Below are positions 1 to 64,000 of a DNA stretch of 64,000 nt, piece after piece. Source of the DNA: Bacteroidaceae bacterium (GTDB lineage: Bacteria; Bacteroidota; Bacteroidia; Bacteroidales; Bacteroidaceae); the NCBI GenBank assembly GCA_017445925.1, contig JAFSRW010000073.1, positions 16,553 through 80,552 on the forward strand. The letters run 5' to 3'. Made by a program: the position numbers and the translations under genes. A model generated the notes under the pieces. That model was not told where the DNA came from. It saw nothing but the letters and a program-made list of their open reading frames with translations, and did no database searches. How positions within the stretch are numbered: the first letter of the stretch is position 1; every line of letters begins with the position of its first letter.

Positions 1-85
1 CTCGCAGCCATTGCTCTCCAGCAGCAGTTACCCCACCATTACCCAAGACTTTGGTATCAGCATGAAGTTCTCATTGACCAGATAA
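1..85 (+). CDS. C-terminal end of an outer-membrane (probably TonB-dependent) protein, partial
   Basis: An open frame enters from the left edge (codons from base 2) and stops at TAA 83-85, giving 27 residues. It ends in ...ITQDFGISMKFSLTR, alternating polar and hydrophobic residues with a Phe near the end. This is the pattern of the last beta-strand of Bacteroidetes TonB-dependent/SusC-type barrels. It converges on the GH78 gene, and a bidirectional terminator separates them. Another barrel protein is possible, because only the last strand is visible. Confidence 0.5.
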   Translation, partial: SQPLLSSSSYPTITQDFGISMKFSLTR

Positions 86-91
86 AGAAAA

Positions 92-129
92 CAAGAGGCA
101 CCCCAAATCGGGATGCCCCTTGTTTATTT
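92..129. terminator. Bidirectional rho-independent terminator
   Basis: The arms 92-104 and 110-122 pair with two mismatches (AAGAGGCACCCC against GGGATGCCCCTT) around an AAATC loop, followed by TTTATTTTTC on the plus strand. It lies between the convergent ends of the receptor fragment and the GH78 gene. Confidence 0.7.
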
Positions 130-133
130 TTCT

Positions 134-2704
134 TTATTTCACTACAGTATAGCTTCCTGAGCTGTATTCCTTCGGGGTAGTCTCACCAGGAAGGGTAACA
201 GTAGCTGTGGTACCTGTAGGTATAGTAAACTTCCATATCCACGTATCGCCCTGATACTTCCATTCACTCTTAATGGTACCGGCAGCACTCTTGTATTCAG
301 CCTTCAGGAATCCCAGGCGCTTGTCAGGCACGGGTGACATGATGATGTGCTTAAAGCCAGGCACCTTCGGATCAGCGGCAATACCTGCAGCAGTTTCCCA
401 TATCCACTCGCAGACGCAGCCGTAGGCGTAGTGGTTAAAGCTATTCATACCACGGGGCCCCATTCCGCTATCCTTCATATAGCTGTTCCAACGCTCCCAA
501 ATGGTGGTAGCGCCATTGTCGATAGAATAAAGCCAACTGGGGTTCTTGCGCTGGAAGAGCAGCTCGTAGGCAATGTCGCTCATACCGTTCTCGGTTAGTG
601 TCTGCATCAGTATGCTGGTTCCCAGAAAGCCCGTTTGCAGGCAGTTACCATGGTCTGCAAAATTCTGACGCAGGCGTGCCAGCATAGCATCCTTAGCTGC
701 TCCGCTCACCAGTTGGTTCTTGAGGGCGAAGAGAGCAGGAGTCTGCATGGTATTCAGAATTTCGGTCTTGAAAGTGCCATTCTGGTTTAGGAACTGAGTC
801 TGCAAGTACTTCTTTGCCTCGCTGACCATCGTCTCGTACTTCTGAACATCCCGGCCCGTTGCCTGAGCCATATCGCGCATCATTCCAGCATCTATCAACC
901 AATAGCTGGCACATAGGTAATTCCAGTAGTCGAGGGCTTCGGGCTTAAGATTGCCGTCCTGGTACTGCTTGCCGCTGCAACTTTCCAGCGGTTCGTAGCT
1001 CAGCCAATCAGCCCACTGATAATTGCTATTCTCATCCTTCAACGTCGTATGGTCGTACTTGGTTTCGTTCACATGATTCATGAACTTTTCCATCGATTCC
1101 CAGCTCTCGTCAACGATTTTATTGTCGCCAAACTGCTTCCATACCGTCCAGGGAACAATGATGCCTGCATCGGCCCAGCCCACACGCATCATATCGCCAT
1201 GTCCATTACCGTCACCTGCGCCGTACTGAGCAAAAGGTGCAACACCCGGGTATGCTCCCGTTTCAGACTGCGTGTCACGCATATCATGCAACCATTTATG
1301 GAAAAAGGCGTCGGTGTTGGCAAAGAAAGTACCCGTTTCGGTGAACACCTGCGTGTCGGCAGTCCATCCCAAGCGCTCGTTACGCTGTGGGCAATCGGTA
1401 GTCACACTCAGATAGTTGGAACGCTGACCCCATAGAGTGTTTGAGATTAGCTTATTTACCAAATCGTTGCCCGTGGTGACGGTACCGATTTCCAAATCCT
1501 TGCTGATAGAGGTCACAGGTACGCTGGTGATGCTCTTAAAGGTGACATCATCGGTTGCCGTAACTGAAATGAGACGGTATCCGAAGAATGTATTCTGTGG
1601 GCGGAAACTGACAGGCTTCTTGTCACCGCTGAATGTGTATTCCAACTGCATGCCCGTGTCGGGAATACGCAGATTCAGTCGGTGCACACTTCCCTCGGGA
1701 CCATCCATGCCTCTTTTCTTGGAACCGTTGCCATCGTTCAGCAACTCCGAAGGCAGACACATCAGTTGGGTACCCTCCTTGGCACTAAATACAAAGCTGG
1801 GTACTGCCGAGCAGTTCTGGCCAAAGTCCACTACCAGCGTCTCACCCTTCCTGAGTGTTACGGGCTCGCCCTTCTTATATTCCTTTTTTATTATAACCTT
1901 TCCGAAGGCATCTCCGCTGGCGCCTTCCACACCTTCCCAGATATATGTTCGAACAGGCTGAAGGGTTAAATCCTCTCGTAAGTAGATTTCTGCTCCGTTG
2001 GTAGGAAAAATCTGTCCTCGGAACTCCTTGTTCTCCTCGGGAGTCTTCAAAAGCTCAGGGGTTTCATATCCCTGCTTCACACGAGCATCGTAAACCTCTC
2101 CGTCAAAGATGGCGGCATGCTTAACCGGTCCGGCAATACCAGCCTTCCACGTCTTGGTATCTGTCCCGTAATACTTTTTGCTGCCATCGGCATATGTCAA
2201 CTCCAATACGCCACGGAAAGCACACTTGGTGCCAAACATACCCTTGGTACCACCAGGTGTTACAATCTTGTCACCCCACCAGCCGGGAGTAACCTGTACA
2301 GCCAGTTGGTTCTCGGCTCCAGCCTTGGTAACCATCAGCTTGGTAACATCGTAGGTAAAAGAACGCTTGGTCTTTAACGGATGTGTAAAGCCTGGCTTCA
2401 GCACCTCCTGTCCCACCAGCTCACCATTTATATAAAGGTCATAAACGCCCAGACCTGCAGTCATCCACTTGGCGCAGACAATTTTTTTTTCGTTCTTCAC
2501 GTCCGATACGAACCAGTTGGCTCCGTCGGCAGCTCTGGTTCCATCGTTCACCACTCCCGTCACAACGGGGGCATCAACAACAGAAAGCCATACCGAGCAG
2601 TCCCATGCTCCGTCCTTCAGCGGTTCTGTTAGTTTAGCCCCATCATTTCTGGCTGTCATGTTAAGTGCAAATAGCAAACTGGCAGCAAAAGCAATCGTTT
2701 TCAT
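134..2704 (-). CDS. Secreted alpha-L-rhamnosidase, GH78
   Basis: Predicted to release terminal alpha-L-rhamnose from plant or microbial polysaccharides after export. The start is ATG at 2704, which gives a clean signal peptide (MKTIAFAASLLFALNMTA); in-frame starts further upstream would spoil it and overlap the promoter. The protein is about 856 aa. N-terminal beta-sandwich domains are followed by an (alpha/alpha)6 barrel. The family motif DCPQRNERLGWTADTQ is near residues 437-452 and includes the acidic residues expected of the general acid. A C-terminal beta domain follows the NHYAYG...W segment. Nine consecutive A (coding strand) lie in the codons at 2482-2490. The convergent receptor fragment suggests a polysaccharide utilisation context. 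Confidence 0.9.
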   Translation of the reverse strand: MKTIAFAASLLFALNMTARNDGAKLTEPLKDGAWDCSVWLSVVDAPVVTGVVNDGTRAADGANWFVSDVKNEKKIVCAKWMTAGLGVYDLYINGELVGQEVLKPGFTHPLKTKRSFTYDVTKLMVTKAGAENQLAVQVTPGWWGDKIVTPGGTKGMFGTKCAFRGVLELTYADGSKKYYGTDTKTWKAGIAGPVKHAAIFDGEVYDARVKQGYETPELLKTPEENKEFRGQIFPTNGAEIYLREDLTLQPVRTYIWEGVEGASGDAFGKVIIKKEYKKGEPVTLRKGETLVVDFGQNCSAVPSFVFSAKEGTQLMCLPSELLNDGNGSKKRGMDGPEGSVHRLNLRIPDTGMQLEYTFSGDKKPVSFRPQNTFFGYRLISVTATDDVTFKSITSVPVTSISKDLEIGTVTTGNDLVNKLISNTLWGQRSNYLSVTTDCPQRNERLGWTADTQVFTETGTFFANTDAFFHKWLHDMRDTQSETGAYPGVAPFAQYGAGDGNGHGDMMRVGWADAGIIVPWTVWKQFGDNKIVDESWESMEKFMNHVNETKYDHTTLKDENSNYQWADWLSYEPLESCSGKQYQDGNLKPEALDYWNYLCASYWLIDAGMMRDMAQATGRDVQKYETMVSEAKKYLQTQFLNQNGTFKTEILNTMQTPALFALKNQLVSGAAKDAMLARLRQNFADHGNCLQTGFLGTSILMQTLTENGMSDIAYELLFQRKNPSWLYSIDNGATTIWERWNSYMKDSGMGPRGMNSFNHYAYGCVCEWIWETAAGIAADPKVPGFKHIIMSPVPDKRLGFLKAEYKSAAGTIKSEWKYQGDTWIWKFTIPTGTTATVTLPGETTPKEYSSGSYTVVK

Positions 2705-2737
2705 ATTCATATTAATGTTAGAATTAGTTTTCTGCTG

Positions 2738-2745
2738 CAAAAATA
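2738..2745 (-). promoter_or_regulatory. Bacteroidetes -7 box for the GH78 gene
   Basis: The minus strand reads TATTTTTG, matching TAnnTTTG, with a TTG about 17 bp further upstream. It lies 34 bp before the chosen ATG at 2704. Confidence 0.5.
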
Positions 2746-2847
2746 TAATCAAATCTGTTTTTCAACCTTTAAAACTTGACATAAAACCCTAAAAAAATGA
2801 TTTATGTACGAAAAACCATAAGAATTTGTATTTTTTTTGCAAAAATG

Positions 2848-2877
2848 TTTGTTTTTGTTGATTTATTTGTATCTTTG
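2848..2877 (+). promoter_or_regulatory. Bacteroidetes promoter (-33 TTTG / -7 TATCTTTG)
   Basis: TTTG at 2848-2851 and TATCTTTG at 2870-2877 are 18 bp apart, a good match to the Bacteroidetes housekeeping promoter. The ATG at 2917 follows 39 bp downstream. Confidence 0.7.
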
Positions 2878-2916
2878 CGCTGCGATTTAGAAAAAAGCAT
2901 TCCATTTAGGTATTAT

Positions 2917-3507
2917 ATGAAAAAGATTCTCCTTCTTGCTGCCCTTTTGTGCTGCATCTTTACTACTCTCGTCACCACGGGATGTAAACAGAAACCGAAT
3001 GACGATTTCGTCATGGATACTGCCACGGTGATTATCGATCTGGATTCCATTGTTTTGTACCCATTTCTCCCATGGGATGCAATGCTTGCCGACTTAAAGA
3101 TTCACCTGGATGAAAAATATGCCGATTGGACAATTGAGAACCTAGATTCTCTGACATACGATGAAGGCACACAAAGGTGGAAGATGAGCGTCGTACGGGG
3201 TAATATTCAAAATCTGTATTACTTTGCAGACAAGGAGGGTAATTACCTGAAATATGTTTCATTCCTGTACAAAGGCTCCATGCCCCTGGAACCCGTAAAA
3301 GACGAGATATTACGCAACGGTTTCATCTTTAAGGGCAAGATGGACTTCCCTGGCAATGATTCAAAGGAATGTGACCTCTATCTTTCTCCATCGGGTGCAT
3401 TGGAAGTTCAGATAGCAGGATGGGAAGATGGCAGTTGGATTCTTACCTTCCAGCCCACGGATGAAACAGACTTCCAGTATCTGGTCAAGAAAAAGAAGAA
3501 AGCATAG
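2917..3507 (+). CDS. Small lipoprotein of unknown function
   Basis: A predicted lipoprotein of 196 aa. The start at 2917 was chosen because it follows a strong promoter and begins a lipoprotein signal peptide (MKKILLLAALLCCIF...TTGC, lipid Cys near residue 22). The longer upstream frame reads through the promoter. The mature part is acidic and aromatic with no motif I recognise. It contains a D/E-rich stretch near the start and ends in a lysine run (KKKKKA). The gene is monocistronic, with its own promoter and a strong terminator directly after the stop. The function is unknown. Confidence 0.75.
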   Translation: MKKILLLAALLCCIFTTLVTTGCKQKPNDDFVMDTATVIIDLDSIVLYPFLPWDAMLADLKIHLDEKYADWTIENLDSLTYDEGTQRWKMSVVRGNIQNLYYFADKEGNYLKYVSFLYKGSMPLEPVKDEILRNGFIFKGKMDFPGNDSKECDLYLSPSGALEVQIAGWEDGSWILTFQPTDETDFQYLVKKKKKA

Positions 3508-3523
3508 AAATAACAAATAAAAT

Positions 3524-3560
3524 GAAGCCTGCTATCACTCGACAGCAGGCTTCTTTATTG
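3524..3560. terminator. Bidirectional terminator hairpin
   Basis: A perfect 10-bp stem (GAAGCCTGCT / AGCAGGCTTC) has a 10-nt loop at 3534-3543 and is followed by TTTATTG. It separates the convergent lipoprotein gene (+) and Omp28-like gene (-). Confidence 0.85.
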
Positions 3561-3576
3561 CTTTATATAGTAGAAG

Positions 3577-4866
3577 TTAATAGAGAACTTTCCTTCCATT
3601 AACAATATATAATCTCTTTTTCGTTTGAGAATTAACCTTGCGGCCTGAGAGGTCATAGATATTCTCTTGAACTCCTTGAATCTTTTGAACCTCTTGAACT
3701 CCTTTTATTCCTGTTGGGTTATAGTCTTCAATAGTAGTCTGGGCCGTATTGACAATGGCACCCGTAGAGCGGTCGATGAGCAAAGCAATGACATTCAGTT
3801 TGTTTTTGTTCTGAATAAGAGTCTTGCCTGCAATGCTGACATTGTAGCTGTATTGCAGTTCCTCTCCTGCCTGAAAGGTGGGACTAACGGAACCCTTTAT
3901 ACCATTTTCAAGTCCCCAGGCTGCTACGCTCACATGGTTGAATTCTACGCCAGTAACCCTCGAAGGAGCATTATACCAGAAAGGAATAGAACTATAATTG
4001 CTGTTGCCGCTTAGGTTGTTAGCCTGCGCCCAACTAGAACCCGACCCTTTCATTCCATCTTGTGTCAGCACAAATCCTATGCCATAGTTGGCGTTATCAT
4101 CGGAATAAACAAAACTGGTCTTAGTGTCTATCTTTATGGCACTTTTAGCAGAATTGGCCCACGATGCACTTACCTGGATGGTTCCTGCGGCAATCTTGTT
4201 GATAATGTCGTTATTAATCTGTTTCTTCAACTCGCCAGCCGTGGGATAGATGTCTTCATCCCCTCTGTCGATGAAAGCACTAGGGTAACCTCCTACCCTC
4301 TTAATCAGATTCTGAAATTCACTTGCCTCCATAACATCGCCGCTATGAATGGCTATCAGAGAAACCTTCTCGCCAAATTCCTCATTGATACGCTCCATGC
4401 CATCGAAGCCTACCGGACACCATCCGCACCATGTTCCGGTGTACTCCTCTATCAATGGGGTAACAACAGGTTTCTCCAATATGGTAACAATAGTTCCTGT
4501 TGCAGTTTTATTTTTCGATGCATTAAGAACGCTGTTCAGACGGGTAATGGTAAACACCTTTTCACTCTTACGGCATTCTGCATCTGCCTTGAAGGTAAGC
4601 GTTACCTGTGCCTTTTCGCCCGACTTTATGGAAGGGTCAAATTTTACCAGTTTCTTTTCCAGATTCCCACCATCAGAAGTCAGTTCGTACATCAGGTTGT
4701 TAATAACGTTGGTACCTGTGTTGGTAATGGTAATGGGCACCTTTACCGTTTTACCCTTCAGAATGATGGTCGTTCCGAAGTTTGAGGGATTAGCACTGTT
4801 TTTGTCCTGCGCATAACCGCAAAATGCCATCAGTATGGCAATAATGAGTAAAAATGTTTTTTTCAT
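3577..4866 (-). CDS. Secreted Omp28-related thioredoxin-fold protein with C-terminal sorting tail
   Basis: An Omp28-related protein of 429 aa, likely exported. It has a signal peptide (MKKTFLLIIAILMAFCGYAQ), an N-terminal Ig-like domain (about 25-130) and a thioredoxin-like domain with EYTGTWCGWCPVG near 140-152. The CGWC pair implies redox activity or a structural disulfide. A C-terminal beta region ends in YDLSGRKV...LYIVNGRKVLY, a short type IX-style tail. The linker before the tail is encoded by an iterated word (ttcaaGAGgttcaa...). Its ATG overlaps the stop of the preceding gene (ATGA, 4863-4866), so translation is probably coupled. It is the last gene of an envelope cluster starting at the TlpA-like gene near 8.57 kb. 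Confidence 0.85.
   Translation of the reverse strand: MKKTFLLIIAILMAFCGYAQDKNSANPSNFGTTIILKGKTVKVPITITNTGTNVINNLMYELTSDGGNLEKKLVKFDPSIKSGEKAQVTLTFKADAECRKSEKVFTITRLNSVLNASKNKTATGTIVTILEKPVVTPLIEEYTGTWCGWCPVGFDGMERINEEFGEKVSLIAIHSGDVMEASEFQNLIKRVGGYPSAFIDRGDEDIYPTAGELKKQINNDIINKIAAGTIQVSASWANSAKSAIKIDTKTSFVYSDDNANYGIGFVLTQDGMKGSGSSWAQANNLSGNSNYSSIPFWYNAPSRVTGVEFNHVSVAAWGLENGIKGSVSPTFQAGEELQYSYNVSIAGKTLIQNKNKLNVIALLIDRSTGAIVNTAQTTIEDYNPTGIKGVQEVQKIQGVQENIYDLSGRKVNSQTKKRLYIVNGRKVLY
3665..3703 (-). repeat. Iterated-word tract inside the Omp28-like gene
   Basis: Variants of ttgaactcctt / ttcaagagg repeat about four times. In frame they encode GVQEVQKIQGVQEN, directly before YDLSGRKV. The tract fills the linker between passenger and tail. 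Confidence 0.7.
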
Positions 4867-5477
4867 TTGAGTGTGTGTTTATAATATTTTTTTCCGTTTT
4901 TAATATAAAGTTTATTTAATTGAACATTAATCTTTCGTCCTGAAAGGTCGTATATTTCTTTATTATGAATTTTGTATTTTGTATTTTGAATTGAATTGAT
5001 GCCATCGGTATCCCCGTTCACAAACTGAATAAAGACCGTTCTGTTTTCACCGAGAAGCTTTACTGTCAGCTTTGCCATGAGGGCACCATCACCTATGATG
5101 TTGGTGGCATCAAGGAGCACCTGAATATTATAGCCTGGAGGGAACGACTTTGTCAGCTGCGTCTTGTTGCGCACTAATGTACACTCGCCACCCATGCACC
5201 ATTGAACGGTAGAAGCATTTAGTGTGTTGGAAAGAATCTGCAGTTCGGCACTTATGGAATTGGAGTAGAGAGGATTACTATTCAGCACCAAGCCATTCAA
5301 AGGGGCTGAACTGGGATTGGTCTCGCAAGACATCTCGCCAAAGAAATCCTCCTCAGCCATAATGGTTACGATGGCACCATCCTTCAAGCTCTCACCTTTG
5401 TACTCAAAGACCAGATTCTGCGCTTTAATCGCTACACTTGCAAGTAAAAATGCTGTTAACAATAATATTTGTTTCAT
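4863..5477 (-). CDS. Secreted protein with sorting-type C-terminal tail, function unknown
   Basis: A secreted protein of 204 aa with a signal peptide (MKQILLLTAFLLASVAIKAQ) and a beta-rich body without a family I recognise. Cys residues occur near 55 and in WCMGGEC near 92-99. The end reads YDLSGRKINVQLNKLYIKNGKKY, a relative of the tails on the neighbouring Omp28-like protein and the M6 protease. The linker SIQNTKYKIHNKE comes from an A/T-rich iterated word. It overlaps the next gene by 4 nt (ATGA). Its ATG lies within a tract of repeated tttcatt words that also holds the end of the upstream gene. Its position suggests a partner of the adjacent Omp28-type proteins. Confidence 0.75.
   Translation of the reverse strand: MKQILLLTAFLLASVAIKAQNLVFEYKGESLKDGAIVTIMAEEDFFGEMSCETNPSSAPLNGLVLNSNPLYSNSISAELQILSNTLNASTVQWCMGGECTLVRNKTQLTKSFPPGYNIQVLLDATNIIGDGALMAKLTVKLLGENRTVFIQFVNGDTDGINSIQNTKYKIHNKEIYDLSGRKINVQLNKLYIKNGKKYYKHTLK
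4960..4998 (-). repeat. Iterated-word tract before the tail of the 4863-5477 gene
   Basis: tattatgaattttgtattttgtattttgaattgaattg (given in parts: tattatgaatt, ttgtatt, ttgtatt, ttgaatt, gaattg) repeats a 7-8 bp word. It encodes the NSIQNTKYKIHNK linker in frame. Confidence 0.6.
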
Positions 5478-5521
5478 TTTTTCATTTTTTCATTCTTTCA
5501 TTCTTTCATTCTCTCATTTTC
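5472..5521. repeat. Iterated tttcatt/cattctt word tract
   Basis: About seven copies of a 7-8 bp word (ttcattt, cattctt, cattctc) lie across the junction of two genes. The tract holds the ATG of the downstream gene (5477) and the last codons of the upstream gene (stop at 5506). Similar tracts occur at 19322-19352 and 43663-43703. Confidence 0.75.
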
Positions 5522-6291
5522 ACCCTCCCCTTCGCCGCTTGCAGCACGCCGTTTGCGTTATACACAAAGGCCACAATACTCAGATGCGCCGGATTCCATG
5601 CCTCATCAGGTTGGAAAGTTAGCTGTTGTTCTTTCCATTCGCCCTCATCGACGATGAAATCATCACCCCACAAGCCGTTCACAGTAGCACGTAGCACATG
5701 ATTATGTACGTATTCGGTGTTGACGCTACCATCTGGCATCATCTGCATGGCCATGACGCTGTCTTCCAGCAGCCACACTTGCAACTTGCCCTCAACCAGT
5801 CCGTCAGTTCCGTGTGCCTCTACCATTATACTTATATGTTCTGTATCTTGTGTAGCATCTACCTTTAACTCCAATGGGGCAGGCTTTGCAAGTTCTTCAC
5901 GGACAGCAGCGGCCCAGTCGGTATACTTTACTGCACCATGCCTATCCACTAAGCCCACAGGCTGGTACTCCAGCCCCCAATGGTCAAAGTATTTGTCGCC
6001 TGCATCTGTAGCCAGACCCACGAACTTGGCATTGCCAGCAAAGCCTAAAGGTCCGCCATGAATACCTACAGCAATTATGGCAGTTTCTCCGTATGTCTTT
6101 TGCAACTCTTCTATAACCTCAGTACCCAAGGGACAATTCACACACCTCTGACCAGTAAAGTCCTCCAGCAGCACCACACGTTTGGCCGGCTCTGGCTTCA
6201 CATAGATAAGTCGTTCTTCCTCACCAATATAGCTGCAATCCGTCAGAAGGAAAAGTGAAAAAAGAAAAGTGAGATATTTGCTACCGCTCAT
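5506..6291 (-). CDS. Omp28-related lipoprotein with CxxC motif
   Basis: A protein of 261 aa with a lipoprotein-like N-terminus (SLFLLTDC, Cys near residue 19; Asp at -1 is unusual for a lipobox). A thioredoxin-like segment, LEDFTGQRCVNCPLGTEVIEEL, is near residues 42-63. A beta-sandwich half contains HNHVLRATVNGLWGDDF. This matches the Omp28-related family of Bacteroidetes envelope proteins. It lacks a sorting tail, unlike the second Omp28-type gene two places downstream. It is followed within 28 bp by the 4863-5477 gene, so one transcript is likely. A redox or adhesin-maturation role is inferred from the CVNC pair. Confidence 0.85.
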   Translation of the reverse strand: MSGSKYLTFLFSLFLLTDCSYIGEEERLIYVKPEPAKRVVLLEDFTGQRCVNCPLGTEVIEELQKTYGETAIIAVGIHGGPLGFAGNAKFVGLATDAGDKYFDHWGLEYQPVGLVDRHGAVKYTDWAAAVREELAKPAPLELKVDATQDTEHISIMVEAHGTDGLVEGKLQVWLLEDSVMAMQMMPDGSVNTEYVHNHVLRATVNGLWGDDFIVDEGEWKEQQLTFQPDEAWNPAHLSIVAFVYNANGVLQAAKGRVKMRE

Positions 6292-6452
6292 ATTGTTTAC
6301 TGTTTACCGTTTATTATAGTTTAGGGTTTAGAGTTTAGAGTCAGTGTTAAGTTCAGAGTTAAATCTGTATATTACGTTATACTTCTTACTATCCACTTTT
6401 TCAACTGACTTTCAACTCTACACTCTAAACTCTCAACTATAATTCATAATGT

Positions 6453-8042
6453 TCAAAAGTTATAATTATATGAGAGAGTGAAACCCTTTGTAGCAGGAAC
6501 ATACCTGCACACGCCACCCGAGCAGTTGTAGCCGGCACGTGTTCGTCCGTACCCAGCCTGTATTCGATGCGACTTAATATTAAACGTCACCAGTCCCTGA
6601 TAGTAATGCGTCTTGGTAGAACCATTGTTCCACATATCGCTGATGGTGAACATCCAATGGGGAGCCAGCGAGAGTTCAAGGAGGCCGAACAACCAGTCGC
6701 CCTGATCATCAGCCGTCTGCAGGTACTGCAACTCAGAGCGCTGTTTCACTTTGGGAGCCAACTGGAACAGTCCGTCGGCAATAAAGATATTGGAACGTAT
6801 CATACCGCCCGACCCTTCTATTACCGTCTTGTTGTAACGTTGGTTCATATACATCAAATTCAACTTAATGATCTTGCTCAGCTTGCGCGAGAGCAGCACA
6901 TCTATATCCTGATAATAGGTAACACCATGCCAGCGAACATGCGAGAAGTTTGCCTTCACATTCATGCCGTACTTGCCGCCAAGAGCAGTTTTGCGTTTGA
7001 AGTTATAACCTGCTTCGGCCTGCCAAGCCCATTCGCCGCCAGCCAGTTGAGTGGCATACGGATAAAGGGCAGCCAGAGCATAGGTATGGTCTTGCGTAAA
7101 GGCCGGCAGATGATTGATAAACGATGAAGTGCCCAACTGCGAGCGCTTGCTACGGAACGACATATTTTCACTTCGCTTAGCCTGCAATAATATGCTAAGT
7201 CCCTTTTTCGAGTAAGAACCAGAGACCATCGCAGCCGAACCGCAGTCATAACTGTATCCATTATCAAACGATGGGTCTTGCGTCTTATGTGCATATTCCA
7301 GCAACAAGCTCCAAGGCCCCTTGTCCAGTTGCGTTCTAATATCCCATGCATTCACGAACTCAGGAAAGTTGTACAAGTGAGTCGGGTCGGCATACACATC
7401 CTCCTGTTTCTCATATTTATTTACCCAAGAACCACCTAACATTAGTCTTGTATCCGATTGCTGCAAACGAGGAATCCATTCTTCCAGATGTAACTCAGCA
7501 TCAGCACCGCTGACTACCGATTTGTTCCATTCCCAATAACAGCGTTGCATACCACATAACGCCTTCACGGTGATGCCTTTATACGGCTTTACCACCACTC
7601 TACCGCCCAATAGTGCATTATCTATCCCCAGGGAGCGTTCCTCGTAAGTACGGAAGATAAAACCCGAACCAAACTGATCGTAAAACGTACCGCCCGTCAG
7701 TTCCACGCAGCCCAGACGTCCTTTTACCCAGAAGCTAGGTAAGCCCCAGCCCTTAAAGTCATTTTCGAATCCGGGCAGCGGATGCTCCAAATACTCAAGT
7801 CTGGCACCAGCATCTACCTTGCTGCCCTGCAACAGAATGTCGGCATACACATTCGCCTGAAAAGCCTCTTCCTTCAGCGCCCCTGTCCGTTCATCATTCT
7901 GCGGCACCAACATATCGGTCTGAACACTACCAGACACTTTGATAGGCTTCTGCTCTTGCGCGCAAAGCCTCCCCATTGAACATTGAAAATTGATAATTGA
8001 TAATTGGGTAACAAGCAGCAATAAAATACGTAGGAACTTCAT
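6453..8042 (-). CDS. DUF6029-type outer-membrane protein
   Basis: A protein of 529 aa, predicted to be a beta-barrel-like envelope protein. The sequence is rich in alternating aromatic strands and ends in F (...TKGFTLSYNYNF), as outer-membrane proteins do. It resembles the DUF6029 family found beside TlpA-like and Omp28 genes in Bacteroidales. The signal peptide is odd: between MKFLRILLLLVTQ and RLCAQEQ lies LSIINFQCSMG, encoded by an iterated attatca/ttcaatg word tract, as if a repeat had expanded inside the leader. It starts 28 bp after the TlpA-like gene, so co-transcription is probable. Confidence 0.75.
   Translation of the reverse strand: MKFLRILLLLVTQLSIINFQCSMGRLCAQEQKPIKVSGSVQTDMLVPQNDERTGALKEEAFQANVYADILLQGSKVDAGARLEYLEHPLPGFENDFKGWGLPSFWVKGRLGCVELTGGTFYDQFGSGFIFRTYEERSLGIDNALLGGRVVVKPYKGITVKALCGMQRCYWEWNKSVVSGADAELHLEEWIPRLQQSDTRLMLGGSWVNKYEKQEDVYADPTHLYNFPEFVNAWDIRTQLDKGPWSLLLEYAHKTQDPSFDNGYSYDCGSAAMVSGSYSKKGLSILLQAKRSENMSFRSKRSQLGTSSFINHLPAFTQDHTYALAALYPYATQLAGGEWAWQAEAGYNFKRKTALGGKYGMNVKANFSHVRWHGVTYYQDIDVLLSRKLSKIIKLNLMYMNQRYNKTVIEGSGGMIRSNIFIADGLFQLAPKVKQRSELQYLQTADDQGDWLFGLLELSLAPHWMFTISDMWNNGSTKTHYYQGLVTFNIKSHRIQAGYGRTRAGYNCSGGVCRYVPATKGFTLSYNYNF
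7974..8008 (-). repeat. Iterated-word tract inside a signal-peptide coding region
   Basis: The coding strand has ccaattatcaattatcaat, then tttcaatgttcaatgg. These are repeated attatca and ttcaatg words that keep the frame and encode QLSIINFQCSMG in the leader of the DUF6029 protein. Confidence 0.75.
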
Positions 8043-8055
8043 AATGTCAAACGAA

Positions 8056-8092
8056 AATAATTATCAATTGTCAATTATCAATTGTCAATTTT
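8056..8092. repeat. Iterated aattatcaattgtc word tract
   Basis: Alternating aattatc and aattgtc words span the end of the TlpA-like gene and the gap to the next gene. They supply the last codons (LTIDN) and the TAA stop of the upstream gene. Confidence 0.75.
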
Positions 8093-8568
8093 AAGAGTTC
8101 CCTCACTTTCTCAATCAATTCCTCTTCGGCTCCATCCGTATAACCATTATGCTTATACACGATGTTGCCCTTTCCGTCCACAATCAGAACGTAGGGAATC
8201 ATCTGAATGCCAAGGGCACGTTTCAGGTCGCCGTTTGGGTCCAGTAGCACCTCGTACTCCCAGCCGTGATTATCCACCAGCGGCTTTACCTTATTTATAT
8301 TCTGCGCCTGATCTATGCTCACGGCAATGATTTTCACACCAGTCTCCTTCTGCCAGTCGGCATACACCTCATGAATGGCGTCCAACTCGCGATTGCAAGG
8401 TTTGCACCAAGTGGCAAAGAAATCAATGATAAAGGGTTTACCTCCGTTTGACAGCGTATCCGTCTGCACCGTCTTTCCGTTAATATCCTTCAAGGAAATT
8501 TTAGGCAACTGAGCCTGAACGGCTTGTACGCCCAAAATGATTAAAAATAGTAATAAGAACCTCCCCAT
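8071..8568 (-). CDS. TlpA/ResA-like periplasmic thiol-disulfide oxidoreductase
   Basis: A protein of 165 aa with a signal peptide (MGRFLLLFLIILGVQAVQAQ) and one thioredoxin domain of the AhpC/TlpA type. The active site is FFATWCKPCNREL near residues 50-62. The cis-Pro loop is in QMIPYVLIVD near 122-131. Known family members reduce or isomerise disulfides in exported proteins. It heads the minus-strand cluster TlpA-DUF6029-Omp28-tailed protein-Omp28. That suggests oxidative maturation of these Cys-containing envelope proteins (inference). Confidence 0.9.
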   Translation of the reverse strand: MGRFLLLFLIILGVQAVQAQLPKISLKDINGKTVQTDTLSNGGKPFIIDFFATWCKPCNRELDAIHEVYADWQKETGVKIIAVSIDQAQNINKVKPLVDNHGWEYEVLLDPNGDLKRALGIQMIPYVLIVDGKGNIVYKHNGYTDGAEEELIEKVRELLKLTIDN

Positions 8569-8596
8569 TTCTGCGTGTTTTCTATATTTTGCGACG

Positions 8597-8604
8597 CAAA
8601 TTTA
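8597..8604 (-). promoter_or_regulatory. -7 box for the TlpA cluster
   Basis: The minus strand reads TAAATTTG, matching TAnnTTTG, 29 bp before the ATG at 8568. It is divergent from the promoter of the 8717 gene. Confidence 0.55.
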
Positions 8605-8645
8605 TGATTATTTTTCGAGAAAAACGAAATAAAAATCTGATTATT

Positions 8646-8676
8646 TTTGTTCTTCTCACACTTATTCGTATTTTTG
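8646..8676 (+). promoter_or_regulatory. Bacteroidetes promoter for the keto-sugar module
   Basis: TTTG (8646-8649) and TATTTTTG (8669-8676) are 19 bp apart, the preferred spacing. The ATG is at 8717. Confidence 0.7.
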
Positions 8677-8716
8677 AGACCAGAATATTAACTGTTGAAT
8701 TAAAATCAGAACAACC

Positions 8717-9487
8717 ATGAAGCGATTATTTACATTAGCGATAACCATCGCCGTATGCTGTGCATCACAGGCACAGGAGAAAAAAGAGTACCCCAAGCCA
8801 GAACCCATGCGTCCAGGAATGTCGGAATACTGGACACCTCAGCCCAAAGTAGTTACGCCTGGCGACATCAAGACCAATACCGCTCCCAACGATGCCATTG
8901 TGCTTTTCGATGGGAAAGACCTCTCTGCCTGGATGAATTCCGATGGTGGGAAAGCCGAATGGACCGTTAAGAACGGCGTAATGACAGTCGACAAGTCGAA
9001 GGGCGACATTCTTACCCGCCAGAAGTTCGGCAGTTTCCAACTGCATCTGGAGTGGTGTGTACCACAGGGCATTACAGGCGAAAGTCAGGCAAGAGGCAAC
9101 AGCGGCGTCTTCCTGCAGGATATGTACGAGGTGCAGATTCTCGACTGTTACCAGAACGAGACCTACGTGAACGGTATGACGGGAAGCATCTATAAGCAGA
9201 CACCCCCATTGGTGAACGCCATGCGTAAGCCGGGCGAATGGAACGTATATGACATTATCTATACAGCTCCCATCTTCAAGGAAGACGGCACATATCTCTA
9301 TCACCCATTCGTGACGGTAATTCAGAACGGAATTGTCTTGCAGAACCATACCGAGATACAGGGCACCACAGAGTACATCGGCTTCCCACGTACCGTTAAG
9401 CACGCCGATGGGCCCATCCGTCTGCAATCTCATGGCGACCCCAGTCAGCCCATCAGTTTCCGTAACATTTGGATTAGACCTTTATGA
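8717..9487 (+). CDS. Secreted 3-keto-disaccharide hydrolase (DUF1080)
   Basis: A protein of 256 aa with a signal peptide (MKRLFTLAITIAVCCASQAQ) and a single DUF1080 concanavalin-like beta-sandwich. Family marks include IVLFDGKDLSAW near 61-72, NSGVFLQDMYEVQILDCY near 130-147 and the closing FRNIWIRPL. Members of this family cleave 3-keto-glycosides or eliminate the glycosidic bond after C3 oxidation. The next gene is a Gfo/Idh/MocA oxidoreductase with a Tat-type leader, which could supply the 3-keto group. The stop lies at the start of an iterated atgaatt tract that leads into the partner gene. Confidence 0.9.
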   Translation: MKRLFTLAITIAVCCASQAQEKKEYPKPEPMRPGMSEYWTPQPKVVTPGDIKTNTAPNDAIVLFDGKDLSAWMNSDGGKAEWTVKNGVMTVDKSKGDILTRQKFGSFQLHLEWCVPQGITGESQARGNSGVFLQDMYEVQILDCYQNETYVNGMTGSIYKQTPPLVNAMRKPGEWNVYDIIYTAPIFKEDGTYLYHPFVTVIQNGIVLQNHTEIQGTTEYIGFPRTVKHADGPIRLQSHGDPSQPISFRNIWIRPL

Positions 9488-9540
9488 ATTATGAATTATG
9501 AATTGTGGATTATGAATTGTGAATTATGAATTATGAATTA
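9482..9540 (+). repeat. Iterated atgaatt/attgtga word tract forming an intergenic spacer and a start codon
   Basis: About seven 7-8 bp words (atgaatt, atgaattgtg, gattatgaatt) run from the stop of the DUF1080 gene to the fifth codon of the oxidoreductase. The tract offers several ATG codons. The one at 9526 is in frame. Confidence 0.8.
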
Positions 9541-10833
9541 ACCCGAAGGGCCTTCCTGCGTCAGTCGGCTACAGCGCTGGCCGCAGGCATCCTTCTACCC
9601 AATACGCTATATGCAGTAACGGGGTCTCCCCGACCAGTTGCTGCCAGCGACCGTTTGAATGTCGCCCTTGTGGGCTGTCGTTCCATGGGATGGTATGACC
9701 TTTCAGACATCATGAAATACCCAGGTACCAGTTGCGTTGCCCTATGTGATATAGATAGCGGTATCTTGTCCAATCGGGCTGCCGAAGCCGAGAAGAACTG
9801 GGGCAAACGTCCTGCCTGTTATAGCGATTACCGAAGGGTTCTGGAACGAGACGATGTAGATATCATCATCATAGGAACACCCGACCATTGGCATTGCAAA
9901 ATAGCCGTTGATGCCTGTTCAGCGGGGAAAGATGTATATGTGGAGAAGCCTTTGGCCAACAGCATTGCCGAATGCGATGCTATGGTAGCCGCGGCCCAGC
10001 GGTACGGTCGTGTGGTACAAGTAGGCCAACAACAGCGAAGTGCTAATCTCTGGCACAGCATGAAGGAGTACATCGATAGCGGAGCCTTGGGGCATATCGG
10101 TCGTGTTAATGTATGGGCCAACTTCACCTATGCTGCCATCCTGAACCCCGCTATGGACGGCCCTGTACCCAAAGGTGTCGACTTCGACATGTGGCTTGGC
10201 CCAGCACCAAAGCGAAGCTTCAATGCATCACGCTTTCATGGTTCCTGGCGTATGTTCTGGGACTATGGAGGAGGCTTGCTCACCGACTGGGGCGTGCATC
10301 TGCTGGATATGGCTTTGTGGGGCATGAATGTCAAGGATATGCCTCAACGTGTAATGGCTGCCGGAGGAAATTATGTATATCCAAATAATTTTGCCGAGAC
10401 GTTCGACACTCTCAGCGTCACCTATCAGTTCCCCCAATTCCTTATTCAGTGGTCAAATATGACTATAGAATCAGGTCCTTATGGTCGGAACTACGGCCTT
10501 GAGTTCAAGGGAACCAACGGCACCCTCATTGCCAATCGCGAGAGCTGGGAGGTAATTCCGGAAGCAGGCAAACTGGAGGCAAAATTGGTAAAGCCGTCCA
10601 ACAACGACCATCTGGATCATACCAATAATTTCATGGAGTGCGTGAAGCGTCGCGATATGCAGACCGCCTGCCCCATTACCAACGGCAGTTTTTGTGCCAA
10701 GTATGCCCATATCGGCAACATTGCAGCCCGTACCCATGAGATGCTGACCTACGACGATGCCAAGCATACTTTCCACAACAAGGCGGCAGACCATTTCATC
10801 ACCCCCAGCTACCGCAATCCCTGGAAGTTGTAA
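9526..10833 (+). CDS. Tat-exported Gfo/Idh/MocA-family oxidoreductase
   Basis: A protein of 435 aa. The N-terminus MNYELTRRAFLRQSATALAA is a twin-arginine leader, common in Bacteroidetes members of this family. A Rossmann domain follows (RLNVALVGCRSMG near 41-53). EKPLANS near 148-154 carries the usual EKP motif. The C-terminal beta-sheet domain includes WDYGGGLLTDWGVHLLDM, a conserved family block. It probably oxidises or reduces a hydroxyl of a sugar or glycoside in the periplasm, acting with the upstream 3-keto-glycoside hydrolase. The start codon lies inside a repeat tract. A bidirectional terminator follows. Confidence 0.9.
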   Translation: MNYELTRRAFLRQSATALAAGILLPNTLYAVTGSPRPVAASDRLNVALVGCRSMGWYDLSDIMKYPGTSCVALCDIDSGILSNRAAEAEKNWGKRPACYSDYRRVLERDDVDIIIIGTPDHWHCKIAVDACSAGKDVYVEKPLANSIAECDAMVAAAQRYGRVVQVGQQQRSANLWHSMKEYIDSGALGHIGRVNVWANFTYAAILNPAMDGPVPKGVDFDMWLGPAPKRSFNASRFHGSWRMFWDYGGGLLTDWGVHLLDMALWGMNVKDMPQRVMAAGGNYVYPNNFAETFDTLSVTYQFPQFLIQWSNMTIESGPYGRNYGLEFKGTNGTLIANRESWEVIPEAGKLEAKLVKPSNNDHLDHTNNFMECVKRRDMQTACPITNGSFCAKYAHIGNIAARTHEMLTYDDAKHTFHNKAADHFITPSYRNPWKL

Positions 10834-10895
10834 AACATTTTCTTCCCCAAGCCCATAACATTCTAAACGGAATGTCCTTAGGCAACGTCTAAAAC

Positions 10896-10936
10896 AAAAA
10901 AGCCTACTATCCGAATGACGGTAGGCTTTTTCTTTT
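10896..10936. terminator. Bidirectional terminator
   Basis: AAAAAGCCTAC and GTAGGCTTTTT form the arms around a loop at 10908-10920, between the convergent oxidoreductase (+) and FAS1 lipoprotein (-) genes. Confidence 0.85.
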
Positions 10937-10948
10937 CTTATACCAATA

Positions 10949-13039
10949 TTACCAAACATCTTCTGGAGTATTTGGGTTGTCGTAGATTTCCTTGGGGCAC
11001 CACTCTATGTAGTCGAGGAAGAGCTGCTTGTTGGGATTATCCTGCACACTCTTGAAGCGCAGGTAGTATACTCTGTCGGCATCCACATGGGTGCGGAGCA
11101 AGATACGACGGGTGGTCTTGGCCAGCGAACGAGCGGTCTGGTTTCCGCCTGGGATTTCAGTAAAGTACTCGGGGCCCTTCATGAATCCGTTGTTACGCAT
11201 ACGCTTGTCCACCTCGGCATTATAGTCATCGTCCTGCGTGTCGACCTCCCATTTAAGCGTTGGGTCGGTACCACCCAATCCCATGTTCACAGGGATTCCG
11301 GCAGGATAGAGGGCATCCTTGTTCTCGCCGTAATAAACCTGACAGATACCTCGCCAAGGACTCTCGGTGGATACACCCATTCTTATCTCGTAAGTACCTG
11401 AAATGGGCACAGGCGGCAGGCGAAGTGTTACGTCGTACGTTCCCTCGCAGAGCATTTCGTCGGCCTGATAGTTGGGCCAGTCCTGATTAATACCGTTCAG
11501 CAGGTAGAAAATCATGTCCTTGGTGTTGATGTTGATGTCGTTAAAGTACTGATATACCTCGTCGGCGGGGAATGAGTAGCGGTAGAAGTAGCTCATGCAT
11601 CGCATATCGTTAGACATCATTTCGGGAGCAAATTCCCATACGTCGTAACGGAGGCGGGTCTTCATCAGTTCAGTGCGGACGTGATTGTCGTAAACCAGCA
11701 CCTTGTCGATGGGATAGATGATGGAGTTTAGGAGCTTAACCATCTTAGACTCCACACCGGTATTCAGGTATATTCCTTCGTTATCATGGGTGCATGACAA
11801 CTCGTGATAGGTTCCTCTGCGGCCATTATCCATAACGGGGAAACGGTTCAGGTAAACGCCCTTGCTTTCAGCACTTTCCCACAGACGGAGCAGGCGTCGT
11901 TTTCCCATGGTAACGTAATGGTTCCATGCAGCTACCGTAGGCGCTTTGTTACGGCCTTTGGGGTTATAGCCTTTCTCGTTGTAATGCAGTACCAACTTGT
12001 CAACCGCTAATCGGCAAGGCAGCAGATGATAGGTAACAAACTGGTTGATGAGGTTGTTCTCGTCCTCGTAATTCTCATCGTTAATGGCATCGGGATAGAA
12101 GTTCTGTGATACTAACCATTCCCTTACATCATCGATGGTAATAGCCATCAGATCCTTTTTCAGGGTCTTTACCCAGAAATCATCCGTCTCGGCAAACAGG
12201 GTAAAGCCGTACTTGCGGGATGGCTGTGGCGGTACATAGGTACTGAGGTTGGGCCACCAGCTGTCGCCAATGATACCTATCTTCACCATTTTCTCGTACT
12301 CATAGTCTTTAACAGCTGACAGAGTATCGGTCAGTCCGCAAACTTCTACCAGCTTGGCCATGATGAAGTATCCGCAATCGGGCAACGTGGCATAAAGGTG
12401 AAGGGTACTACCGAGGGTCTCGTTGGTAGGATTGATGGCATAACCCACCTCGTGGATAAAACCGTTAAGACATTCTATATCGCGGTTCCTAAGAGAGACG
12501 GGGCATTTGCCGTCGATGAAACAAGAGTCGCGGTCGTTCTTGGCATAGATAACGCTGATTTTGCAGTCTGCCATGGTGTTAAGTGAGAATTCCTCGTTAT
12601 TATCGGGAAACTCGCTCACGGTAAACATCTTGCGGTCAGCATCCTTACCATCGATAAGGCTGTTCATTACTATCACGTAGCGGATAGAGTCCAGAACGCG
12701 CTCGCTGGGGAATCCTTCCCAACTGGGTTCTGAGATAACACCCTTAATGCATAGGGTGTCCAGATAAAGTTGGATAGCTGCGTTGGTGGGTGCAAAACAA
12801 GTGTAGGCTCCGTAAGCCGTCAATAACTGATAGACAGAGGTTTCTGAAATCTCGCTTACCTTCTGTTCTTTGCATAAGCGAACGTATTCGCTGAACTGCT
12901 CGTGGTCAGTTAGGTAGCCGCCAATGGTGCGCTCCTTAAAGACATAGCGTGCCGAGGTGTCGACATCCTCGGTACAACTGGTGACCAGAAAGGCCCCCAA
13001 TAGTAGAATGGAAATTAGGTTAAATACTTTGAATTTCAT
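10949..13039 (-). CDS. Fasciclin (FAS1) domain lipoprotein
   Basis: A protein of 696 aa. The lipoprotein leader (LLLGAFLVTSCTED) puts the lipid Cys near residue 22. Two FAS1-like units are suggested. The first, around 45-215, carries YTCFAPTNAAI, typical of fasciclin repeats. The second, around 230-430, carries YGFTLFAETDDF. The remaining C-terminal part is beta-rich and ends near YIEWCPKEIYDNPNTPEDVW. The family mediates adhesion or matrix interactions, and in Bacteroidetes such lipoproteins are often surface exposed. It follows the large CotH/lamin-tail gene on the same strand after 55 bp but has its own promoter. Confidence 0.85.
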   Translation of the reverse strand: MKFKVFNLISILLLGAFLVTSCTEDVDTSARYVFKERTIGGYLTDHEQFSEYVRLCKEQKVSEISETSVYQLLTAYGAYTCFAPTNAAIQLYLDTLCIKGVISEPSWEGFPSERVLDSIRYVIVMNSLIDGKDADRKMFTVSEFPDNNEEFSLNTMADCKISVIYAKNDRDSCFIDGKCPVSLRNRDIECLNGFIHEVGYAINPTNETLGSTLHLYATLPDCGYFIMAKLVEVCGLTDTLSAVKDYEYEKMVKIGIIGDSWWPNLSTYVPPQPSRKYGFTLFAETDDFWVKTLKKDLMAITIDDVREWLVSQNFYPDAINDENYEDENNLINQFVTYHLLPCRLAVDKLVLHYNEKGYNPKGRNKAPTVAAWNHYVTMGKRRLLRLWESAESKGVYLNRFPVMDNGRRGTYHELSCTHDNEGIYLNTGVESKMVKLLNSIIYPIDKVLVYDNHVRTELMKTRLRYDVWEFAPEMMSNDMRCMSYFYRYSFPADEVYQYFNDININTKDMIFYLLNGINQDWPNYQADEMLCEGTYDVTLRLPPVPISGTYEIRMGVSTESPWRGICQVYYGENKDALYPAGIPVNMGLGGTDPTLKWEVDTQDDDYNAEVDKRMRNNGFMKGPEYFTEIPGGNQTARSLAKTTRRILLRTHVDADRVYYLRFKSVQDNPNKQLFLDYIEWCPKEIYDNPNTPEDVW

Positions 13040-13064
13040 TTATGTAATGTTGTTAATTTGGCTA

Positions 13065-13072
13065 CAAAAGTA
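13065..13072 (-). promoter_or_regulatory. -7 box for the FAS1 lipoprotein
   Basis: The minus strand reads TACTTTTG (TAnnTTTG), 26 bp before the ATG at 13039 and 23 bp after the stop of the upstream CotH gene. Confidence 0.55.
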
Positions 13073-13094
13073 CACACTTTTTTTAAATAAAACA

Positions 13095-16000
13095 TCATTT
13101 TTGCATCATTTTCTTCACAATTACAGTACCATTACTGTAAATTTGCCTGCTGATGCTTACACCTTTAACGGGTCCGGACAGCTTAAGGCCATCCAAACTG
13201 TAGTATTCTGTGCCGACGAGTTGGCCTGCTATATCAGGCGTCAGTTCCAACACCTTATCTATAATCTCCTGCTCTCGCTCATTCCGACTGCCATCGCCGT
13301 TTTCGTAGAGGTCTTCGATGCTGAAATCATAGGTGCTCAGTACATTACTCTTGCCTATGGTGGGGGTATTCATCAGGTAAGTCTTGTTGCCGCCATCGGG
13401 ATAACGGCCAAAGGTCTGCTTGTCGCCTTGGGCATTGTAGCAGAGGGCATCAGCCCAACTTCCATTCTCGGCCTGAATAATCACGGCAGCTCCGTCAGAA
13501 TTCTCCAGCTTAAAAGGTGCATGCAGTTGGCTTATCTGCTCTCGCTTGGAAGCCCAGATAACCAATGTGCCATGTGCCGGAACGATGGTGGAAATACCTT
13601 CACCACTCGTTATCTGGTACTTGGCGGGCTGGTCGGCCTTGTCGCTCAGATACATGCCAGCAATATCAATATCCTGGTTGGTGGTGTTGTAGAGTTCTAT
13701 CCAATCGTCTTTCTTCGCATATTCATTCACGTAGATGCTGTTGTTGGCACTCACCTCATTGATACGGATGGGCGAAGCGCCGGAGGCAGCATATTTGGCA
13801 GGATTGCTGATGGGCTCGAACAGAGCGGTATAGGAGTCGTCCACATCCTCCGTGAGTGTCAGTTGGTTGGTGCGGATGCATGAAGTGTTATTTACCCAAC
13901 CTGTGAACCTATATCCTGCCGGTGCCGTTGCGGTAAGTGTTACAGGGGCAAAGAGGGTGCCATCGAAGCTGTTTCCGGGAACGGGCAGATTGTCCAGCAT
14001 GAGAGATGCCTGCGGAATGTTGGCCCTGAAGCTCACCTTCATACCCTCACCCAGATGATAGCTGTTGCGCAAAGCGTTGATACGTGCCTGCCGACTGGAG
14101 CTGCTTATCATTCTCTCTATCTGTTCGCCATTAGAGGTCCAAGGCTGTTTGCCCTCGATGGCAAGAGCTGCTTCCACCAGCTGGCAGATGCTGTCACTAA
14201 TGCTGCTGCATCTTTCAGGGGTGAACACGCTACCGCCCAACAGGCAGTAGGCATTTACAAACTGGCGCTGGAACTGGGGATTCTGCCTCATGCCGTTGTA
14301 TATCTGCAGCATCTCGTTGCCGTTATTGTTGTTGATAAGACTCACGCCGTTATTGTTGCTCCATCCCCAATCCTGATCGTGCAGCACAAGGTGGAACTTT
14401 CCGTCGGGCAGACTGCGATAGCCCTTTACATTATTATTATTACAAATCCAGTCGGAACAGCCTATGTATGAGATGGCGGCAAAGAAGTTTATTACCTCGT
14501 CCATATCCGCTTTCTGCCTGATTTCGTTGTATACCTCATCATCAGCCGCTCTTTTGCTAAGTGCAAGCCATTCGCTGAAAGCATCCTTTGTTCCTGCCTT
14601 CTGGAAGTAACCATTGCTGTACTCAAAGGCATCCATCTCATCATCGTCGTACCCGTAGTTGGCGGCGCCGTTGTATCGGTTGTTGGGCTCTCTGAGGTTC
14701 AGCATACCAATGTACTCTCCGTTGAAGAAAACATGAACGGGCTGATAATCCTGTGCGTCGATATAGAAACCGTTGGAGATAAGTACCTGCTGCGTGATGG
14801 CATCCCTCACACGCCCGTGTTCCCATGAGTTGTTGTCGTTTCCTCCATTACGGATTTGCAACTGCTTGTATTTATTATAAGGTTTATAACGGAAGAACGG
14901 ATAGTCGAAGCTGGTGGTACCTTCGTATAGCCTGCTGGCTTTCAACTTGAAGGAAGAGGGTGCATAATGCCGGCTCCATCCACCACTTATAATGAATTCT
15001 GCTTCCTGATTGATGACCATCTTTCCGTCTGGAGTAATGTATTCGAAGTTCACGGGGCGCTCCCAGTCCATATTGATGTTGGACTTGCCGTGATTTCTTC
15101 CGCTCACGCCGTTGGTGCCATCCACGTAAACGCCAATCATATCATCGTACAGGTTATCAGGATTGGTGGTAATGGCCAGAACGGGCAGGTAATAATCCTC
15201 ATCCTTAAAGATATAAGAGCGGGTTATTACTTGGCTGGGCAGATACCCCTTCTGGAAGAGTCGCAGCCTCAGGCTGGTAGTTTCGGACATGTGGAACACG
15301 CCGTCCTTGCTAACCGTTCCGTTCTGAAGGGTTGGAGTAGTGCCGTCTGTGGTATAACGGAGAGTAGCGCCAACGGGGATATCCACTTTTACATCAAACG
15401 GATTGGTAAACAGATGCGAGTCAGTATCCACCTCAGGGGCATTCATACGGAATTCCGCAAACGTTTCGGCATTATTGGCATCCTCTGGTGTCGGGTCGCC
15501 GTTATAGCCCCAATCGTCGTGAGAAAGGTCTTTCTTTGCCCAGGAGCAACGGGCAATAGCCGTTGGATAGTCAATCGTAAGGAAGGGCTTCCGTCCGTCC
15601 TCGCTCAGGAAGATTTGCCCGCCTTCGGTATTCAGCTTGAAAGGCACTTGCTTGGTGGCTTGGTCACCAAACACACCATCCGCTGCATTGTGGTCGAAGA
15701 AGATACATTTGTAACCCTGAGGTTCAATAACCCCTAAGTCCGGCAGCACGAATTTCTTCAGGTCGGCAGCATCATCGCTGATGTACAGATAGCGCAGGGA
15801 TATACGTTTGTCTGACTGATTGTACAGCTCTACCCATCCGCCATAGTTCCAGGAATAGTCGATGGTCTGGTCTATGTTGGCCACATTTACCTCTGTGGCA
15901 ATTAGCGAGGACGGGATATCCGCTTCGGCATCTCCTTCATCGTAGGCATCCTCCACAATGCTCATACCCACATCATAGAATTTGCCGCCCCAGTTCTCCT

Positions 16001-17000
16001 GAATGTACGTGGCAATCACGTTTCTGCCCACTTGCAGGTAACGGGCAGGAATCTCTATCGTTACGGGATGTTTACCATCGGTCCAGTTGTCCTGTTTGTC
16101 TATCAGGTGCCCATTCACATAGATGGAGTAGGCATCATCATGACATACATTTATATAATAGGCCGTGGAGTTTTTCACTTCATCCAGTTCAAAGTCGCGT
16201 CTGATCCAGAAGTTGGTATTCTCGCCGCCAGGCCAGATGGTCTTGACTTCCGGCATATAGCCGCTGTTGCCGATGGGCATAGGAGCCTCGGTCCACATAC
16301 TGTCATCAAAGTCGGCATCAGTCCAACTGAGCGTTTCCACACGCCCCTCTATCTTCATATCCTTAATGCGAGTCCACGATTCCTCGTCGCGGTAGTAACA
16401 GTAGTTGTAATAGGATGTTCCCACCCATAGTTCCTTCTGCTCTGTCTCATCGAAAAGTCGGATATTGGAGAGTTTAATTTCAGTATTCTCTTCCTCGGTG
16501 GTTATGCTCAGCGCTAACTTCATGTCTTGGATATTTGTTCCTTGCAGTCCGTTACGAGTAATCTTTATGTTTTTCCCAGCTTCAAGGTTCAGGGTGTTAG
16601 AGTAGAACTCTATGTTGTTATCCTCGTTTTCAGAGAGTTGAAGTTGAATAGATGCCGGCTTGTCGGCACGTAGCACCGCCTGGAACTTATATTTGTGATC
16701 GGCCTGCAAGGTGATAGGTGTCTTAAACTGAACCCTACCGTTGCGTGGAGTGGATACACGGGTGGGCATACTGATAGTATAGACATCATTCTCCTGCGCC
16801 TCATACAACTTGCTCCAACCGTGAATATCGCTCTCCACATTGGTGTAGTTTCCTGCATATCCTCCTTCCGAGTTAAAGAGCAGTCGGGCCGTCCAAGTTT
16901 CCTCGTAGCCCAGCGGCAAATCACCTAATCTTTGTGCAAATGCATGACAATTAATCAGCAAGATGGCAAGTAATGCCTTTATAATGCGGTTTGTTCTCAC
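13095..17000 (-). CDS. Giant secreted CotH/lamin-tail multidomain protein, GTG start
   Basis: A protein of about 1301 aa. The start is GTG at 17000, which begins a clean leader (MRTNRIIKALLAILLINCHAFAQ). The frame extends upstream only to a TTG that lies in the -7 box, through repeat-encoded TKTKTK. Domains in order: an N-terminal beta-sandwich; a jelly-roll around 190-360; a first lamin-tail domain around 370-480; a chitobiase-C-like sheet (TLRYTTDGTTP) near 540; a CotH kinase-like domain with VFFNGEYIGMLNLREPNNR; an InlB-type repeat (GYRFTGWVNN); a second lamin-tail domain (IRINEVSANNS); and a tail ending NGTVIVKKMMQK, probably a sorting signal. CotH proteins phosphorylate secreted proteins. 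The combination suggests a cell-surface protein acting on glycan or protein. Confidence 0.85.
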   Translation of the reverse strand: MRTNRIIKALLAILLINCHAFAQRLGDLPLGYEETWTARLLFNSEGGYAGNYTNVESDIHGWSKLYEAQENDVYTISMPTRVSTPRNGRVQFKTPITLQADHKYKFQAVLRADKPASIQLQLSENEDNNIEFYSNTLNLEAGKNIKITRNGLQGTNIQDMKLALSITTEEENTEIKLSNIRLFDETEQKELWVGTSYYNYCYYRDEESWTRIKDMKIEGRVETLSWTDADFDDSMWTEAPMPIGNSGYMPEVKTIWPGGENTNFWIRRDFELDEVKNSTAYYINVCHDDAYSIYVNGHLIDKQDNWTDGKHPVTIEIPARYLQVGRNVIATYIQENWGGKFYDVGMSIVEDAYDEGDAEADIPSSLIATEVNVANIDQTIDYSWNYGGWVELYNQSDKRISLRYLYISDDAADLKKFVLPDLGVIEPQGYKCIFFDHNAADGVFGDQATKQVPFKLNTEGGQIFLSEDGRKPFLTIDYPTAIARCSWAKKDLSHDDWGYNGDPTPEDANNAETFAEFRMNAPEVDTDSHLFTNPFDVKVDIPVGATLRYTTDGTTPTLQNGTVSKDGVFHMSETTSLRLRLFQKGYLPSQVITRSYIFKDEDYYLPVLAITTNPDNLYDDMIGVYVDGTNGVSGRNHGKSNINMDWERPVNFEYITPDGKMVINQEAEFIISGGWSRHYAPSSFKLKASRLYEGTTSFDYPFFRYKPYNKYKQLQIRNGGNDNNSWEHGRVRDAITQQVLISNGFYIDAQDYQPVHVFFNGEYIGMLNLREPNNRYNGAANYGYDDDEMDAFEYSNGYFQKAGTKDAFSEWLALSKRAADDEVYNEIRQKADMDEVINFFAAISYIGCSDWICNNNNVKGYRSLPDGKFHLVLHDQDWGWSNNNGVSLINNNNGNEMLQIYNGMRQNPQFQRQFVNAYCLLGGSVFTPERCSSISDSICQLVEAALAIEGKQPWTSNGEQIERMISSSSRQARINALRNSYHLGEGMKVSFRANIPQASLMLDNLPVPGNSFDGTLFAPVTLTATAPAGYRFTGWVNNTSCIRTNQLTLTEDVDDSYTALFEPISNPAKYAASGASPIRINEVSANNSIYVNEYAKKDDWIELYNTTNQDIDIAGMYLSDKADQPAKYQITSGEGISTIVPAHGTLVIWASKREQISQLHAPFKLENSDGAAVIIQAENGSWADALCYNAQGDKQTFGRYPDGGNKTYLMNTPTIGKSNVLSTYDFSIEDLYENGDGSRNEREQEIIDKVLELTPDIAGQLVGTEYYSLDGLKLSGPVKGVSISRQIYSNGTVIVKKMMQK

Positions 17001-17003
17001 AGA

Positions 17004-17037
17004 CTTCGTTTTTGTTTTCGTTTTAGTTTTCGTTGTT
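17004..17037 (-). repeat. Iterated acgaaaac tract in the CotH leader region
   Basis: The coding strand has about five copies of ACGAAAAC/ACAAAAAC just upstream of the GTG start. If translation began upstream they would read TTKTKTKTKTKS. Confidence 0.7.
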
Positions 17038-17066
17038 GATTGGTATAAATTCTCGTTATGTGGCTG

Positions 17067-17074
17067 CAAATTTA
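17067..17074 (-). promoter_or_regulatory. -7 box for the CotH gene
   Basis: The minus strand reads TAAATTTG. It overlaps the most upstream in-frame TTG codon, which argues against that start and for the GTG at 17000. Confidence 0.5.
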
Positions 17075-17117
17075 CGATATTTTGCAGAAAAGATGTAAAA
17101 AAACAACAAATTAATTA

Positions 17118-17125
17118 TATCTTTG
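17118..17125 (+). promoter_or_regulatory. -7 box for the GH97 gene
   Basis: TATCTTTG (TAnnTTTG) lies 30 bp before the ATG at 17156. No clear TTTG is seen at the expected -33 spacing. Confidence 0.55.
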
Positions 17126-17155
17126 CCGCCACAATAACCTAAAAATGGAAATGTA

Positions 17156-19183
17156 ATGAAGAATTTTTTGTTTTCAACCCTTCTCCTCATGTTGCCGTTC
17201 AGCATGATGGCGCAGCAGGAGTATCGTGTTCTCTCACCAGATGGTCTTACCTATCTTAATGTGAAGTTGGCCGATGGCCGTCTTACCTACAATGCAGGCT
17301 ATCGCACCGTTGTTAAAGCCAAGAAGAAAGGTGCTGTGGCCGACACACTGGATGTGCCTATGATACTGGAATCTCCCCTCGGCCTTTATACAAGTGTGGG
17401 CGACTTTAGCAAGGGACTGGAGTATCGGCCTATGCCGAAGAACGTGGAAAGACTAAATCAAAAGCACGAATATACCCTTCGTCAAGGTAAGCAGAGCAAG
17501 ATTAGCTCCGAGGAGAACACACTTCTTCTCTGTTTTACCAATCCAGAGGCTAAGGCAAAGAAACTGGTGATGTGGGTCTTGTTCAACGTCTTCAACAACA
17601 ATATTGCATATTGTTATCGCATCTGTCAGGAGCAGGGAAGCCAGACTTCTGCAGTAGTAGTTACGGGCGAGGCCAGCGGCTTCCGTCTGCCTACTGATGC
17701 TACAGCTTTCATCTGTCCGCAGAGCGACCCGATGATTGGCTGGATGCAGACCAAACCCAGCTACGAGGAAGGCTACATCTGGGACGAGCCCATCACTAAG
17801 CGCTCTGGCTACGGTCACGGCTGGACTTTCCCCTGCCTCTTCCGCGAAGGTGATAAGGGATGGGTTTTGATCTCCGAAACTGGTGTCAGCAGCAGCTACT
17901 GTGGCAGTCACCTCAGCGATGCCACCTCCGACGGCCTCTTCACCATTGCCTTCCCCATGGAGGGCGAGAACAACGGTTTTGGCAGTACGGGTGCCCAAAT
18001 GGGATTGGCCGACAGCCACGTATCTCCTAACGACAAGGATACGCAATGGACGCCCTATCGCACCATCACCTTCGGTCGCACGCTGAAACCTATCGTGGAA
18101 ACCACTATTACGTGGGATGTTGTTGAACCGCTTTATGAACCCAGCATCGACTACAAAGGCTCTCGCAACACATGGTCTTGGATTATCTGGCAAGACGCCA
18201 GCATCAATTACGACGATCAGGTGAAGTTCATCGACCTGGCTGCCAGCCTGGGTTGGGAAGGCTGCCTGATAGATGGTGGCTGGTACGAGAATATCGGTCG
18301 CGAGGGCATGGAGAAACTCTTTGCATATTGTAAGCAGAAGGGCGTTCGGCCTTGGGTTTGGTACAACAGCAACGGAGGCTGGAACAATGCACCTCAGACT
18401 GCCCGCCAGTGTATGCACAACTCCATTGTCCGTAAGAAGGAGATGAAATGGTTGCACGATAATGGTGTTGCAGGTATCAAGGTAGATTTCTTCGGCGGCG
18501 ACAAGCAGGAGACCATGCGTCTGTACGAAGGCCTTCTTTCCGATGCCAACGATTTTGGCATTCAGGTTATCTGTCACGGTTGTACGCTGCCTCGCGGTTG
18601 GGAAAAGATGTATCCCAACTATTGCAGCTCCGAGGCTGTTCTTGCCTCCGAGAACCTTTATTTCAGCCAAGGTTTCTGCGATATGGAAGCACGTCACGCC
18701 TGTCTGCATCCCTTTGTGCGTAACGCTGTAGGTTCTATGGAATATGGTGGCACCGTGCTGCAGAAGCGCCTGCATAAGGAACCGGGCAAGGGCAATACCC
18801 GTCGTACTACCGATGTGTTCGAGTTGGCAACCGCTATCGTCTTTCAGTCCAGCGGCCAGAACTTTGCCCTCACACCCCGTAACCTTACCGAGCAGCCTCA
18901 GTTCGAGATCGATTTCATGAAGCAAGTCCCCACTACATGGGACGAAACGCGTTTCATTGATGGTTATCCCGGCAAGTATGTAGTCTTAGCTCGTCGCCAT
19001 GCCGACAATTGGTACATCGCTGCCCTGAATGCGCAAAAGGAGCCGCTTAACCTTACCCTCAACATCAATGGTTACCATGTTAAGACCCTCCTTGTGGACG
19101 AGGCTCCCCAGCCCATGAATCCAGACAAGAAGGGCAACCTAAACATCACCATCCAACCCAGCAGCGGCGCGGTATTGTATTAA
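17156..19183 (+). CDS. GH97 glycoside hydrolase, probably retaining (alpha-galactosidase-like)
   Basis: A protein of 675 aa with a signal peptide (MKNFLFSTLLLMLPFSMMAQ). The GH97 layout has an N-terminal beta-super-sandwich (about 20-280), a (beta/alpha)8 barrel (about 290-570, with GWEGCLIDGGWYENIG) and a C-terminal beta domain. GIKVDFF puts Asp444 where retaining GH97 enzymes have their nucleophile; the SusB-type inverting alpha-glucosidases lack it. Alpha-galactosidase or another retaining alpha-glycosidase activity is therefore favoured, by inference from one motif. It is transcribed divergently from the CotH surface protein and has its own promoter and terminator. Confidence 0.9.
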   Translation: MKNFLFSTLLLMLPFSMMAQQEYRVLSPDGLTYLNVKLADGRLTYNAGYRTVVKAKKKGAVADTLDVPMILESPLGLYTSVGDFSKGLEYRPMPKNVERLNQKHEYTLRQGKQSKISSEENTLLLCFTNPEAKAKKLVMWVLFNVFNNNIAYCYRICQEQGSQTSAVVVTGEASGFRLPTDATAFICPQSDPMIGWMQTKPSYEEGYIWDEPITKRSGYGHGWTFPCLFREGDKGWVLISETGVSSSYCGSHLSDATSDGLFTIAFPMEGENNGFGSTGAQMGLADSHVSPNDKDTQWTPYRTITFGRTLKPIVETTITWDVVEPLYEPSIDYKGSRNTWSWIIWQDASINYDDQVKFIDLAASLGWEGCLIDGGWYENIGREGMEKLFAYCKQKGVRPWVWYNSNGGWNNAPQTARQCMHNSIVRKKEMKWLHDNGVAGIKVDFFGGDKQETMRLYEGLLSDANDFGIQVICHGCTLPRGWEKMYPNYCSSEAVLASENLYFSQGFCDMEARHACLHPFVRNAVGSMEYGGTVLQKRLHKEPGKGNTRRTTDVFELATAIVFQSSGQNFALTPRNLTEQPQFEIDFMKQVPTTWDETRFIDGYPGKYVVLARRHADNWYIAALNAQKEPLNLTLNINGYHVKTLLVDEAPQPMNPDKKGNLNITIQPSSGAVLY

Positions 19184-19284
19184 TTGTAGGCTGTGAAGGC
19201 TGTCAGTTTTCCTCGTGGTTCATCTCTTCCTCCATGGGTTTTGAACCTTAATAAGAATCTAACAGCTAACCTCTAACCCAACAA

Positions 19285-19320
19285 AAAGACTGCTATCCTA
19301 AACGTGGTAGCAGTTTTTTT
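19285..19320 (+). terminator. Rho-independent terminator after GH97
   Basis: The ACTGCTA / TAGCAGT stem has a 12-nt loop, A-run before and T8 after. Its stem word (CTGCTA...TAGCAG) recurs at 37171-37205 and 38816-38846. Confidence 0.8.
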
Positions 19321-19321
19321 T

Positions 19322-19352
19322 GTTCTTTCATTCTCTCATTCTTTCATTTTTT
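19322..19352 (+). repeat. Iterated ttcattct word tract
   Basis: tctttcattctctcattctt then tcattttt: four copies of a 7-8 bp word between the GH97 terminator and the promoter of the DMT gene. Confidence 0.65.
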
Positions 19353-19354
19353 TT

Positions 19355-19362
19355 TACCTTTG
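19355..19362 (+). promoter_or_regulatory. -7 box for the DMT transporter
   Basis: TACCTTTG (TAnnTTTG) lies 26 bp upstream of the ATG at 19389, directly after the repeat tract. Confidence 0.55.
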
Positions 19363-19388
19363 CAGCCGATTTTAGCAAAACATACGTA

Positions 19389-20288
19389 ATGAGTACATTA
19401 ATTAACAGCTTAAGACAAAACATTGCCATAGTGGTGGGACTGTGCGTTTGCGCCATCTGGGGCGAGACATTTGTATCTACCAAAATACTGTTGGAGAACG
19501 GGCTGATGCCAGGCGACATCTTCTTCTACCGCTTTGCATTAGCTTACGTTTGTATCTGGTTCTTCTCGTACAAACGTCTGTGGGCCGACAACTGGCAAGA
19601 CGAGTTTCTGCTGTTAATACTGGGAATTATGGGTGGCTCGCTGTATTTCTTGACAGAGAATATGGCGCTGATGTTCTCTACCGCCTCTAACGTGGCTATC
19701 TTAGTAGGCTCCACGCCGCTGATTACTGCTGTACTGTTGGCGCTGTTCTATAAAGACGAGCGTATGTGTACCAGACAGATGGTAGGTTCGCTATTGGCTT
19801 TCGGGGGTATGGCGTTGGTTATTCTGAACGGTCAGTTGATGCTGCACCTGAATCCCAAGGGTGATATACTGGCGCTGGGTGCCTCGCTAACTTGGGCTTG
19901 CTATTCGCTCATCATCAAGAAACTTTCAAGGCACTACAATGCATTATTTATTACCCGTAAGATTTTTATCTACGGCATCATTACTATCCTACCCTATCTG
20001 TGGACAGAAAGTCCGCTACAGACCGACCCCACTATACTAAGCAAGCCCACCGTTTGGGTGAACTTGCTCTATTTGGGAGTGGTAGCCTCCATGCTATGCT
20101 TTTTTGCCTGGAACTGGACGCTGAAACAACTGGGCACCGTACGCGCCACCAATATTATCTACTTGCAGTCGTTCTTTACCATGTTCTTCTCTTATCTGAT
20201 ACTGGACGAACGCATTACACTGATGGCCATCTGTGGAACTGCCACCCTGATATTGGGTATGTATCTGGCAGGCAAATCTGCTACTTAA
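19389..20288 (+). CDS. EamA/DMT-family transporter
   Basis: An inner-membrane protein of 299 aa with about ten hydrophobic helices arranged as two EamA repeats (first repeat ends near the KDERM loop, second begins near DILALGASLTW). The start at 19389 (MSTLINSLRQ) follows the -7 box; the longer frame reads back through it. The family exports metabolites such as amino acids or purines; the substrate is unknown. LAGKSAT closes the protein. The 3' end overlaps the convergent esterase gene by 8 bp. Confidence 0.85.
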   Translation: MSTLINSLRQNIAIVVGLCVCAIWGETFVSTKILLENGLMPGDIFFYRFALAYVCIWFFSYKRLWADNWQDEFLLLILGIMGGSLYFLTENMALMFSTASNVAILVGSTPLITAVLLALFYKDERMCTRQMVGSLLAFGGMALVILNGQLMLHLNPKGDILALGASLTWACYSLIIKKLSRHYNALFITRKIFIYGIITILPYLWTESPLQTDPTILSKPTVWVNLLYLGVVASMLCFFAWNWTLKQLGTVRATNIIYLQSFFTMFFSYLILDERITLMAICGTATLILGMYLAGKSAT

Positions 20289-21438
20289 ACAACTTCTGGG
20301 AGAAGATGGTAAGATAGATGCGCCAGTTGCGCCAGATGTGACCATCCTCGTTCTCGTAATACTCGTAGGGATACTTCATTTTATCCAGATAAGTACGCAG
20401 ACCCTTGTTCTGCTCGTACAGGAAGTCGGTCTTTCCTATACCTATCCAGTACAGATGGGGCTTTGCCTTGAAGACTGCAGCTATCTGACCGCTTACTGTA
20501 GCATCGTCGGCAATTTGTTGGTCGATGGGCTTATCAGACCCTCTGTCCATTCGAACGGCAGCTGAGAAAAGACCCAGATAACCAAACATGCCAGGATTCA
20601 TAAGGCTGATGTGGAAGGTGTGGTAACCACCCATGCTAAGACCACACATAGCTGTATTGTCGGCACCCTTCTTCACACGGAAATTCTTCTCGATGTACTG
20701 TTTAACCTCTGGGAAACTCTCCTCGAAGCTGGCCTTCTGACGCTCACGCTTAGCCAGAGCGGTAAATTCGGGGCTGGCATCGTTATCGGCATGTCCGTTG
20801 GTCATTACCACAATCATGGGAACAGTCTTACCGGCAGCAATCAGGTTATCTAATATCTGAGAAGCACGACCCAGCGTAAGCCAGGCATCCTCGTCTCCAC
20901 CCATTCCATGCAAGAGATATAGAACGGGATAGTTGCCGCCCTTCTCGTATCCGGCGGGGGTATAGATGCTCATACGACGTGACATGCCCAATGTGGGACT
21001 GTCATACCATACTTGCTGGATATTGCCGTGAGGTACGTTGTGATTCTCATATAGATAGCCCGCATCACCCTCTTCCTTACTTATAATAAAGGTACTCATG
21101 AAACTGCGAACATCACGACTGCGATGCCAGTTAGACGGGTCTTGCATCTCTACACCATCGGCATAGAAACGATAACTGTAAAGCTCGGGGGCAAGAGGCT
21201 GTGTAGTGAAAGTCCATACGCCATCATCGTCTTTGGTCATAGGCTTAAAATAACCGTCGATACAGTCACCTGCCACATTTACCTTTTGTGCCTCAGGTGC
21301 ACGCAAGCGGAAGGTTACGGTACCATCATCGTTCTTCTGGGGAGAAACAATGTTCTGACGTTCAAAGATAGCTTGCTGTGCAAACAAGGAGCTGATTCCC
21401 ATGACAAAAGCCACAAGGGATAGGGTTGTTCTTCTCAT
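20281..21438 (-). CDS. Secreted CE1-type esterase with N-terminal E-set/CBM48-like domain
   Basis: A protein of 385 aa with a signal peptide (MRRTTLSLVAFVMGISSLFAQ). A beta-sandwich around 25-120 (VTFRLRAPEAQKVNVAGD) resembles CBM48/E-set modules. It precedes an alpha/beta hydrolase of the esterase-D/CE1 type. YLLHGMGGDEDAW near 175 forms the oxyanion region, GLSMGG carries nucleophile Ser268 and DGHIW the His near 367. Relatives remove feruloyl or acetyl groups from xylan. With GH43 and GH97 genes nearby, a hemicellulose role is plausible. The gene is convergent with the DMT transporter. Confidence 0.85.
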   Translation of the reverse strand: MRRTTLSLVAFVMGISSLFAQQAIFERQNIVSPQKNDDGTVTFRLRAPEAQKVNVAGDCIDGYFKPMTKDDDGVWTFTTQPLAPELYSYRFYADGVEMQDPSNWHRSRDVRSFMSTFIISKEEGDAGYLYENHNVPHGNIQQVWYDSPTLGMSRRMSIYTPAGYEKGGNYPVLYLLHGMGGDEDAWLTLGRASQILDNLIAAGKTVPMIVVMTNGHADNDASPEFTALAKRERQKASFEESFPEVKQYIEKNFRVKKGADNTAMCGLSMGGYHTFHISLMNPGMFGYLGLFSAAVRMDRGSDKPIDQQIADDATVSGQIAAVFKAKPHLYWIGIGKTDFLYEQNKGLRTYLDKMKYPYEYYENEDGHIWRNWRIYLTIFSQKLFK

Positions 21439-21529
21439 AATGTTGTTTTGTATTTAGGTTATAAAATCAGTTAATTTCTGCGTAAAATTACACATTTTTT
21501 TTATTTGTACCACACAAAAGGTGGTTTCT

Positions 21530-21561
21530 TTTGATTTTTCGCTCACTAATTTGTAATTTTG
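21530..21561 (+). promoter_or_regulatory. Bacteroidetes promoter for the MFS-AraC pair
   Basis: TTTG (21530-21533) and TAATTTTG (21554-21561) are 20 bp apart. The ATG is at 21594. Confidence 0.65.
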
Positions 21562-21593
21562 CCCTCCGAAACAAAGGCATCGCCTAAAAAGAA

Positions 21594-22766
21594 ATGGAAA
21601 AACTCTGGAACAGTAACTACAAGAAAGCCTGGTGCGCCAACTTCATGATGTATTTTTCCTTCATGATTCTGACGCCTCTGCTGCCGTTGTATCTGAGCGA
21701 GGAGTTTGGGGCCAACAAAGACCAGATAGGTCTGGTGCTGAGCGGATATGCTCTGACAGCATTGTTGATAAGGCCCTTCAGCGGATTCTTTGTGGACAGT
21801 TTCCCACGCAAAGCAGTCCTGCTGATCTGTTACTTTCTGTTCTTTATCCTGTTTGGCGGCTACATAGTGGCAGGTTCCCTACTCTCTTTCTGCATCATAC
21901 GAACTCTTCACGGAGCTCCCGTAGGCGCTACTACGGTAGCCAACAGTACGGTGGCCATAGATGTGCTGCACCCTACCCGCAGGGCCGAAGGCATTGGTTA
22001 CTACGGACTGAGCAACAATATGGCAACGGCTATCTCGCCTACCGTAGGACTGCTCATTTACCAGTGGACCAACAACTATACATTTATCTTTTGTGTATCA
22101 TTACTGACAGCCGGAATAGGATTGCTCATCAACAGCACGCTGAAGCTGAAACCCAGAGAATGTGCTACACAACGACCTAAAATCCAGTTGGACAGATTTC
22201 TCCTGCTAAAAGGTTGGAGTCAGGCTTTATGTATGGCGGGATTCAGTTTTTCGTATGGCGTTATCAGTACTTATCTGGCTATTTACGGCAAGGAGGAACT
22301 GGGTATCACTACAGGAACGGGTATCTTTTTTGCCTTGCTGAGTTTAGGCCTGATGTCGAGTCGGTTAGTGGGTGCTCGCTCTCTGCGTAAAGGTCTGGTG
22401 GTGAAGAATGCCACACACGGCGTGTTAGTATCACTCTTCGGTTATCTGCTCTTTGCAGCCGTCCATAATCCCATAGGCTACTACGGAGCGGCCTTGATAA
22501 TAGGTTTGGGCAACGGACACATGTTTCCTGCTTTCCAGACAATGTTTCTGAACTTAGCTCCCAACAGCCAGCGAGGAACAGCCAACAGCACACTACTGAC
22601 AGCTTGGGACTTAGGGGTGGGGCTGGGTATCATCTTAGGTGGAACCATTGTGGAGCACACCTCTTATAATACGGCTTTCTGGGCTGCGTGGATTAGCAAT
22701 GCCGCTGGTGTCCTCTTCTTCTTCGCCTACGCCAAAGGTCACTTTGAACGGAACAAATTAAGGTAA
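21594..22766 (+). CDS. MFS transporter
   Basis: An inner-membrane protein of 390 aa with twelve predicted helices. The loop GYALTALLIRPFSGFFVDSF near 50-70 is the MFS motif-A region. It resembles drug or metabolite exporters of the major facilitator superfamily. The substrate cannot be read from the sequence. One base separates its stop from the ATG of an AraC-family regulator, and a TonB-dependent receptor follows. Such MFS/AraC/receptor trios often handle siderophores or other scarce ligands, which is inference here. Confidence 0.9.
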   Translation: MEKLWNSNYKKAWCANFMMYFSFMILTPLLPLYLSEEFGANKDQIGLVLSGYALTALLIRPFSGFFVDSFPRKAVLLICYFLFFILFGGYIVAGSLLSFCIIRTLHGAPVGATTVANSTVAIDVLHPTRRAEGIGYYGLSNNMATAISPTVGLLIYQWTNNYTFIFCVSLLTAGIGLLINSTLKLKPRECATQRPKIQLDRFLLLKGWSQALCMAGFSFSYGVISTYLAIYGKEELGITTGTGIFFALLSLGLMSSRLVGARSLRKGLVVKNATHGVLVSLFGYLLFAAVHNPIGYYGAALIIGLGNGHMFPAFQTMFLNLAPNSQRGTANSTLLTAWDLGVGLGIILGGTIVEHTSYNTAFWAAWISNAAGVLFFFAYAKGHFERNKLR

Positions 22767-22767
22767 T

Positions 22768-23505
22768 ATGCAGCAAATCCTTCATCTACTTTGTTCAGCC
22801 GGAAGTTGCCAACTACACTTCTCAGGGCATGAGCATACGCTAACAGCGGGTTGTTGCATGATAGCTATGGCCAGTCATGTGGGACATATCCAGCCCTCAG
22901 AAGATTGTCAAATATACCAACTGTTGTTGCCTGCCGACCAGCAAGCCAGCTGTATGCCTCACAGCAGCTATGGAACCTGCGGCTGGCTGCATCTGTTTAT
23001 GCATCCTATCTTTAAGTTAGAAGATGATGCGCTGGCTATCCTGGAGCACGACTTCAAGGATGTAGCCTTCCGTTCTGAACATACCCCAGAAGCTTACCGT
23101 CAAGAGGCTATCTTGCAAAGCATGCGTACCCTTTATCTGGATGCCATGAATGCACATGCTGCCATTTTTGAACAAGAAGAAGCCACACAGCGGGCCGCAG
23201 ACATCATGTCGCGCTTCATTCAGATGTTGGAAGGGGGAAGCTACAGAGAACAAAGAACCGTTGCCTACTATGCGCAGGAACTTTGTATAACGCCTAAACA
23301 TCTGCATAAGATTTCAACTCAGGTGAGCGGACGGACACCCAGCTACTGGATTCAGCAATTCACGGTAATGGAAATAAGGCATTTATTGATGCACAGCAAA
23401 CTTACCGCAAAGGAAATTGCAGAAAAATTGAACTTCGACAACGCATCGCACTTTAGTCGCTATGTATCTGAACATCTTGGAGTTACAACCAAAAACATAA
23501 AATAG
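22768..23505 (+). CDS. AraC-family transcriptional regulator
   Basis: A protein of 245 aa. The N-terminal cupin-like sensor (about 1-140) is rich in Cys and His (HFSGHEHTLTAGCC). The C-terminal double helix-turn-helix (about 150-245) carries YYAQELCITPKHLHKI and AKEIAEKLNFDNASHFSRYV, typical AraC recognition helices. It is translated directly after the MFS gene and lies 125 bp upstream of the TonB receptor, which is its likeliest target with the MFS gene. The His/Cys-rich sensor could bind metal or a ligand (inference). Confidence 0.9.
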   Translation: MQQILHLLCSAGSCQLHFSGHEHTLTAGCCMIAMASHVGHIQPSEDCQIYQLLLPADQQASCMPHSSYGTCGWLHLFMHPIFKLEDDALAILEHDFKDVAFRSEHTPEAYRQEAILQSMRTLYLDAMNAHAAIFEQEEATQRAADIMSRFIQMLEGGSYREQRTVAYYAQELCITPKHLHKISTQVSGRTPSYWIQQFTVMEIRHLLMHSKLTAKEIAEKLNFDNASHFSRYVSEHLGVTTKNIK

Positions 23506-23553
23506 CCCACATCACTTTAAGGGAAATATTGGTAACACGCTGCGAAATATAGG

Positions 23554-23586
23554 TTTGGCTGTGTGAATACATTATTAATATATTTG
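23554..23586 (+). promoter_or_regulatory. Bacteroidetes promoter for the TonB receptor
   Basis: TTTG (23554-23557) and TATATTTG (23579-23586) are 21 bp apart. The 5' leader to 23631 is about 40 nt. The preceding AraC gene is the obvious candidate regulator. Confidence 0.65.
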
Positions 23587-23630
23587 CACTCAGATTTATT
23601 AACATTTATAACAAACAAGCATATTAAGTC

Positions 23631-25529
23631 ATGCAAATTCGCACATTGTTACTATTGGGTGCCGGCGCTGCAAGTCTATCTTCGCAGGCCGCAACCCTAA
23701 GTGAAGAGATTCAGGACACCACTCAGATGAGTGAGGTCGTAGTTACAGGTACACGTAACGCCACAGATGCACGTTACCTACCCCTAACCATTACCAGCAT
23801 CAACAACGAGAAACTGAACGAGAATTTCCGTTCATCTGTCCTCCCTACTGTTACGGAGCAGACTCCCGGTCTGTTTACTACCAGCAGAGGTATATTAGGC
23901 TACGGCGTTAGCACAGGAGCTGCAGGAAGCATTAAGATTCGTGGTGTAGGAAGCGGCGCACAACTGTTGGTTCTTATTGATGGCCAGCCACAATATGCCG
24001 GTCTTATGGGTCATCCCATTTCTGATGCCTATCAGACCATGATGGCCGAGAAGGTGGAAGTGGTTCGTGGTCCTGCCAGTCTGCTATACGGCAGCAACGC
24101 TATGGCCGGCGTAGTGAATATCGTTACCCGCCAGATGAACGAGGACGGTTGCAAGACCAACATCCGTCTGCAGGGCGGTAGCTACGGAACCGTTCAGGCC
24201 GATGGTGTGAATCGTTTCCGGATGGGAAAATTCTACAGCGTTGTAGGTGCTCAGTATCAGCGTACCAGCGGACATCGCGAGAACAGCAAGTTTGAGCAGT
24301 TTGGCGGCTATGCCAAGTTGGGTTACGACTTCTCTGAGCATTGGAAAGCCTTTGCCGATGCAAATGTTACGCACTTCAATGCCAGCAACCCTGGACCATC
24401 CTATGCTCCCCTTATCGACAACGATTCTAAGATAACACGCGGACTGGCCAGCATCAGCCTTAGCAACAGCTATCAGAACACCAACGGTACCCTGCGCGCT
24501 TTCATCGACTGGGGCCATCACAACATCGATGATGGATATACCGCAGATGCAGCCCCCAAGACATACCTTTACCTGCACGACGATTACATTGCCGGAATCA
24601 CATGGTATCAGACTGCCAGCTTCTTTAAGGGAAATACCATTACCGTAGGACTCGACTGGCAGAACTTTGGAGGAAGTGCCTGGAACGAGGATAAGACAAC
24701 TGCAGCCAAGACATATCTGGTAAAAGATGCAGATGGTAATCTGGTAGAGAAGCAGTGTGCCAACGAGGTGGGAACATACGTAGATTTCCGTCAGGACCTC
24801 TGCAAATGGTTGACGCTGGATGCCGGACTGCGTGTCGACTGGCATTCCGTAGTTGGTACAGAACTGGTTCCCCAAGGCGGTCTTTCGTTCCATCCTACCC
24901 GTAATGCCGACATCAAGGCTCTCATAAGCAAAGGCTTCCGTAACCCCATCATCCGCGAGATGTATATGTTCCCTCCCGCAACCACAGATCTGTTGCCCGA
25001 GAGCATGATGAACTACGAGATTGCATACACACAGCGCATTGGCAAGAAGGCTCACATTGGTGCCAATATCTTCTATATCAAGGGAAAGAATCTTATCAAT
25101 ACCGTTAGAATAGACGGGCGTCCACGCAATGTGAACACAGGCGACTTTGAGAACTGGGGTATTGAACTTTCAGCCGATTATGCTATCAACAACCATTGGA
25201 GCGTAAACGGTAACTACTCGTTCCTGCGTATGGACAAGCCCATCGTAGGTGCTCCCGAGGGCAAACTCTATATTGGTGCCAACTACCATAGCGAGAAGTG
25301 GACCGTTTCTGCAGGTCTGCAGAACATCAGCGGCCTTTATATCACCACTGATGCCAACGCCCAAAAGGAAAACTTTACCCTGCTGAACGCTACCGTCAGC
25401 TACAAGGTGCTGCCTTGGATGGCAATCTTTGCCAAGGGCGACAACCTGCTGGCTGAGCGCTATCAGACTTACGACGGGTTCTACATGCCTAAGGCTACCT
25501 TTATGGGCGGTGTAAATATAGATTTCTGA
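23631..25529 (+). CDS. TonB-dependent outer-membrane receptor
   Basis: A protein of 632 aa with a signal peptide (MQIRTLLLLGAGAASLSSQA). The TonB box-like segment MSEVVVTGTRN is near 34-44. The plug domain (about 45-160) contains IKIRGVGSGAQLLVLIDG and VEVVRGPASLLYGSNAMAGVVNI. A 22-strand barrel ends in MGGVNIDF. There is no carboxypeptidase-like extension, so this is not a SusC. That fits uptake of siderophore, heme, cobalamin or metal chelates better than glycans. It follows an MFS transporter and AraC regulator. I see no B12 riboswitch in the 125-bp leader. Confidence 0.9.
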   Translation: MQIRTLLLLGAGAASLSSQAATLSEEIQDTTQMSEVVVTGTRNATDARYLPLTITSINNEKLNENFRSSVLPTVTEQTPGLFTTSRGILGYGVSTGAAGSIKIRGVGSGAQLLVLIDGQPQYAGLMGHPISDAYQTMMAEKVEVVRGPASLLYGSNAMAGVVNIVTRQMNEDGCKTNIRLQGGSYGTVQADGVNRFRMGKFYSVVGAQYQRTSGHRENSKFEQFGGYAKLGYDFSEHWKAFADANVTHFNASNPGPSYAPLIDNDSKITRGLASISLSNSYQNTNGTLRAFIDWGHHNIDDGYTADAAPKTYLYLHDDYIAGITWYQTASFFKGNTITVGLDWQNFGGSAWNEDKTTAAKTYLVKDADGNLVEKQCANEVGTYVDFRQDLCKWLTLDAGLRVDWHSVVGTELVPQGGLSFHPTRNADIKALISKGFRNPIIREMYMFPPATTDLLPESMMNYEIAYTQRIGKKAHIGANIFYIKGKNLINTVRIDGRPRNVNTGDFENWGIELSADYAINNHWSVNGNYSFLRMDKPIVGAPEGKLYIGANYHSEKWTVSAGLQNISGLYITTDANAQKENFTLLNATVSYKVLPWMAIFAKGDNLLAERYQTYDGFYMPKATFMGGVNIDF

Positions 25530-25620
25530 TAATTTTTCTGTTTGTTCCTGTTTTTTTGCCTGTTTCGGTTGCTTTTCTTCGGTTAATTTCCGTAATTTGC
25601 CATGAAATACGGATTACATT

Positions 25621-26601
25621 ATGAAGATTAGCATTGCCGGAACGGGCAAAATAGTTGAAGAGGTGCTGAAAATGCTTCAGCACGAATTTGCAGGAAGAAT
25701 AGAGGTTACAGGCATCTACTCGCGCGAGAAAAGCGTTGAACACGCCATCGACCTTTGCCAGGCCTACGCACCTACGGGTTTCGTGTACACCGATTATGCA
25801 CGAATGCTACAGGAAGCGGAGGCTGATTTTGTTTATATAGCCAACGCCAACCACGTACATTACCAGTATGCCATGCAGGCCATAGAGGCTGGTCACAATG
25901 TGATTGTGGAGAAACCCATTACGGTGGACCGTGTGGAGACGGAGGCACTCTTCGATGCTGCTATCCAGCACTGCGTCTATTGTCTGCCGGCTTTCAGCCT
26001 GCTTTATATGCCCATGTTCCGACAGCTTACAGAACTGCTGCCACAGTTAGGAACCATTCGTATGGTGAATGGTTGTTACTCGCAGTACAGCAGTCGGTAC
26101 GACCGTTATCTTCGAGGGGAAATCACCCCTGTCTTCGACCCTGAGCAGTCGGGTGGCTGCCTGCGCGACCTTAACATCTATAACCTCTGCTTCACCATTG
26201 GCCTGTTTGGTCCTCCACGCATCATCCGCTATGCCCGCAATCTGGGCTTTAACGGTGTAGATACCAGCGGCACGTTGCTCATGCAATATCCCACCTCTGT
26301 GGTCAGCATGGGAGCGGCCAAGGATTCCGATGGACTAAGCTTTGCCTGCATTCAAGGGGAAAAAGGATACATCGAGGTAAAAGGTTCTGTGAGTGTGCTG
26401 CAAGAGTTCACCTTGCATCTGCGCGGTCAAGAGCCTCAGACTTTCAAGGCCGATACAACTCGCCATCGCCTAAGCTATGAGTTCGAAGAATTCCTGAACC
26501 TGATAGAAGACCGCGAGAACTGCCATATTGTTATCCCCTACGTTTGCCGTGTGGCACAAGAGATTGCCATCGCGCTGGAGAGAATGAAGATTGAAGAGTG
26601 A
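25621..26601 (+). CDS. Gfo/Idh/MocA-family oxidoreductase, cytoplasmic
   Basis: A protein of 326 aa without a signal peptide. The Rossmann start MKISIAGTGKIVEEV, the EKPITVD motif near 100-106 and a C-terminal dimer domain with SGGCLRDLNIYNL define the family. The reaction is NAD(P)-linked oxidation or reduction of a sugar-like substrate that I cannot identify. Its stop overlaps a GTG that is in frame with tex (GTGA, 26598-26601). The better tex start is at 26640, after a repeat tract. Both genes are probably on one transcript. Confidence 0.85.
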   Translation: MKISIAGTGKIVEEVLKMLQHEFAGRIEVTGIYSREKSVEHAIDLCQAYAPTGFVYTDYARMLQEAEADFVYIANANHVHYQYAMQAIEAGHNVIVEKPITVDRVETEALFDAAIQHCVYCLPAFSLLYMPMFRQLTELLPQLGTIRMVNGCYSQYSSRYDRYLRGEITPVFDPEQSGGCLRDLNIYNLCFTIGLFGPPRIIRYARNLGFNGVDTSGTLLMQYPTSVVSMGAAKDSDGLSFACIQGEKGYIEVKGSVSVLQEFTLHLRGQEPQTFKADTTRHRLSYEFEEFLNLIEDRENCHIVIPYVCRVAQEIAIALERMKIEE

Positions 26602-26606
26602 AGAAT

Positions 26607-26640
26607 CACCCCATTAGTCCCATTAGACCCATTAACCCCA
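26607..26640 (+). repeat. Iterated cccattag word tract before tex
   Basis: ccccattagtcccattagac then ccattaacccca: four copies of an 8-9 bp word. From the upstream GTG (26598) it would encode HPISPIRPINP as a leader on Tex. Family comparison favours the ATG at 26640. Confidence 0.7.
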
Positions 26641-28754
26641 TGATAAAATTAATCGCCCAGAAGCTGGGACTGAAAGAGCAATACGTTGCTAATACTGTTG
26701 CGTTGCTGCAGGAAGGTGCTACCATTCCGTTTATCAGCCGATACCGCAAGGAAGCCACTGGCGGCATGACCGATATTCAGGTGGCACAGGTGAGCAACGA
26801 ACTGGACCGACTGACCGAACTGCAGAAACGTCGTGAGTATATCCTTACCACCATCGAGGGGCAGGGAAAACTTACACCCGAACTGGCAGAGCGCATTCAG
26901 CAATGTTGGGACAGCACAGAGTTGGAGGACATCTATCTGCCCTACAAACAAAAGAGACGTACACGTGCACAGGTAGCACGCGAGGCTGGTTTGGAACCGC
27001 TGGCAAAACGTCTGATGCGCCAAGGCCCAGAACCGATATCGTCTTTGTTGGCAGCCTACAAGGATTGTCCTATGGACCCATTGCAGGGCGCTCAGGATAT
27101 TATTGCCGAATGGGTGAGCGAGAACGAACGTGCACGCAACACGCTGCGAACTACCTTCAACCTGCATGCTGAAATTAGCAGTAAGGTGATAAAGGGCAAG
27201 GATGCCGAGGGACAGAACTTCCGTGATTACTTCGACTGGTCTGAACGACTGGACCGTTGTACTAGTCATCGCCTCCTTGCTATGCGCCGTGGTGAAGCCG
27301 AAGGCATCCTACGCATCAGCATCAGCGTGGATGACGAACGTGCCATTGAACGTATCTCGCGCCAGTTTGTGCGTGGTAACAGCGAGAGCAGTAAGGCCGT
27401 ACAGGAAGCTGTAGAAGATGGTTACAAACGACTCTTAGAGCCCAGCATCAGCAACGAGTTTGCTACCTCATCGCGCCAGAAAGCCGACGAGGAAGCTATC
27501 CGTATCTTTGTACGCAACTTAGAGCAACTGCTCATGGCAAGCCCCTTGGGTCAGAAACGTGTCATGGGCATCGACCCAGGCTTCCGCACCGGTTGTAAGG
27601 TGGTCTGTCTGGATGAACAAGGCAACCTGCTGCATCACGATGTTATCTTCCCCCACCCGCCTCGCGCCGAACGTGTGCAGTCGATGCTCACCATAGGCAA
27701 CCTGATTGAGAAATACCGCATTCAGGCCATTTCCATTGGCAACGGAACAGCAGGTCGTGAGACAGAGGACTTTATCAATCATTTGGAACTACCCGAAGGA
27801 ACCGAGGTATATAGTGTCAGCGAGGACGGCGCCAGCATTTACAGCGCCAGCGAGGTGGCTCGCGAGGAGTTTCCCAACGAGGATGTTACTGTACGCGGAG
27901 CCGTAAGTATCGGTCGTCGCCTGATGGACCCGCTGGCTGAATTGGTAAAGATAGACCCCAGCAGCATTGGTGTGGGACAATATCAGAAGGATGTCAACCA
28001 GAGCGCCCTCAAGAAGAGCCTCGACCAGACGGTAGTGAACTGCGTGAACCGTGTGGGCGTGAACCTGAATACCGCCAGCAAGTTCCTGCTGACCTACGTC
28101 AGCGGTTTAGGCCCCGTCTTGGCCCAGAACATCATAGATTACCGCAAGCAGAACGGAGCCTTCCGTACCCGTCGTGAACTGCTGAAAGTTCCCCGTATGG
28201 GCGCCAAAGCTTTTGAGCAGTGTGCTGGCTTCCTGCGTGTTCAGGGAGGTACAGAGCCATTGGATAACAGCGCCGTTCACCCCGAGCGTTATGCATTGGT
28301 ACAGCAGATGGCCAAGGATTGCGATTGTAACGTTGAAACCCTGCTTTCCGACAGCGCCAAACGCAGCCAGATAGATATCAACCGCTATGTTTCTGCTTCT
28401 GTGGGACTCCCCACCCTGCATGATATTATGGCAGAGTTGGAGAAACCGGGTCGCGACCCTCGCAAACCGCTCACACAGTTTGCCTTCGACCCAACGGTTC
28501 ATGAACTTTCGGATTTACGCCCAGGCATGATTCTACCCGGCATCGTAAGCAACATCACCAACTTTGGCGCTTTTGTAGATGTAGGTGTACATACCAAGGG
28601 ATTGGTGCATGTGAGCCAGTTGGCCGATAAGTATGTAAAAGACCCCACCACCGTAGTCAGCCTGCACCAGCATGTAATGGTACGCGTGGTGGAAGTGGAT
28701 ATGCAGCGCGACCGCATCTCGCTCTCCATGAAGGGGCTTCATAATGAACAATGA
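26640..28754 (+). CDS. tex: Tex-family RNA-binding transcription accessory protein
   Basis: A protein of 704 aa from ATG 26640. The N-terminal helices carry GATIPFISRYRKEATGGM, the Tex signature. A YqgF-like RNase H fold follows (MGIDPGFRTGCKVVCLDEQG near 305). Helix-hairpin-helix modules (YVSGLGPVLAQNIIDYR) come next, then a C-terminal S1 domain (LRPGMILPGIVSNITNFGAFVDVGVH). Tex is cytoplasmic and acts on transcription and RNA handling. A longer form from the GTG at 26598 would add a repeat-coded PIxPI leader, which I consider unlikely. After the stop comes about 300 bp of repeats. Confidence 0.95.
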   Translation: MIKLIAQKLGLKEQYVANTVALLQEGATIPFISRYRKEATGGMTDIQVAQVSNELDRLTELQKRREYILTTIEGQGKLTPELAERIQQCWDSTELEDIYLPYKQKRRTRAQVAREAGLEPLAKRLMRQGPEPISSLLAAYKDCPMDPLQGAQDIIAEWVSENERARNTLRTTFNLHAEISSKVIKGKDAEGQNFRDYFDWSERLDRCTSHRLLAMRRGEAEGILRISISVDDERAIERISRQFVRGNSESSKAVQEAVEDGYKRLLEPSISNEFATSSRQKADEEAIRIFVRNLEQLLMASPLGQKRVMGIDPGFRTGCKVVCLDEQGNLLHHDVIFPHPPRAERVQSMLTIGNLIEKYRIQAISIGNGTAGRETEDFINHLELPEGTEVYSVSEDGASIYSASEVAREEFPNEDVTVRGAVSIGRRLMDPLAELVKIDPSSIGVGQYQKDVNQSALKKSLDQTVVNCVNRVGVNLNTASKFLLTYVSGLGPVLAQNIIDYRKQNGAFRTRRELLKVPRMGAKAFEQCAGFLRVQGGTEPLDNSAVHPERYALVQQMAKDCDCNVETLLSDSAKRSQIDINRYVSASVGLPTLHDIMAELEKPGRDPRKPLTQFAFDPTVHELSDLRPGMILPGIVSNITNFGAFVDVGVHTKGLVHVSQLADKYVKDPTTVVSLHQHVMVRVVEVDMQRDRISLSMKGLHNEQ

Positions 28755-28776
28755 ACAATTAATAATTAACAATAGG
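28744..28776 (+). repeat. Iterated aacaatga/aattaata word tract
   Basis: Short related words (aatgaacaatgaacaattaa, taattaacaata) start at the last codons of tex and continue into the spacer. Confidence 0.6.
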
Positions 28777-28777
28777 A

Positions 28778-28849
28778 GTTAGAGAAGTTAGAGAAGTTAG
28801 AGAAGTTAGAGAAGTTAGAGAAGTTAGAGAAGTTAGAGAAGTTAGAGAA
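28778..28849 (+). repeat. Perfect 9-bp tandem repeat, 8 copies
   Basis: The unit gttagagaa repeats eight times without change and then gives way to gttaaagacgata. No gene reads through it. Perfect repeats of this length are prone to slippage, so copy number may vary between strains. Confidence 0.9.
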
Positions 28850-29006
28850 GTTAAAGACGATACATTAGACCTATTGAAAACTAATTGAGAGCATGTGTAG
28901 AACAAACGTCCTAGCCTGCAAAGCAGGCAATAACTCCTTAGGGCTGAAAGCCCGATAACTCCTAGGCCGCAGGCCGATAACTCCTTAGCGAAGCGGTAAC
29001 TCCTTA
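28848..29006 (+). repeat. Array of four mini-hairpins joined by a TAACTCCTTA connector
   Basis: After AAGTTAAAGACGATA (28848-28862) come four units: GCCTGC-AAA-GCAGGC (28914-28928), GGGCT-GAA-AGCCC (28941-28953), GGCC-GCA-GGCC (28965-28975) and GC-GAA-GC (28988-28994). Each is followed by a near-identical connector, (A/G)ATAACTCCTTA or a close variant. The array ends 48 bp before the GH43 start. The hairpins differ in sequence but keep a three-base loop. Confidence 0.8.
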
Positions 29007-29053
29007 AAAGAAGAATAAAAACAAAACCATAAACCAAAATAATAACTTTCATC

Positions 29054-31093
29054 ATGAAAAGATTATCATTTCTTTCCGTTCTGGCCTTCTTTGCCCTCCT
29101 TGGGCAGGCTCAGAACCCTTATCTCCCCCTATGGGAGCATCTGCCCGACGGCGAACCCCGTGTATTTGAAGACCCCGACAATCCAGGCAAGTTGCGTGCC
29201 TACATCATCGGTTCGCATGATACACACTACTCTGAATACTGCGGAAACGACGTCCGCATGTGGTCGGCTCCCGTTGAGGACCTTACCCAGTGGCGCGATG
29301 AGGGTCCTATCTTCTCGTATTACGTCGACGGAAGGTGGGATACCATGTATGCTCCCGATTTGGTAGAGATTAAAGACCCTCAGACGGGCAAGAAGACCTA
29401 TTGGCTCTATCCCCACTCTCGCGGATGGAGACGTGTGCCCTTGGTATGTAAGGGCGACAGACCCAACGGTCCCTTCACGCCTGTAAACCTTACCGAAGAC
29501 GGTCGTGCCTGTGTGGAAGGTTCGATGATTGATTTCGACCCCTCTGTATTCGTGGAGAATATCACCGATAAGAAAGACCCCGACTTCTCCAAGGGCTTCC
29601 GTGCTTACGTGTTCTACGGCTTCCAGCACAGTACAGCTTGCCAGCTCGACCAGAACACCATGTTCTCCAAGCGTCCCGGCACAGAGCTCATAGACCCCTT
29701 CATCCCTGCCAGCAGCGCAGATGGTCGTTTGTTGGATAAGGCAGGCAGCGAGTATAAGGCACTCTACCAAGGTCAGAATCCGCTCGACTTCAACTTCTTC
29801 GAGGCCTCTTCTATCCGTCAGGTAGGTAACAAGTACGTGATGGTATTCTCGGGCTACAGCGGAAAGGAATATGGTCTTGGTAACACAAACTCCGCTTTGC
29901 GTTATGCCTATGGCGACTCACCCCTCGGTCCTTGGCGAAGCGGCGGTGTGCTGGTAGATTCACGCGGTGTGGTGCTGAACCAGGATGGCTCAAAGCTCAT
30001 CACCACCAACTTCGGTCACAATACCCACGGCTCACTGCAGGAAATCAATGGCCAGTGGTACGTCTTCTATCACCGTCCTCCACGCGGTTTCGGCAATGCT
30101 CGTCAGGCTATGGTAGCTCCCGTGAAAATTGAGTGGGACAAGAAGCCCGTTGCCAAGGGAGGAAAGGTACGCATAACGGGTTACGACCCCTTTATCCCCA
30201 ACAACGAATGGACGGCAAAGGCATCCGATGGCAACGAATATACTGGAGCTGAGGTCACCAGCGAAGGTTTCCAGATTTTTGGCCTTCCACCTTACCAGTA
30301 TTATTCTGCAGGTCTGGCTTGCTTCGTATATGGTCCCAATGCCAACAACTGGATGCAGGACAACCACGACGTGTGGAACAACTCGATGGACCTTGCCGGC
30401 ATTCAGAACGGCGGCATCGTAGGTTTCAAGTACTTCGGATTCGGCGGTTTGGAGCAGGATACTAAGGGCTGCAAAGCCTTCGAAGGCACGAAAAAAGGCG
30501 ACGATACAAGATTCAACCTGTTCCTTACCCCCAGCGGTAAGGGTGCCTTCAGCATCCATGTGCGTCTTGACAATCCTTGGAAGGGCAAAGAGTTAGGTGT
30601 CATTGCCGTTCCTGCCGAAGCATCGAAGGAACCTATGATTTACTCTCTCAAGGCAGATGGTGTAGAAGGTCTGACAGGCAAGCACGCCATCTACTTAGTG
30701 GCAGAAGGCCCCGAAGTACAGCAGCCCGACCAGCAGCAGCGTCCGCAGTGGGGTCGCCGTCAGGAGCCTCAGCGCCCACAGGGTCTCTTCGACCTCCACG
30801 GTATTGGTTTCACAAAGGGCGGAACTTGGAGGGTTCCTGTGGTTCCGCAAGTTACCATCGAGGCCGACGGGAAGCGTCTGCAGTTGCCCGAGAAACCTCT
30901 CTTCACCAGCAACGCCAATGGTTACACCGAGGTAAGCAATTATCAAGTGTATGCTCCGCTGAAGGCTAACTCCAAATTGTCGGCCACTTCTGCAAACCCT
31001 GAAGTGAAGTTCGAGATAAGCCCCGTCACTGCTGGTCGGGCCACAGTCAAGGCCACCTATAAGGGAAAAACAAAAACGTTCCTGATAAATTAA
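29054..31093 (+). CDS. Secreted GH43-family glycosidase (beta-xylosidase/arabinofuranosidase type)
   Basis: A protein of 679 aa with a signal peptide (MKRLSFLSVLAFFALLGQAQ). A five-bladed beta-propeller spans about 25-390. The catalytic base is likely an Asp in RVFEDPDNP (about 34-40). SMIDFDPSVF holds the pKa-modulating Asp162 and NFFEASSIR the general acid Glu250. GHNTHGSLQEINGQWYVFYHR closes the propeller. C-terminal beta-sandwich domains follow, with a Q/P/R-rich linker (PDQQQRPQWGRRQEPQRPQ) near 560. It probably removes xylose or arabinose from hemicellulose. The leader carries the hairpin array. A bidirectional terminator follows. Confidence 0.88.
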   Translation: MKRLSFLSVLAFFALLGQAQNPYLPLWEHLPDGEPRVFEDPDNPGKLRAYIIGSHDTHYSEYCGNDVRMWSAPVEDLTQWRDEGPIFSYYVDGRWDTMYAPDLVEIKDPQTGKKTYWLYPHSRGWRRVPLVCKGDRPNGPFTPVNLTEDGRACVEGSMIDFDPSVFVENITDKKDPDFSKGFRAYVFYGFQHSTACQLDQNTMFSKRPGTELIDPFIPASSADGRLLDKAGSEYKALYQGQNPLDFNFFEASSIRQVGNKYVMVFSGYSGKEYGLGNTNSALRYAYGDSPLGPWRSGGVLVDSRGVVLNQDGSKLITTNFGHNTHGSLQEINGQWYVFYHRPPRGFGNARQAMVAPVKIEWDKKPVAKGGKVRITGYDPFIPNNEWTAKASDGNEYTGAEVTSEGFQIFGLPPYQYYSAGLACFVYGPNANNWMQDNHDVWNNSMDLAGIQNGGIVGFKYFGFGGLEQDTKGCKAFEGTKKGDDTRFNLFLTPSGKGAFSIHVRLDNPWKGKELGVIAVPAEASKEPMIYSLKADGVEGLTGKHAIYLVAEGPEVQQPDQQQRPQWGRRQEPQRPQGLFDLHGIGFTKGGTWRVPVVPQVTIEADGKRLQLPEKPLFTSNANGYTEVSNYQVYAPLKANSKLSATSANPEVKFEISPVTAGRATVKATYKGKTKTFLIN

Positions 31094-31159
31094 ACGTAAA
31101 AAAAGTTTAAGGGCCTTTGGCAGTTGGCTTCGCTAACCGATAACCAATAACCCTTAATC

Positions 31160-31192
31160 ATAAAAAGGAGCCTCGCGGGCTCCTTTTTTTTC
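31160..31192. terminator. Strong bidirectional terminator
   Basis: AAAAAGGAGCC-TCGCG-GGCTCCTTTTTTTT lies between the convergent GH43 (+) and M6 protease (-) genes. Confidence 0.9.
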
Positions 31193-33691
31193 TTATCTGA
31201 TAATCTTCTTTCCGTTAACAATGTAAATGCCCTTGGGCAGGTGAGAGTTGGCAGGTGACAGTTGACAGTTAACCTTACGGCCACTGAGGTCGTAAACAGC
31301 GCCAGCCGAATTATCAATTATCAATTGTCCATTATCAATTGAATCGATTCCTTCCGGATCGTCCGGCAACAGCACTTCTACGGGGTTACTCCATTTGCTG
31401 TGGGCTTTTTCGTTTAAGGCACAGACGCTATAAGTGTATTGGCATTTGCTAGAGAGGTTGGTAAACTGGTACTGCGTCTGATCGGTCTCCACAGTGATGG
31501 TCTGGGAATTCTTTTTGCTGATTACGCCAGCCTCCAACTGCTCTTGGGTATAGCTACCATCGTACACACACACCTCGGAGATGTAACAACGACCCTCGCA
31601 GTAAAGACTCACCCAGAAGATGTTATCCTGTACAGCGGCAGTTACGACATAGCGGACAGGATCTTCAGTAAGCTCAAATTCGGTGTCAAGTTCAACAGTC
31701 TTCTCGTCGCCAACATAAATCATCAAGGGCTCACTGTCTGTTTTATATTTGCGGGCAGTAAAGGCGAGGGTTATGCTCCCCGACTGTGCACTCAGCCAAG
31801 GAGTTACAATTTGTCCGTTGCTTCTGGCAGTCCCTAACTTCACCTCGTCCTGTGGTGTTGTAAATAGTTTCTCGCCATCCCATCCGGGGATAGCGGTATA
31901 TTCATCCAAGGTGGAACTCAGGTCCGTGGAACCGTCACTTGTCATTCCGTTGTTAAACTTGCTGAAGTCCTCGTTCATTATGGTTAGCTCTTCGAGACTG
32001 TACTCCTGCGGCTCTATATCCTCGGCTGTGAGCTTTACCATATAGTTGGCAGCATTCTCTACCGCATTCCATTGGGCTGTGAAGCCGTAGGAGGTCACAG
32101 CTGAAGCTTCCGATGCCACAGGTGAATCTATCTTCATTCCGCCGTTAAACATGAAGCTGATTTTGCCGTTTTGGTCCACGATATCCTCTATGGGCTTGCT
32201 CATGAACCTTTCACCGTCCGGATTGGGCGTGTAGAGTGTAGCGGCGGGGAAAGATATGTCGGTAAGCGCAGTATTCCCCGTCAAGCCCGGCCAAGTGTCG
32301 GTGTTATTGCTAAAATGCGACAAAACCGCATCGGCAGGAATAATTGTCATGTGCTGAATATTGGTATTGTTAGTAGTGTTGCTTGACCATACTTCGGAAT
32401 CAAAGAGCACATGTAGCACCAGCATACCCTTGGCCGGAGAAGAAGCGTCAAATCCCTCACCCTGACGATTCTCCAGCATGTAATACTCGTTGGGATTGGC
32501 ATCATTATAAATAATGTAAGCCTCGGGTGACTGATATAGCGTCCCCATGTCGGTTACCATACAAGGCTCGGAAAGCACCTTCGGGGTCAGCCATCCGCAG
32601 TACATGCGTTCGTAGCTGGTATAGGGAGCCGGGCAGTTGCCATTCTGGTTGCCAGCATAGGAACCGTAGTCCATCAGGTCCCATACATCCATACCGTAAC
32701 GACCTGTACCTGTTGTATCGTAGAAGTCAGGGATACACATGCAGTGGCTAAACTCGTGGCAGGCTACGCCGATGCCGGCTGGTGTGTCGCCCGATGTACC
32801 ATCCAGCTCACAGGATATGGCGTATGTGTCGATAGTTACGCCGTTGAAAGATACAGGCCCGTCACCATCGCCGTACCAAGCCTCTTCGGTAAGTGTACAT
32901 TCATGGGGCCAGAGGGTATTGGCAGGGGCATAGGAATTTTCGCCATAGCCGGCATAGATGCAGAACACCTGGTCAACCAATCCATCGCCGTCCCAGTCGT
33001 ACTTACTGAAATCCACTCCCATTTCGGCTACTTTGGTACAAGCCTCTATCACCATCTCGGCGGGAAACATATCATAGCCATTGGTGTCATTTCTCCCATA
33101 GTAAGTGTATGACTTGCTTACGGTAACGGGGCCGTAAACATCAAAGGTAGGGTTAAACTGCCCGTAGCTGCACTCATAGAAATAGTCGTGTACGCTGCCA
33201 CAGTTGTTGTCGGCCGAGAAGCCCTCCTCGTTAAAAAATCTGTCGTAGTACTCCTTCCCGTGATTTTCGTTCAGCTCCTTATCGGAGAAATTAACCAGAA
33301 TCACCAGCCCCGTGTGGTTGCCGCTGATAGGATTGCTCTCGGCACCCCAATGAGCTTTTCTACGGAAACCTGGTTCTTGTCCATTCCTGGGATTTATGGA
33401 CATGCCGCGAGCCTTAGCCCGTTCCAGTCGATGCTTGTTCCGCCGGGCAAGGCGTTCCTTCCACGTCTTTTCCAGTTTCCTGCGGTCGCTCTTCACATAT
33501 ACGCCCTCAGCATTGCAGGTATAGGCATTGTTTTCGGCATCCAGATAAAAGTGTATATTCTCATCGCCCACCAGCATCAGCTCTTTTTGTGTACCGTCGG
33601 CCAATGTGATGGTTTTCTTTACTCTCTTGGCGGGAACAGCCAGTATTGTAACCGATATCAAAAGCAGACAAACTGCCAGTATGTGCTTCAT
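31193..33691 (-). CDS. Secreted M6-family metalloprotease with sorting tail
   Basis: A protein of 832 aa with a signal peptide (MKHILAVCLLLISVTILAVPA). A propeptide rich in Arg/Lys (about 65-105) precedes the catalytic domain (about 120-480). The zinc site is HEFSHCMCIPDFYD, with His312, Glu313, His316 and Asp322 of HExxHxxGxxD; the usual Gly is Cys319. Two beta-sandwich or Fn3-like domains follow. The end is YDLSGRKV...GIYIVNGKKIIR, a short sorting-type tail. Two iterated-word tracts encode the linker SIDNGQLIIDNS and the tail loop NCQLSPANSHLP. The enzyme is probably a surface or secreted peptidase. Confidence 0.9.
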   Translation of the reverse strand: MKHILAVCLLLISVTILAVPAKRVKKTITLADGTQKELMLVGDENIHFYLDAENNAYTCNAEGVYVKSDRRKLEKTWKERLARRNKHRLERAKARGMSINPRNGQEPGFRRKAHWGAESNPISGNHTGLVILVNFSDKELNENHGKEYYDRFFNEEGFSADNNCGSVHDYFYECSYGQFNPTFDVYGPVTVSKSYTYYGRNDTNGYDMFPAEMVIEACTKVAEMGVDFSKYDWDGDGLVDQVFCIYAGYGENSYAPANTLWPHECTLTEEAWYGDGDGPVSFNGVTIDTYAISCELDGTSGDTPAGIGVACHEFSHCMCIPDFYDTTGTGRYGMDVWDLMDYGSYAGNQNGNCPAPYTSYERMYCGWLTPKVLSEPCMVTDMGTLYQSPEAYIIYNDANPNEYYMLENRQGEGFDASSPAKGMLVLHVLFDSEVWSSNTTNNTNIQHMTIIPADAVLSHFSNNTDTWPGLTGNTALTDISFPAATLYTPNPDGERFMSKPIEDIVDQNGKISFMFNGGMKIDSPVASEASAVTSYGFTAQWNAVENAANYMVKLTAEDIEPQEYSLEELTIMNEDFSKFNNGMTSDGSTDLSSTLDEYTAIPGWDGEKLFTTPQDEVKLGTARSNGQIVTPWLSAQSGSITLAFTARKYKTDSEPLMIYVGDEKTVELDTEFELTEDPVRYVVTAAVQDNIFWVSLYCEGRCYISEVCVYDGSYTQEQLEAGVISKKNSQTITVETDQTQYQFTNLSSKCQYTYSVCALNEKAHSKWSNPVEVLLPDDPEGIDSIDNGQLIIDNSAGAVYDLSGRKVNCQLSPANSHLPKGIYIVNGKKIIR
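31244..31342 (-). repeat. Two iterated-word tracts inside the sorting tail of the M6 protease
   Basis: Tract one (31309-31341) is built of aattatc/aattgtc words encoding SIDNGQLIIDNS. Tract two (about 31240-31272) is built of tgacagt/ggcaggt words encoding VNCQLSPANSHLP. They flank the conserved YDLSGRKV core. Confidence 0.75.
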
Positions 33692-33832
33692 TTTCCTAAT
33701 CCTTTTCTAATTTCGGGGGGTAAAATTACGAATAAATAGGCGGAACACAAAAGAAAAGTTCATTTTTCTTTCGTATTCCTCATCCAGCCTGTTCCCTTCA
33801 AGGAGTTTTCCCCCCCCGATTGGGGATAAGCA

Positions 33833-34114
33833 CTAACAAGTCGGCTTCCGGGTTTTCCTATACCTTTGCACAAAAAAGAAACAGAGTACAAGGGCAAATA
33901 GTACAACTGCAATCGTCAGCAGGAGATTGACATTTGACTGTTCCGTAACCTCGGGAGGAATGGGAGAAATATCAGCAGCCTGCTGTGTATATCCCGAACC
34001 ATCGGAAATAGTAATAGTCTTGGCAGTATCCTGAGGAATGGTATCAGGAAGAACTTTCTTGGGAACCCGAATTGTATCGGGTATCCTACGGAGAACGTCT
34101 AATAATTGTAGCAT
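33833..34114 (-). CDS. Small single-pass membrane protein, unknown
   Basis: A protein of 93 aa. A proline-rich N-terminal part with a repeated PDTI motif (IPDTIRVPKKVLPDTIPQDT) is followed by one hydrophobic helix near 65-83 (LLLTIAVVLFALVLCFFFV) and a short basic tail (QRYRKTRKPTC). I recognise no family. It starts 27 bp after a small four-helix protein, which itself overlaps an MFS-like gene, so the three are probably one operon. That it is real is supported by this spacing and its membrane-protein composition. Confidence 0.55.
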   Translation of the reverse strand: MLQLLDVLRRIPDTIRVPKKVLPDTIPQDTAKTITISDGSGYTQQAADISPIPPEVTEQSNVNLLLTIAVVLFALVLCFFFVQRYRKTRKPTC

Positions 34115-34141
34115 AACACTTGATTTTTATAGGATTGATAT

Positions 34142-34483
34142 TTATATACTTTGGAAGAATTGGCATAAAAGCTCTGCCAAAAGGCCTAAGAGGAAACTGA
34201 TGGCGTTACATAGGAAACTGTATACAAAGGAGCATCCTATATCCCTGATGAACAGATAGTACCACAGCGCCTCTATGAGAACAACAATCACTTCGCCACA
34301 GATGATGACAAGGAGGCTGCTGCTGATGTAGTTTACATAGAGGTTAAGCGGAACATTAGTTAGAATGTTTATGATGACCGATGCCACAAGCACTCGCCTC
34401 CTGCGCTCTCGCAAGAGCAATAGTACCGCCAACTCTATCAGAATGGTTGGAATGAGGGCATATAACAGAAGTTGCATCATCAT
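34142..34483 (-). CDS. Small multi-pass membrane protein, unknown
   Basis: A protein of 113 aa with about four hydrophobic helices (near 5-20, 30-50, 57-78 and 85-108) and a basic loop RERRRR near 25-30. There is no motif I recognise. Its ATG overlaps the stop of the MFS-like gene (ATGA, 34480-34483), which suggests translational coupling and a joint function. It could be an accessory subunit of the transporter (inference). Confidence 0.6.
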   Translation of the reverse strand: MMMQLLLYALIPTILIELAVLLLLRERRRRVLVASVIINILTNVPLNLYVNYISSSLLVIICGEVIVVLIEALWYYLFIRDIGCSFVYSFLCNAISFLLGLLAELLCQFFQSI

Positions 34484-35448
34484 AACAGGTGTAAGGCTAT
34501 TAAATATCCTGGCATCAAGGCTGCAGCAAGAAGTCCGAATGCCAGCCCTTCCCTTCCAGGAAGGACGATATTAGCCAGATACAGCGTAACTGGCATTGTA
34601 CAGTTCACAACAAACAAGGCTGCCAATAAGACCATTGTACCCAGACCTCTGAAGAGGAAACAGACAGCAAGTATCACCATCACCAGTACAAGCATCCTGA
34701 CGATACCCAGCCAATGGGCCATCCAGCCGCCAGCCATCTTTCCCAGCATCGACAAAGCTCCTGCCATCAGCAGCATAGTACTATTTTTGGATAACCCTGC
34801 AGAAAAGGACTCGCTGACAAAAGAGCGCAACATAACAACTGCCATTATAGCCGTAACTGCCAACAGCACAAACGCCGAACTGAAACGGCTAACATTAACA
34901 TTGGCAGCATCGGCAGAGGCTTCCGGCTCATCAACGTTCAAGCAGGCAACAGCCAAAAGACAGAAAGATATCAGCAACACATAAAGCAAAGTCCAGGAAA
35001 AGAACACCATTCCAAGCGAAAGGCCTAAGGCACCCGTCGCCACAAAAACACCCAATGCACGAATGTCATTGTCTGTTCCTACTGCTACCAGCTTGCCGCC
35101 CCATACGTGGAACAGCGAGTTACCCACTCCCAACAAAGCAGCCACAACTGGCATCCCAGCAGAACAGTATTCCACATTCATAACAACCGATGTAGCCAAT
35201 ACAGCCAAAGTGAGCAGCACAGCAGATACCAACAGCATCCAATGCTTACGTTCCATCCGGTCTGCCCACATACCCGTAAACGGCTGGGACAGGAAGGCCA
35301 GTACATTATATAATAGGAATATGCCCAAGATATGTGTATCAGAGAAGGAAGAAGCCATCAGATACATACAGCAGACACATATCCCGTCAACCAACAGGTG
35401 CATAACGGAACTGAATCCAGTCATCTGATATACAGCCGGAACTCTCAT
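34480..35448 (-). CDS. MFS-like transporter
   Basis: An inner-membrane protein of 322 aa with about ten to eleven helices, shorter than a typical twelve-helix MFS protein. MFS features include QPFTGMWADRMERKHWML near 55-72 (motif A, cytoplasmic loop 2-3) and ALLGVGNSLFHVWGGK near 103-118. The latter resembles the fosmidomycin-resistance-type subgroup. The substrate is unknown. It starts 18 bp after the LRR protein gene and overlaps the next small membrane gene by 4 bp, so it sits in a run of same-strand genes. Confidence 0.75.
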   Translation of the reverse strand: MRVPAVYQMTGFSSVMHLLVDGICVCCMYLMASSFSDTHILGIFLLYNVLAFLSQPFTGMWADRMERKHWMLLVSAVLLTLAVLATSVVMNVEYCSAGMPVVAALLGVGNSLFHVWGGKLVAVGTDNDIRALGVFVATGALGLSLGMVFFSWTLLYVLLISFCLLAVACLNVDEPEASADAANVNVSRFSSAFVLLAVTAIMAVVMLRSFVSESFSAGLSKNSTMLLMAGALSMLGKMAGGWMAHWLGIVRMLVLVMVILAVCFLFRGLGTMVLLAALFVVNCTMPVTLYLANIVLPGREGLAFGLLAAALMPGYLIALHLL

Positions 35449-35466
35449 ATTAAAATTACAGAAAGT

Positions 35467-36480
35467 TTATTCTATAGCCTTTATTTTCTTGAACTTTTTC
35501 CACACCTTATCCGCCTTGTAAAACCATATAGATTCAGCAGGAACATGAAGGGTTATAGATTTATACTTAAGATATTCGTCATAAGAAGACACTGGTGGAA
35601 CGCTTGCATAGCAGTAAATATCTTTCAGGCTGCAACAAGAGAAAGCAGAAGATCCTATCTTGGTAATGCTCTTGGGAATAGTGATGGAAGTCATGTTTTT
35701 GCAACCGCCAAAAGCACAGAAGCCGATTTCTGTAACACTTTCTGGGATAAAAACAGATTTCAGATTGACACAGTTTGTGAAGGCCCATCTGCTTATGCAA
35801 GTAATACCAGTACCAATGGAGGCAGAGACAAGATTCCTGCAATCTCGAAAAACCTCTTCACCAAGGGTAGTCACATTATTAGGGATAGTGATAGACTTCA
35901 GGCCGCATCCATAAAATGCTTCAAAGCCAATGCTGGTGACACCATTCCCCAAATCTACAGATTCCAAGCCATAGCAATCCGAGAATGCCCAAACGCCAAG
36001 GGAGGTCACACTATTGGGAATGCTGACAGATACCAGTTTATCACAATAACAGAAGGCTGCTGTGCCTATGCGGGTAACACCCTCAGGAATGGTGATGGAG
36101 GTCAGGCTACGACAACCACGGAACGCATAATTACCTATGGAGGTTACAGTCTTGGGGATGCTAACAGACTTCAGACCGCTACAATTACGGAAAACGGCAT
36201 TGCCTATACGGCTCAGACTTTTGGGGAGGCTCACAAAGGTCAGCTCCTTACAATCGGAGAAGGCAAAATCATCCATGTCGGTCACAGCAAATCTGACACC
36301 ATTATAAAGAACAGATTCCGGAACCGACAAAGCACCTTTGTATTTGTCGGGATTCTCAGTAACTACGGCCTCACTACCACCTACATTTAGGTTGTAGCAA
36401 ATACCCTCTACATTTACTATTTCTGCGTTTACAAGTAGCGATGCAGAAACCAACAGGACAGAACAGAATAGTCTTTTCAT
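35467..36480 (-). CDS. BspA-like LRR_5 leucine-rich repeat surface protein
   Basis: A protein of 337 aa with a signal peptide (MKRLFCSVLLVSASLLVNA). About nine LRR_5 repeats of 22-24 residues span roughly 65-290, with consensus aFxxCxxLxSvxIPxsVtxIG. The same fold occurs in BspA adhesins of oral and gut Bacteroidetes. A C-terminal cap follows (YKSITLHVPAESIWFYKADKVWKKFKKIKAIE), with no sorting tail. The role is probably binding to host or bacterial surfaces. The repeats are also visible at DNA level, so unequal recombination could change their number. Confidence 0.88.
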   Translation of the reverse strand: MKRLFCSVLLVSASLLVNAEIVNVEGICYNLNVGGSEAVVTENPDKYKGALSVPESVLYNGVRFAVTDMDDFAFSDCKELTFVSLPKSLSRIGNAVFRNCSGLKSVSIPKTVTSIGNYAFRGCRSLTSITIPEGVTRIGTAAFCYCDKLVSVSIPNSVTSLGVWAFSDCYGLESVDLGNGVTSIGFEAFYGCGLKSITIPNNVTTLGEEVFRDCRNLVSASIGTGITCISRWAFTNCVNLKSVFIPESVTEIGFCAFGGCKNMTSITIPKSITKIGSSAFSCCSLKDIYCYASVPPVSSYDEYLKYKSITLHVPAESIWFYKADKVWKKFKKIKAIE

Positions 36481-36506
36481 TTTTCTAGTATTGATTGGTT
36501 ACGGCA

Positions 36507-36514
36507 CAAATGTA
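36507..36514 (-). promoter_or_regulatory. -7 box for the LRR gene
   Basis: The minus strand reads TACATTTG, 26 bp before the ATG at 36480, with TTG about 19 bp further upstream. Confidence 0.55.
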
Positions 36515-36578
36515 CGAAGACTTTTTTTAACCACAAGGAAATCAGGTAAAAAAGATTAGAAAAAAAAGTTAAACCTTG

Positions 36579-36609
36579 TTGGTGGATATTACAAAAACCT
36601 ATATCTTTG
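36579..36609 (+). promoter_or_regulatory. Bacteroidetes promoter for the 36687 gene
   Basis: TTG (36579-36581) and TATCTTTG (36602-36609) are 20 bp apart. The leader is about 70 nt, A/T-rich and without an evident structure. Confidence 0.65.
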
Positions 36610-36686
36610 CAAATACATAACTATATAAGATAGTAAATAGTCAAGTTATTCACTTTTATATTATAAACCTTTTAAATTTAGTAACA

Positions 36687-37151
36687 ATGGCATTCAACAT
36701 TCAAGACTTCATCACCAAGCAGGTGACATCAGCAATGGGAAGCGTTGACGTTCCCTCTGCAGCAAAGAACCAAGTACTGAATGGTCTCACAGAGTCCATT
36801 CTGGGCAGTCTGACGCAAACCGCCACCAAGGCAGGCGGCATTGACCAGCTGAAGAACCTTCTCACGGGCAAGACAGAGGCAGCATCAAGCCCCATCACCG
36901 CTCTGGCCACAAACATATTCAGCAAGAACATCCTTGGCTCGCTGGGCTTGGGCGATGGAACCAACAGCGCACTTACAGGGCTCATCCCCGTCATCATCGG
37001 TCAACTGGGCGGCATCCTGAAGGATCAGGACGGCGACGGAGACGTTGACCTCAACGACATCCTTGCTACCCTGGGCGTAGGAGGTGGCGCAGGCTCCATT
37101 ATTGGCACTGCTGCCAAGAGCATCTTAGGCTCCCTCTTCGGAAAGAAGTAA
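36687..37151 (+). CDS. Small Gly/Ala-rich protein with EF-hand/dockerin-like motif, unknown
   Basis: A protein of 154 aa without a signal peptide. Alternating small and hydrophobic residues make up most of it. A single calcium-loop-like motif, DQDGDGDVDLNDILATLG, is near 111-128; this is the D-x-D-G-D-x-D pattern of dockerin and EF-hand loops. Glycine-rich helices (GVGGGAGSIIGTAAKSILGSLFGKK) close the protein. It may be related to DUF937-type proteins, but I am not sure. It has its own promoter and a terminator whose stem is repeated after the anti-sigma gene. Confidence 0.7.
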   Translation: MAFNIQDFITKQVTSAMGSVDVPSAAKNQVLNGLTESILGSLTQTATKAGGIDQLKNLLTGKTEAASSPITALATNIFSKNILGSLGLGDGTNSALTGLIPVIIGQLGGILKDQDGDGDVDLNDILATLGVGGGAGSIIGTAAKSILGSLFGKK

Positions 37152-37170
37152 CGCGCTTCACTACTGGCAT

Positions 37171-37205
37171 AAAAACTGCTACCTCAACTGAGATAGCAGT
37201 TTTTT
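37171..37205 (+). terminator. Terminator after the EF-hand-like gene
   Basis: AAAAACTGCTACCTCA pairs with TGAGATAGCAGTTTTTT around a short loop. It is nearly identical over 30 bases to the hairpin at 38816-38846. Confidence 0.85.
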
Positions 37206-37329
37206 GGTTTAGCGGTTAGAGGTTAGTGAAAAGAAAAAAGTGGATTCAATCGTAAAAAAACAATATGTCTGAAGTGTCTTATAGGTAGAAGTGCCCCTAA
37301 ACGGGATGCACAAAATCAAAAAAACTGAT

Positions 37330-37851
37330 ATGCTTGAACAAAGAAAACTTGAGGAGCTTTTCCGTCAGAACTACAGCAAGATGATCCATCTGGCCAGCGT
37401 GTTGCTGGGTGATGGCGGCGAAGCAGAGGATGTGGTGCAGGACATCTTCCTGAAACTGGCGGACAGCGATATTCTGCCCCAGAACAACAGCTATTTGCTG
37501 ATGGCAGTTAGGAACGCTTGCCTGAACAGAATCCGACAGATGCAACTGCAACAGAGGGTGAAGAACCTGTTGCCAGTTGAGACTGAAACTGACCAGCAGA
37601 CCGTTAATCTGGAACAACTGGAGGATATTGCAGCCTATGTGGATGAGCAGTTGGAGGAGCCGCATCACAGCATCTTCCGCCTTCGCTTCGACGAAGACCT
37701 GACCATCGCAGAGATTGCCCGTAGGCTTAACCTGAATCCAAATACCACCTACAAGTATCTCACGCAAAGCATTCAGAAAATTAAGAATCACTTTAAACAT
37801 GGTAATTATGAAAGAGGAAAAGAATATCCAGCAGCTTCTGGAAATGCTTGA
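37330..37851 (+). CDS. ECF-type RNA polymerase sigma factor
   Basis: A protein of about 173 aa from ATG 37330 (MLEQRKLEELFRQNYSKM); in-frame ATG 37306 and GTG 37291 are alternatives. The sigma2 region (about 12-75) carries DVVQDIFLKLAD. The sigma4 region (about 110-160) carries FRLRFDEDLTIAEIARRLNLNPNTTYKYL. It is cytoplasmic and directs RNA polymerase to alternative promoters. It overlaps the following membrane anti-sigma gene by about 44 bp, the usual pairing. Leader sequence GTCTGAAGTGTCTTATAGG (37267-37285) may be an autoregulated ECF promoter, which is a guess. Confidence 0.88.
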   Translation: MLEQRKLEELFRQNYSKMIHLASVLLGDGGEAEDVVQDIFLKLADSDILPQNNSYLLMAVRNACLNRIRQMQLQQRVKNLLPVETETDQQTVNLEQLEDIAAYVDEQLEEPHHSIFRLRFDEDLTIAEIARRLNLNPNTTYKYLTQSIQKIKNHFKHGNYERGKEYPAASGNA

Positions 37852-38767
37852 TCATCCTGAGGCTTATACCGAGCAGGAAATCCGTGATATCATCAACCAG
37901 GATGAAGAGACCCGCGAGGTCTACCGCATGATGGTGGAAGCCAAGCGCAGCAGTCGGCATACTCACGCCAACAATCTTTCCAACGTCGATGCCGCTTGGG
38001 AACGTTTCAATCAGAAACGCAACAAGCAAAGACAGCCTTCGCAGCACTGGTGGATACGCGTCGCAGCCATATTCATTGCCGCAGCTTTCCTTTGCGGACT
38101 GTCCTATGCAGCCTATCATTCCATTTCGTCAAGGAAGAGTGCAGAGGAAATGGCAGACAGCCTGGCAGCTGCTAAAGAGAAACTTGTCAGAATCTCAAAT
38201 GACGGCAACCTCTTTATCGTAAATTGGCCCAGAGGAACTTGGGTGGTAGGAACAGACGGAGATTCCTTTAAGGAAGAACGACTAGTGCGCCATTCGCCAT
38301 TCCTTGATGCAAAGACAACTACTGTAAAAATAAATGGCAAGGCGTATGACATCCATGAATTGACAGAGCAATCTGCCGCAATCGTGAAGAAGGTAGAACT
38401 GGACCTCCATTCAAAGACAATAAACCTCATCACCACCCCTGTTCAGATTCCTGCCAACGTAAAGGGCAACATCAACCCCGAGATGACGATTCTGCTCACG
38501 GGAACGCCACCAAAGGACAGCGGAACCAAAACCACTATTTGGATTAGGCACGACATTTATGATGGCTTCAGCTGGAAGAACTACTCCTTCACCTCATGGA
38601 AGTGGAATGTAGATAACATCAGCCATTATTTGGAGGAAATAGCCTACCGCAAAGACCACCACGTTCGCGTCAACATCTGCAAAGGCGTTCCTCAACAACA
38701 CATCGACCGCATCAAGAAACTGATGCAAGAAAAGGGTGTAACCAACTACGAACTGGTAAAGCAGTAA
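37808..38767 (+). CDS. Membrane anti-sigma factor with ExbD-like C-terminus
   Basis: A protein of 319 aa from ATG 37808 (an ATG at 37799 would add MVI). The cytoplasmic N-terminal part (about 1-80) resembles sigma-binding domains encoded beside ECF genes. One transmembrane helix lies near 82-104 (WIRVAAIFIAAAFLCGLSYAAY). The periplasmic part ends in RKDHHVRVNICKGVPQQHID and KKLMQEKGVTNYELVKQ. That end recalls the periplasmic fold of ExbD/TolR (thread through a residue such as V-x-Y, then a helix ending in GV). It lacks the FecR repeat expected of siderophore-linked anti-sigmas. It overlaps the sigma gene and is followed by a terminator-like hairpin. Confidence 0.75.
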   Translation: MKEEKNIQQLLEMLDHPEAYTEQEIRDIINQDEETREVYRMMVEAKRSSRHTHANNLSNVDAAWERFNQKRNKQRQPSQHWWIRVAAIFIAAAFLCGLSYAAYHSISSRKSAEEMADSLAAAKEKLVRISNDGNLFIVNWPRGTWVVGTDGDSFKEERLVRHSPFLDAKTTTVKINGKAYDIHELTEQSAAIVKKVELDLHSKTINLITTPVQIPANVKGNINPEMTILLTGTPPKDSGTKTTIWIRHDIYDGFSWKNYSFTSWKWNVDNISHYLEEIAYRKDHHVRVNICKGVPQQHIDRIKKLMQEKGVTNYELVKQ

Positions 38768-38815
38768 GATAAATTCCACACCCCATTCGCCCTAACGACG
38801 CTAACCTATAAACCA

Positions 38816-38848
38816 AAAACTGCTACCTCACCTGAGATAGCAGTTTAT
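38816..38848 (+). terminator. Terminator-like hairpin, twin of 37171-37205
   Basis: AAAACTGCTACCTCA-C-CTGAGATAGCAGTTT differs from the hairpin at 37171-37205 mainly in one loop base and a shorter T-run. It lies between the convergent anti-sigma (+) and TolC-like (-) genes. Confidence 0.7.
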
Positions 38849-38873
38849 GTTTGTAATTACGAACCGGGAGTCT

Positions 38874-40289
38874 TTACTTTGCTCCACCACCTAAAGCGAT
38901 GTAGAGGGCTATGATAGCCTTGGCACCGTTGTAAAGGTTGGAAGCCTCATCGAGCTGGGCGGAAAGGAGTGATTCCTGAGCGGTGAGTACCTCCAGATAG
39001 TTGGCCTTGCCGTTATCCATCAGCTCGTGGGTGCCTCGGTATGCCTCGTGCAACACATCCACCTCACGTTTGTAATAGTCGTGCTTCTCACGAGCAGCCA
39101 GGCAGTCGGCAATGGCCTCATTGACCTCGTTTCCTGCCTCTATTACGGTCTGCACGTACTGCTTCTTGAGGTTCTCCTCATAAAGCTTGGAGGTCTTCAG
39201 GTTAGCCTTCAGCTTGCCTCGGTTAAAGAGGGGCTGACTGAGCTGTCCTACGAAGTTGAGCAGCAATCCGCCCGGATTAACTACTGCACCACCTCCGCTG
39301 TTGGTCCATCCCAGAGTTCCAGCCAGGGTGATGCTGGGGAAGAAGGCAGAGCGTGCCGTCTGGGTATTGTAGAAGGCCTCCTCCATAGCGTAGTTGGCCA
39401 TGCGAATATCAGGACGGAACTCCAGCATCTGGGCAGGAACGCCCACCTTCAGGTAATCTGTATTGAACATTCGCAGTCCCTCGGTGGCAGAATGGTACTT
39501 ATCGGCAGAGCCCCAGTGAGAACGGGCAATGTGCTGCGGCTCAACGGCGAGCATATTGCAGATATTGTTCTCGGTGGCACGGATGCTGCGACGCGTGTCA
39601 ACAATCTGGGTCTTGACGCCGATATATGAAGCCTCCAACTGGTTAACGGCGGTGCTGTACGCCTTACCGTTCTCAAAAAGGCTCTTCTCCGTCTCCAAGG
39701 ATGCCTTCCAGAGGCTGTCGGTGAGCAAAAGGATGTCCAACTCGCGGTCCAGCAACTGTAGCAAGTAATACTGCTGAGCTACGGTGCTGACAAGATTAGA
39801 GCGGACGGCATCCTCGTAACACTGGGACTGTAGGAGCACAGCCTTGGCAGCGCGTTTCTTATTGGTAAGGCTACCGAATGCATCTATATCCATGGAAAGC
39901 TGGAGGGGAAGCTCGTAGCTTTTAGTCCAAGGATTATTGTCGAACTTGCTAAGGGCTCCCTGAGGCGACAGGCTGAGCATGGGCAGATATGCCATCTTAG
40001 CCGTCTTGAGCGAAGCCTCGCTCATCTCCACGGTTATGCGAGCCGAATTCAGGTCGGTATTATTAGCCAGCACCTGTTCGATGAGCTGCTGTAGCAATGG
40101 ATCGGGGAAGAAATCCCTCCAGGACTGCTGCGCCAGTGATTCGGTACTGGTATTAGCGTTTATTCCCAGCGTGGTACCGAAAGGATTGGCCGGTGCCTCC
40201 ACATTCTTTTCGTATTTCTTGAATAGGCCGCAACCCGTAAGCATCAGGCTCACGGTTGCAGCAACGATTATATAACTTAGTCTTTTCAT
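38874..40289 (-). CDS. TolC/OprM-family outer-membrane efflux lipoprotein
   Basis: A protein of 471 aa. The lipoprotein leader MLTGCGLFKKYEKN gives a lipid Cys near 20. Two outer-membrane efflux protein repeats (about 55-250 and 265-465) carry long coiled-coil helices. Family words include NNTDLNSARITVEMSEA, RPDIRMANYAMEEAFYNTQTAR and FFPSITLAGTLGW. It forms the exit duct of a tripartite pump with the adjacent RND pump and adaptor. Its ATG overlaps the stop of the RND gene (40286-40289), so the two are translationally coupled. Confidence 0.92.
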   Translation of the reverse strand: MKRLSYIIVAATVSLMLTGCGLFKKYEKNVEAPANPFGTTLGINANTSTESLAQQSWRDFFPDPLLQQLIEQVLANNTDLNSARITVEMSEASLKTAKMAYLPMLSLSPQGALSKFDNNPWTKSYELPLQLSMDIDAFGSLTNKKRAAKAVLLQSQCYEDAVRSNLVSTVAQQYYLLQLLDRELDILLLTDSLWKASLETEKSLFENGKAYSTAVNQLEASYIGVKTQIVDTRRSIRATENNICNMLAVEPQHIARSHWGSADKYHSATEGLRMFNTDYLKVGVPAQMLEFRPDIRMANYAMEEAFYNTQTARSAFFPSITLAGTLGWTNSGGGAVVNPGGLLLNFVGQLSQPLFNRGKLKANLKTSKLYEENLKKQYVQTVIEAGNEVNEAIADCLAAREKHDYYKREVDVLHEAYRGTHELMDNGKANYLEVLTAQESLLSAQLDEASNLYNGAKAIIALYIALGGGAK

Positions 40290-43200
40290 ATTTGATCGTT
40301 TGGGAGATTGGTCGTTTGGTCGTTTGGGAGATTGGTCGTTTGGTCGTTTGGGAGACTCTCAACTACTTTCCCCCCTTGGAATCTTTCGTGCAACTTCTGG
40401 AAGATGATGAAGAATGCGGGAACCACAAAGAGCAGGGCTATGGTGCCGACGCTCATACCACCTACCACACCCATTGCAAGGGCACGGTTTCCGTTGGCAC
40501 CGGCTCCACCCTCAATAATCAGAGGTATCATACCTGCAATCATGGTAACAACGGTCATCAAGATGGGGCGCAGACGCTCCTTACAAGCCTCGAAGGCGGC
40601 CTCGGAGATGCCCAAACCCTGAGCACGGCGCTCACTGGCAAACTCTGTTATCAAGATAGCCGTCTTGGCCAGCAAACCAATCAGCATGATAACTCCCGTC
40701 TGCAAATAGATGTTATTATCTGAGCCGGGCAATTGGAACTTTGAGCATACGAAGGCCATGATGAAGGCACCCATCAGTCCGAAAGGCACGCTCAGCAGCA
40801 CAGCCATAGGTGTAAACCAAGAGTTATACAAAGATGCCAAGATGAGGTAAATCAGGATGGCACAGATGCAGTAAATGATAACGGTGTCGTTAGAACCAGC
40901 TGTCTCCGCTACCTCACGCGACATACCGCTGTACTCATACGTAGCGGTGGTGGGCATCTCTTGCTTGAATACCTGGGCAATAGCTTCGTGGGCCTGACCC
41001 TCGCTATAGCCACTTGCAGGAGTTACCTGACAGGTGATGCTCTGGAAGAGGTTGAAGTGCTCGATGCTTGACGAACCGACAATCTCCTTCAGTCTCACAA
41101 ACTGCGAGATGGGCGACATCTTACCGCCCTGCACCTTCACGAAGATGTTGTTGAGCGAAGATGGGTCAAGGCGATACTCGGGAGCGGCAGCCACCATCAG
41201 ACGGTAAACCTTACCGAACTGGTTGTAATTGCCAATGTAGGCACCGCCACAGAAAGCACCTAACGTGCTCAGCACGTCCTTAGGCGACACGCCGGAGCGG
41301 TCGCACTGGGTGGCATCCACATCTACCTGATATTTCGGGTAGCGCTCGCTGTATGTTGACATGGCCGAGCTGATTTCCGGACGCTCTGCTAACTTGAGCA
41401 GAAAATGGTCGGTCTTCTGTGCAAACTCTGACAAGTTGCCGCCAGTGGGGTCTTGCACAATCAGACTGATGTCGTTACTGGTACCGTAGCCGGGCACCTG
41501 AGGCATCTGGAAGGGAAGCACCTTGGCATTCTTAATGCTCAGGCAGTCCATATAGAAACGACCCAACACAAGTTCGATGTTGTGATTCATGCCCGGACGG
41601 TCGTCCCAGTTCTTCAGGCGGACTACCATCGTAGCCATATTAGAGCCGTAACCAGATATCAGACCATAGCCGCAGGATACGGCGTAACTCTCCAATTCGG
41701 GAACATTCTTCAGCTTCTTCTCTACCTCCTTCACCAGCTCAAACGTCTGCTGCAGTGTATAGCCTTCCGGTGCGCGAACCTCTGCCATGAAACAGCCCTG
41801 GTCCTCCTGTGGTACCAGACCCGAAGGAAGGCTCTTCATAAAGAACACTAACAACACGCCGGCAATTACCAGCAAGCCCCATGCCAGCACAGGACGCTTA
41901 ATGAATTTATTCACTGCTTTCGAGTACTTGGCAGCGATGGCATTATAGCTTGCATTATAGGCCATCTTAACATAGTAGTTGATGTTTTTGCCCTCATTGT
42001 TGTCCTCCGACTTCAGCATAATAGCGCACAACGCGGGACAGAGCGTCAAAGCCGACACGCACGACAGGCCGACTGACGAGGCAATCGTTACACCGAACTG
42101 CGTGAAGAACGTACCTGACGTACCGCCCATAAAGGTCACAGGAATGAATACGGCCATAAATACCAAGGTACACGAAACGACAGCCACCGATACATCGTTC
42201 ATGGCCTGACGTGTGGCCTCACGGGTATCACTAATACCGCCCTCCACCTTGGCCATGACGGCCTCGACTACCACAATGGCATCATCCACCACCGTACCGA
42301 TGGCGAGTACCAACGCAAATAGCGTTAGGATATTCAGCGAGAAGCCTGCCATCATAACGATGGCAAACGTTCCTAACAGGGAAACAACAATCGAGATAGA
42401 CGGAATAATCGTAGCCTTGAAGTTCTGCAAAAAGAAATATACCACCAGAATTACCAGAATGATGGCAATAATCAGCGTCTCCACTACGTTGTGGATGGCA
42501 GCAAAAAGGAAGTCATCGCTGGTCATCAGCGTGACAAACTCCAATCCGGCAGGCATCGTCTTCTCCATATCCTCGCAGATCTTCGAAATGCGGGCGTTTA
42601 CCTCTGTAGCGTTAGCACCAGGAGCCTGGAAAATCATCATCATAGAGCCGGGGTTGCCGTTGATGTCTGACATAAAGCTGTAGCTCTCGGCACCAATCTC
42701 CACCTTAGCCACATCGCTCAAACGCAGCAAATGGCCGCCTTCGGTGGTGCGAAGCACGATATCGTTGAATTCCTCAACGGTCTTCAACGTACCTTTATAT
42801 TCCATCGAGTACTGGTACTTGTTCTCAGAATTCTCACCTAATGAACCCGTAGAGGAAACGAAACTTTGACCGCTGATGGCATAGATAACATCGTCCGGTG
42901 TCAGGTTGTACTGAGCCATCACATCGGGCTTCATCCAAACACGCAGGGAGTATTTGTTACCCAGTGCTATAACTTCACCCACACCAGTAATACGCTGGAT
43001 GCGCGGTTTGATGTTGATGTCCACGTAGTTGGAGATGAAGTCGTTGTCGTACTTACCGTCCGAACTCCTCACAGCCAGTACACGCAGGATGCTGTTCTGC
43101 CTCTTCGACACCTGAACGCCGACCTTCGTAACGTCGGAGGGTAGCGAAGATGTTGCCTTCGACACGCGGTTCTGTACGTTCACCGTTGCCATATCGGGGT

Positions 43201-43498
43201 CGGTGCCCTGTTCAAAGTACACCGAGATTTCTACGTTACCTGACGACGTAGCTTTAGATGTCATATAAATCATGTCCTCCACGCCGTTGATGCTCTCCTC
43301 CAATGGCTGGATGACCGATTCCATAATGGTTTGCGGGTCAGCACCGGTGTAGGAAGTGGAGACACTCACCGTAGGCGGCGCAATGTCGGGGTACTGCTCC
43401 ACAGCCAGCGAGTTCATGCTGATGTAACCCACCAGCGCTATCACAATACTGATGGCACAAGCCATCACGTACTTATTTATAAATATATTGTTCTTCAT
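40286..43498 (-). CDS. RND multidrug efflux pump (HAE1/AcrB family)
   Basis: An inner-membrane pump of 1070 aa from ATG 43498 (MKNNIFINKYVMACAISIVI); the longer frame adds a non-membrane leader. Twelve helices and two periplasmic porter domains are present. Proton-relay Asp residues occur in GTVVDDAIVVVEAV (TM4), together with the conserved GLLAKTAILITEFA block and SVGLSCVSALTLCPALCAIML. The C-terminus is extended by repeat-coded NDQTTNLPNDQTTNLPNDQI. It exports hydrophobic drugs or metabolites, driven by protons. The operon order adaptor-RND-TolC is standard. A 195-bp spacer with hairpin repeats precedes it. Confidence 0.95.
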   Translation of the reverse strand: MKNNIFINKYVMACAISIVIALVGYISMNSLAVEQYPDIAPPTVSVSTSYTGADPQTIMESVIQPLEESINGVEDMIYMTSKATSSGNVEISVYFEQGTDPDMATVNVQNRVSKATSSLPSDVTKVGVQVSKRQNSILRVLAVRSSDGKYDNDFISNYVDINIKPRIQRITGVGEVIALGNKYSLRVWMKPDVMAQYNLTPDDVIYAISGQSFVSSTGSLGENSENKYQYSMEYKGTLKTVEEFNDIVLRTTEGGHLLRLSDVAKVEIGAESYSFMSDINGNPGSMMMIFQAPGANATEVNARISKICEDMEKTMPAGLEFVTLMTSDDFLFAAIHNVVETLIIAIILVILVVYFFLQNFKATIIPSISIVVSLLGTFAIVMMAGFSLNILTLFALVLAIGTVVDDAIVVVEAVMAKVEGGISDTREATRQAMNDVSVAVVSCTLVFMAVFIPVTFMGGTSGTFFTQFGVTIASSVGLSCVSALTLCPALCAIMLKSEDNNEGKNINYYVKMAYNASYNAIAAKYSKAVNKFIKRPVLAWGLLVIAGVLLVFFMKSLPSGLVPQEDQGCFMAEVRAPEGYTLQQTFELVKEVEKKLKNVPELESYAVSCGYGLISGYGSNMATMVVRLKNWDDRPGMNHNIELVLGRFYMDCLSIKNAKVLPFQMPQVPGYGTSNDISLIVQDPTGGNLSEFAQKTDHFLLKLAERPEISSAMSTYSERYPKYQVDVDATQCDRSGVSPKDVLSTLGAFCGGAYIGNYNQFGKVYRLMVAAAPEYRLDPSSLNNIFVKVQGGKMSPISQFVRLKEIVGSSSIEHFNLFQSITCQVTPASGYSEGQAHEAIAQVFKQEMPTTATYEYSGMSREVAETAGSNDTVIIYCICAILIYLILASLYNSWFTPMAVLLSVPFGLMGAFIMAFVCSKFQLPGSDNNIYLQTGVIMLIGLLAKTAILITEFASERRAQGLGISEAAFEACKERLRPILMTVVTMIAGMIPLIIEGGAGANGNRALAMGVVGGMSVGTIALLFVVPAFFIIFQKLHERFQGGKVVESLPNDQTTNLPNDQTTNLPNDQI
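40292..40356 (-). repeat. 24-bp tandem tract encoding the pump C-terminus
   Basis: The words gatcgtttggga, gattggtcgtttg and gtcgtttggga give nearly three 24-bp units. They encode LPNDQTTN repeats and end just before the stop of the RND gene, also overlapping the start region of the TolC-like gene. Confidence 0.85.
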
Positions 43499-43514
43499 TG
43501 TTATATTGAAGTTA

Positions 43515-43639
43515 AAGGAGTTATCGCTTCGCTCGTCCATTCGGACAGAAGGCTGCGATTAAGCGAGAGCAATGATAAGCTTGCTTAAGCATTGCCGAGC
43601 GGTAGCAGGCTCGACCGTTAGGTCAAGTTAAAGACGATA
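43515..43639. repeat. Intergenic hairpin array related to the 28.9-kb element
   Basis: AAGGAGTTATCGCTTCGC (43515-43532) is, on the minus strand, the GCGAAGC hairpin plus TAACTCCTT connector seen at 28988-29005 (17 of 18 bases). AAGTTAAAGACGATA (43625-43639) is identical to 28848-28862. Between them are small hairpins: GTCC-ATTC-GGAC (43535-43546), an imperfect GCAATG...CATTGC stem (43569-43595) and GACC-GTTA-GGTC (about 43613-43624). It sits in the transcribed gap between adaptor and pump genes. Confidence 0.75.
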
Positions 43640-43662
43640 GTTCTGCACATTTCTATGTAACT

Positions 43663-43703
43663 TCCATTTTTCACTTTTCACTCTTTCATTTTTCACTTTT
43701 TTT
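43663..43703. repeat. Iterated ttttcac word tract at the end of the adaptor gene
   Basis: tttttcacttttcactctttcatttttcactttttttt, in parts: ttttcac, ttttcac, tctttca, ttttcac, then T8. It spans the stop at 43693 and codes for the final KKK on the coding strand. Confidence 0.65.
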
Positions 43704-44811
43704 TCGGCTCTGCCGGAAAAAGCACCTTCTGACCCTCCGTCACGTTATTAGCTCCAACGGTCACAATCTTATCGCCTACTTTCAAGCCGCTGGTGATGAT
43801 GAAGTCCTTACCATTGCCGATATCTTCAGTTGTCACCTCGATGGCTGTTGCCGTGCTGTCGGCCTTCACCAGATACACCTGCTGCTTGTCCAGGAGTTTC
43901 ACCACAGCCACCTGCGGAACCACAATTACATCCTTCTCGTCGAGGGGCATAACCACAGTACCCTGGATACCAGAAAACAGTTGTCCATCCGGATTGGGGA
44001 ACGTAGCCTTAGCGCCTAATGAACCAGTGGCGGCATCCACTACGCCGGTCAAGCTGGTAATGCGCCCCTTATGCTTATATTCCGTACCGTTTTTCATCAA
44101 GAAGGTTACGTCGGGGAGTGCGGATAAGAACTTAGCCTTGTCCTCCCGAGTCACACCAGCCGTAACAGATTCCTCGATGAGGGCCTCGGTCACTGAGAAC
44201 TCTGCGTCCATATTGGTATTGCCGCTGACGATAGTCAGCTTTGTACCTGGCGAAACCTGATCGCCTGCGCGCACAGGAATCTCACCGATAAGACCCTCCA
44301 CAGGAGCCGAAATGGTACAGTAACCCAGGTTCACCTTGTAGCGGTTCACCGAGGCGCGCTGCTGAGCCACCGTAGCCTGGGCCTGCTTGTAAGAGTTTTC
44401 TGCATTGTCGAGCATATATTTGCTCACGATACCCTTATCATACAGATTCTTGTTTGATTCATACTCCAGTTTAGCACTGTTCTCTGCGGCCAGTGCTGCC
44501 TGTAGATTAGCCTGAGCAGCTTCCAGCTCGAGCTGTGCATCACGCTGGTCGATTACAAAGAGCAACTGACCCTTCTTCACCAACTGACCTTCGGTGACGG
44601 CAATCTTCATCAACTGTCCGCTTACCTGGGGCGAGATGGTTACATCGGTCTTTCCTTTCATCTTGGCGCTAAATTTTAAGGGCACCGTAATGTCCTGTTT
44701 CTCAATTGTCATCGTTTCGAAAGATGTCTGTACTTCCTTGGGGATATCCAACCCACATGCAGTCAGTCCACTGACCACCACAGCCCACATCAGGGCATTT
44801 TTTGTTTTCAT
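43693..44811 (-). CDS. RND periplasmic adaptor (membrane fusion protein)
   Basis: A lipoprotein of 372 aa (VVSGLTACGL, lipid Cys near 19). The lipoyl half-domains flank a coiled-coil hairpin (about 95-165, rich in E/A/Q). A conserved KGQLLFVIDQRDAQLELEAAQANL leads into the hairpin, and NLGYCTISAPVEGLIGEIPV closes it. A beta-barrel and a membrane-proximal domain follow (QVAVVKLLDKQQVYLVKAD). It joins the RND pump to the TolC-like duct. The gene starts 40 bp after the glucan phosphorylase stop. No clear promoter is seen there, so read-through is possible. Confidence 0.93.
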   Translation of the reverse strand: MKTKNALMWAVVVSGLTACGLDIPKEVQTSFETMTIEKQDITVPLKFSAKMKGKTDVTISPQVSGQLMKIAVTEGQLVKKGQLLFVIDQRDAQLELEAAQANLQAALAAENSAKLEYESNKNLYDKGIVSKYMLDNAENSYKQAQATVAQQRASVNRYKVNLGYCTISAPVEGLIGEIPVRAGDQVSPGTKLTIVSGNTNMDAEFSVTEALIEESVTAGVTREDKAKFLSALPDVTFLMKNGTEYKHKGRITSLTGVVDAATGSLGAKATFPNPDGQLFSGIQGTVVMPLDEKDVIVVPQVAVVKLLDKQQVYLVKADSTATAIEVTTEDIGNGKDFIITSGLKVGDKIVTVGANNVTEGQKVLFPAEPKKK

Positions 44812-44851
44812 GTTGTAATAGTATTTTTTTTTGTTTTAATTAATCAGTTAA

Positions 44852-47428
44852 TCAATAAGTTACGATAGGCAGTTCCAGCCACTTGATGTAGCAGAAGTCC
44901 TGACGGTGCGGCAGGTACTGGCTCTTCGGGTACATGCGCAAAGCACTCTTGTACTGACCGGACTGCTTGGGAGTCAGGTCTGCCTCGAAGATATAGTTAT
45001 TACCTTCCCTTCTGGTCACGTTCAGCGGTTCCACGCTATAAACGTGTTCCACACCTTCATTATCAACGCATACATTTACCTTCTCCAATCCTACGGCATC
45101 GTCCAACCCCTGCTCGTTGAGAACTACCTTCAGGTGATAGCTCTGACCCGTCTGGCCGCCATTCACCGGATATGAATATTCGCTGCTGACCACGCTGATT
45201 TTATCCCAGCGCTCTGCCACAGTCTCCTTCCATTGGGCTATTTGCTTAGCCAAAAGATAGTTGTCCTTAGCCAACTGCTTGAAGCGCTTGGCTTGTTTCT
45301 CATAAAACTTGAAGTAATAGTCGTCAAGCTGGCGTTTCATGGTATAGTGCGGTGCTATCTGTGCGATGGAGTTCTTGATAACCCGAATCCATTCCTTAGA
45401 GACACCCTTCTTATCCTTTTTATAATATAATGGTATAATTTCGTCCTCCAACAGATGATAGATAGTGGCTGCATCCAGACGGTCCTGATATTCCTGGTTC
45501 TGGTAGGTTCGATGCTCGGTGAGTGCCCATCCAGCGCCCTCGCGATATCCCTCAAGCCACCAGCCGTCCTTTACGCTGAGGTTCACAACGCCATTCATCA
45601 GGGCTTTCTCGCCTGATGTTCCGCTGGCTTCCATGGGACGGGTAGGCGTGTTCATCCAAATGTCCACACCACTTACCAGATTGCGAGCCAACATAAAATC
45701 GTAGTCTTCCACAAAGATTATCCTGGCCTGGAACTCGGGACGCTGAGAAATCTCATAAATCATCTTTATGAGTCCTTGTCCGGCTCCGTCGGCAGGATGA
45801 GCCTTTCCTGCAAACATGAAGATAACGGGCCGATCAGGATTGTTCACTATCTTGGAAAGACGCTCCAGGTCGGTAAACAGCAAGTGAGCACGCTTGTAAG
45901 TGGCAAAGCGGCGACAGAAGCCGATAACCAGCGAGTTAGGATTAAAGCGCTGTGCCAACCGAGTGATACGGGAGGGGTCGCTCTGGTTCTTCAGCCATGT
46001 ATCGCGCAACTGAATCTGTACATACTCAAAGAGTTTCTGCTTGAGCGCCATACGGGTTTCCCAAATCTCCTCGTCGGGGCAGTCATAAATGCCATGCCAG
46101 ATCTTCTCGTTCGACTGATCCTGCATGAAATTAGCATCGAAGTACTTATTATAAATCTTGCACCACTCTCTGGCAGCCCAAGTGGGAAAATGCACACCAT
46201 TGGTAACGTAGCCTACATGGCTCTCCTCGGGGTAATACCCCTTCCAGATGTTGTTGAACATCTTCTTGCTTACCTCGCCGTGAAGCCAGCTTACGCCATT
46301 CACTTCCTGACAGGTATTGCAGGCGAAGGTGCTCATACAGAACTTCTCGCTGGAGTCCTCTGGGTTTGTCCGGCCCATGCCTATGAATTCATCCCACGTG
46401 ATGCCGAGCTTCTGGGGATAACCGCTCATGTACTTGCCGAAGAGCCCTTCCTCGAAATAATCGTGTCCGGCAGGCACAGGAGTGTGTACGGTGTAGAGAC
46501 CGCTGGCACGCACAAGTTCCAGGGCCTGATTGAAATTGAGCCCTTCCTCGATGTAATCGCAAAGACGTTGTAGGTTGCAGAGGGCTGCATGCCCTTCGTT
46601 GCAATGGTATATATCCTTCTTGATACCGAGTTTCTTCAACAGCAGCATACCACCTATACCCAGCAGGATTTCCTGCTTCAGACGATTCTCCCAGTCGCCG
46701 CCATAAAGACTATGGGTAATGGGCTTGTCGTACTCCGAGTTCATCTCGTTGTCGGTATCAAGCAGGTAGAGCTTCACACGACCCACATTGACACGCCATA
46801 CGTAGGCATGCACCATGAAGTTCATAAAAGGAACATCTATCACCATAGGATTGCCGTCGGCATCCAACTGACGCACTACGGGTAGTGAGCTGAAGTTCTG
46901 GGCCTCGTAATTGGCAATCTGCTGCCCGTCCATAGCCAGACTCTGAGTGAAATAGCCGAAACGATAGAGGAATCCCACGGCACACATATCCACATTACTG
47001 TCGCTGGCTTCCTTCACATAGTCACCGGCCAGCATTCCCAAGCCACCGCTGTATATCTTCAGGGCCGAGTGCATACCGTACTCCATACAGAAATAGGCTA
47101 CGGAGGGACGGGTGTGATCGGGCTCCACATCCATATATTTACGGAACTTGGCATAGACATCTTTTATACGCTTTAAGAGAGCCTTGTCCTTAAGGATTTC
47201 CTGCTTGCGGTCGTATGTCAGACGTTCCATCATCATTACAGGATTGTGTTTCACCTCGTGATACAGGTCGTGGTCGATGTCGCGGAACAGGTCACGGGCT
47301 TCGGGGTTCCATACCCACCACATATTATGTACTATCTCGTCTAAACACTTTAGCTCTTCCGGCAAGGTAGCTTTCACGGTGAGCATAGTCCACTGTGGAA
47401 CATTTGAATAACTGGCTTTAATCTTCAT
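44852..47428 (-). CDS. Alpha-glucan phosphorylase (GT35, with N-terminal DUF3417)
   Basis: A cytoplasmic enzyme of 858 aa that phosphorolyses alpha-1,4-glucans to glucose 1-phosphate with PLP. The N-terminal DUF3417 part (about 10-125) carries [16 protein letters not shown]. The phosphorylase fold includes [29 protein letters not shown]. The PLP lysine lies in [14 protein letters not shown], Lys608. The C-terminal part (from about 750) is a beta domain rather than the usual helix. It has its own promoter and a 5' leader of about 90 nt. The role is glycogen or maltodextrin breakdown. The efflux operon follows on the same strand. Confidence 0.93.
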
Positions 47429-47520
47429 GGTCCTTTTTTATAAAAATTCTAAATTCGTTATTTATGGTTTCTACTAAACAGCTGATCTGGTATTTACGTG
47501 AATCATGCTGATTTTTGTTG

Positions 47521-47528
47521 CAAATATA
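47521..47528 (-). promoter_or_regulatory. -7 box for the glucan phosphorylase
   Basis: The minus strand reads TATATTTG, with TTTG about 16 bp further upstream. It lies 92 bp before the ATG at 47428, giving a long A/T-rich leader in which I see no known riboswitch. Confidence 0.55.
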
Positions 47529-47706
47529 TAAAAAATCTTAATTCCAAATGTAATTTTCAATTAATAATTATGTTTTATCTGTTAAACAGGTATATGATGT
47601 TCTTGCAGAGCATTATAATGAAACAAAAAGAAGCAAAAGGATTGGGTTATGAAATTTATTTTATAAATTCGCCACCGGAAAGTTGAATGAATAAAAACAA
47701 AACAAC

Positions 47707-47850
47707 ATGAAAACAGAGAATACTGATAATAAGGAGAAAAAGGGGGAACGGACGTATCGCTGTAACGATTGCGGCAATGTAATATACAAGCACGAGGTCT
47801 TCTGCTCCAAGTGCGGCAAAACGCTGGACAGGTACGACTTTGAAGACTGA
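47707..47850 (+). CDS. 47-aa zinc-ribbon microprotein
   Basis: ATG at 47707 to TGA at 47850 gives a 47-aa basic/acidic peptide. The N-terminus is KTENTDNKEKKGE. A zinc-ribbon pattern follows: CNDC at 19-22 and CSKC at 33-36, ten residues apart, with GNVIYKHEVF between. Pairs of CxxC with this spacing are typical of rubredoxin-like or zinc-ribbon folds. The function is unknown. It sits 175 bp upstream of clpB on the same strand and may be regulated with it, or may act as a nucleic-acid or protein adaptor (inference). Confidence 0.7.
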   Translation: MKTENTDNKEKKGERTYRCNDCGNVIYKHEVFCSKCGKTLDRYDFED

Positions 47851-47940
47851 CCTTCCTATATCATTACATGCCATAATGACGCAGAACACGCCAATTTGTC
47901 TGAAAATGAACAAGTTGCACAAGGTTTGTACTCTTTTTAT

Positions 47941-47977
47941 TGAGAATTGAAAGTTGAAAATTGAACATTGAAAGTTA
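47941..47977 (+). repeat. Iterated attgaaagt word tract upstream of clpB
   Basis: ttgagaattgaaagttgaaa and attgaacattgaaagtt repeat an 8-9 bp word. They are followed by GCGAAGCGTTAACTTC, which resembles the hairpin-connector of the 28.9-kb array. Confidence 0.65.
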
Positions 47978-48025
47978 TTCGAGCGAAGCGTTAACTTCTC
48001 AATAAAAAAGAAAGGAGTACAAATT

Positions 48026-50158
48026 ATGATGACACAGAACAACAACCAAAATAGCTTTTTGGGTCAGTTCGCCAGAAATCTGGTGGACGAAGCTCGGGCT
48101 GGCAAACTTGACCCTGTTATCGGCAGGGACGAGGAGATTAGGCGTGTATTGCAGATTCTCTCTCGCCGTACCAAGAACAACCCTATCCTGATAGGTGAGC
48201 CGGGTACTGGTAAGACAGCCATTGTGGAAGGTCTTGCACACCGTATCCTCAGGGGCGATGTGCCTGAGAACCTGAAGGAGAAACAACTCTACAGTCTGGA
48301 CATGGGTGCCCTGGTGGCTGGAGCCAAATACAAGGGCGAGTTTGAGGAACGTCTGAAAGGCGTGGTAAACGAGGTAGTCCAGAGTGAGGGTAACATTATT
48401 CTATTTATAGATGAGATTCATACGCTGGTGGGTGCCGGCAAGAGCGAGGGCGCCATGGATGCTGCCAACATTCTGAAGCCTGCACTGGCCCGTGGTGAAC
48501 TGCGCAGCATCGGTGCCACAACTCTGGACGAGTATCAGAAGTACTTTGAGGTGGACAAGGCTCTGGAGCGCCGTTTCCAGACCGTTATGGTAGATGAACC
48601 CGACCGACTGGCCAGCATCAGTATTCTGCGTGGTCTGAAAGAGCGCTACGAGAACCATCACCACGTGCGCATCCAGGATGACGCCATCATTGCTGCCGTA
48701 GAACTTTCTACACGTTATATTACGGAACGTTTCCTGCCCGACAAGGCCATCGACCTGATGGACGAGGCAGCAGCCAAGCTGCGTATGGAACGCGACTCTG
48801 TTCCTGAAGAGCTGGATGAGATAAGCCGACGTCTGAAGCAGTTGGAGATTGAACGCGAGGCCATCAAACGCGAGGGCGACAAGCCAAAGTTGGAAGCCCT
48901 GAACAAGGAAATTGCCGAGTTGCAGGAGCAGGAGAACCACTTTAAGCAGAAGTGGCAAGGCGAGAAGAACCTGTTGAACCACATTCAGCAGAACAAGCAG
49001 CAGATAGAAACCCTGAAGTTTGAGGCAGAAAAAGCTGAGCGTGAGGGTAACTATGCCAAGGTGGCTGAAATCAGATACGGTAAACTGCAACAACTGGAAA
49101 AGGACATAGAAGCTACTCAGCAGCAGCTGAAGGAGGCACAAGGTACCGAGGCAATGCTGAAAGAAGAGGTAACAGCTGACGATATTGCCGATGTGGTAAG
49201 TCGTTGGACCGGCATCCCCGTCAGGAAGATGATGCAGAGTGAACGCGAGAAACTGCTGCATCTGGAAGAGGAACTGCACAAGCGTGTGATTGGTCAGGAC
49301 GAAGCCATTCAGGCTGTGAGCGATGCCGTAAGACGTAGTCGTGCAGGAATGCAAGACCCCAAGCGTCCCATAGGTTCCTTCATCTTCCTGGGTACCACAG
49401 GTGTAGGTAAAACAGAACTGGCTAAGGCGCTGGCAGACTATCTGTTCAACGATGAAAGCATGATGACGCGTATAGATATGAGTGAATATCAGGAGAAGTT
49501 CAGCGTGACGCGTCTGATTGGCGCCCCTCCAGGATATGTTGGCTACGATGAAGGTGGTCAGTTGACGGAAGCCGTCAGGAGAAAACCCTATCAGGTAGTG
49601 CTCTTCGATGAGATAGAAAAGGCTCACCCAGATGTCTTCAACACGCTCTTACAGGTACTGGATGACGGAAGGTTGACAGACTCCAAAGGCAGGACGGTGA
49701 ACTTCAAGAATACCATCATCATTATGACCAGCAACCTGGGCAGCCAGCTTTTTGCCAACGCTCCCACCGAGAAGTTGGAGGAGACCAAGCAGGAAGTGTT
49801 GCAGTTGCTCCGTCAGACCATAAGACCTGAGTTTCTGAACCGTATAGATGAGACTATCGTCTTCCATCCGCTGACACAAGGCGAGATTAAGCAAGTGGTT
49901 CGTCTGCAGATCAACGGCATAGCCAAGATGCTGGAGCAGAACAACGTGAAACTGAAGGTGACGGAGCCAGCCATAGAACTGCTGGCAAGGGAGGGTTACG
50001 ATCCCGACTTCGGTGCCCGTCCTGTAAAGCGTGCCATACAGCGATTACTGCTGAACGACCTGAGCAAGGCCATGCTGGGAGGCACATTGCAACAGAACGT
50101 ACCCATAGAGGTGGATGTGAAGGATGACCATCTGACATTCCGCAATGCTGTGGGCTAA
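48026..50158 (+). CDS. clpB: ClpB-type AAA+ disaggregase lacking the N-terminal domain
   Basis: A protein of 710 aa, about 150 shorter than the usual ClpB, starting with a short linker ([17 protein letters not shown]) that normally follows the Clp_N domain. AAA domain 1 has Walker A GEPGTGKT (57-64) and [14 protein letters not shown]. The ClpB-type coiled-coil M-domain spans about 270-390. AAA domain 2 has Walker A GTTGVGKT (456-463), [15 protein letters not shown] and pore loop [11 protein letters not shown]. It lacks the ClpA/ClpX tripeptide for ClpP docking, as expected. It rescues aggregated proteins with DnaK in the cytoplasm. MATE and TrmO genes follow closely on the same strand. Confidence 0.9.
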
Positions 50159-50167
50159 AACAAACGG

Positions 50168-51487
50168 ATGCTGAAAAGATACATCATACACTACCCCACT
50201 CTGCTAAGACTGGGAATACCCATTATGATAGGCCAAATCGGTACTATCATAATGGGTTTTATGGATACACTGATGATAGGCCACTACGGTACAGGTGAAC
50301 TGGCTGCCGCAGGCTTTGTGAATGCCACTATCGGACTGGTGGCAATATCGGCCTTGGGCTTTTCCTACGGCCTGACTCCCGTAGTGGGGGCACTGTTGGG
50401 AAAGGGAGAAACAGACAGCATTGCGCAGAAGCTAAAGAACAGTCTGGTAGCCAACAACATTCTGGCTATTGTTATGATGGCTGTACTAGGCGTGCTGTAC
50501 CTGAACCTGCATCATCTAGGACTGCCTGAACACTTGTTACCACTGATGCGTCCATACTTGTTCCTGCACATATTAAGTTTCCTGCCCATGATGGCATTTA
50601 ATGCCTTCAAGCAATTCTCGGACGGTATTCAGGATACCCGCATGCCCATGTGGATTCTTCTGGGCAGCAACGTGCTGAACGTGCTGGGCAACTGGCTGCT
50701 GATATACGGCATTGGTCCCTTCCCTGAGATGGGGCTGGCGGGTGCCGGAATGGCTACGCTGCTAAGCAGGTTTGCCATGTGGGCTGCTTTTGCATGCATC
50801 TTCCATCTTACTGACAGATACAAACCATACAGCCAGGATTTCTGGAAGGCTCATGTGTGCAAGGATGACCTCAGACAGATGTTCCGTCTGGGATTCCCCA
50901 TTATGCTGCAGATGGGTATGGAGACGGCCAGTTTTAGTCTGAGCGCCTTCTATGTGGGATGGCTGGGCACAACAGCTATGGCCGCCCACCAGATAATGCT
51001 TACCGTAGCCCAACTCTGCTATATGCTCTATTATGGAATGAGCGCAGCTGTAGCTGTTCAGGTGAGCTACTTCAGAGGCGCTGGCAAGCTGCCAGAAACA
51101 CGCCATGTGGCCTTTGCCGGCTTGCATCTGAACTGGATCTTGGGCTTGCTGACGGCGGTTCCCATCTTCCTACTCAGAAATGAGATAGGCCTGTGGTTCT
51201 CTGACAGTACAGAGGTGACTGCTCTAGTGGCTGCCGTAATAATTCCGCTGTGTATCTACCAGTTTGGAGATGCCCTGCAATGTACCTATTGTAATGCCTT
51301 GCGTGGTATGGAGGATGTAAAGCCTCTGGTCTGGATTGCCTTTATTGCCTACTTCATAGTATCGCTGCCGTTGGGCTATCTGTTCGGCTTTACCATGCAC
51401 GGAGGCCTGTGGGGCATCTGGATGGCGTTCCCCTTCGGACTAACTACAGCGGGCATTTTGTACCTGATTAGATTTCTAAAAGAATGA
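50168..51487 (+). CDS. MATE-family efflux transporter
   Basis: An inner-membrane antiporter of 439 aa with twelve helices in two MatE repeats. The first repeat begins with IPIMIGQIGTIIMGFMDTLMIGHYG, the usual MATE start; the second starts near FRLGFPIMLQMGMETASFSL. It exports cationic drugs or metabolites in exchange for sodium or protons. The gene begins 9 bp after clpB and overlaps trmO by 4 bp (ATGA), so clpB, this gene and trmO may share a transcript. Confidence 0.92.
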   Translation: MLKRYIIHYPTLLRLGIPIMIGQIGTIIMGFMDTLMIGHYGTGELAAAGFVNATIGLVAISALGFSYGLTPVVGALLGKGETDSIAQKLKNSLVANNILAIVMMAVLGVLYLNLHHLGLPEHLLPLMRPYLFLHILSFLPMMAFNAFKQFSDGIQDTRMPMWILLGSNVLNVLGNWLLIYGIGPFPEMGLAGAGMATLLSRFAMWAAFACIFHLTDRYKPYSQDFWKAHVCKDDLRQMFRLGFPIMLQMGMETASFSLSAFYVGWLGTTAMAAHQIMLTVAQLCYMLYYGMSAAVAVQVSYFRGAGKLPETRHVAFAGLHLNWILGLLTAVPIFLLRNEIGLWFSDSTEVTALVAAVIIPLCIYQFGDALQCTYCNALRGMEDVKPLVWIAFIAYFIVSLPLGYLFGFTMHGGLWGIWMAFPFGLTTAGILYLIRFLKE

Positions 51488-52167
51488 AGATTGTTGCTAA
51501 GATTCATACCGATTTCAAGACCAAATTCGGCGTTCCCCGTCAGAGCGGACTGGTAAAAGGCCTGAAGGGTCGCATAGTGTTTGAACCCGAATTCCGTAAT
51601 GTAGAGGCACTACGCGGACTGGAAGGTTTCTCGCATATCTGGTTGCTATGGGACTTCTCGGAAGCACACAGAGAAGGTGAAAGTTGGAGTCCAACGGTAC
51701 GTCCACCCCGCTTGGGAGGTAACCAGCGCATGGGGGTATGGGCAACAAGGAGTCCGTTCCGACCCAACAATATTGGTCTTTCATCGGTACGCATTACAAA
51801 AATAGACTTGCACACCCCCGAAGGACCAGTAATAGAAGTGGAGGGAGCCGACCTGATGGATGGCACACCCATACTGGACATAAAGCCTTATCTGCCCTTT
51901 ACTGATTCACATCCTGATGCCCGAGGCGGATTTGCCGAGGAGCAGAACAAAAAGATGGAACCTCTTGGGGTAGAGATTCCATCTGATATAGCTTGTTTGT
52001 TTGATTCTGATAAATTGGAAGCCTTACGCGGTGTACTGGCTGCCGACCCACGACCGCACTACCAACAGGACCCTGAACGTATCTACGCCTTGGAGTTTGC
52101 AGACTACGAATTGAAATTCCATGTTCAAGATGATACAGTAGTAGTTACGCAGGCCAAAGCCCTTTAG
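51484..52167 (+). CDS. trmO: tRNA (N6-threonylcarbamoyladenosine37-N6)-methyltransferase TrmO
   Basis: A protein of 227 aa. The TsaA/TrmO beta-barrel (about 1-140) carries PRQSGLVKGLKGRIVFEPEF, GFSHIWLLWDFS, RSPFRPNNIGLSSVRI and DIKPYLPFTD, all family signatures. A C-terminal domain follows. It methylates t6A37 of certain tRNAs with S-adenosylmethionine. The four-base overlap with the MATE gene implies coupled translation. Its stop overlaps the stop of the convergent thrC gene, leaving no intergenic space. Confidence 0.9.
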   Translation: MKIVAKIHTDFKTKFGVPRQSGLVKGLKGRIVFEPEFRNVEALRGLEGFSHIWLLWDFSEAHREGESWSPTVRPPRLGGNQRMGVWATRSPFRPNNIGLSSVRITKIDLHTPEGPVIEVEGADLMDGTPILDIKPYLPFTDSHPDARGGFAEEQNKKMEPLGVEIPSDIACLFDSDKLEALRGVLAADPRPHYQQDPERIYALEFADYELKFHVQDDTVVVTQAKAL

Positions 52168-53474
52168 CGACTCATCAAATAGGCCTTAAAGTCGGCAAAA
52201 TTCTTACTCATCGAAACACTCTGCTTCTCACCCTTCATAAAGGCTTGCAAGCGGGCAGGAATTTCTATTTCAGTACCACAGATTTCATCTACCACCTGCT
52301 TGAACTTGGCAGGATGGGCAGTCTCGAGGAAGAAGCCAATCTCTCCCTCACGCAATCCCTCTTGCAAAGCACGATATCCGCAAGCTCCGTGAGGGTCAAG
52401 CTGATAACCCGTTTCGGCAAGGCATTCACGCATGGTATGCGCTATCTGCTCATCAGAATAGCTTGCACCTGAGATATCCGAACAGATAGCTTCATAACTT
52501 CTGCCATACAAGTCGTAAATACGGGCGAAATTGCTAGGGTCACCCACATCCATAGCATTGGCAATGGTTTGCACACTTCTCTTAGGGAAGTACGATCCAG
52601 TCTGTAGGTAATAGAAAAATACATCGTTCTCGTTATTGGCAGCAATGAACCTGTTGATAGGTAATCCCATTCGCTTACCAAAGAGGGCCGAACAGATGTT
52701 GCCGAAGTTGCCGCTGGGAACACAACAAACCACGTTATCAGCAAGGCCGAGTTTCTTTAACTGCGCGTATGCATAGAAGTAATAGAAACTCTGGGGCAGG
52801 AAACGAGCCACATTAATGCTGTTGGCCGAGGTGAGCCGGATGTGCTCATTCAGTTCCTTATCCATAAAGGCACTCTTAACAAGCGCCTGACAGTCGTCGA
52901 ACACACCATCTACCTCGATAGCTGTGATATTCTGTCCCAAAGTAGTAAACTGGCACTCCTGAATGGGGCTGACCTTACCCTTGGGGTACAAAACGTACAC
53001 ATGAATGCCTTCTACACCCAAGAATCCGTTGGCAACGGCAGAACCTGTGTCTCCACTGGTGGCTACCAATACGTTCACTTGGCTCTCGCCCTTAAGGGAG
53101 AGCGGGGAGAGGGTCCACTGCAGTAGACGTGCCATGAAGCGGGCACCCACATCCTTGAAGGCCAAAGTAGGACCATGAAAAAGTTCAAGGCTGAAGATGT
53201 TATCTGTCACCTTAACCAAGGGCACATCAAAGGAGAGTGTGTCATAAACAATCTTGCGCAGTGCTTCTGCCTCTACATCCTCACCAAAGAAACAGTCGGC
53301 TACCTGATAGGCAATCTCCTGAAACGAGAGGTCTTGGATTTTTCCGAAGAACGACTGCGGAAGGGGTTTAATACTCTGGGGCATATATAGGCCCTTGTCT
53401 TCTGCCAATCCCTTTACAACTGCTTTTTGCAACGTTGCAAGAGGCGCTTTTCCGTTTGTACTATAGTATTTCAT
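52164..53474 (-). CDS. thrC: Threonine synthase
   Basis: A PLP enzyme of 436 aa that converts O-phosphohomoserine to threonine. The N-terminus (YYSTNGKAPLATLQKAVVKGLA) and PLP lysine site HGPTLAFKDVG (Lys107) are clear, as is NVLVATSGDTGSAVANG. Residues about 121-131 (TLSPLSLKGES), just before NVLVATSGD, are an insertion coded by a palindromic element and lie at a loop. It is the last gene of thrA-apgM-thrC, and its ATG is 37 bp after apgM. The stop codons of thrC and convergent trmO overlap. Confidence 0.95.
   Translation of the reverse strand: MKYYSTNGKAPLATLQKAVVKGLAEDKGLYMPQSIKPLPQSFFGKIQDLSFQEIAYQVADCFFGEDVEAEALRKIVYDTLSFDVPLVKVTDNIFSLELFHGPTLAFKDVGARFMARLLQWTLSPLSLKGESQVNVLVATSGDTGSAVANGFLGVEGIHVYVLYPKGKVSPIQECQFTTLGQNITAIEVDGVFDDCQALVKSAFMDKELNEHIRLTSANSINVARFLPQSFYYFYAYAQLKKLGLADNVVCCVPSGNFGNICSALFGKRMGLPINRFIAANNENDVFFYYLQTGSYFPKRSVQTIANAMDVGDPSNFARIYDLYGRSYEAICSDISGASYSDEQIAHTMRECLAETGYQLDPHGACGYRALQEGLREGEIGFFLETAHPAKFKQVVDEICGTEIEIPARLQAFMKGEKQSVSMSKNFADFKAYLMSR
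53083..53115 (-). repeat. In-frame palindromic element in thrC
   Basis: The coding strand reads GGACCCTCTCCCCGC then TCTCCCTTAAGGGCGAGAG: a C-rich arm, a TTAA centre and a G-rich arm. It keeps the frame and encodes about eleven residues between helix and strand. Confidence 0.8.
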
Positions 53475-53480
53475 TTTTTA

Positions 53481-53513
53481 CATTGAACATTGAACATTGA
53501 GCATTGAACATTA
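53481..53513. repeat. Iterated cattgaa word tract between thrC and apgM
   Basis: cattgaacattgaacattga and gcattgaacatt: four copies of an 8-9 bp word fill the spacer up to the apgM stop. Confidence 0.75.
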
Positions 53514-54734
53514 CCGTGAGTTATTCATGAAGGTTTTGATAAAGGCATCACCTTCAATTTTACCATAGGAGCCTTGCTTGGCCGCCGCCTCACTGAAAGT
53601 CTGCACACCATCAGGTTGTATGCCCGGATAGTAAATACAGAAAGGAACTGGCTCATTAGTATGGGTACGATGAGCAATGGGCGTTGGATGATCTGGCAAT
53701 AAGGCTATGGCAACCTCTTCACCAATGGTTGGAGCAGCTTCAAGAATGGGACGAATCAGACGGTTGTCCAAACTCTCTATGGTCTGCAGTTTGAGTCCAA
53801 GATTGCCGTCGTGTCCAGCCTCATCGCTGGCCTCTACATGAACGTAAACGAAATCGTCTCCTTCGCGTAAGGCCTGAATGGCAGCCTGGGCTTTCCCCTC
53901 GTAGTTGGTGTCCCAAAGACCTGTCGCGCCCTCCACATCAATCACACGCAAACCGGCATACTTACCGATGCCACGAATCAAATCGACTGCCGTAATAACA
54001 GAGCCCCTTTTGATTTGCGGATAGGTGACGGTCAGCGGCACCATCTGAGGCCTATATCCCCCACCCCAAGGCCAGATGCAGTTGGCGGGGTCCATGCCTC
54101 GCTGCTGACGTTCGATATTAAGTGGATGATCTTTGAGTAGCTCCTGACTCTTGAGAATCAAATCAATAAGCAAGGAAGCAGTCTCACTCCCCTCTCCTTT
54201 GGAGGGGGCAAGGGGGAGGCTTTCCCTCCAAGGCTTTAGGGGAATATCATGCGGAGGGGTACAGTTCAGATGCTTATTCCCTCCCTTTATTACCAAAAGA
54301 TGACGGTACTGAACACCTGTATAGAAATGTATACGTTCGTTGCCCAACTTTTCTTGCAGGAAACGGATAAGCACATCGCCCTCCTCGGTCTCCAAACGAC
54401 CACAGGAATGATTCTTCAGCAAATCGCCTTCCAGACAAACCAGATTGCAACGCATGGCCAAATCACCTAGCTCCAGTTCTACACCTATGCTGGCAGCCTC
54501 CAAAGGTCCGCGTCCTTCATAAACAAGGTGCTGGTCGTAACCCAGGATGCTGCTATTTGCAACCTCACTTCCAGGGTGGAATCCATCAGGGATGGTCTTC
54601 AGGAGACCATTCCTGCCATGCTGCGCCAACCAATCCATGTGTGGCGTAGCAGCATATTCCAAGAGGGTTTTACCACCCAGTTGGGGTACAGTCCAATCGG
54701 CCATACCATCGCCTAATATAATAAGATGCTTCAT
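53511..54734 (-). CDS. apgM: ApgM-type phosphoglycerate mutase-like protein, probable homoserine kinase of the threonine operon
   Basis: A protein of 407 aa of the alkaline-phosphatase superfamily. The metal site starts in ILGDGMADW, with further acidic and His residues in YVHVEASDEAGHDGN and LLPDHPTPIAHRTHT. It is classed as a cofactor-independent phosphoglycerate mutase (archaeal type). Its fixed place between thrA and thrC in Bacteroidetes, where no GHMP-type thrB is present, has led to the proposal that it phosphorylates homoserine. Residues about 166-186 (LKPWRESLPLAPSKGEGSE) are coded by a palindromic element in a variable loop. It starts 25 bp after thrA. Confidence 0.88.
   Translation of the reverse strand: MKHLIILGDGMADWTVPQLGGKTLLEYAATPHMDWLAQHGRNGLLKTIPDGFHPGSEVANSSILGYDQHLVYEGRGPLEAASIGVELELGDLAMRCNLVCLEGDLLKNHSCGRLETEEGDVLIRFLQEKLGNERIHFYTGVQYRHLLVIKGGNKHLNCTPPHDIPLKPWRESLPLAPSKGEGSETASLLIDLILKSQELLKDHPLNIERQQRGMDPANCIWPWGGGYRPQMVPLTVTYPQIKRGSVITAVDLIRGIGKYAGLRVIDVEGATGLWDTNYEGKAQAAIQALREGDDFVYVHVEASDEAGHDGNLGLKLQTIESLDNRLIRPILEAAPTIGEEVAIALLPDHPTPIAHRTHTNEPVPFCIYYPGIQPDGVQTFSEAAAKQGSYGKIEGDAFIKTFMNNSR
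54185..54242 (-). repeat. In-frame palindromic element in apgM
   Basis: The coding strand reads CCCCCTTGCCCCCTCC then AAAGGAGAGGGGAGTG, preceded by GCCTTGGAGGGAAAG. The C-rich and G-rich arms pair. The reading frame is kept through it. Confidence 0.8.
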
Positions 54735-54759
54735 GAGATATGGATAATGGATAGGACTA

Positions 54760-57183
54760 TCAGGCCAGACTCATAATGTCGGCAAATACACCTGCTGCCG
54801 TAACACTGGCTCCTGCGCCATATCCCTGAATAAGCATGGGGTACTCGTTGTATCGCTCTGTAGTGAGAAGTACAATGTTATTGGAACCCTCGAGTACATA
54901 GAAGGAATGGTCACGACTAAACTCTCCGAGTGCCACACTGGCCTTACCATTCTCGAACTTGGCAACAAAACGCCATACTTTATTCTCTTTCTCCAAGACA
55001 GCACGACGGGCTTCGAAATCGGCATCCAGCGAGGGAAGATTCTTCCAGAAATCTTCAATTGAACCCTCAAAGAAACGCTCAGGAATAAACAGTTTTATCT
55101 CTACGTCTTCCTGATTTATCTCGTAACCAGCCTCACGGGCCAAAATAACCAGTTTGCGAACAACATCCTTTCCACTGAGGTCCACACGTGGGTCTGGCTC
55201 GCTATAGCCCTCTGCCTTGGCCATCTCCACCGTCTTGCTGAAAGGAATATCCTTGCTGATGGTATTGAAGATGAAGTTGAGCGTTCCACTCAACACAGCC
55301 TCTATACGCAGAATCTTATCGCCTGAGTTGCAGAGGTCGTTGATGGTACGTATAATAGGCAGCCCTGCTCCCACATTAGCCTCGAAGAGGAACTTAACGC
55401 CACGCTTCTGGGCAATGTGCTTCAGTTCGCTATAGTTGGCATAATCGCTGCTGGCAGCTATCTTGTTGGCAGCCACCACATTGATGTTATGCGTTAGGAA
55501 GTCTTTGTACAAGCCTGCCACCTCTTCGCTGGCGGTGCAGTCAACAAATACACTGTTAAAGATGTTCATGCCTATCACCTCGTCGTGCAAACGCTGAATA
55601 TTGCTGGGTTCTGCCTGACGCAGACGCTCGCGGAAGTTGTCCAACTCCAAGCCTTCCCTGCGGAACATGGCATTATGTCCGCTGGCTATTCCCACCACAT
55701 TCAGTTTCAGTCGGAGTTCGCGCTTCAACTTCTCCTGCTGCTGATGAATCTGCTCTATCAGGCTGCCGCCTACGGTTCCAACTCCGCAGATAAAGATATT
55801 CAGCACCTGATACTCGCTCAGAAAAAAGGAGTCGTGGATTACATTCAGTGCCTTGCGCAGATAGTTCTGGTTGATAACGAATGAGATGTTGGTCTCGCTG
55901 GCACCCTGTGCACAGGCAATAACGCTAATACCACTACGGCCTAATGTTCCGAACAACTTACCGGCAATACCTGGGGTGTGCTTCATGTTCTCGCCCACGA
56001 CGGCAACAGTAGCCAAGCCTTTCTCGGCTATCATGGGGAACATGGCACCGTCTTCTATCTCTTTCTGGAACTCCAGATTCAGCACGCGGCAAGCCTCATC
56101 GGCATCTACATCCTGCACACCGATACTGGTGTTGTTCTCAGAACTTGCCTGACTAACCATAAACACGCTGATGCCGTTATCTGCCAGACAGGTAAAGATT
56201 CTGCGGTTCACACCAATCACGCCCACCATGGAAAGACCAGATACAGTAATCAGAGAAGTTCCCTTGATGCTGCTGATACCCTTGATGCTGCGCTTATCGT
56301 CCCTCACTACATCTTTTATGATGGAACCTGGGGCATCTGGGTTGAAGGTATTCTTGATTAGAATGGGAATATTCTTAATGCAGACAGGATAGATGGTAGG
56401 CGGATAAACCACCTTGGCACCGAAGTTACAGAGCTCCATAGCCTCTACGTAACTCAGTTCGGGAATAACGTAAGCAGCGCTGATAACACGTGGGTCGGCT
56501 GTCATAAAACCATCCACATCGGTCCAGATCTCCAGCACACTGGCACCTAAGGCTGCCGCAATGATACTGGCAGTATAGTCGCTACCGCCTCTGCCCAGAT
56601 TGGTAATCTCTCCGCTCTCGGCATCGGTACTGATAAAACCACCGACAACACTAATTTGGGGAATCGTCTTCCAATTCTGCTTCACCAGTTTATTGGTAAT
56701 TTCTGTAGCCAGACGCTTACGTCCCTGCTTTACCTCGGTCTTTATGAACTCGCGACTGTCAAACCACTCAGATCCTTCTATGAGGGTTGACACAATACGG
56801 GTGCTGATACGTTCGCCATAGCTGACAATAGCAGCAGAGGTCTTAGGGCTCAGGTCCTTAATCAGATAAACACCCTGATAGATGCTCTTCAGTTCATCAA
56901 GACTTTCCCTTACAACAGCCAACAGCTCTTCACGCTCCTTGCCTGCAGGAATAACGGTGTTCACCATATCCTCATGGCGAGCCACAATCTCCTTGAAGCT
57001 GTCCTGATAAGAGGCATCACCCTCTACAGCCAATTGGCTGGTTTTTATAAGCTTGTCTGTGATTCCACCCAAAGCGCTAACCACAACGATTACGGGTTCG
57101 CTCTGACTTTCAACAATCTTTTTTACATTAAGAATACTATCTGCAGAACCTACGGATGTTCCGCCAAATTTAAGTACTTTCAT
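54760..57183 (-). CDS. thrA: Bifunctional aspartokinase / homoserine dehydrogenase
   Basis: A protein of 807 aa. The aspartokinase domain (about 1-290) begins MKVLKFGGTSVGSADSILN. Paired ACT domains (about 310-455) carry GISVFMVSQASSENNTS and probably sense threonine. The homoserine dehydrogenase domain (about 465-807) includes FICGVGTVGGSLIEQI, ANKIAASS and VLSGTLNFIFNTIS. It performs the first and third steps from aspartate to threonine and methionine. It heads the operon thrA-apgM-thrC behind its own promoter and a 28-nt leader. That leader is too short for an attenuator, so regulation is likely by feedback. Confidence 0.95.
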   Translation of the reverse strand: MKVLKFGGTSVGSADSILNVKKIVESQSEPVIVVVSALGGITDKLIKTSQLAVEGDASYQDSFKEIVARHEDMVNTVIPAGKEREELLAVVRESLDELKSIYQGVYLIKDLSPKTSAAIVSYGERISTRIVSTLIEGSEWFDSREFIKTEVKQGRKRLATEITNKLVKQNWKTIPQISVVGGFISTDAESGEITNLGRGGSDYTASIIAAALGASVLEIWTDVDGFMTADPRVISAAYVIPELSYVEAMELCNFGAKVVYPPTIYPVCIKNIPILIKNTFNPDAPGSIIKDVVRDDKRSIKGISSIKGTSLITVSGLSMVGVIGVNRRIFTCLADNGISVFMVSQASSENNTSIGVQDVDADEACRVLNLEFQKEIEDGAMFPMIAEKGLATVAVVGENMKHTPGIAGKLFGTLGRSGISVIACAQGASETNISFVINQNYLRKALNVIHDSFFLSEYQVLNIFICGVGTVGGSLIEQIHQQQEKLKRELRLKLNVVGIASGHNAMFRREGLELDNFRERLRQAEPSNIQRLHDEVIGMNIFNSVFVDCTASEEVAGLYKDFLTHNINVVAANKIAASSDYANYSELKHIAQKRGVKFLFEANVGAGLPIIRTINDLCNSGDKILRIEAVLSGTLNFIFNTISKDIPFSKTVEMAKAEGYSEPDPRVDLSGKDVVRKLVILAREAGYEINQEDVEIKLFIPERFFEGSIEDFWKNLPSLDADFEARRAVLEKENKVWRFVAKFENGKASVALGEFSRDHSFYVLEGSNNIVLLTTERYNEYPMLIQGYGAGASVTAAGVFADIMSLA

Positions 57184-57217
57184 CCCTTTGCTAAACTAAT
57201 CTTGTACAAAACTTGCG

Positions 57218-57225
57218 CAAAAGTA
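57218..57225 (-). promoter_or_regulatory. -7 box for the threonine operon
   Basis: The minus strand reads TACTTTTG, 35 bp before the thrA ATG. A TTTG lies about 23 bp upstream. Confidence 0.6.
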
Positions 57226-57269
57226 ATAATATTTTTCCAATTGACGGGCAAAAAACTGGAAATTATTTG

Positions 57270-57277
57270 TACTTTTG
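57270..57277 (+). promoter_or_regulatory. -7 box for the FAD-dependent oxidoreductase
   Basis: TACTTTTG on the plus strand lies 17 bp before the ATG at 57295. It is arranged back-to-back with the thrA promoter inside 110 bp. Confidence 0.6.
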
Positions 57278-57294
57278 CTATACATTATTAATAT

Positions 57295-58866
<1,572 letters not shown>

Positions 58867-58867
58867 A

Positions 58868-58935
58868 AAACGATAACGTTAACGATAACGATAACCCTTT
58901 TCTCCGTTAATAATCAATAACCTATAACCGATAAC
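58868..58935 (+). repeat. Iterated cgataac word tract
   Basis: aacgataacgttaacgataa and cgataacc repeat a 6-bp word, followed by ataacctataaccgataacc. The same words in reverse (ggttatcgttagcg) occur at 63210-63248. Confidence 0.7.
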
Positions 58936-58938
58936 CGA

Positions 58939-59508
58939 TCACTTAACCAATACTTTCTTACCGTCTATTACGAATACAGCACCGTTCTTATGGTGCGTTA
59001 CCTTACGACCAGAAAGATCATAAGCACCGTTTATATTCTTATTCGTTGCAGCAACACCTGTTATAGCCGTAGCATCCTCTACTGTGATGGCAGTTACATC
59101 CTCAGCAACATGAGGCGTCGCATCGGGCTCCACAAACATAATATTATCTATGCTGATGGTACTGGGGTTACCCTTAACCTTAAACGACAAAAGGTTGCCG
59201 TTCTGACTCTTAAAGGCTGTAGTAGCCTTGCTGAATGCTATAATGCGGTACTTACCTTCAGGAGCACCTAACATCAGGTTATGGTCACACAGCAAGGTGT
59301 CACATGCCATTCCCGACTCAGGAACAAGAGCCTCGCCCTCCATAGCCACATCCATCTGGAAGGCAGTAAAGTCCAATTCATTCCCCTCCAGTCCGATATT
59401 AAAGGTCCATGTACTGTCGTTCTCCTGAAGCATCGTTACAGAAACCTCGTAAGCACTGGCCATCTGAGCCATCAGAAGCATCACGCAAAAACTCAATATT
59501 TTCTTCAT
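58939..59508 (-). CDS. Secreted cohesin-like protein with sorting tail
   Basis: A protein of 189 aa with a signal peptide (MKKILSFCVMLLMAQMASA). One beta-sandwich, with FTAFQMDVAMEGEALVP near 48-64 and KYRIIAFSKATTAFKSQNGNLL, has the strand pattern of cohesin-type domains. A short linker with DVTAITVEDATAITG leads to the tail YDLSGRKVTHHKNGAVFVIDGKKVLVK (shown in two parts: YDLSGRKVTHHK, VFVIDGKKVLVK). The function is unknown. The tail suggests surface export, as in four other proteins of the window. A -7 box lies 32 bp upstream. Confidence 0.75.
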   Translation of the reverse strand: MKKILSFCVMLLMAQMASAYEVSVTMLQENDSTWTFNIGLEGNELDFTAFQMDVAMEGEALVPESGMACDTLLCDHNLMLGAPEGKYRIIAFSKATTAFKSQNGNLLSFKVKGNPSTISIDNIMFVEPDATPHVAEDVTAITVEDATAITGVAATNKNINGAYDLSGRKVTHHKNGAVFVIDGKKVLVK

Positions 59509-59539
59509 TTTATAGTATAGATTTATTTCTTTCTGACTG

Positions 59540-59547
59540 CAAATATA
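59540..59547 (-). promoter_or_regulatory. -7 box for the cohesin-like gene
   Basis: The minus strand reads TATATTTG, 32 bp before the ATG at 59508. Confidence 0.6.
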
Positions 59548-59601
59548 CGCACTTCCATCGGATTTACCAAAAAGCAGGTGGGTATTTTTGTCAAATACCG
59601 T

Positions 59602-61011
59602 CTATCCGAACAATTCTCTTACGGCTTCTGCCACTCTCCGTACAGGAACAATCTCTATTTTGTACTGCTTAGGGTTGATTCCCTTCAGATTAAAGGAAGG
59701 AATGAGAATCCGTTGGAATCCCAACTTCTGCGCCTCCGCAATACGTTGTTCAATACGGGAAACAGGACGTATTTCACCGCTCAGTCCCACCTCGCCCGTT
59801 ACGCATACGTCTGTCTCTATCGGCATATCCCCGTTGCTGCTCAGCACAGCCGCTATAACAGCCAGGTCCAAAGCGGGGTCAGTCACACGCAAACCGCCAG
59901 CTATGTTCAGGAATACATCTTTGGTAGCCAGCTTGAACCCCACCCGCTTCTCCAATACAGCCAATAGCATATTCAGCCTTCTACTCTCATACCCTGTGGT
60001 ACTACGCTGAGCTGTGCCATAAGCCGCCGTACTCACCAAGGCTTGCGTTTCTATCATAAAGGGACGTGCTCCTTCTATAGCACAGGCTATGGCAATGCCT
60101 GAAAGTCCTTCTCTATCATCTGTCAACAGCAGTTCGCTGGGATTGGAAACCTGACGGAGCCCATCGTGCTTCATCTCATAGATACCCAACTCGCTAGTGC
60201 TGCCAAAGCGATTCTTGATGCTGCGAAGAATACGATACATATAATGCTGGTCGCCCTCGAATTGCAAAACAGCATCCACAATATGCTCCAGCACCTTGGG
60301 GCCAGCCAACGTTCCTTCCTTAGTAATATGACCTATCAGAATAATGCTCACGCCCCCACCCTTGGCATACTTTAGCAGACTGGCAGCACATTCGCGTATC
60401 TGACTCAGACTGCCAGGACTGCTTTCCACCGTCTCCGTCTGAATAGTCTGGATAGAATCTATCACCACCAAATCGGGCTGCGTCTCCTCAATTTGCGTAT
60501 AGATATGTTCCAGCGATGTCTCTGTAAGAATCAATAAACCAGATTCTTCACTCCCCTCCTTAACAGGGAGGGGCTGGGGGTGAGTCCCTAGTCTATCAGC
60601 CCTCAGCTTTATCTGTCTTGCACTCTCCTCTCCACTTACATACAGCACCTTTTTATCTGTTAGTCGCAGAACGGTCTGCAAGATAAGCGTACTCTTACCT
60701 ATTCCTGGCTCACCGCCCAACAGCACCAAGCTGCCTGGCACCAGTCCACCACCAAGAACGCGATTCAGCTCTTCATCCCCCATATCTATACGGGGTTCCG
60801 AATCAGCCACAATCTGATTAAGTGGTGAAGGACACTCGCCGTTCCCTTGAGAAAACACCAAGGAATGAGTCCTCCCCCTAGAGGGGGAGTTAGAGAGGGT
60901 CCTAAATTCCTTCATGCTATTCCACCTGCCGCAGGAGGGGCACTTGCCCACCCACTTCACGCTCTCCTGGCCGCAGTAGTCGCAAACATACAGAGTTTTA
61001 TCCTTAGCCAT
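59602..61011 (-). CDS. radA: DNA repair protein RadA (Sms)
   Basis: A protein of 469 aa. The N-terminal zinc finger is CDYCGQESVKWVGKCPSCGRW (Cys10, 13, 24, 27). Walker A GGEPGIGKST is at 99-108, KNRFG is the RadA motif (near 255), and a Lon-like C-terminal domain follows. It processes recombination intermediates as a DnaB-like branch-migration helicase. Two segments are extra relative to the family: about 37-58 (RTLSNSPSRGRTHSLVFSQG) and about 142-157 (GTHPQPLPVKEGSEES). Each coincides with a palindromic element in a loop. It follows the DUF2147 gene by 8 bp. Confidence 0.93.
   Translation of the reverse strand: MAKDKTLYVCDYCGQESVKWVGKCPSCGRWNSMKEFRTLSNSPSRGRTHSLVFSQGNGECPSPLNQIVADSEPRIDMGDEELNRVLGGGLVPGSLVLLGGEPGIGKSTLILQTVLRLTDKKVLYVSGEESARQIKLRADRLGTHPQPLPVKEGSEESGLLILTETSLEHIYTQIEETQPDLVVIDSIQTIQTETVESSPGSLSQIRECAASLLKYAKGGGVSIILIGHITKEGTLAGPKVLEHIVDAVLQFEGDQHYMYRILRSIKNRFGSTSELGIYEMKHDGLRQVSNPSELLLTDDREGLSGIAIACAIEGARPFMIETQALVSTAAYGTAQRSTTGYESRRLNMLLAVLEKRVGFKLATKDVFLNIAGGLRVTDPALDLAVIAAVLSSNGDMPIETDVCVTGEVGLSGEIRPVSRIEQRIAEAQKLGFQRILIPSFNLKGINPKQYKIEIVPVRRVAEAVRELFG
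60549..60588 (-). repeat. In-frame palindromic element in radA, second site
   Basis: The coding strand reads GGGACTCACCCCCAGC then CCCTCCCTGTTAAGGAGGGG. The core CCCCTCC...GGAGGGG pairs around TGTTAA. It encodes HPQPLPVKEGSEE after the ADRLG helix. Confidence 0.85.
60866..60902 (-). repeat. In-frame palindromic element in radA, first site
   Basis: The coding strand reads GGACCCTCTCTAACT then CCCCCTCTAGGGGGAGGACTC. The core CTCCCCCTCTAGGGGGAG is a near-perfect palindrome. It encodes RTLSNSPSRGRTH after the zinc finger. Confidence 0.85.
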
Positions 61012-61018
61012 AATCCGT

Positions 61019-61453
61019 TTACTTCAACTTTTTCCAGTAAACACGGCCAAAGAAGGGCCCCAGATAACCCTTAACGGTCAGCGTCTTTTCATCTTTGAAG
61101 CTCAGCGCCACCGTAAAGTACTTTCCTCTGGTAGGATCATAAATTTTACCATCTTTCCAAGTATCCTTACCATCGTACTTAACCTTATCTATAAGTACTA
61201 CTTTGTCGTTGGTGATGTTCCTTTTTGCAGGGTCCGGATTCTTGACATCCCTTCTAAGCGTGCCGTCCTCCTTTTTCAAGTCCGAAACCCATGTACACTG
61301 AGCTCTATATCCGTCAGCATACTTATAAATTATTATTCTGGAATCCACCCCGTCATGTTCACATTGGTACTCCCCCACAATCTTATCCGCCTGCGCAAAA
61401 ACAGCACAGACGCATGAAAAAATAAACGCAATGCTAATCAAAAATCTCTTCAT
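61019..61453 (-). CDS. DUF2147-family exported protein
   Basis: A protein of 144 aa from ATG 61453 (MKRFLISIAFIFSCVCAVFAQ, signal peptide); the longer frame covers the promoter region. The DUF2147 beta-barrel begins with DKIVGEYQCEHDG and ends with TVKGYLGPFFGRVYWKKLK, typical of this family. The YDPTRGKYFTVALSF segment is also conserved. The molecular role is not known for the family. It has its own promoter and precedes radA by 8 bp, so radA is probably co-transcribed. Confidence 0.85.
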   Translation of the reverse strand: MKRFLISIAFIFSCVCAVFAQADKIVGEYQCEHDGVDSRIIIYKYADGYRAQCTWVSDLKKEDGTLRRDVKNPDPAKRNITNDKVVLIDKVKYDGKDTWKDGKIYDPTRGKYFTVALSFKDEKTLTVKGYLGPFFGRVYWKKLK

Positions 61454-61480
61454 AAAGTAACTTGTTACTATTTGACGTTG

Positions 61481-61488
61481 CAAAGTTA
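61481..61488 (-). promoter_or_regulatory. -7 box for the DUF2147-radA pair
   Basis: The minus strand reads TAACTTTG, 28 bp before the ATG at 61453. Confidence 0.6.
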
Positions 61489-61634
61489 CAATTAAGTGAG
61501 CGATTATCCAAATTTATTTGAGAAAATCCGAACGTGAGTAAGTTCGAAACGAAGTTTCAAAATTACGAATATGCGAGAACAATACAAAACAAAAACGCGT
61601 AAATATTCTGAAAACCTTATTATTCTGAATATCT

Positions 61635-62522
61635 CTATTTGAATCTAACTACCCCTCCTCCGTTTGTTTGCATAATGAGTTTATGGTTGTAAAAGTCGCA
61701 ATCCTCAAACTCATGCGGCACCTGCGACTGGAAGTCAAGGATATTATCCAGGCACTTCCTTTGAAGGTTCCAAACGTAGATGATACTGGGATGCTGCTCA
61801 GTCCCTAAGCCTACAGGGATAAACATCTGGTTCTTGATGATGCACGCTCCCTGTCCTATATGGTTGCAGGGGAACCGTGAGTCGAGGTCCTGAATGCAGT
61901 AGTTTTCGAGGGCATCCCTTGGATTCAGATGCACTATAGGGCCATCGCTCAGCTTGGGCATCCTGAAAATCATAGTGCGCCAACGGTTACCCTTTCCCAT
62001 ATTCTCGATGGTATTGCCATATCCAATCAGTAAGTCACGCTTAGGGTCAATCATCCATTGGAGAGCATAACCGAAGAGTTCCTCATTATCGTCCAGCACG
62101 ATAGTCTGCACCAATTGTGGCGCTTCCGACAGGGAGATACGCTCCACAAAACATACATCCTTCATTCCCTTGTATAGCTGTTTGGAACACTGCGACACAT
62201 ACAATAATGGGAACTCGTCTGCCTTCATATATCGTTCCTTGCCAAAGAACGCCACATTAGCGTGGTTCTCCTTCGTATGACTTGCAAGCGGGAACTGGGA
62301 CAGAAACTGGAGGCTATCCTCATGAAGTCGGTAAATGGTAGCCAGTCCTGTGTTCTGCAGGCTAACCATATAATCCTTATAGATTGCCATTCCTTGATAG
62401 CTCTGCTGTGGGAAGCCCCGCAAGTCATCAATCTTCTGAACTGTTGATTTGCTGATATCCAATGATTTGCAGGACGTCAGGAACAACAATATTGCCAATA
62501 AATATAAAACACCTTTATTCAT
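61635..62522 (-). CDS. Propeller-like lipoprotein, unknown function
   Basis: A protein of 295 aa from ATG 62522 (MNKGVLYLLAILLFLTSCKS); the lipobox LTSC gives the lipid Cys near 18. The longer in-frame start at 62600 would add a non-leader segment upstream of the promoter. The mature part has repeated beta strands with aromatic and acidic residues (QGMAIYKDYMVSLQNTGLATIYRL; IKNQMFIPVGLGTE). This suggests a beta-propeller without a family I can name. It is the last convincing gene before the repeat-rich right end of the window. Confidence 0.75.
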   Translation of the reverse strand: MNKGVLYLLAILLFLTSCKSLDISKSTVQKIDDLRGFPQQSYQGMAIYKDYMVSLQNTGLATIYRLHEDSLQFLSQFPLASHTKENHANVAFFGKERYMKADEFPLLYVSQCSKQLYKGMKDVCFVERISLSEAPQLVQTIVLDDNEELFGYALQWMIDPKRDLLIGYGNTIENMGKGNRWRTMIFRMPKLSDGPIVHLNPRDALENYCIQDLDSRFPCNHIGQGACIIKNQMFIPVGLGTEQHPSIIYVWNLQRKCLDNILDFQSQVPHEFEDCDFYNHKLIMQTNGGGVVRFK

Positions 62523-62557
62523 ATCAATTATTCTTATATCTTCATTAGTTCTTGCTG

Positions 62558-62565
62558 CAAAATTA
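62558..62565 (-). promoter_or_regulatory. -7 box for the propeller-like lipoprotein
   Basis: The minus strand reads TAATTTTG, 36 bp before the ATG at 62522. Confidence 0.55.
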
Positions 62566-62640
62566 AGCATTAATTGATGAATTGCAAAATATATCCCCAA
62601 AAAACTGCCATCTTCAAGGAGACGAAAAAGTCAGCCTTTT

Positions 62641-62665
62641 AGCCTCACCGTTAAGAGGCTTTTTT
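62641..62665 (+). terminator. Terminator-like hairpin with no upstream gene on its strand
   Basis: The GCCTC / GAGGC stem (62642-62646, 62655-62659) is followed by T6 on the plus strand. The nearest gene on this strand ends at 58866, so it may end an unannotated RNA, or block antisense transcription. Confidence 0.45.
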
Positions 62666-62721
62666 CTGCTTTATAAATCCGATTACGAAAATGGCCCCAA
62701 AAAACAGGGACTTAACTCAAA

Positions 62722-62762
62722 ACATGTAATGAGTTAACTCGATACATGTAATGAGTTAACTC
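62722..62762 (+). repeat. Two 19-bp direct repeats with GAGTTAACTC palindromes
   Basis: ACATGTAATGAGTTAACTC at 62722-62740 and 62744-62762 are identical, with 22-bp periodicity (two helical turns). Each ends in the 10-bp palindrome GAGTTAACTC. A degenerate copy of the half-site (CTTAACTC) lies at 62711-62718. The spacing looks like paired protein-binding sites. Confidence 0.75.
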
Positions 62763-62930
62763 ATCGCATGATACCCCTAAAATCACAACTTTTCCTTCTA
62801 ACTTCTAATCTCTTACATCTTCCTTCTTCCCTCTTACATCATTTTGGTTTTCGTTTAAACTTTGGAGTGTAATCAAATTTTACTTATTCCTCGTAATACG
62901 TCCTTAAAGGCTAATTTTGCTACTATTAAT

Positions 62931-63126
62931 GGCCGCAAAATTTTTCCTTAATAGTAGTAATTGTTTTTATTAACACCCGCTTTTAGGAACATTTTTGCCA
63001 TTGCTCAATAATGTAAATAATTTTCCCAACCTCATTTCTGATCTCCATTTATTGACACGTTAGGAAAAACTTGCCGCTTAGTTAGGAAATTTTTACCGCC
63101 ACGTTAGGCAGTAAAATTTTTATGCC
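62931..63126. repeat. Five degenerate TTAGGAAA...TTTTGCCG repeats
   Basis: Copies are at 62931-62950 (reverse), 62983-63000, 63060-63077, 63082-63100 and 63104-63126. Each has TTAGG, an A/T core and GCC(GCC). The last three are in tandem, starting about 22 bp apart. The region is A/T-rich. Confidence 0.65.
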
Positions 63127-63209
63127 AAAAAACATTCTTTGATATTTTACCCGATTATCGGTTTGTCAAAGATATTTTTTGTAAATTATAAATTCTCAGT
63201 TCAGATAAT

Positions 63210-63248
63210 GGTTATCGTTAGCGTTTAAAAAGGGTTATCGTTAGCGTT
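63210..63248 (+). repeat. 16-bp direct repeat GGTTATCGTTAGCGTT
   Basis: Copies at 63210-63225 and 63233-63248 are identical, 23 bp apart. The word resembles the reverse of the cgataac tract at 58868. Confidence 0.75.
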
Positions 63249-63266
63249 AACGTTGAAATTTTTTGC

Positions 63267-63495
63267 AACACCTCACTTGCTGAACGTTGAGATCCGATGG
63301 TTATCGCTTGCAACTGATGTTACCTGTTTGGCTAACAGGTCACTAACACCTCACTAATAGGTAACGTTCCCTACTCAACGCCATAATTGTATGATGTTAG
63401 GTGGTTTGTTACCTGTTAGTTACCTGTTGGACAAACAGGTAACACTGCCTAACGCCGATAACCATCGGCTTTCAGTATATGTCAGGTGAGGTGTT
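63267..63495. repeat. Nested inverted repeats with internal hairpins
   Basis: The outer pair is AACACCTCAC (63267-63276) with GTGAGGTGTT (63486-63495). The next pair is CCGATGGTTATCG (63294-63306) with its exact complement at 63456-63468. Inside are hairpins ACCTGTT-TGGCT-AACAGGT (63322-63340) and GTTACCTGTT-GGACA-AACAGGTAAC (63419-63443), an extra GTTACCTGTT at 63408 and a direct copy of AACACCTCAC at 63345. The whole could fold as one branched structure. Confidence 0.75.
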
Positions 63496-63512
63496 ACTTG
63501 TTTTTTCAACAA

Positions 63513-63585
63513 GAGTCAACTTATATGAGTTTTAATGTTTAACCGAGTCAACTAATCTTAGGGTTTAGGCATAATGACAGTCAAC
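63513..63585 (+). repeat. Three spaced AGTCAAC sites
   Basis: GAGTCAAC at 63513-63520 and 63545-63552 and CAGTCAAC at 63578-63585 recur at 32-33 bp intervals, close to three helical turns. Confidence 0.5.
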
Positions 63586-63599
63586 CTAAATGGTTCTTC

Positions 63600-64000
63600 T
63601 TCACTTTTGTTGATAAAAGAAAACCAGGAAAACCCCTCTTCAGCTGTCTTAGCTCTTCGAGCTTCTGTGGTGGTTCATGGCTTTGTGCCTGTGAACAAGT
63701 TCCCGCACAAGTCATGACATCCCCACACATTGCTCCGCAACGTAAGACAACTTCCGAGGAAAAACACCGTTACGCTTCGCTCCACTAAAAAAGCTGCACA
63801 TTGTGGCTAAAAACAACCTCTGAGCATCGAACTTAAAAGTTAAATGAAAGGTTTTATAGCCCGAAGGGCGGAGTTTTTCTTCTGGTTGGGTTGAAATCTC
63901 AAAAGAGATTGATGGTGTGGCTGCGTGCTTTTATCTGGGTGCTTGCACACAAGGAAAAGGACGCAGACATAACATCAAAGACGAAGTCTCAACCTAAGCA
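63600..64000. other. Unassigned non-coding stretch at the right edge
   Basis: I see no convincing gene, tRNA or terminator in these 400 bases. A small CCC-GAA-GGG hairpin followed by a T-run is near 63860-63877. A frame that opens near 63837 with an ATG at 63912 runs off the window, and could be the first 30 residues of a gene (MVWLRAFIWVLAHKEKD...). Confidence 0.3.

Follow-up and report, generated by a model that had tools for sequence, protein, structure and literature searches.

A REP-like palindromic repeat lying in frame within protein-coding genes of a rumen Bacteroidaceae bacterium and its relatives

Palindromic repeats that are translated as part of proteins are known mainly from Rickettsia and from a few other bacteria, and are usually regarded either as a peculiarity of Rickettsia or as occasional REPs within genes. 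Four C-rich/G-rich palindromes in three housekeeping genes of a Bacteroidaceae bacterium raise the question of whether mobile DNA contributes protein sequence in this lineage as well, and by which route. The stretch analysed (64 kb, hereafter the window) carries the following features, all on the minus strand, with E values of the element copies referring to the profile R1 described below.

52164..53474, minus: thrC, threonine synthase, 436 aa, host gene (phmmer to PDB 1vb3, E 5e-102)
53085..53115, minus: element copy in thrC, peptide TLSPLSLKGES, loop preceding NVLVATSGD (R1 E 2e-4)
53511..54734, minus: apgM, 2,3-bisphosphoglycerate-independent phosphoglycerate mutase, 407 aa, host gene (PDB 2zkt, E 2.5e-66)
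54189..54222, minus: element copy in apgM, peptide SLPLAPSKGEGS, coil directly before helix 182-201 (R1 E 7e-5)
59602..61011, minus: radA, 469 aa, host gene (PDB 5lkm, E 3e-130)
60553..60587, minus: element copy at radA site 2, peptide THPQPLPVKEGS, after ADRL (R1 E 5e-5)
60871..60903, minus: element copy at radA site 1, peptide TLSNSPSRGR, linker after the zinc finger (R1 E 2e-4)

A dispersed repeat with a C-rich leader

The element is a DNA repeat of about 35 bases dispersed through the bacterium's own genome, composed of a leader rich in C (about 14 nt, often starting with [AG]G[AC]CC), a 2-nt spacer and a pyrimidine/purine hairpin of 7-10 bp; on the coding strand, the thrC copy consists of the leader GGACCCTCTCCCCG followed by the hairpin. 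A sequence-only reading of the window had asked whether the palindromes are multicopy above chance, and the core pattern was indeed found 95 times in the own genome, compared with 4 times for its reversal, which served as control. When all GC-rich hairpins were pooled, the count was close to that of a Markov control (143 vs 120), and sorting by arm order left a sole class standing out, with 72 pyrimidine-arm-first against 9 purine-first hairpins. Of 60 candidate copies, two lacking a leader were dropped and the remaining 58, all from outside the window, were used to train R1, which was kept as a sequence-only profile, a base-paired covariance model being rejected because RNAalifold gave no consensus base pair for the copies aligned with MAFFT. 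In the window, R1 recovered exactly the four palindromes already described, at E 5e-5 to 2e-4, with no further match at E <= 1, confirming them as real. From 417 kb of the own genome's DNA it retrieved 65 sites, the 58 training copies among them, and from 79/80 apgM-linked loci of other species it retrieved 55, L068 being left out of this search and of the tree below. Being short imperfect palindromes within the 20-40 bp range and in high copy, the elements form a multicopy, REP-like family. The window copies match no Rfam family, the one sub-threshold match (E <= 1) in 52000-61200 lying off the elements at 58543-58642. A central role for G-quadruplexes was set aside because the corresponding pattern fits 10 of 64 copies and none of the four in the window.

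Copies in genes and their turnover in orthologous loops

In-frame copies occur in many unrelated genes. In the window all four are in frame in ThrC, ApgM and RadA, as first proposed, and 29 of the 65 own copies sampled lie inside long frames, two of them in leucyl-tRNA synthetase. Pfam domains were found in nine of ten chosen host frames, among them leucyl-tRNA synthetase, DEAD-box helicase, sigma-54 response regulator and outer membrane efflux protein, and each of the three plasmid genes inspected, one from Vitreoscilla and two from cyanobacteria, contains a similar sequence in frame. The elements encode Gly/Pro/Ser-rich peptides. The sequence-only reading had also seen one shared orientation, citing a C-rich-then-G-rich order that by itself says nothing about orientation, as a palindrome of this type reads alike on both strands; judged by the leader, which is 5' on the coding strand in all four window copies, the orientation is shared locally but not genome-wide, with 16 sense and 13 antisense among the 29 copies. 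Why GC-rich hairpins are tolerated in essential loci, a question raised at the outset, is partly answered by their reading frames, of which on average 5.1 of six are open, compared with 4.8 for shuffled elements and 3.9 for random genomic 34-mers; since shuffled elements are nearly as open, this is mostly a matter of composition.

The element-derived residues had been described as extra, which is clearly so at RadA site 2 only, where 17 residues face 11 in L046, L048, L050 and L051 and lie opposite an 11-residue gap in PDB 5lkm; the other three loops are near element-free lengths. RadA site 1 has 35 residues, and L047, L050 and L051, which lack the element there, have 33-35. The ApgM loop has 53 residues versus a modal 52, and the ThrC loop 37 versus a modal 34 (21/74 rows; range 31-59); they are 4 and 6 residues longer than in PDB 2zkt and 1vb3, respectively, and element-free relatives explain about half or more of each difference. 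The ApgM copy had been drawn up to 54242 to include LKPWRE after TPPHDIP, an extension that was withdrawn since LKPWRE is conserved in insert-free relatives. ApgM loops of 70-71 aa in L056 and L076 look like untrimmed insertions. In the AF2 model of ApgM, block 171-180 is the lowest-scoring ten-residue block (pLDDT 72; mean 89), and the RadA model is poor (mean pLDDT 53), with both elements in low-confidence stretches.

Presence, absence and repeated turnover of the element were observed at orthologous loop positions, which answers the question of species variability raised from the window: a loop may hold the element in one related species, be free of it in another and contain a different copy in a third, and such hairpins turn over in the same loops in more than 20 relatives. 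The own-genome locus L016 was left out of these hairpin and loop comparisons. On a tree of 74 rows (the window and 73 relatives) with the loops masked, the element is present at the ApgM loop in 8 rows with 8 state changes, some of which may reflect decay rather than excision, because decayed-looking copies in L046, L048 and L049 were scored absent; at the ThrC loop it is present in 10 rows with at least 6 changes, L049 and L104 (6-bp arms) being left out of the label. In a control on ApgM, purine-first and pyrimidine-first hairpins were equally frequent (19 each), the purine-first ones mostly at conserved codons. In radA, site 1 has related sequence in L046, L048 and L049 and none in L047, L050 and L051, while site 2 has decayed-looking copies in L047 and L049 and none in L046, L048, L050 and L051. 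The same residues at the same site in orthologues from distant genera had been regarded as evidence against insertion; presence is patchy overall, but L114 (68% ThrC identity) bears a nearly identical element at the same ThrC site. Since this element is missing from L111, the neighbour of L114, and from L046, the window's nearest relative, its shared presence calls for either parallel insertion or an exchange. A second region was compared as well: there G463 has, and G462 lacks, the efflux-gene element at L141:13471-13504, and at L141:5724 G463 carries another element-like sequence; in 6 of 14 element comparisons from this region the element is shared with little change, showing that copies can also persist. 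No clean empty site accompanied by a target duplication turned up.

Origin and spread of the copies

Together, these data are best explained, and we think probably, by a REP-like mobile repeat tolerated in frame in loops and subsequently trimmed. Copies would land throughout the genome; within genes, survival would be limited to those that preserve the reading frame and sit in a permissive loop or linker, and these would be translated as Gly/Pro/Ser-rich segments that later lose their pairing and are trimmed towards native loop length. The peptides are presumably made and neutral. Insertion itself is what we infer, because three of the four copies alter loop length by at most about 3 residues. 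With a clear gain in length at RadA site 2 alone, the data favour replacement, or insertion with later trimming, over plain addition. A chance origin, in which Pro/Gly-rich linkers in a C/G-rich stretch yield accidental palindromes, could draw on the variable, low-complexity loops, on the pooled hairpin counts near the Markov control and on the openness of shuffled elements. For the whole family it is refuted by the excess of core matches and of pyrimidine-first hairpins over their controls, by the exact match of an out-of-window profile to the four window sites and by elements of nearly identical sequence in further genes and species, and its probability is negligible. It is also unlikely that the hairpins are kept as RNA or DNA signals in genes, acting in mRNA structure, attenuation or protein binding. 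Their GC-richness and the minority of copies fitting the G-quadruplex pattern are compatible with such a role, and according to PMC6006769 the REPs of other bacteria are bound by IHF, by gyrase and by DNA polymerase I and can stabilise mRNA; against it, sites are patchy between close species and decayed-looking at RadA site 2 in L047 and L049, both orientations occur and Rfam offers no matching family.

The most likely mover, with not quite an even chance of being correct, would be a RAYT-like HuH/Y1 transposase of a divergent family that works in trans on hairpins in single-stranded DNA. The own genome (G000) has a RAYT-like frame, G000:C79:40359-41585, whose product contains a HuH motif (PEHLH) and a tyrosine followed by N-P (YIAANPRSR). 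REP_Tyr_transpos (NF047646) has no match in the own genome at E <= 0.01, and three relatives of the C79 protein score 33-43 bits against an NCBIfam cut-off of 80; nine aligned RAYT-like proteins are 335-448 aa long. A plain IS200/RAYT explanation was rejected, since PF01797 has no match in the own genome and strong IS200-type matches occur in low-copy genomes, e.g. G149 (4 palindromes) and G098 (10). A second frame, G000:C11, was rejected as a transposase, having the C-terminal half only and no HuH motif, and is still counted among the matches of the RAYT-like profile A1; its N-terminus looks like ORF6N. A1 matches 94 of 139 genus genomes, the own genome included, and the number of matches, which counts matched pieces, correlates with palindrome count (Spearman 0.57, uncorrected for phylogeny, genome size and completeness), median counts being 54.5 with and 12 without an A1 match. 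This relationship, and the difficulty of explaining recurrence in unrelated genes by recombination between unlike sequences, argue against spread without a RAYT, whether by template switching, ectopic gene conversion, recombination between copies or an unrelated transposase. Such spread is nonetheless a credible if doubtful alternative: an element lies within 500 nt of only 2/33 RAYT-like loci (a few flanks ending at contig ends), never on both sides, one case being the own genome's locus with an element 182 nt before the frame, whereas RAYT genes in the literature have their REPs on either side; palindromes are present without an A1 match in G093 (124 palindromes), G020, G033 and G100, and nine genomes with A1 matches have fewer than 6. 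The near length-neutral changes in ApgM and RadA site 1 likewise favour replacement over insertion, and a 2.6-kb block, delimited by blastn coordinates, is 99% identical between G000 and G462 (about 78% before it), starting at one element and ending about 20 nt before another.

Relation to known repeats and significance

The likeness to Rickettsia palindromic elements (RPE; PMC3733652) drawn from the window alone holds for multicopy palindromes lying in frame in unrelated protein genes and patchy between species, here in a different phylum. It does not extend to family membership, the CGTC foot of the families that include RPE-4 and RPE-6 occurring in 2/64 copies; RPE-1 insertions are described as longer (PMC3733652). 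By this comparison, made by description only, the element behaves as Rickettsia palindromic elements do. GTAG/CGTC REPs (Di Nocera et al. 2013, PMC3733652, in which the word Prevotella is absent) are similar in size (20-40 bp), high copy number and partly intragenic location, some in DNA repair and tRNA synthetase genes, but the present element has GT[AG]G at neither foot (0/64) and instead carries its leader before the hairpin. According to PMC6006769, REPs of RAYT subclass 2.4, from Bacteroidetes and Cyanobacteria, have a GT[AG]G foot, sometimes double, flank the RAYT gene and are also found inserted into tnpA-REP genes without loss of frame, in general between the HuH and the Y. They share with our element, which also has cyanobacterial matches, the in-frame insertion and the taxonomic range, and differ, as compared by description, in that it lacks this foot and does not flank RAYT-like genes. 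No description of the element, its peptides or Prevotella/Bacteroidales palindromes was recognised among the matches listed in the open-licence PMC literature; an 11-nt string match in PMC7565180 is unrelated.

One element type thus occupies loops of ThrC, ApgM, RadA, leucyl-tRNA synthetase and other proteins in one genome. It provides a tractable system, with many sequenced relatives, for how mobile DNA becomes protein sequence, and a warning to annotators and structure modellers of a recurrent source of variable loops. More tentatively, a single old cross-phylum family of translation-compatible palindromes might be a standing source of new protein loops; if so, elements would enter housekeeping proteins without breaking the frame, undergo trimming and decay into ordinary-looking linkers, and much loop diversity in Prevotella-type proteins would be fossil mobile DNA.

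An oriented, multicopy palindromic element

The genome to which the window belongs (3.3 Mb in 100 contigs, 84% complete; the window is G000:C31:16553–80552) has as its closest named relatives rumen MAGs labelled Bacteroidaceae or Bacteroidales, and contains 95 matches to CCCTCC-N0-14-GGAGGG against 4 for the reversed pattern. In a sample of 416,565 bases of this genome (the window and 19 further stretches, mostly from contigs already showing matches), 72 hairpins have the pyrimidine arm first and 9 the purine arm first, whereas GC-rich hairpins of all kinds pooled number 143 versus 120 in a Markov control; the signal is thus specific to the pyrimidine-arm-first class. Oriented copies share a common layout in which a C-rich leader, beginning [AG]G[AC]CC in 40 of 64 copies, is followed by a spacer of about 2 nt and a hairpin of 7–10 bp. 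Since RNAalifold returned no consensus base pairs for the aligned copies, the element was described by a sequence-only profile, R1, trained on 58 of the 60 copies outside the window after two without a leader had been dropped. When the window was searched with R1, the palindromes claimed in thrC, apgM and radA by the sequence-only reading were recovered, with E-values of 5e-5 to 2e-4, and no other site was found at E ≤ 1:

53085–53115, minus strand, copy in thrC
54189–54222, minus strand, copy in apgM
60553–60587, minus strand, copy in radA (site 2)
60871–60903, minus strand, copy in radA (site 1)

The element is real and multicopy. Taking as inside a frame any copy with at least 60 codons before it and at least 20 after it in a frame of at least 180 codons, 29 of the 65 R1 matches in the sample lie inside long frames. 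Another 19, RadA site 1 included, lie near frame starts, and many of these copies, RadA site 1 aside, may be upstream of the true start; the rest are near frame ends (2), in shorter frames (10) or in no 60-codon frame (5). Once the purine-first control is subtracted from the hairpin count, frames hold about 0.10 hairpins per kb and the DNA outside them 0.68 per kb, so that coding DNA is depleted of elements, yet not free of them. Pfam domains were detected in nine of ten host frames picked by the authors, and leucyl-tRNA synthetase carries two copies, both within its editing-domain match. Elements are open in 5.1 of six reading frames, compared with 3.9 for random 34-mers and 4.8 for shuffled elements, indicating that composition accounts for most of this openness; Gly, Pro and Ser make up 51% of the encoded peptides (n = 30).

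The same DNA (417 kb) also holds 112 tandem arrays with a 7-nt unit, versus 16, 16 and 18 for periods of 6, 8 and 9. Eighteen lie in the window (e.g. 7973–8010, 8059–8094, 9480–9514, 53476–53513 and 57985–58024, the last within a 523-aa frame at 57295–58866), and 23 of the 112 are inside long frames, where they encode peptides that repeat every seven residues (NSQLSTLNSQL, for instance).

Host loops and recurrence in relatives

RadA site 2 is 17 residues long in the window and in the relatives L047 and L049, whose copies look decayed, versus 11 residues in L046, L048, L050 and L051, where the element is absent; aligned with PDB 5lkm, it faces an 11-residue gap in that structure. RadA site 1 is nearly constant in length (35 versus 33–35), with related sequence in L046, L048 and L049 and none in L047, L050 and L051. 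The RadA structure model was of too low quality for use.

Among 80 ApgM orthologues, with loop length counted between fixed markers, the insert-free loop has the form TPPHDIPLKPWRDYMLRAECPEAEETA and a modal length of 52 aa; LKPWRE, previously assigned to the insertion, therefore consists of conserved residues. The window loop is 53 aa long, SLPLAPSKGEGSETA replacing native residues, while loops of 70 and 71 aa in L056 and L076 contain a palindrome plus a native-like tail, and those of L047 and L050 (60 and 59 aa) contain another palindrome. In the ApgM structure model the element block has a pLDDT of 72, the minimum in a model averaging 89, and forms coil directly before helix 182–201. The length of the ThrC loop preceding NVLVATSGD varies between 31 and 59 aa across 74 orthologues (mode 34; window 37). 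L046, which shares 96% identity with the window in the loop-masked ThrC and ApgM alignment, has an unrelated repeat in this loop. Peptides coded by other repeats, such as KDLKDSKDLKE, SLNSKSLNSK and SSSSSASSTS, occur there in L046, L053, L055, L057 and L061, so that repeats of several types accumulate in the one loop.

When pyrimidine-first hairpins were mapped on orthologues, window included, 27 were found in 24 of 75 ThrC rows (purine-first, 1), 18 in 14 of 49 RadA rows (purine-first, 3) and 19 in 13 of 81 ApgM rows, where purine-first hairpins also number 19, mostly at conserved codons. Chance also accounts for some of the pyrimidine-first hairpins, such as those at the RadA zinc finger. 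Minimum state changes were counted on a tree of ThrC and ApgM with loops masked (74 rows, the window and 73 relatives), each count mixing gains, losses and decay indistinguishably. At least six changes were needed for ThrC 124–131 (10 rows; five forced by starred branches), four for ThrC 241 (4 rows), three for ThrC 325 (4 rows), two for ThrC 90 (2 rows), eight for ApgM 174–179 (8 rows) and four for ApgM 337 (5 rows).

A second region of the genome, L141, allowed 14 element comparisons with relatives' genomes, one alignment being incomplete. The element is nearly unchanged in six; that at 13471–13504, in an efflux gene, is present in G463 and absent from G462, that at 11288 has no counterpart in G463, and at several further positions the relative has an element-like sequence, but a different one. 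A 2.6-kb block of this region (L141:14369–16943, G000:C16:74369–76943) is 99% identical to G462:C40:5100–7674, the preceding DNA being about 78% identical. The blastn coordinates place its start at one palindromic element and its end roughly 20 nt short of the next, which looks as though recombination had made use of the elements.

RAYT-like proteins as candidate movers

A PF01797 search of the genome gave no matches. The Y1 proteins observed in the genus fall into three kinds: IS200-type proteins of about 150 aa; a 182-aa RAYT that exceeds the NCBIfam cut-off; and, scoring below that cut-off, a divergent RAYT-like family (335–448 aa in the nine members aligned). The profile of this family, A1, has matches in 94 of 139 genus genomes, including that of the window:

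Contig C79, 426-codon frame, RAYT-like gene with PEHLH and YIAANPRSR motifs and an A1 match

Heptanucleotide arrays lie on both sides of this gene (L180:838–947 and 2236–2306); nine other RAYT-like loci examined are not flanked in this way. A 391-codon frame elsewhere in the genome (L177, G000:C11:10252–10863) joins an apparently ORF6N-like N-terminus to a RAYT-like C-terminal half, the HuH part missing.

Across the 139 genomes, A1 match number, which counts pieces rather than genes and includes the genome's own protein without HuH, correlates with palindrome count (Spearman 0.57, p 1e-13, uncorrected for phylogeny and genome size; 0.56 in an NCBIfam-based version), with median counts of 54.5 with an A1 match versus 12 without. 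Movement of the element by a RAYT route is rated at slightly less than an even chance, because pieces were counted, the correlation is uncorrected, exceptions occur in both directions, and an element lies within 500 nt of just 2 of 33 RAYT-like loci.

Known repeats and wider occurrence

GTAG and CGTC REPs, including intragenic cases, are among the repeats described in PMC3733652, where RPE-4 and RPE-6 are given as CGTC repeats, and RAYT genes of subclass 2.4, from Bacteroidetes and Cyanobacteria, are described as containing REPs in frame (PMC6006769). The present element behaves like REPs and like the Rickettsia palindromic elements (RPEs), to which it had been likened, yet is filed as neither, since a GTAG-type foot occurs in 0 of 64 copies and a CGTC foot in 2 of 64, and RAYTs are defined as REP-flanked (PMC2817692), whereas such adjacency is rare here.

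Palindrome counts range from 0 to 324 within the genus and are mostly low among 296 genomes of the phylum, this one included, the highest others being 146 (G173) and 84 (G178). A blastn search of a plasmid collection with one 40-nt copy, at an E limit of 10 so that weak matches are included, matched 106 records, and in 40 of them the match spans 80% or more of the query. The largest share of the records comes from Sinorhizobium; among the best 15 of the 106 matches, the better E-values are mostly cyanobacterial (best 6e-6). In each of the three plasmid coding cases examined, the element is in frame with no internal stops. Two are cyanobacterial genes carrying the annotations DNA methyltransferase and DUF1156, with E-values of 6e-6 and 8e-5; the third is a dehydrogenase gene from Vitreoscilla, where E is 2 but the layout is the same. 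This kind of element is therefore probably not restricted to Bacteroidota.
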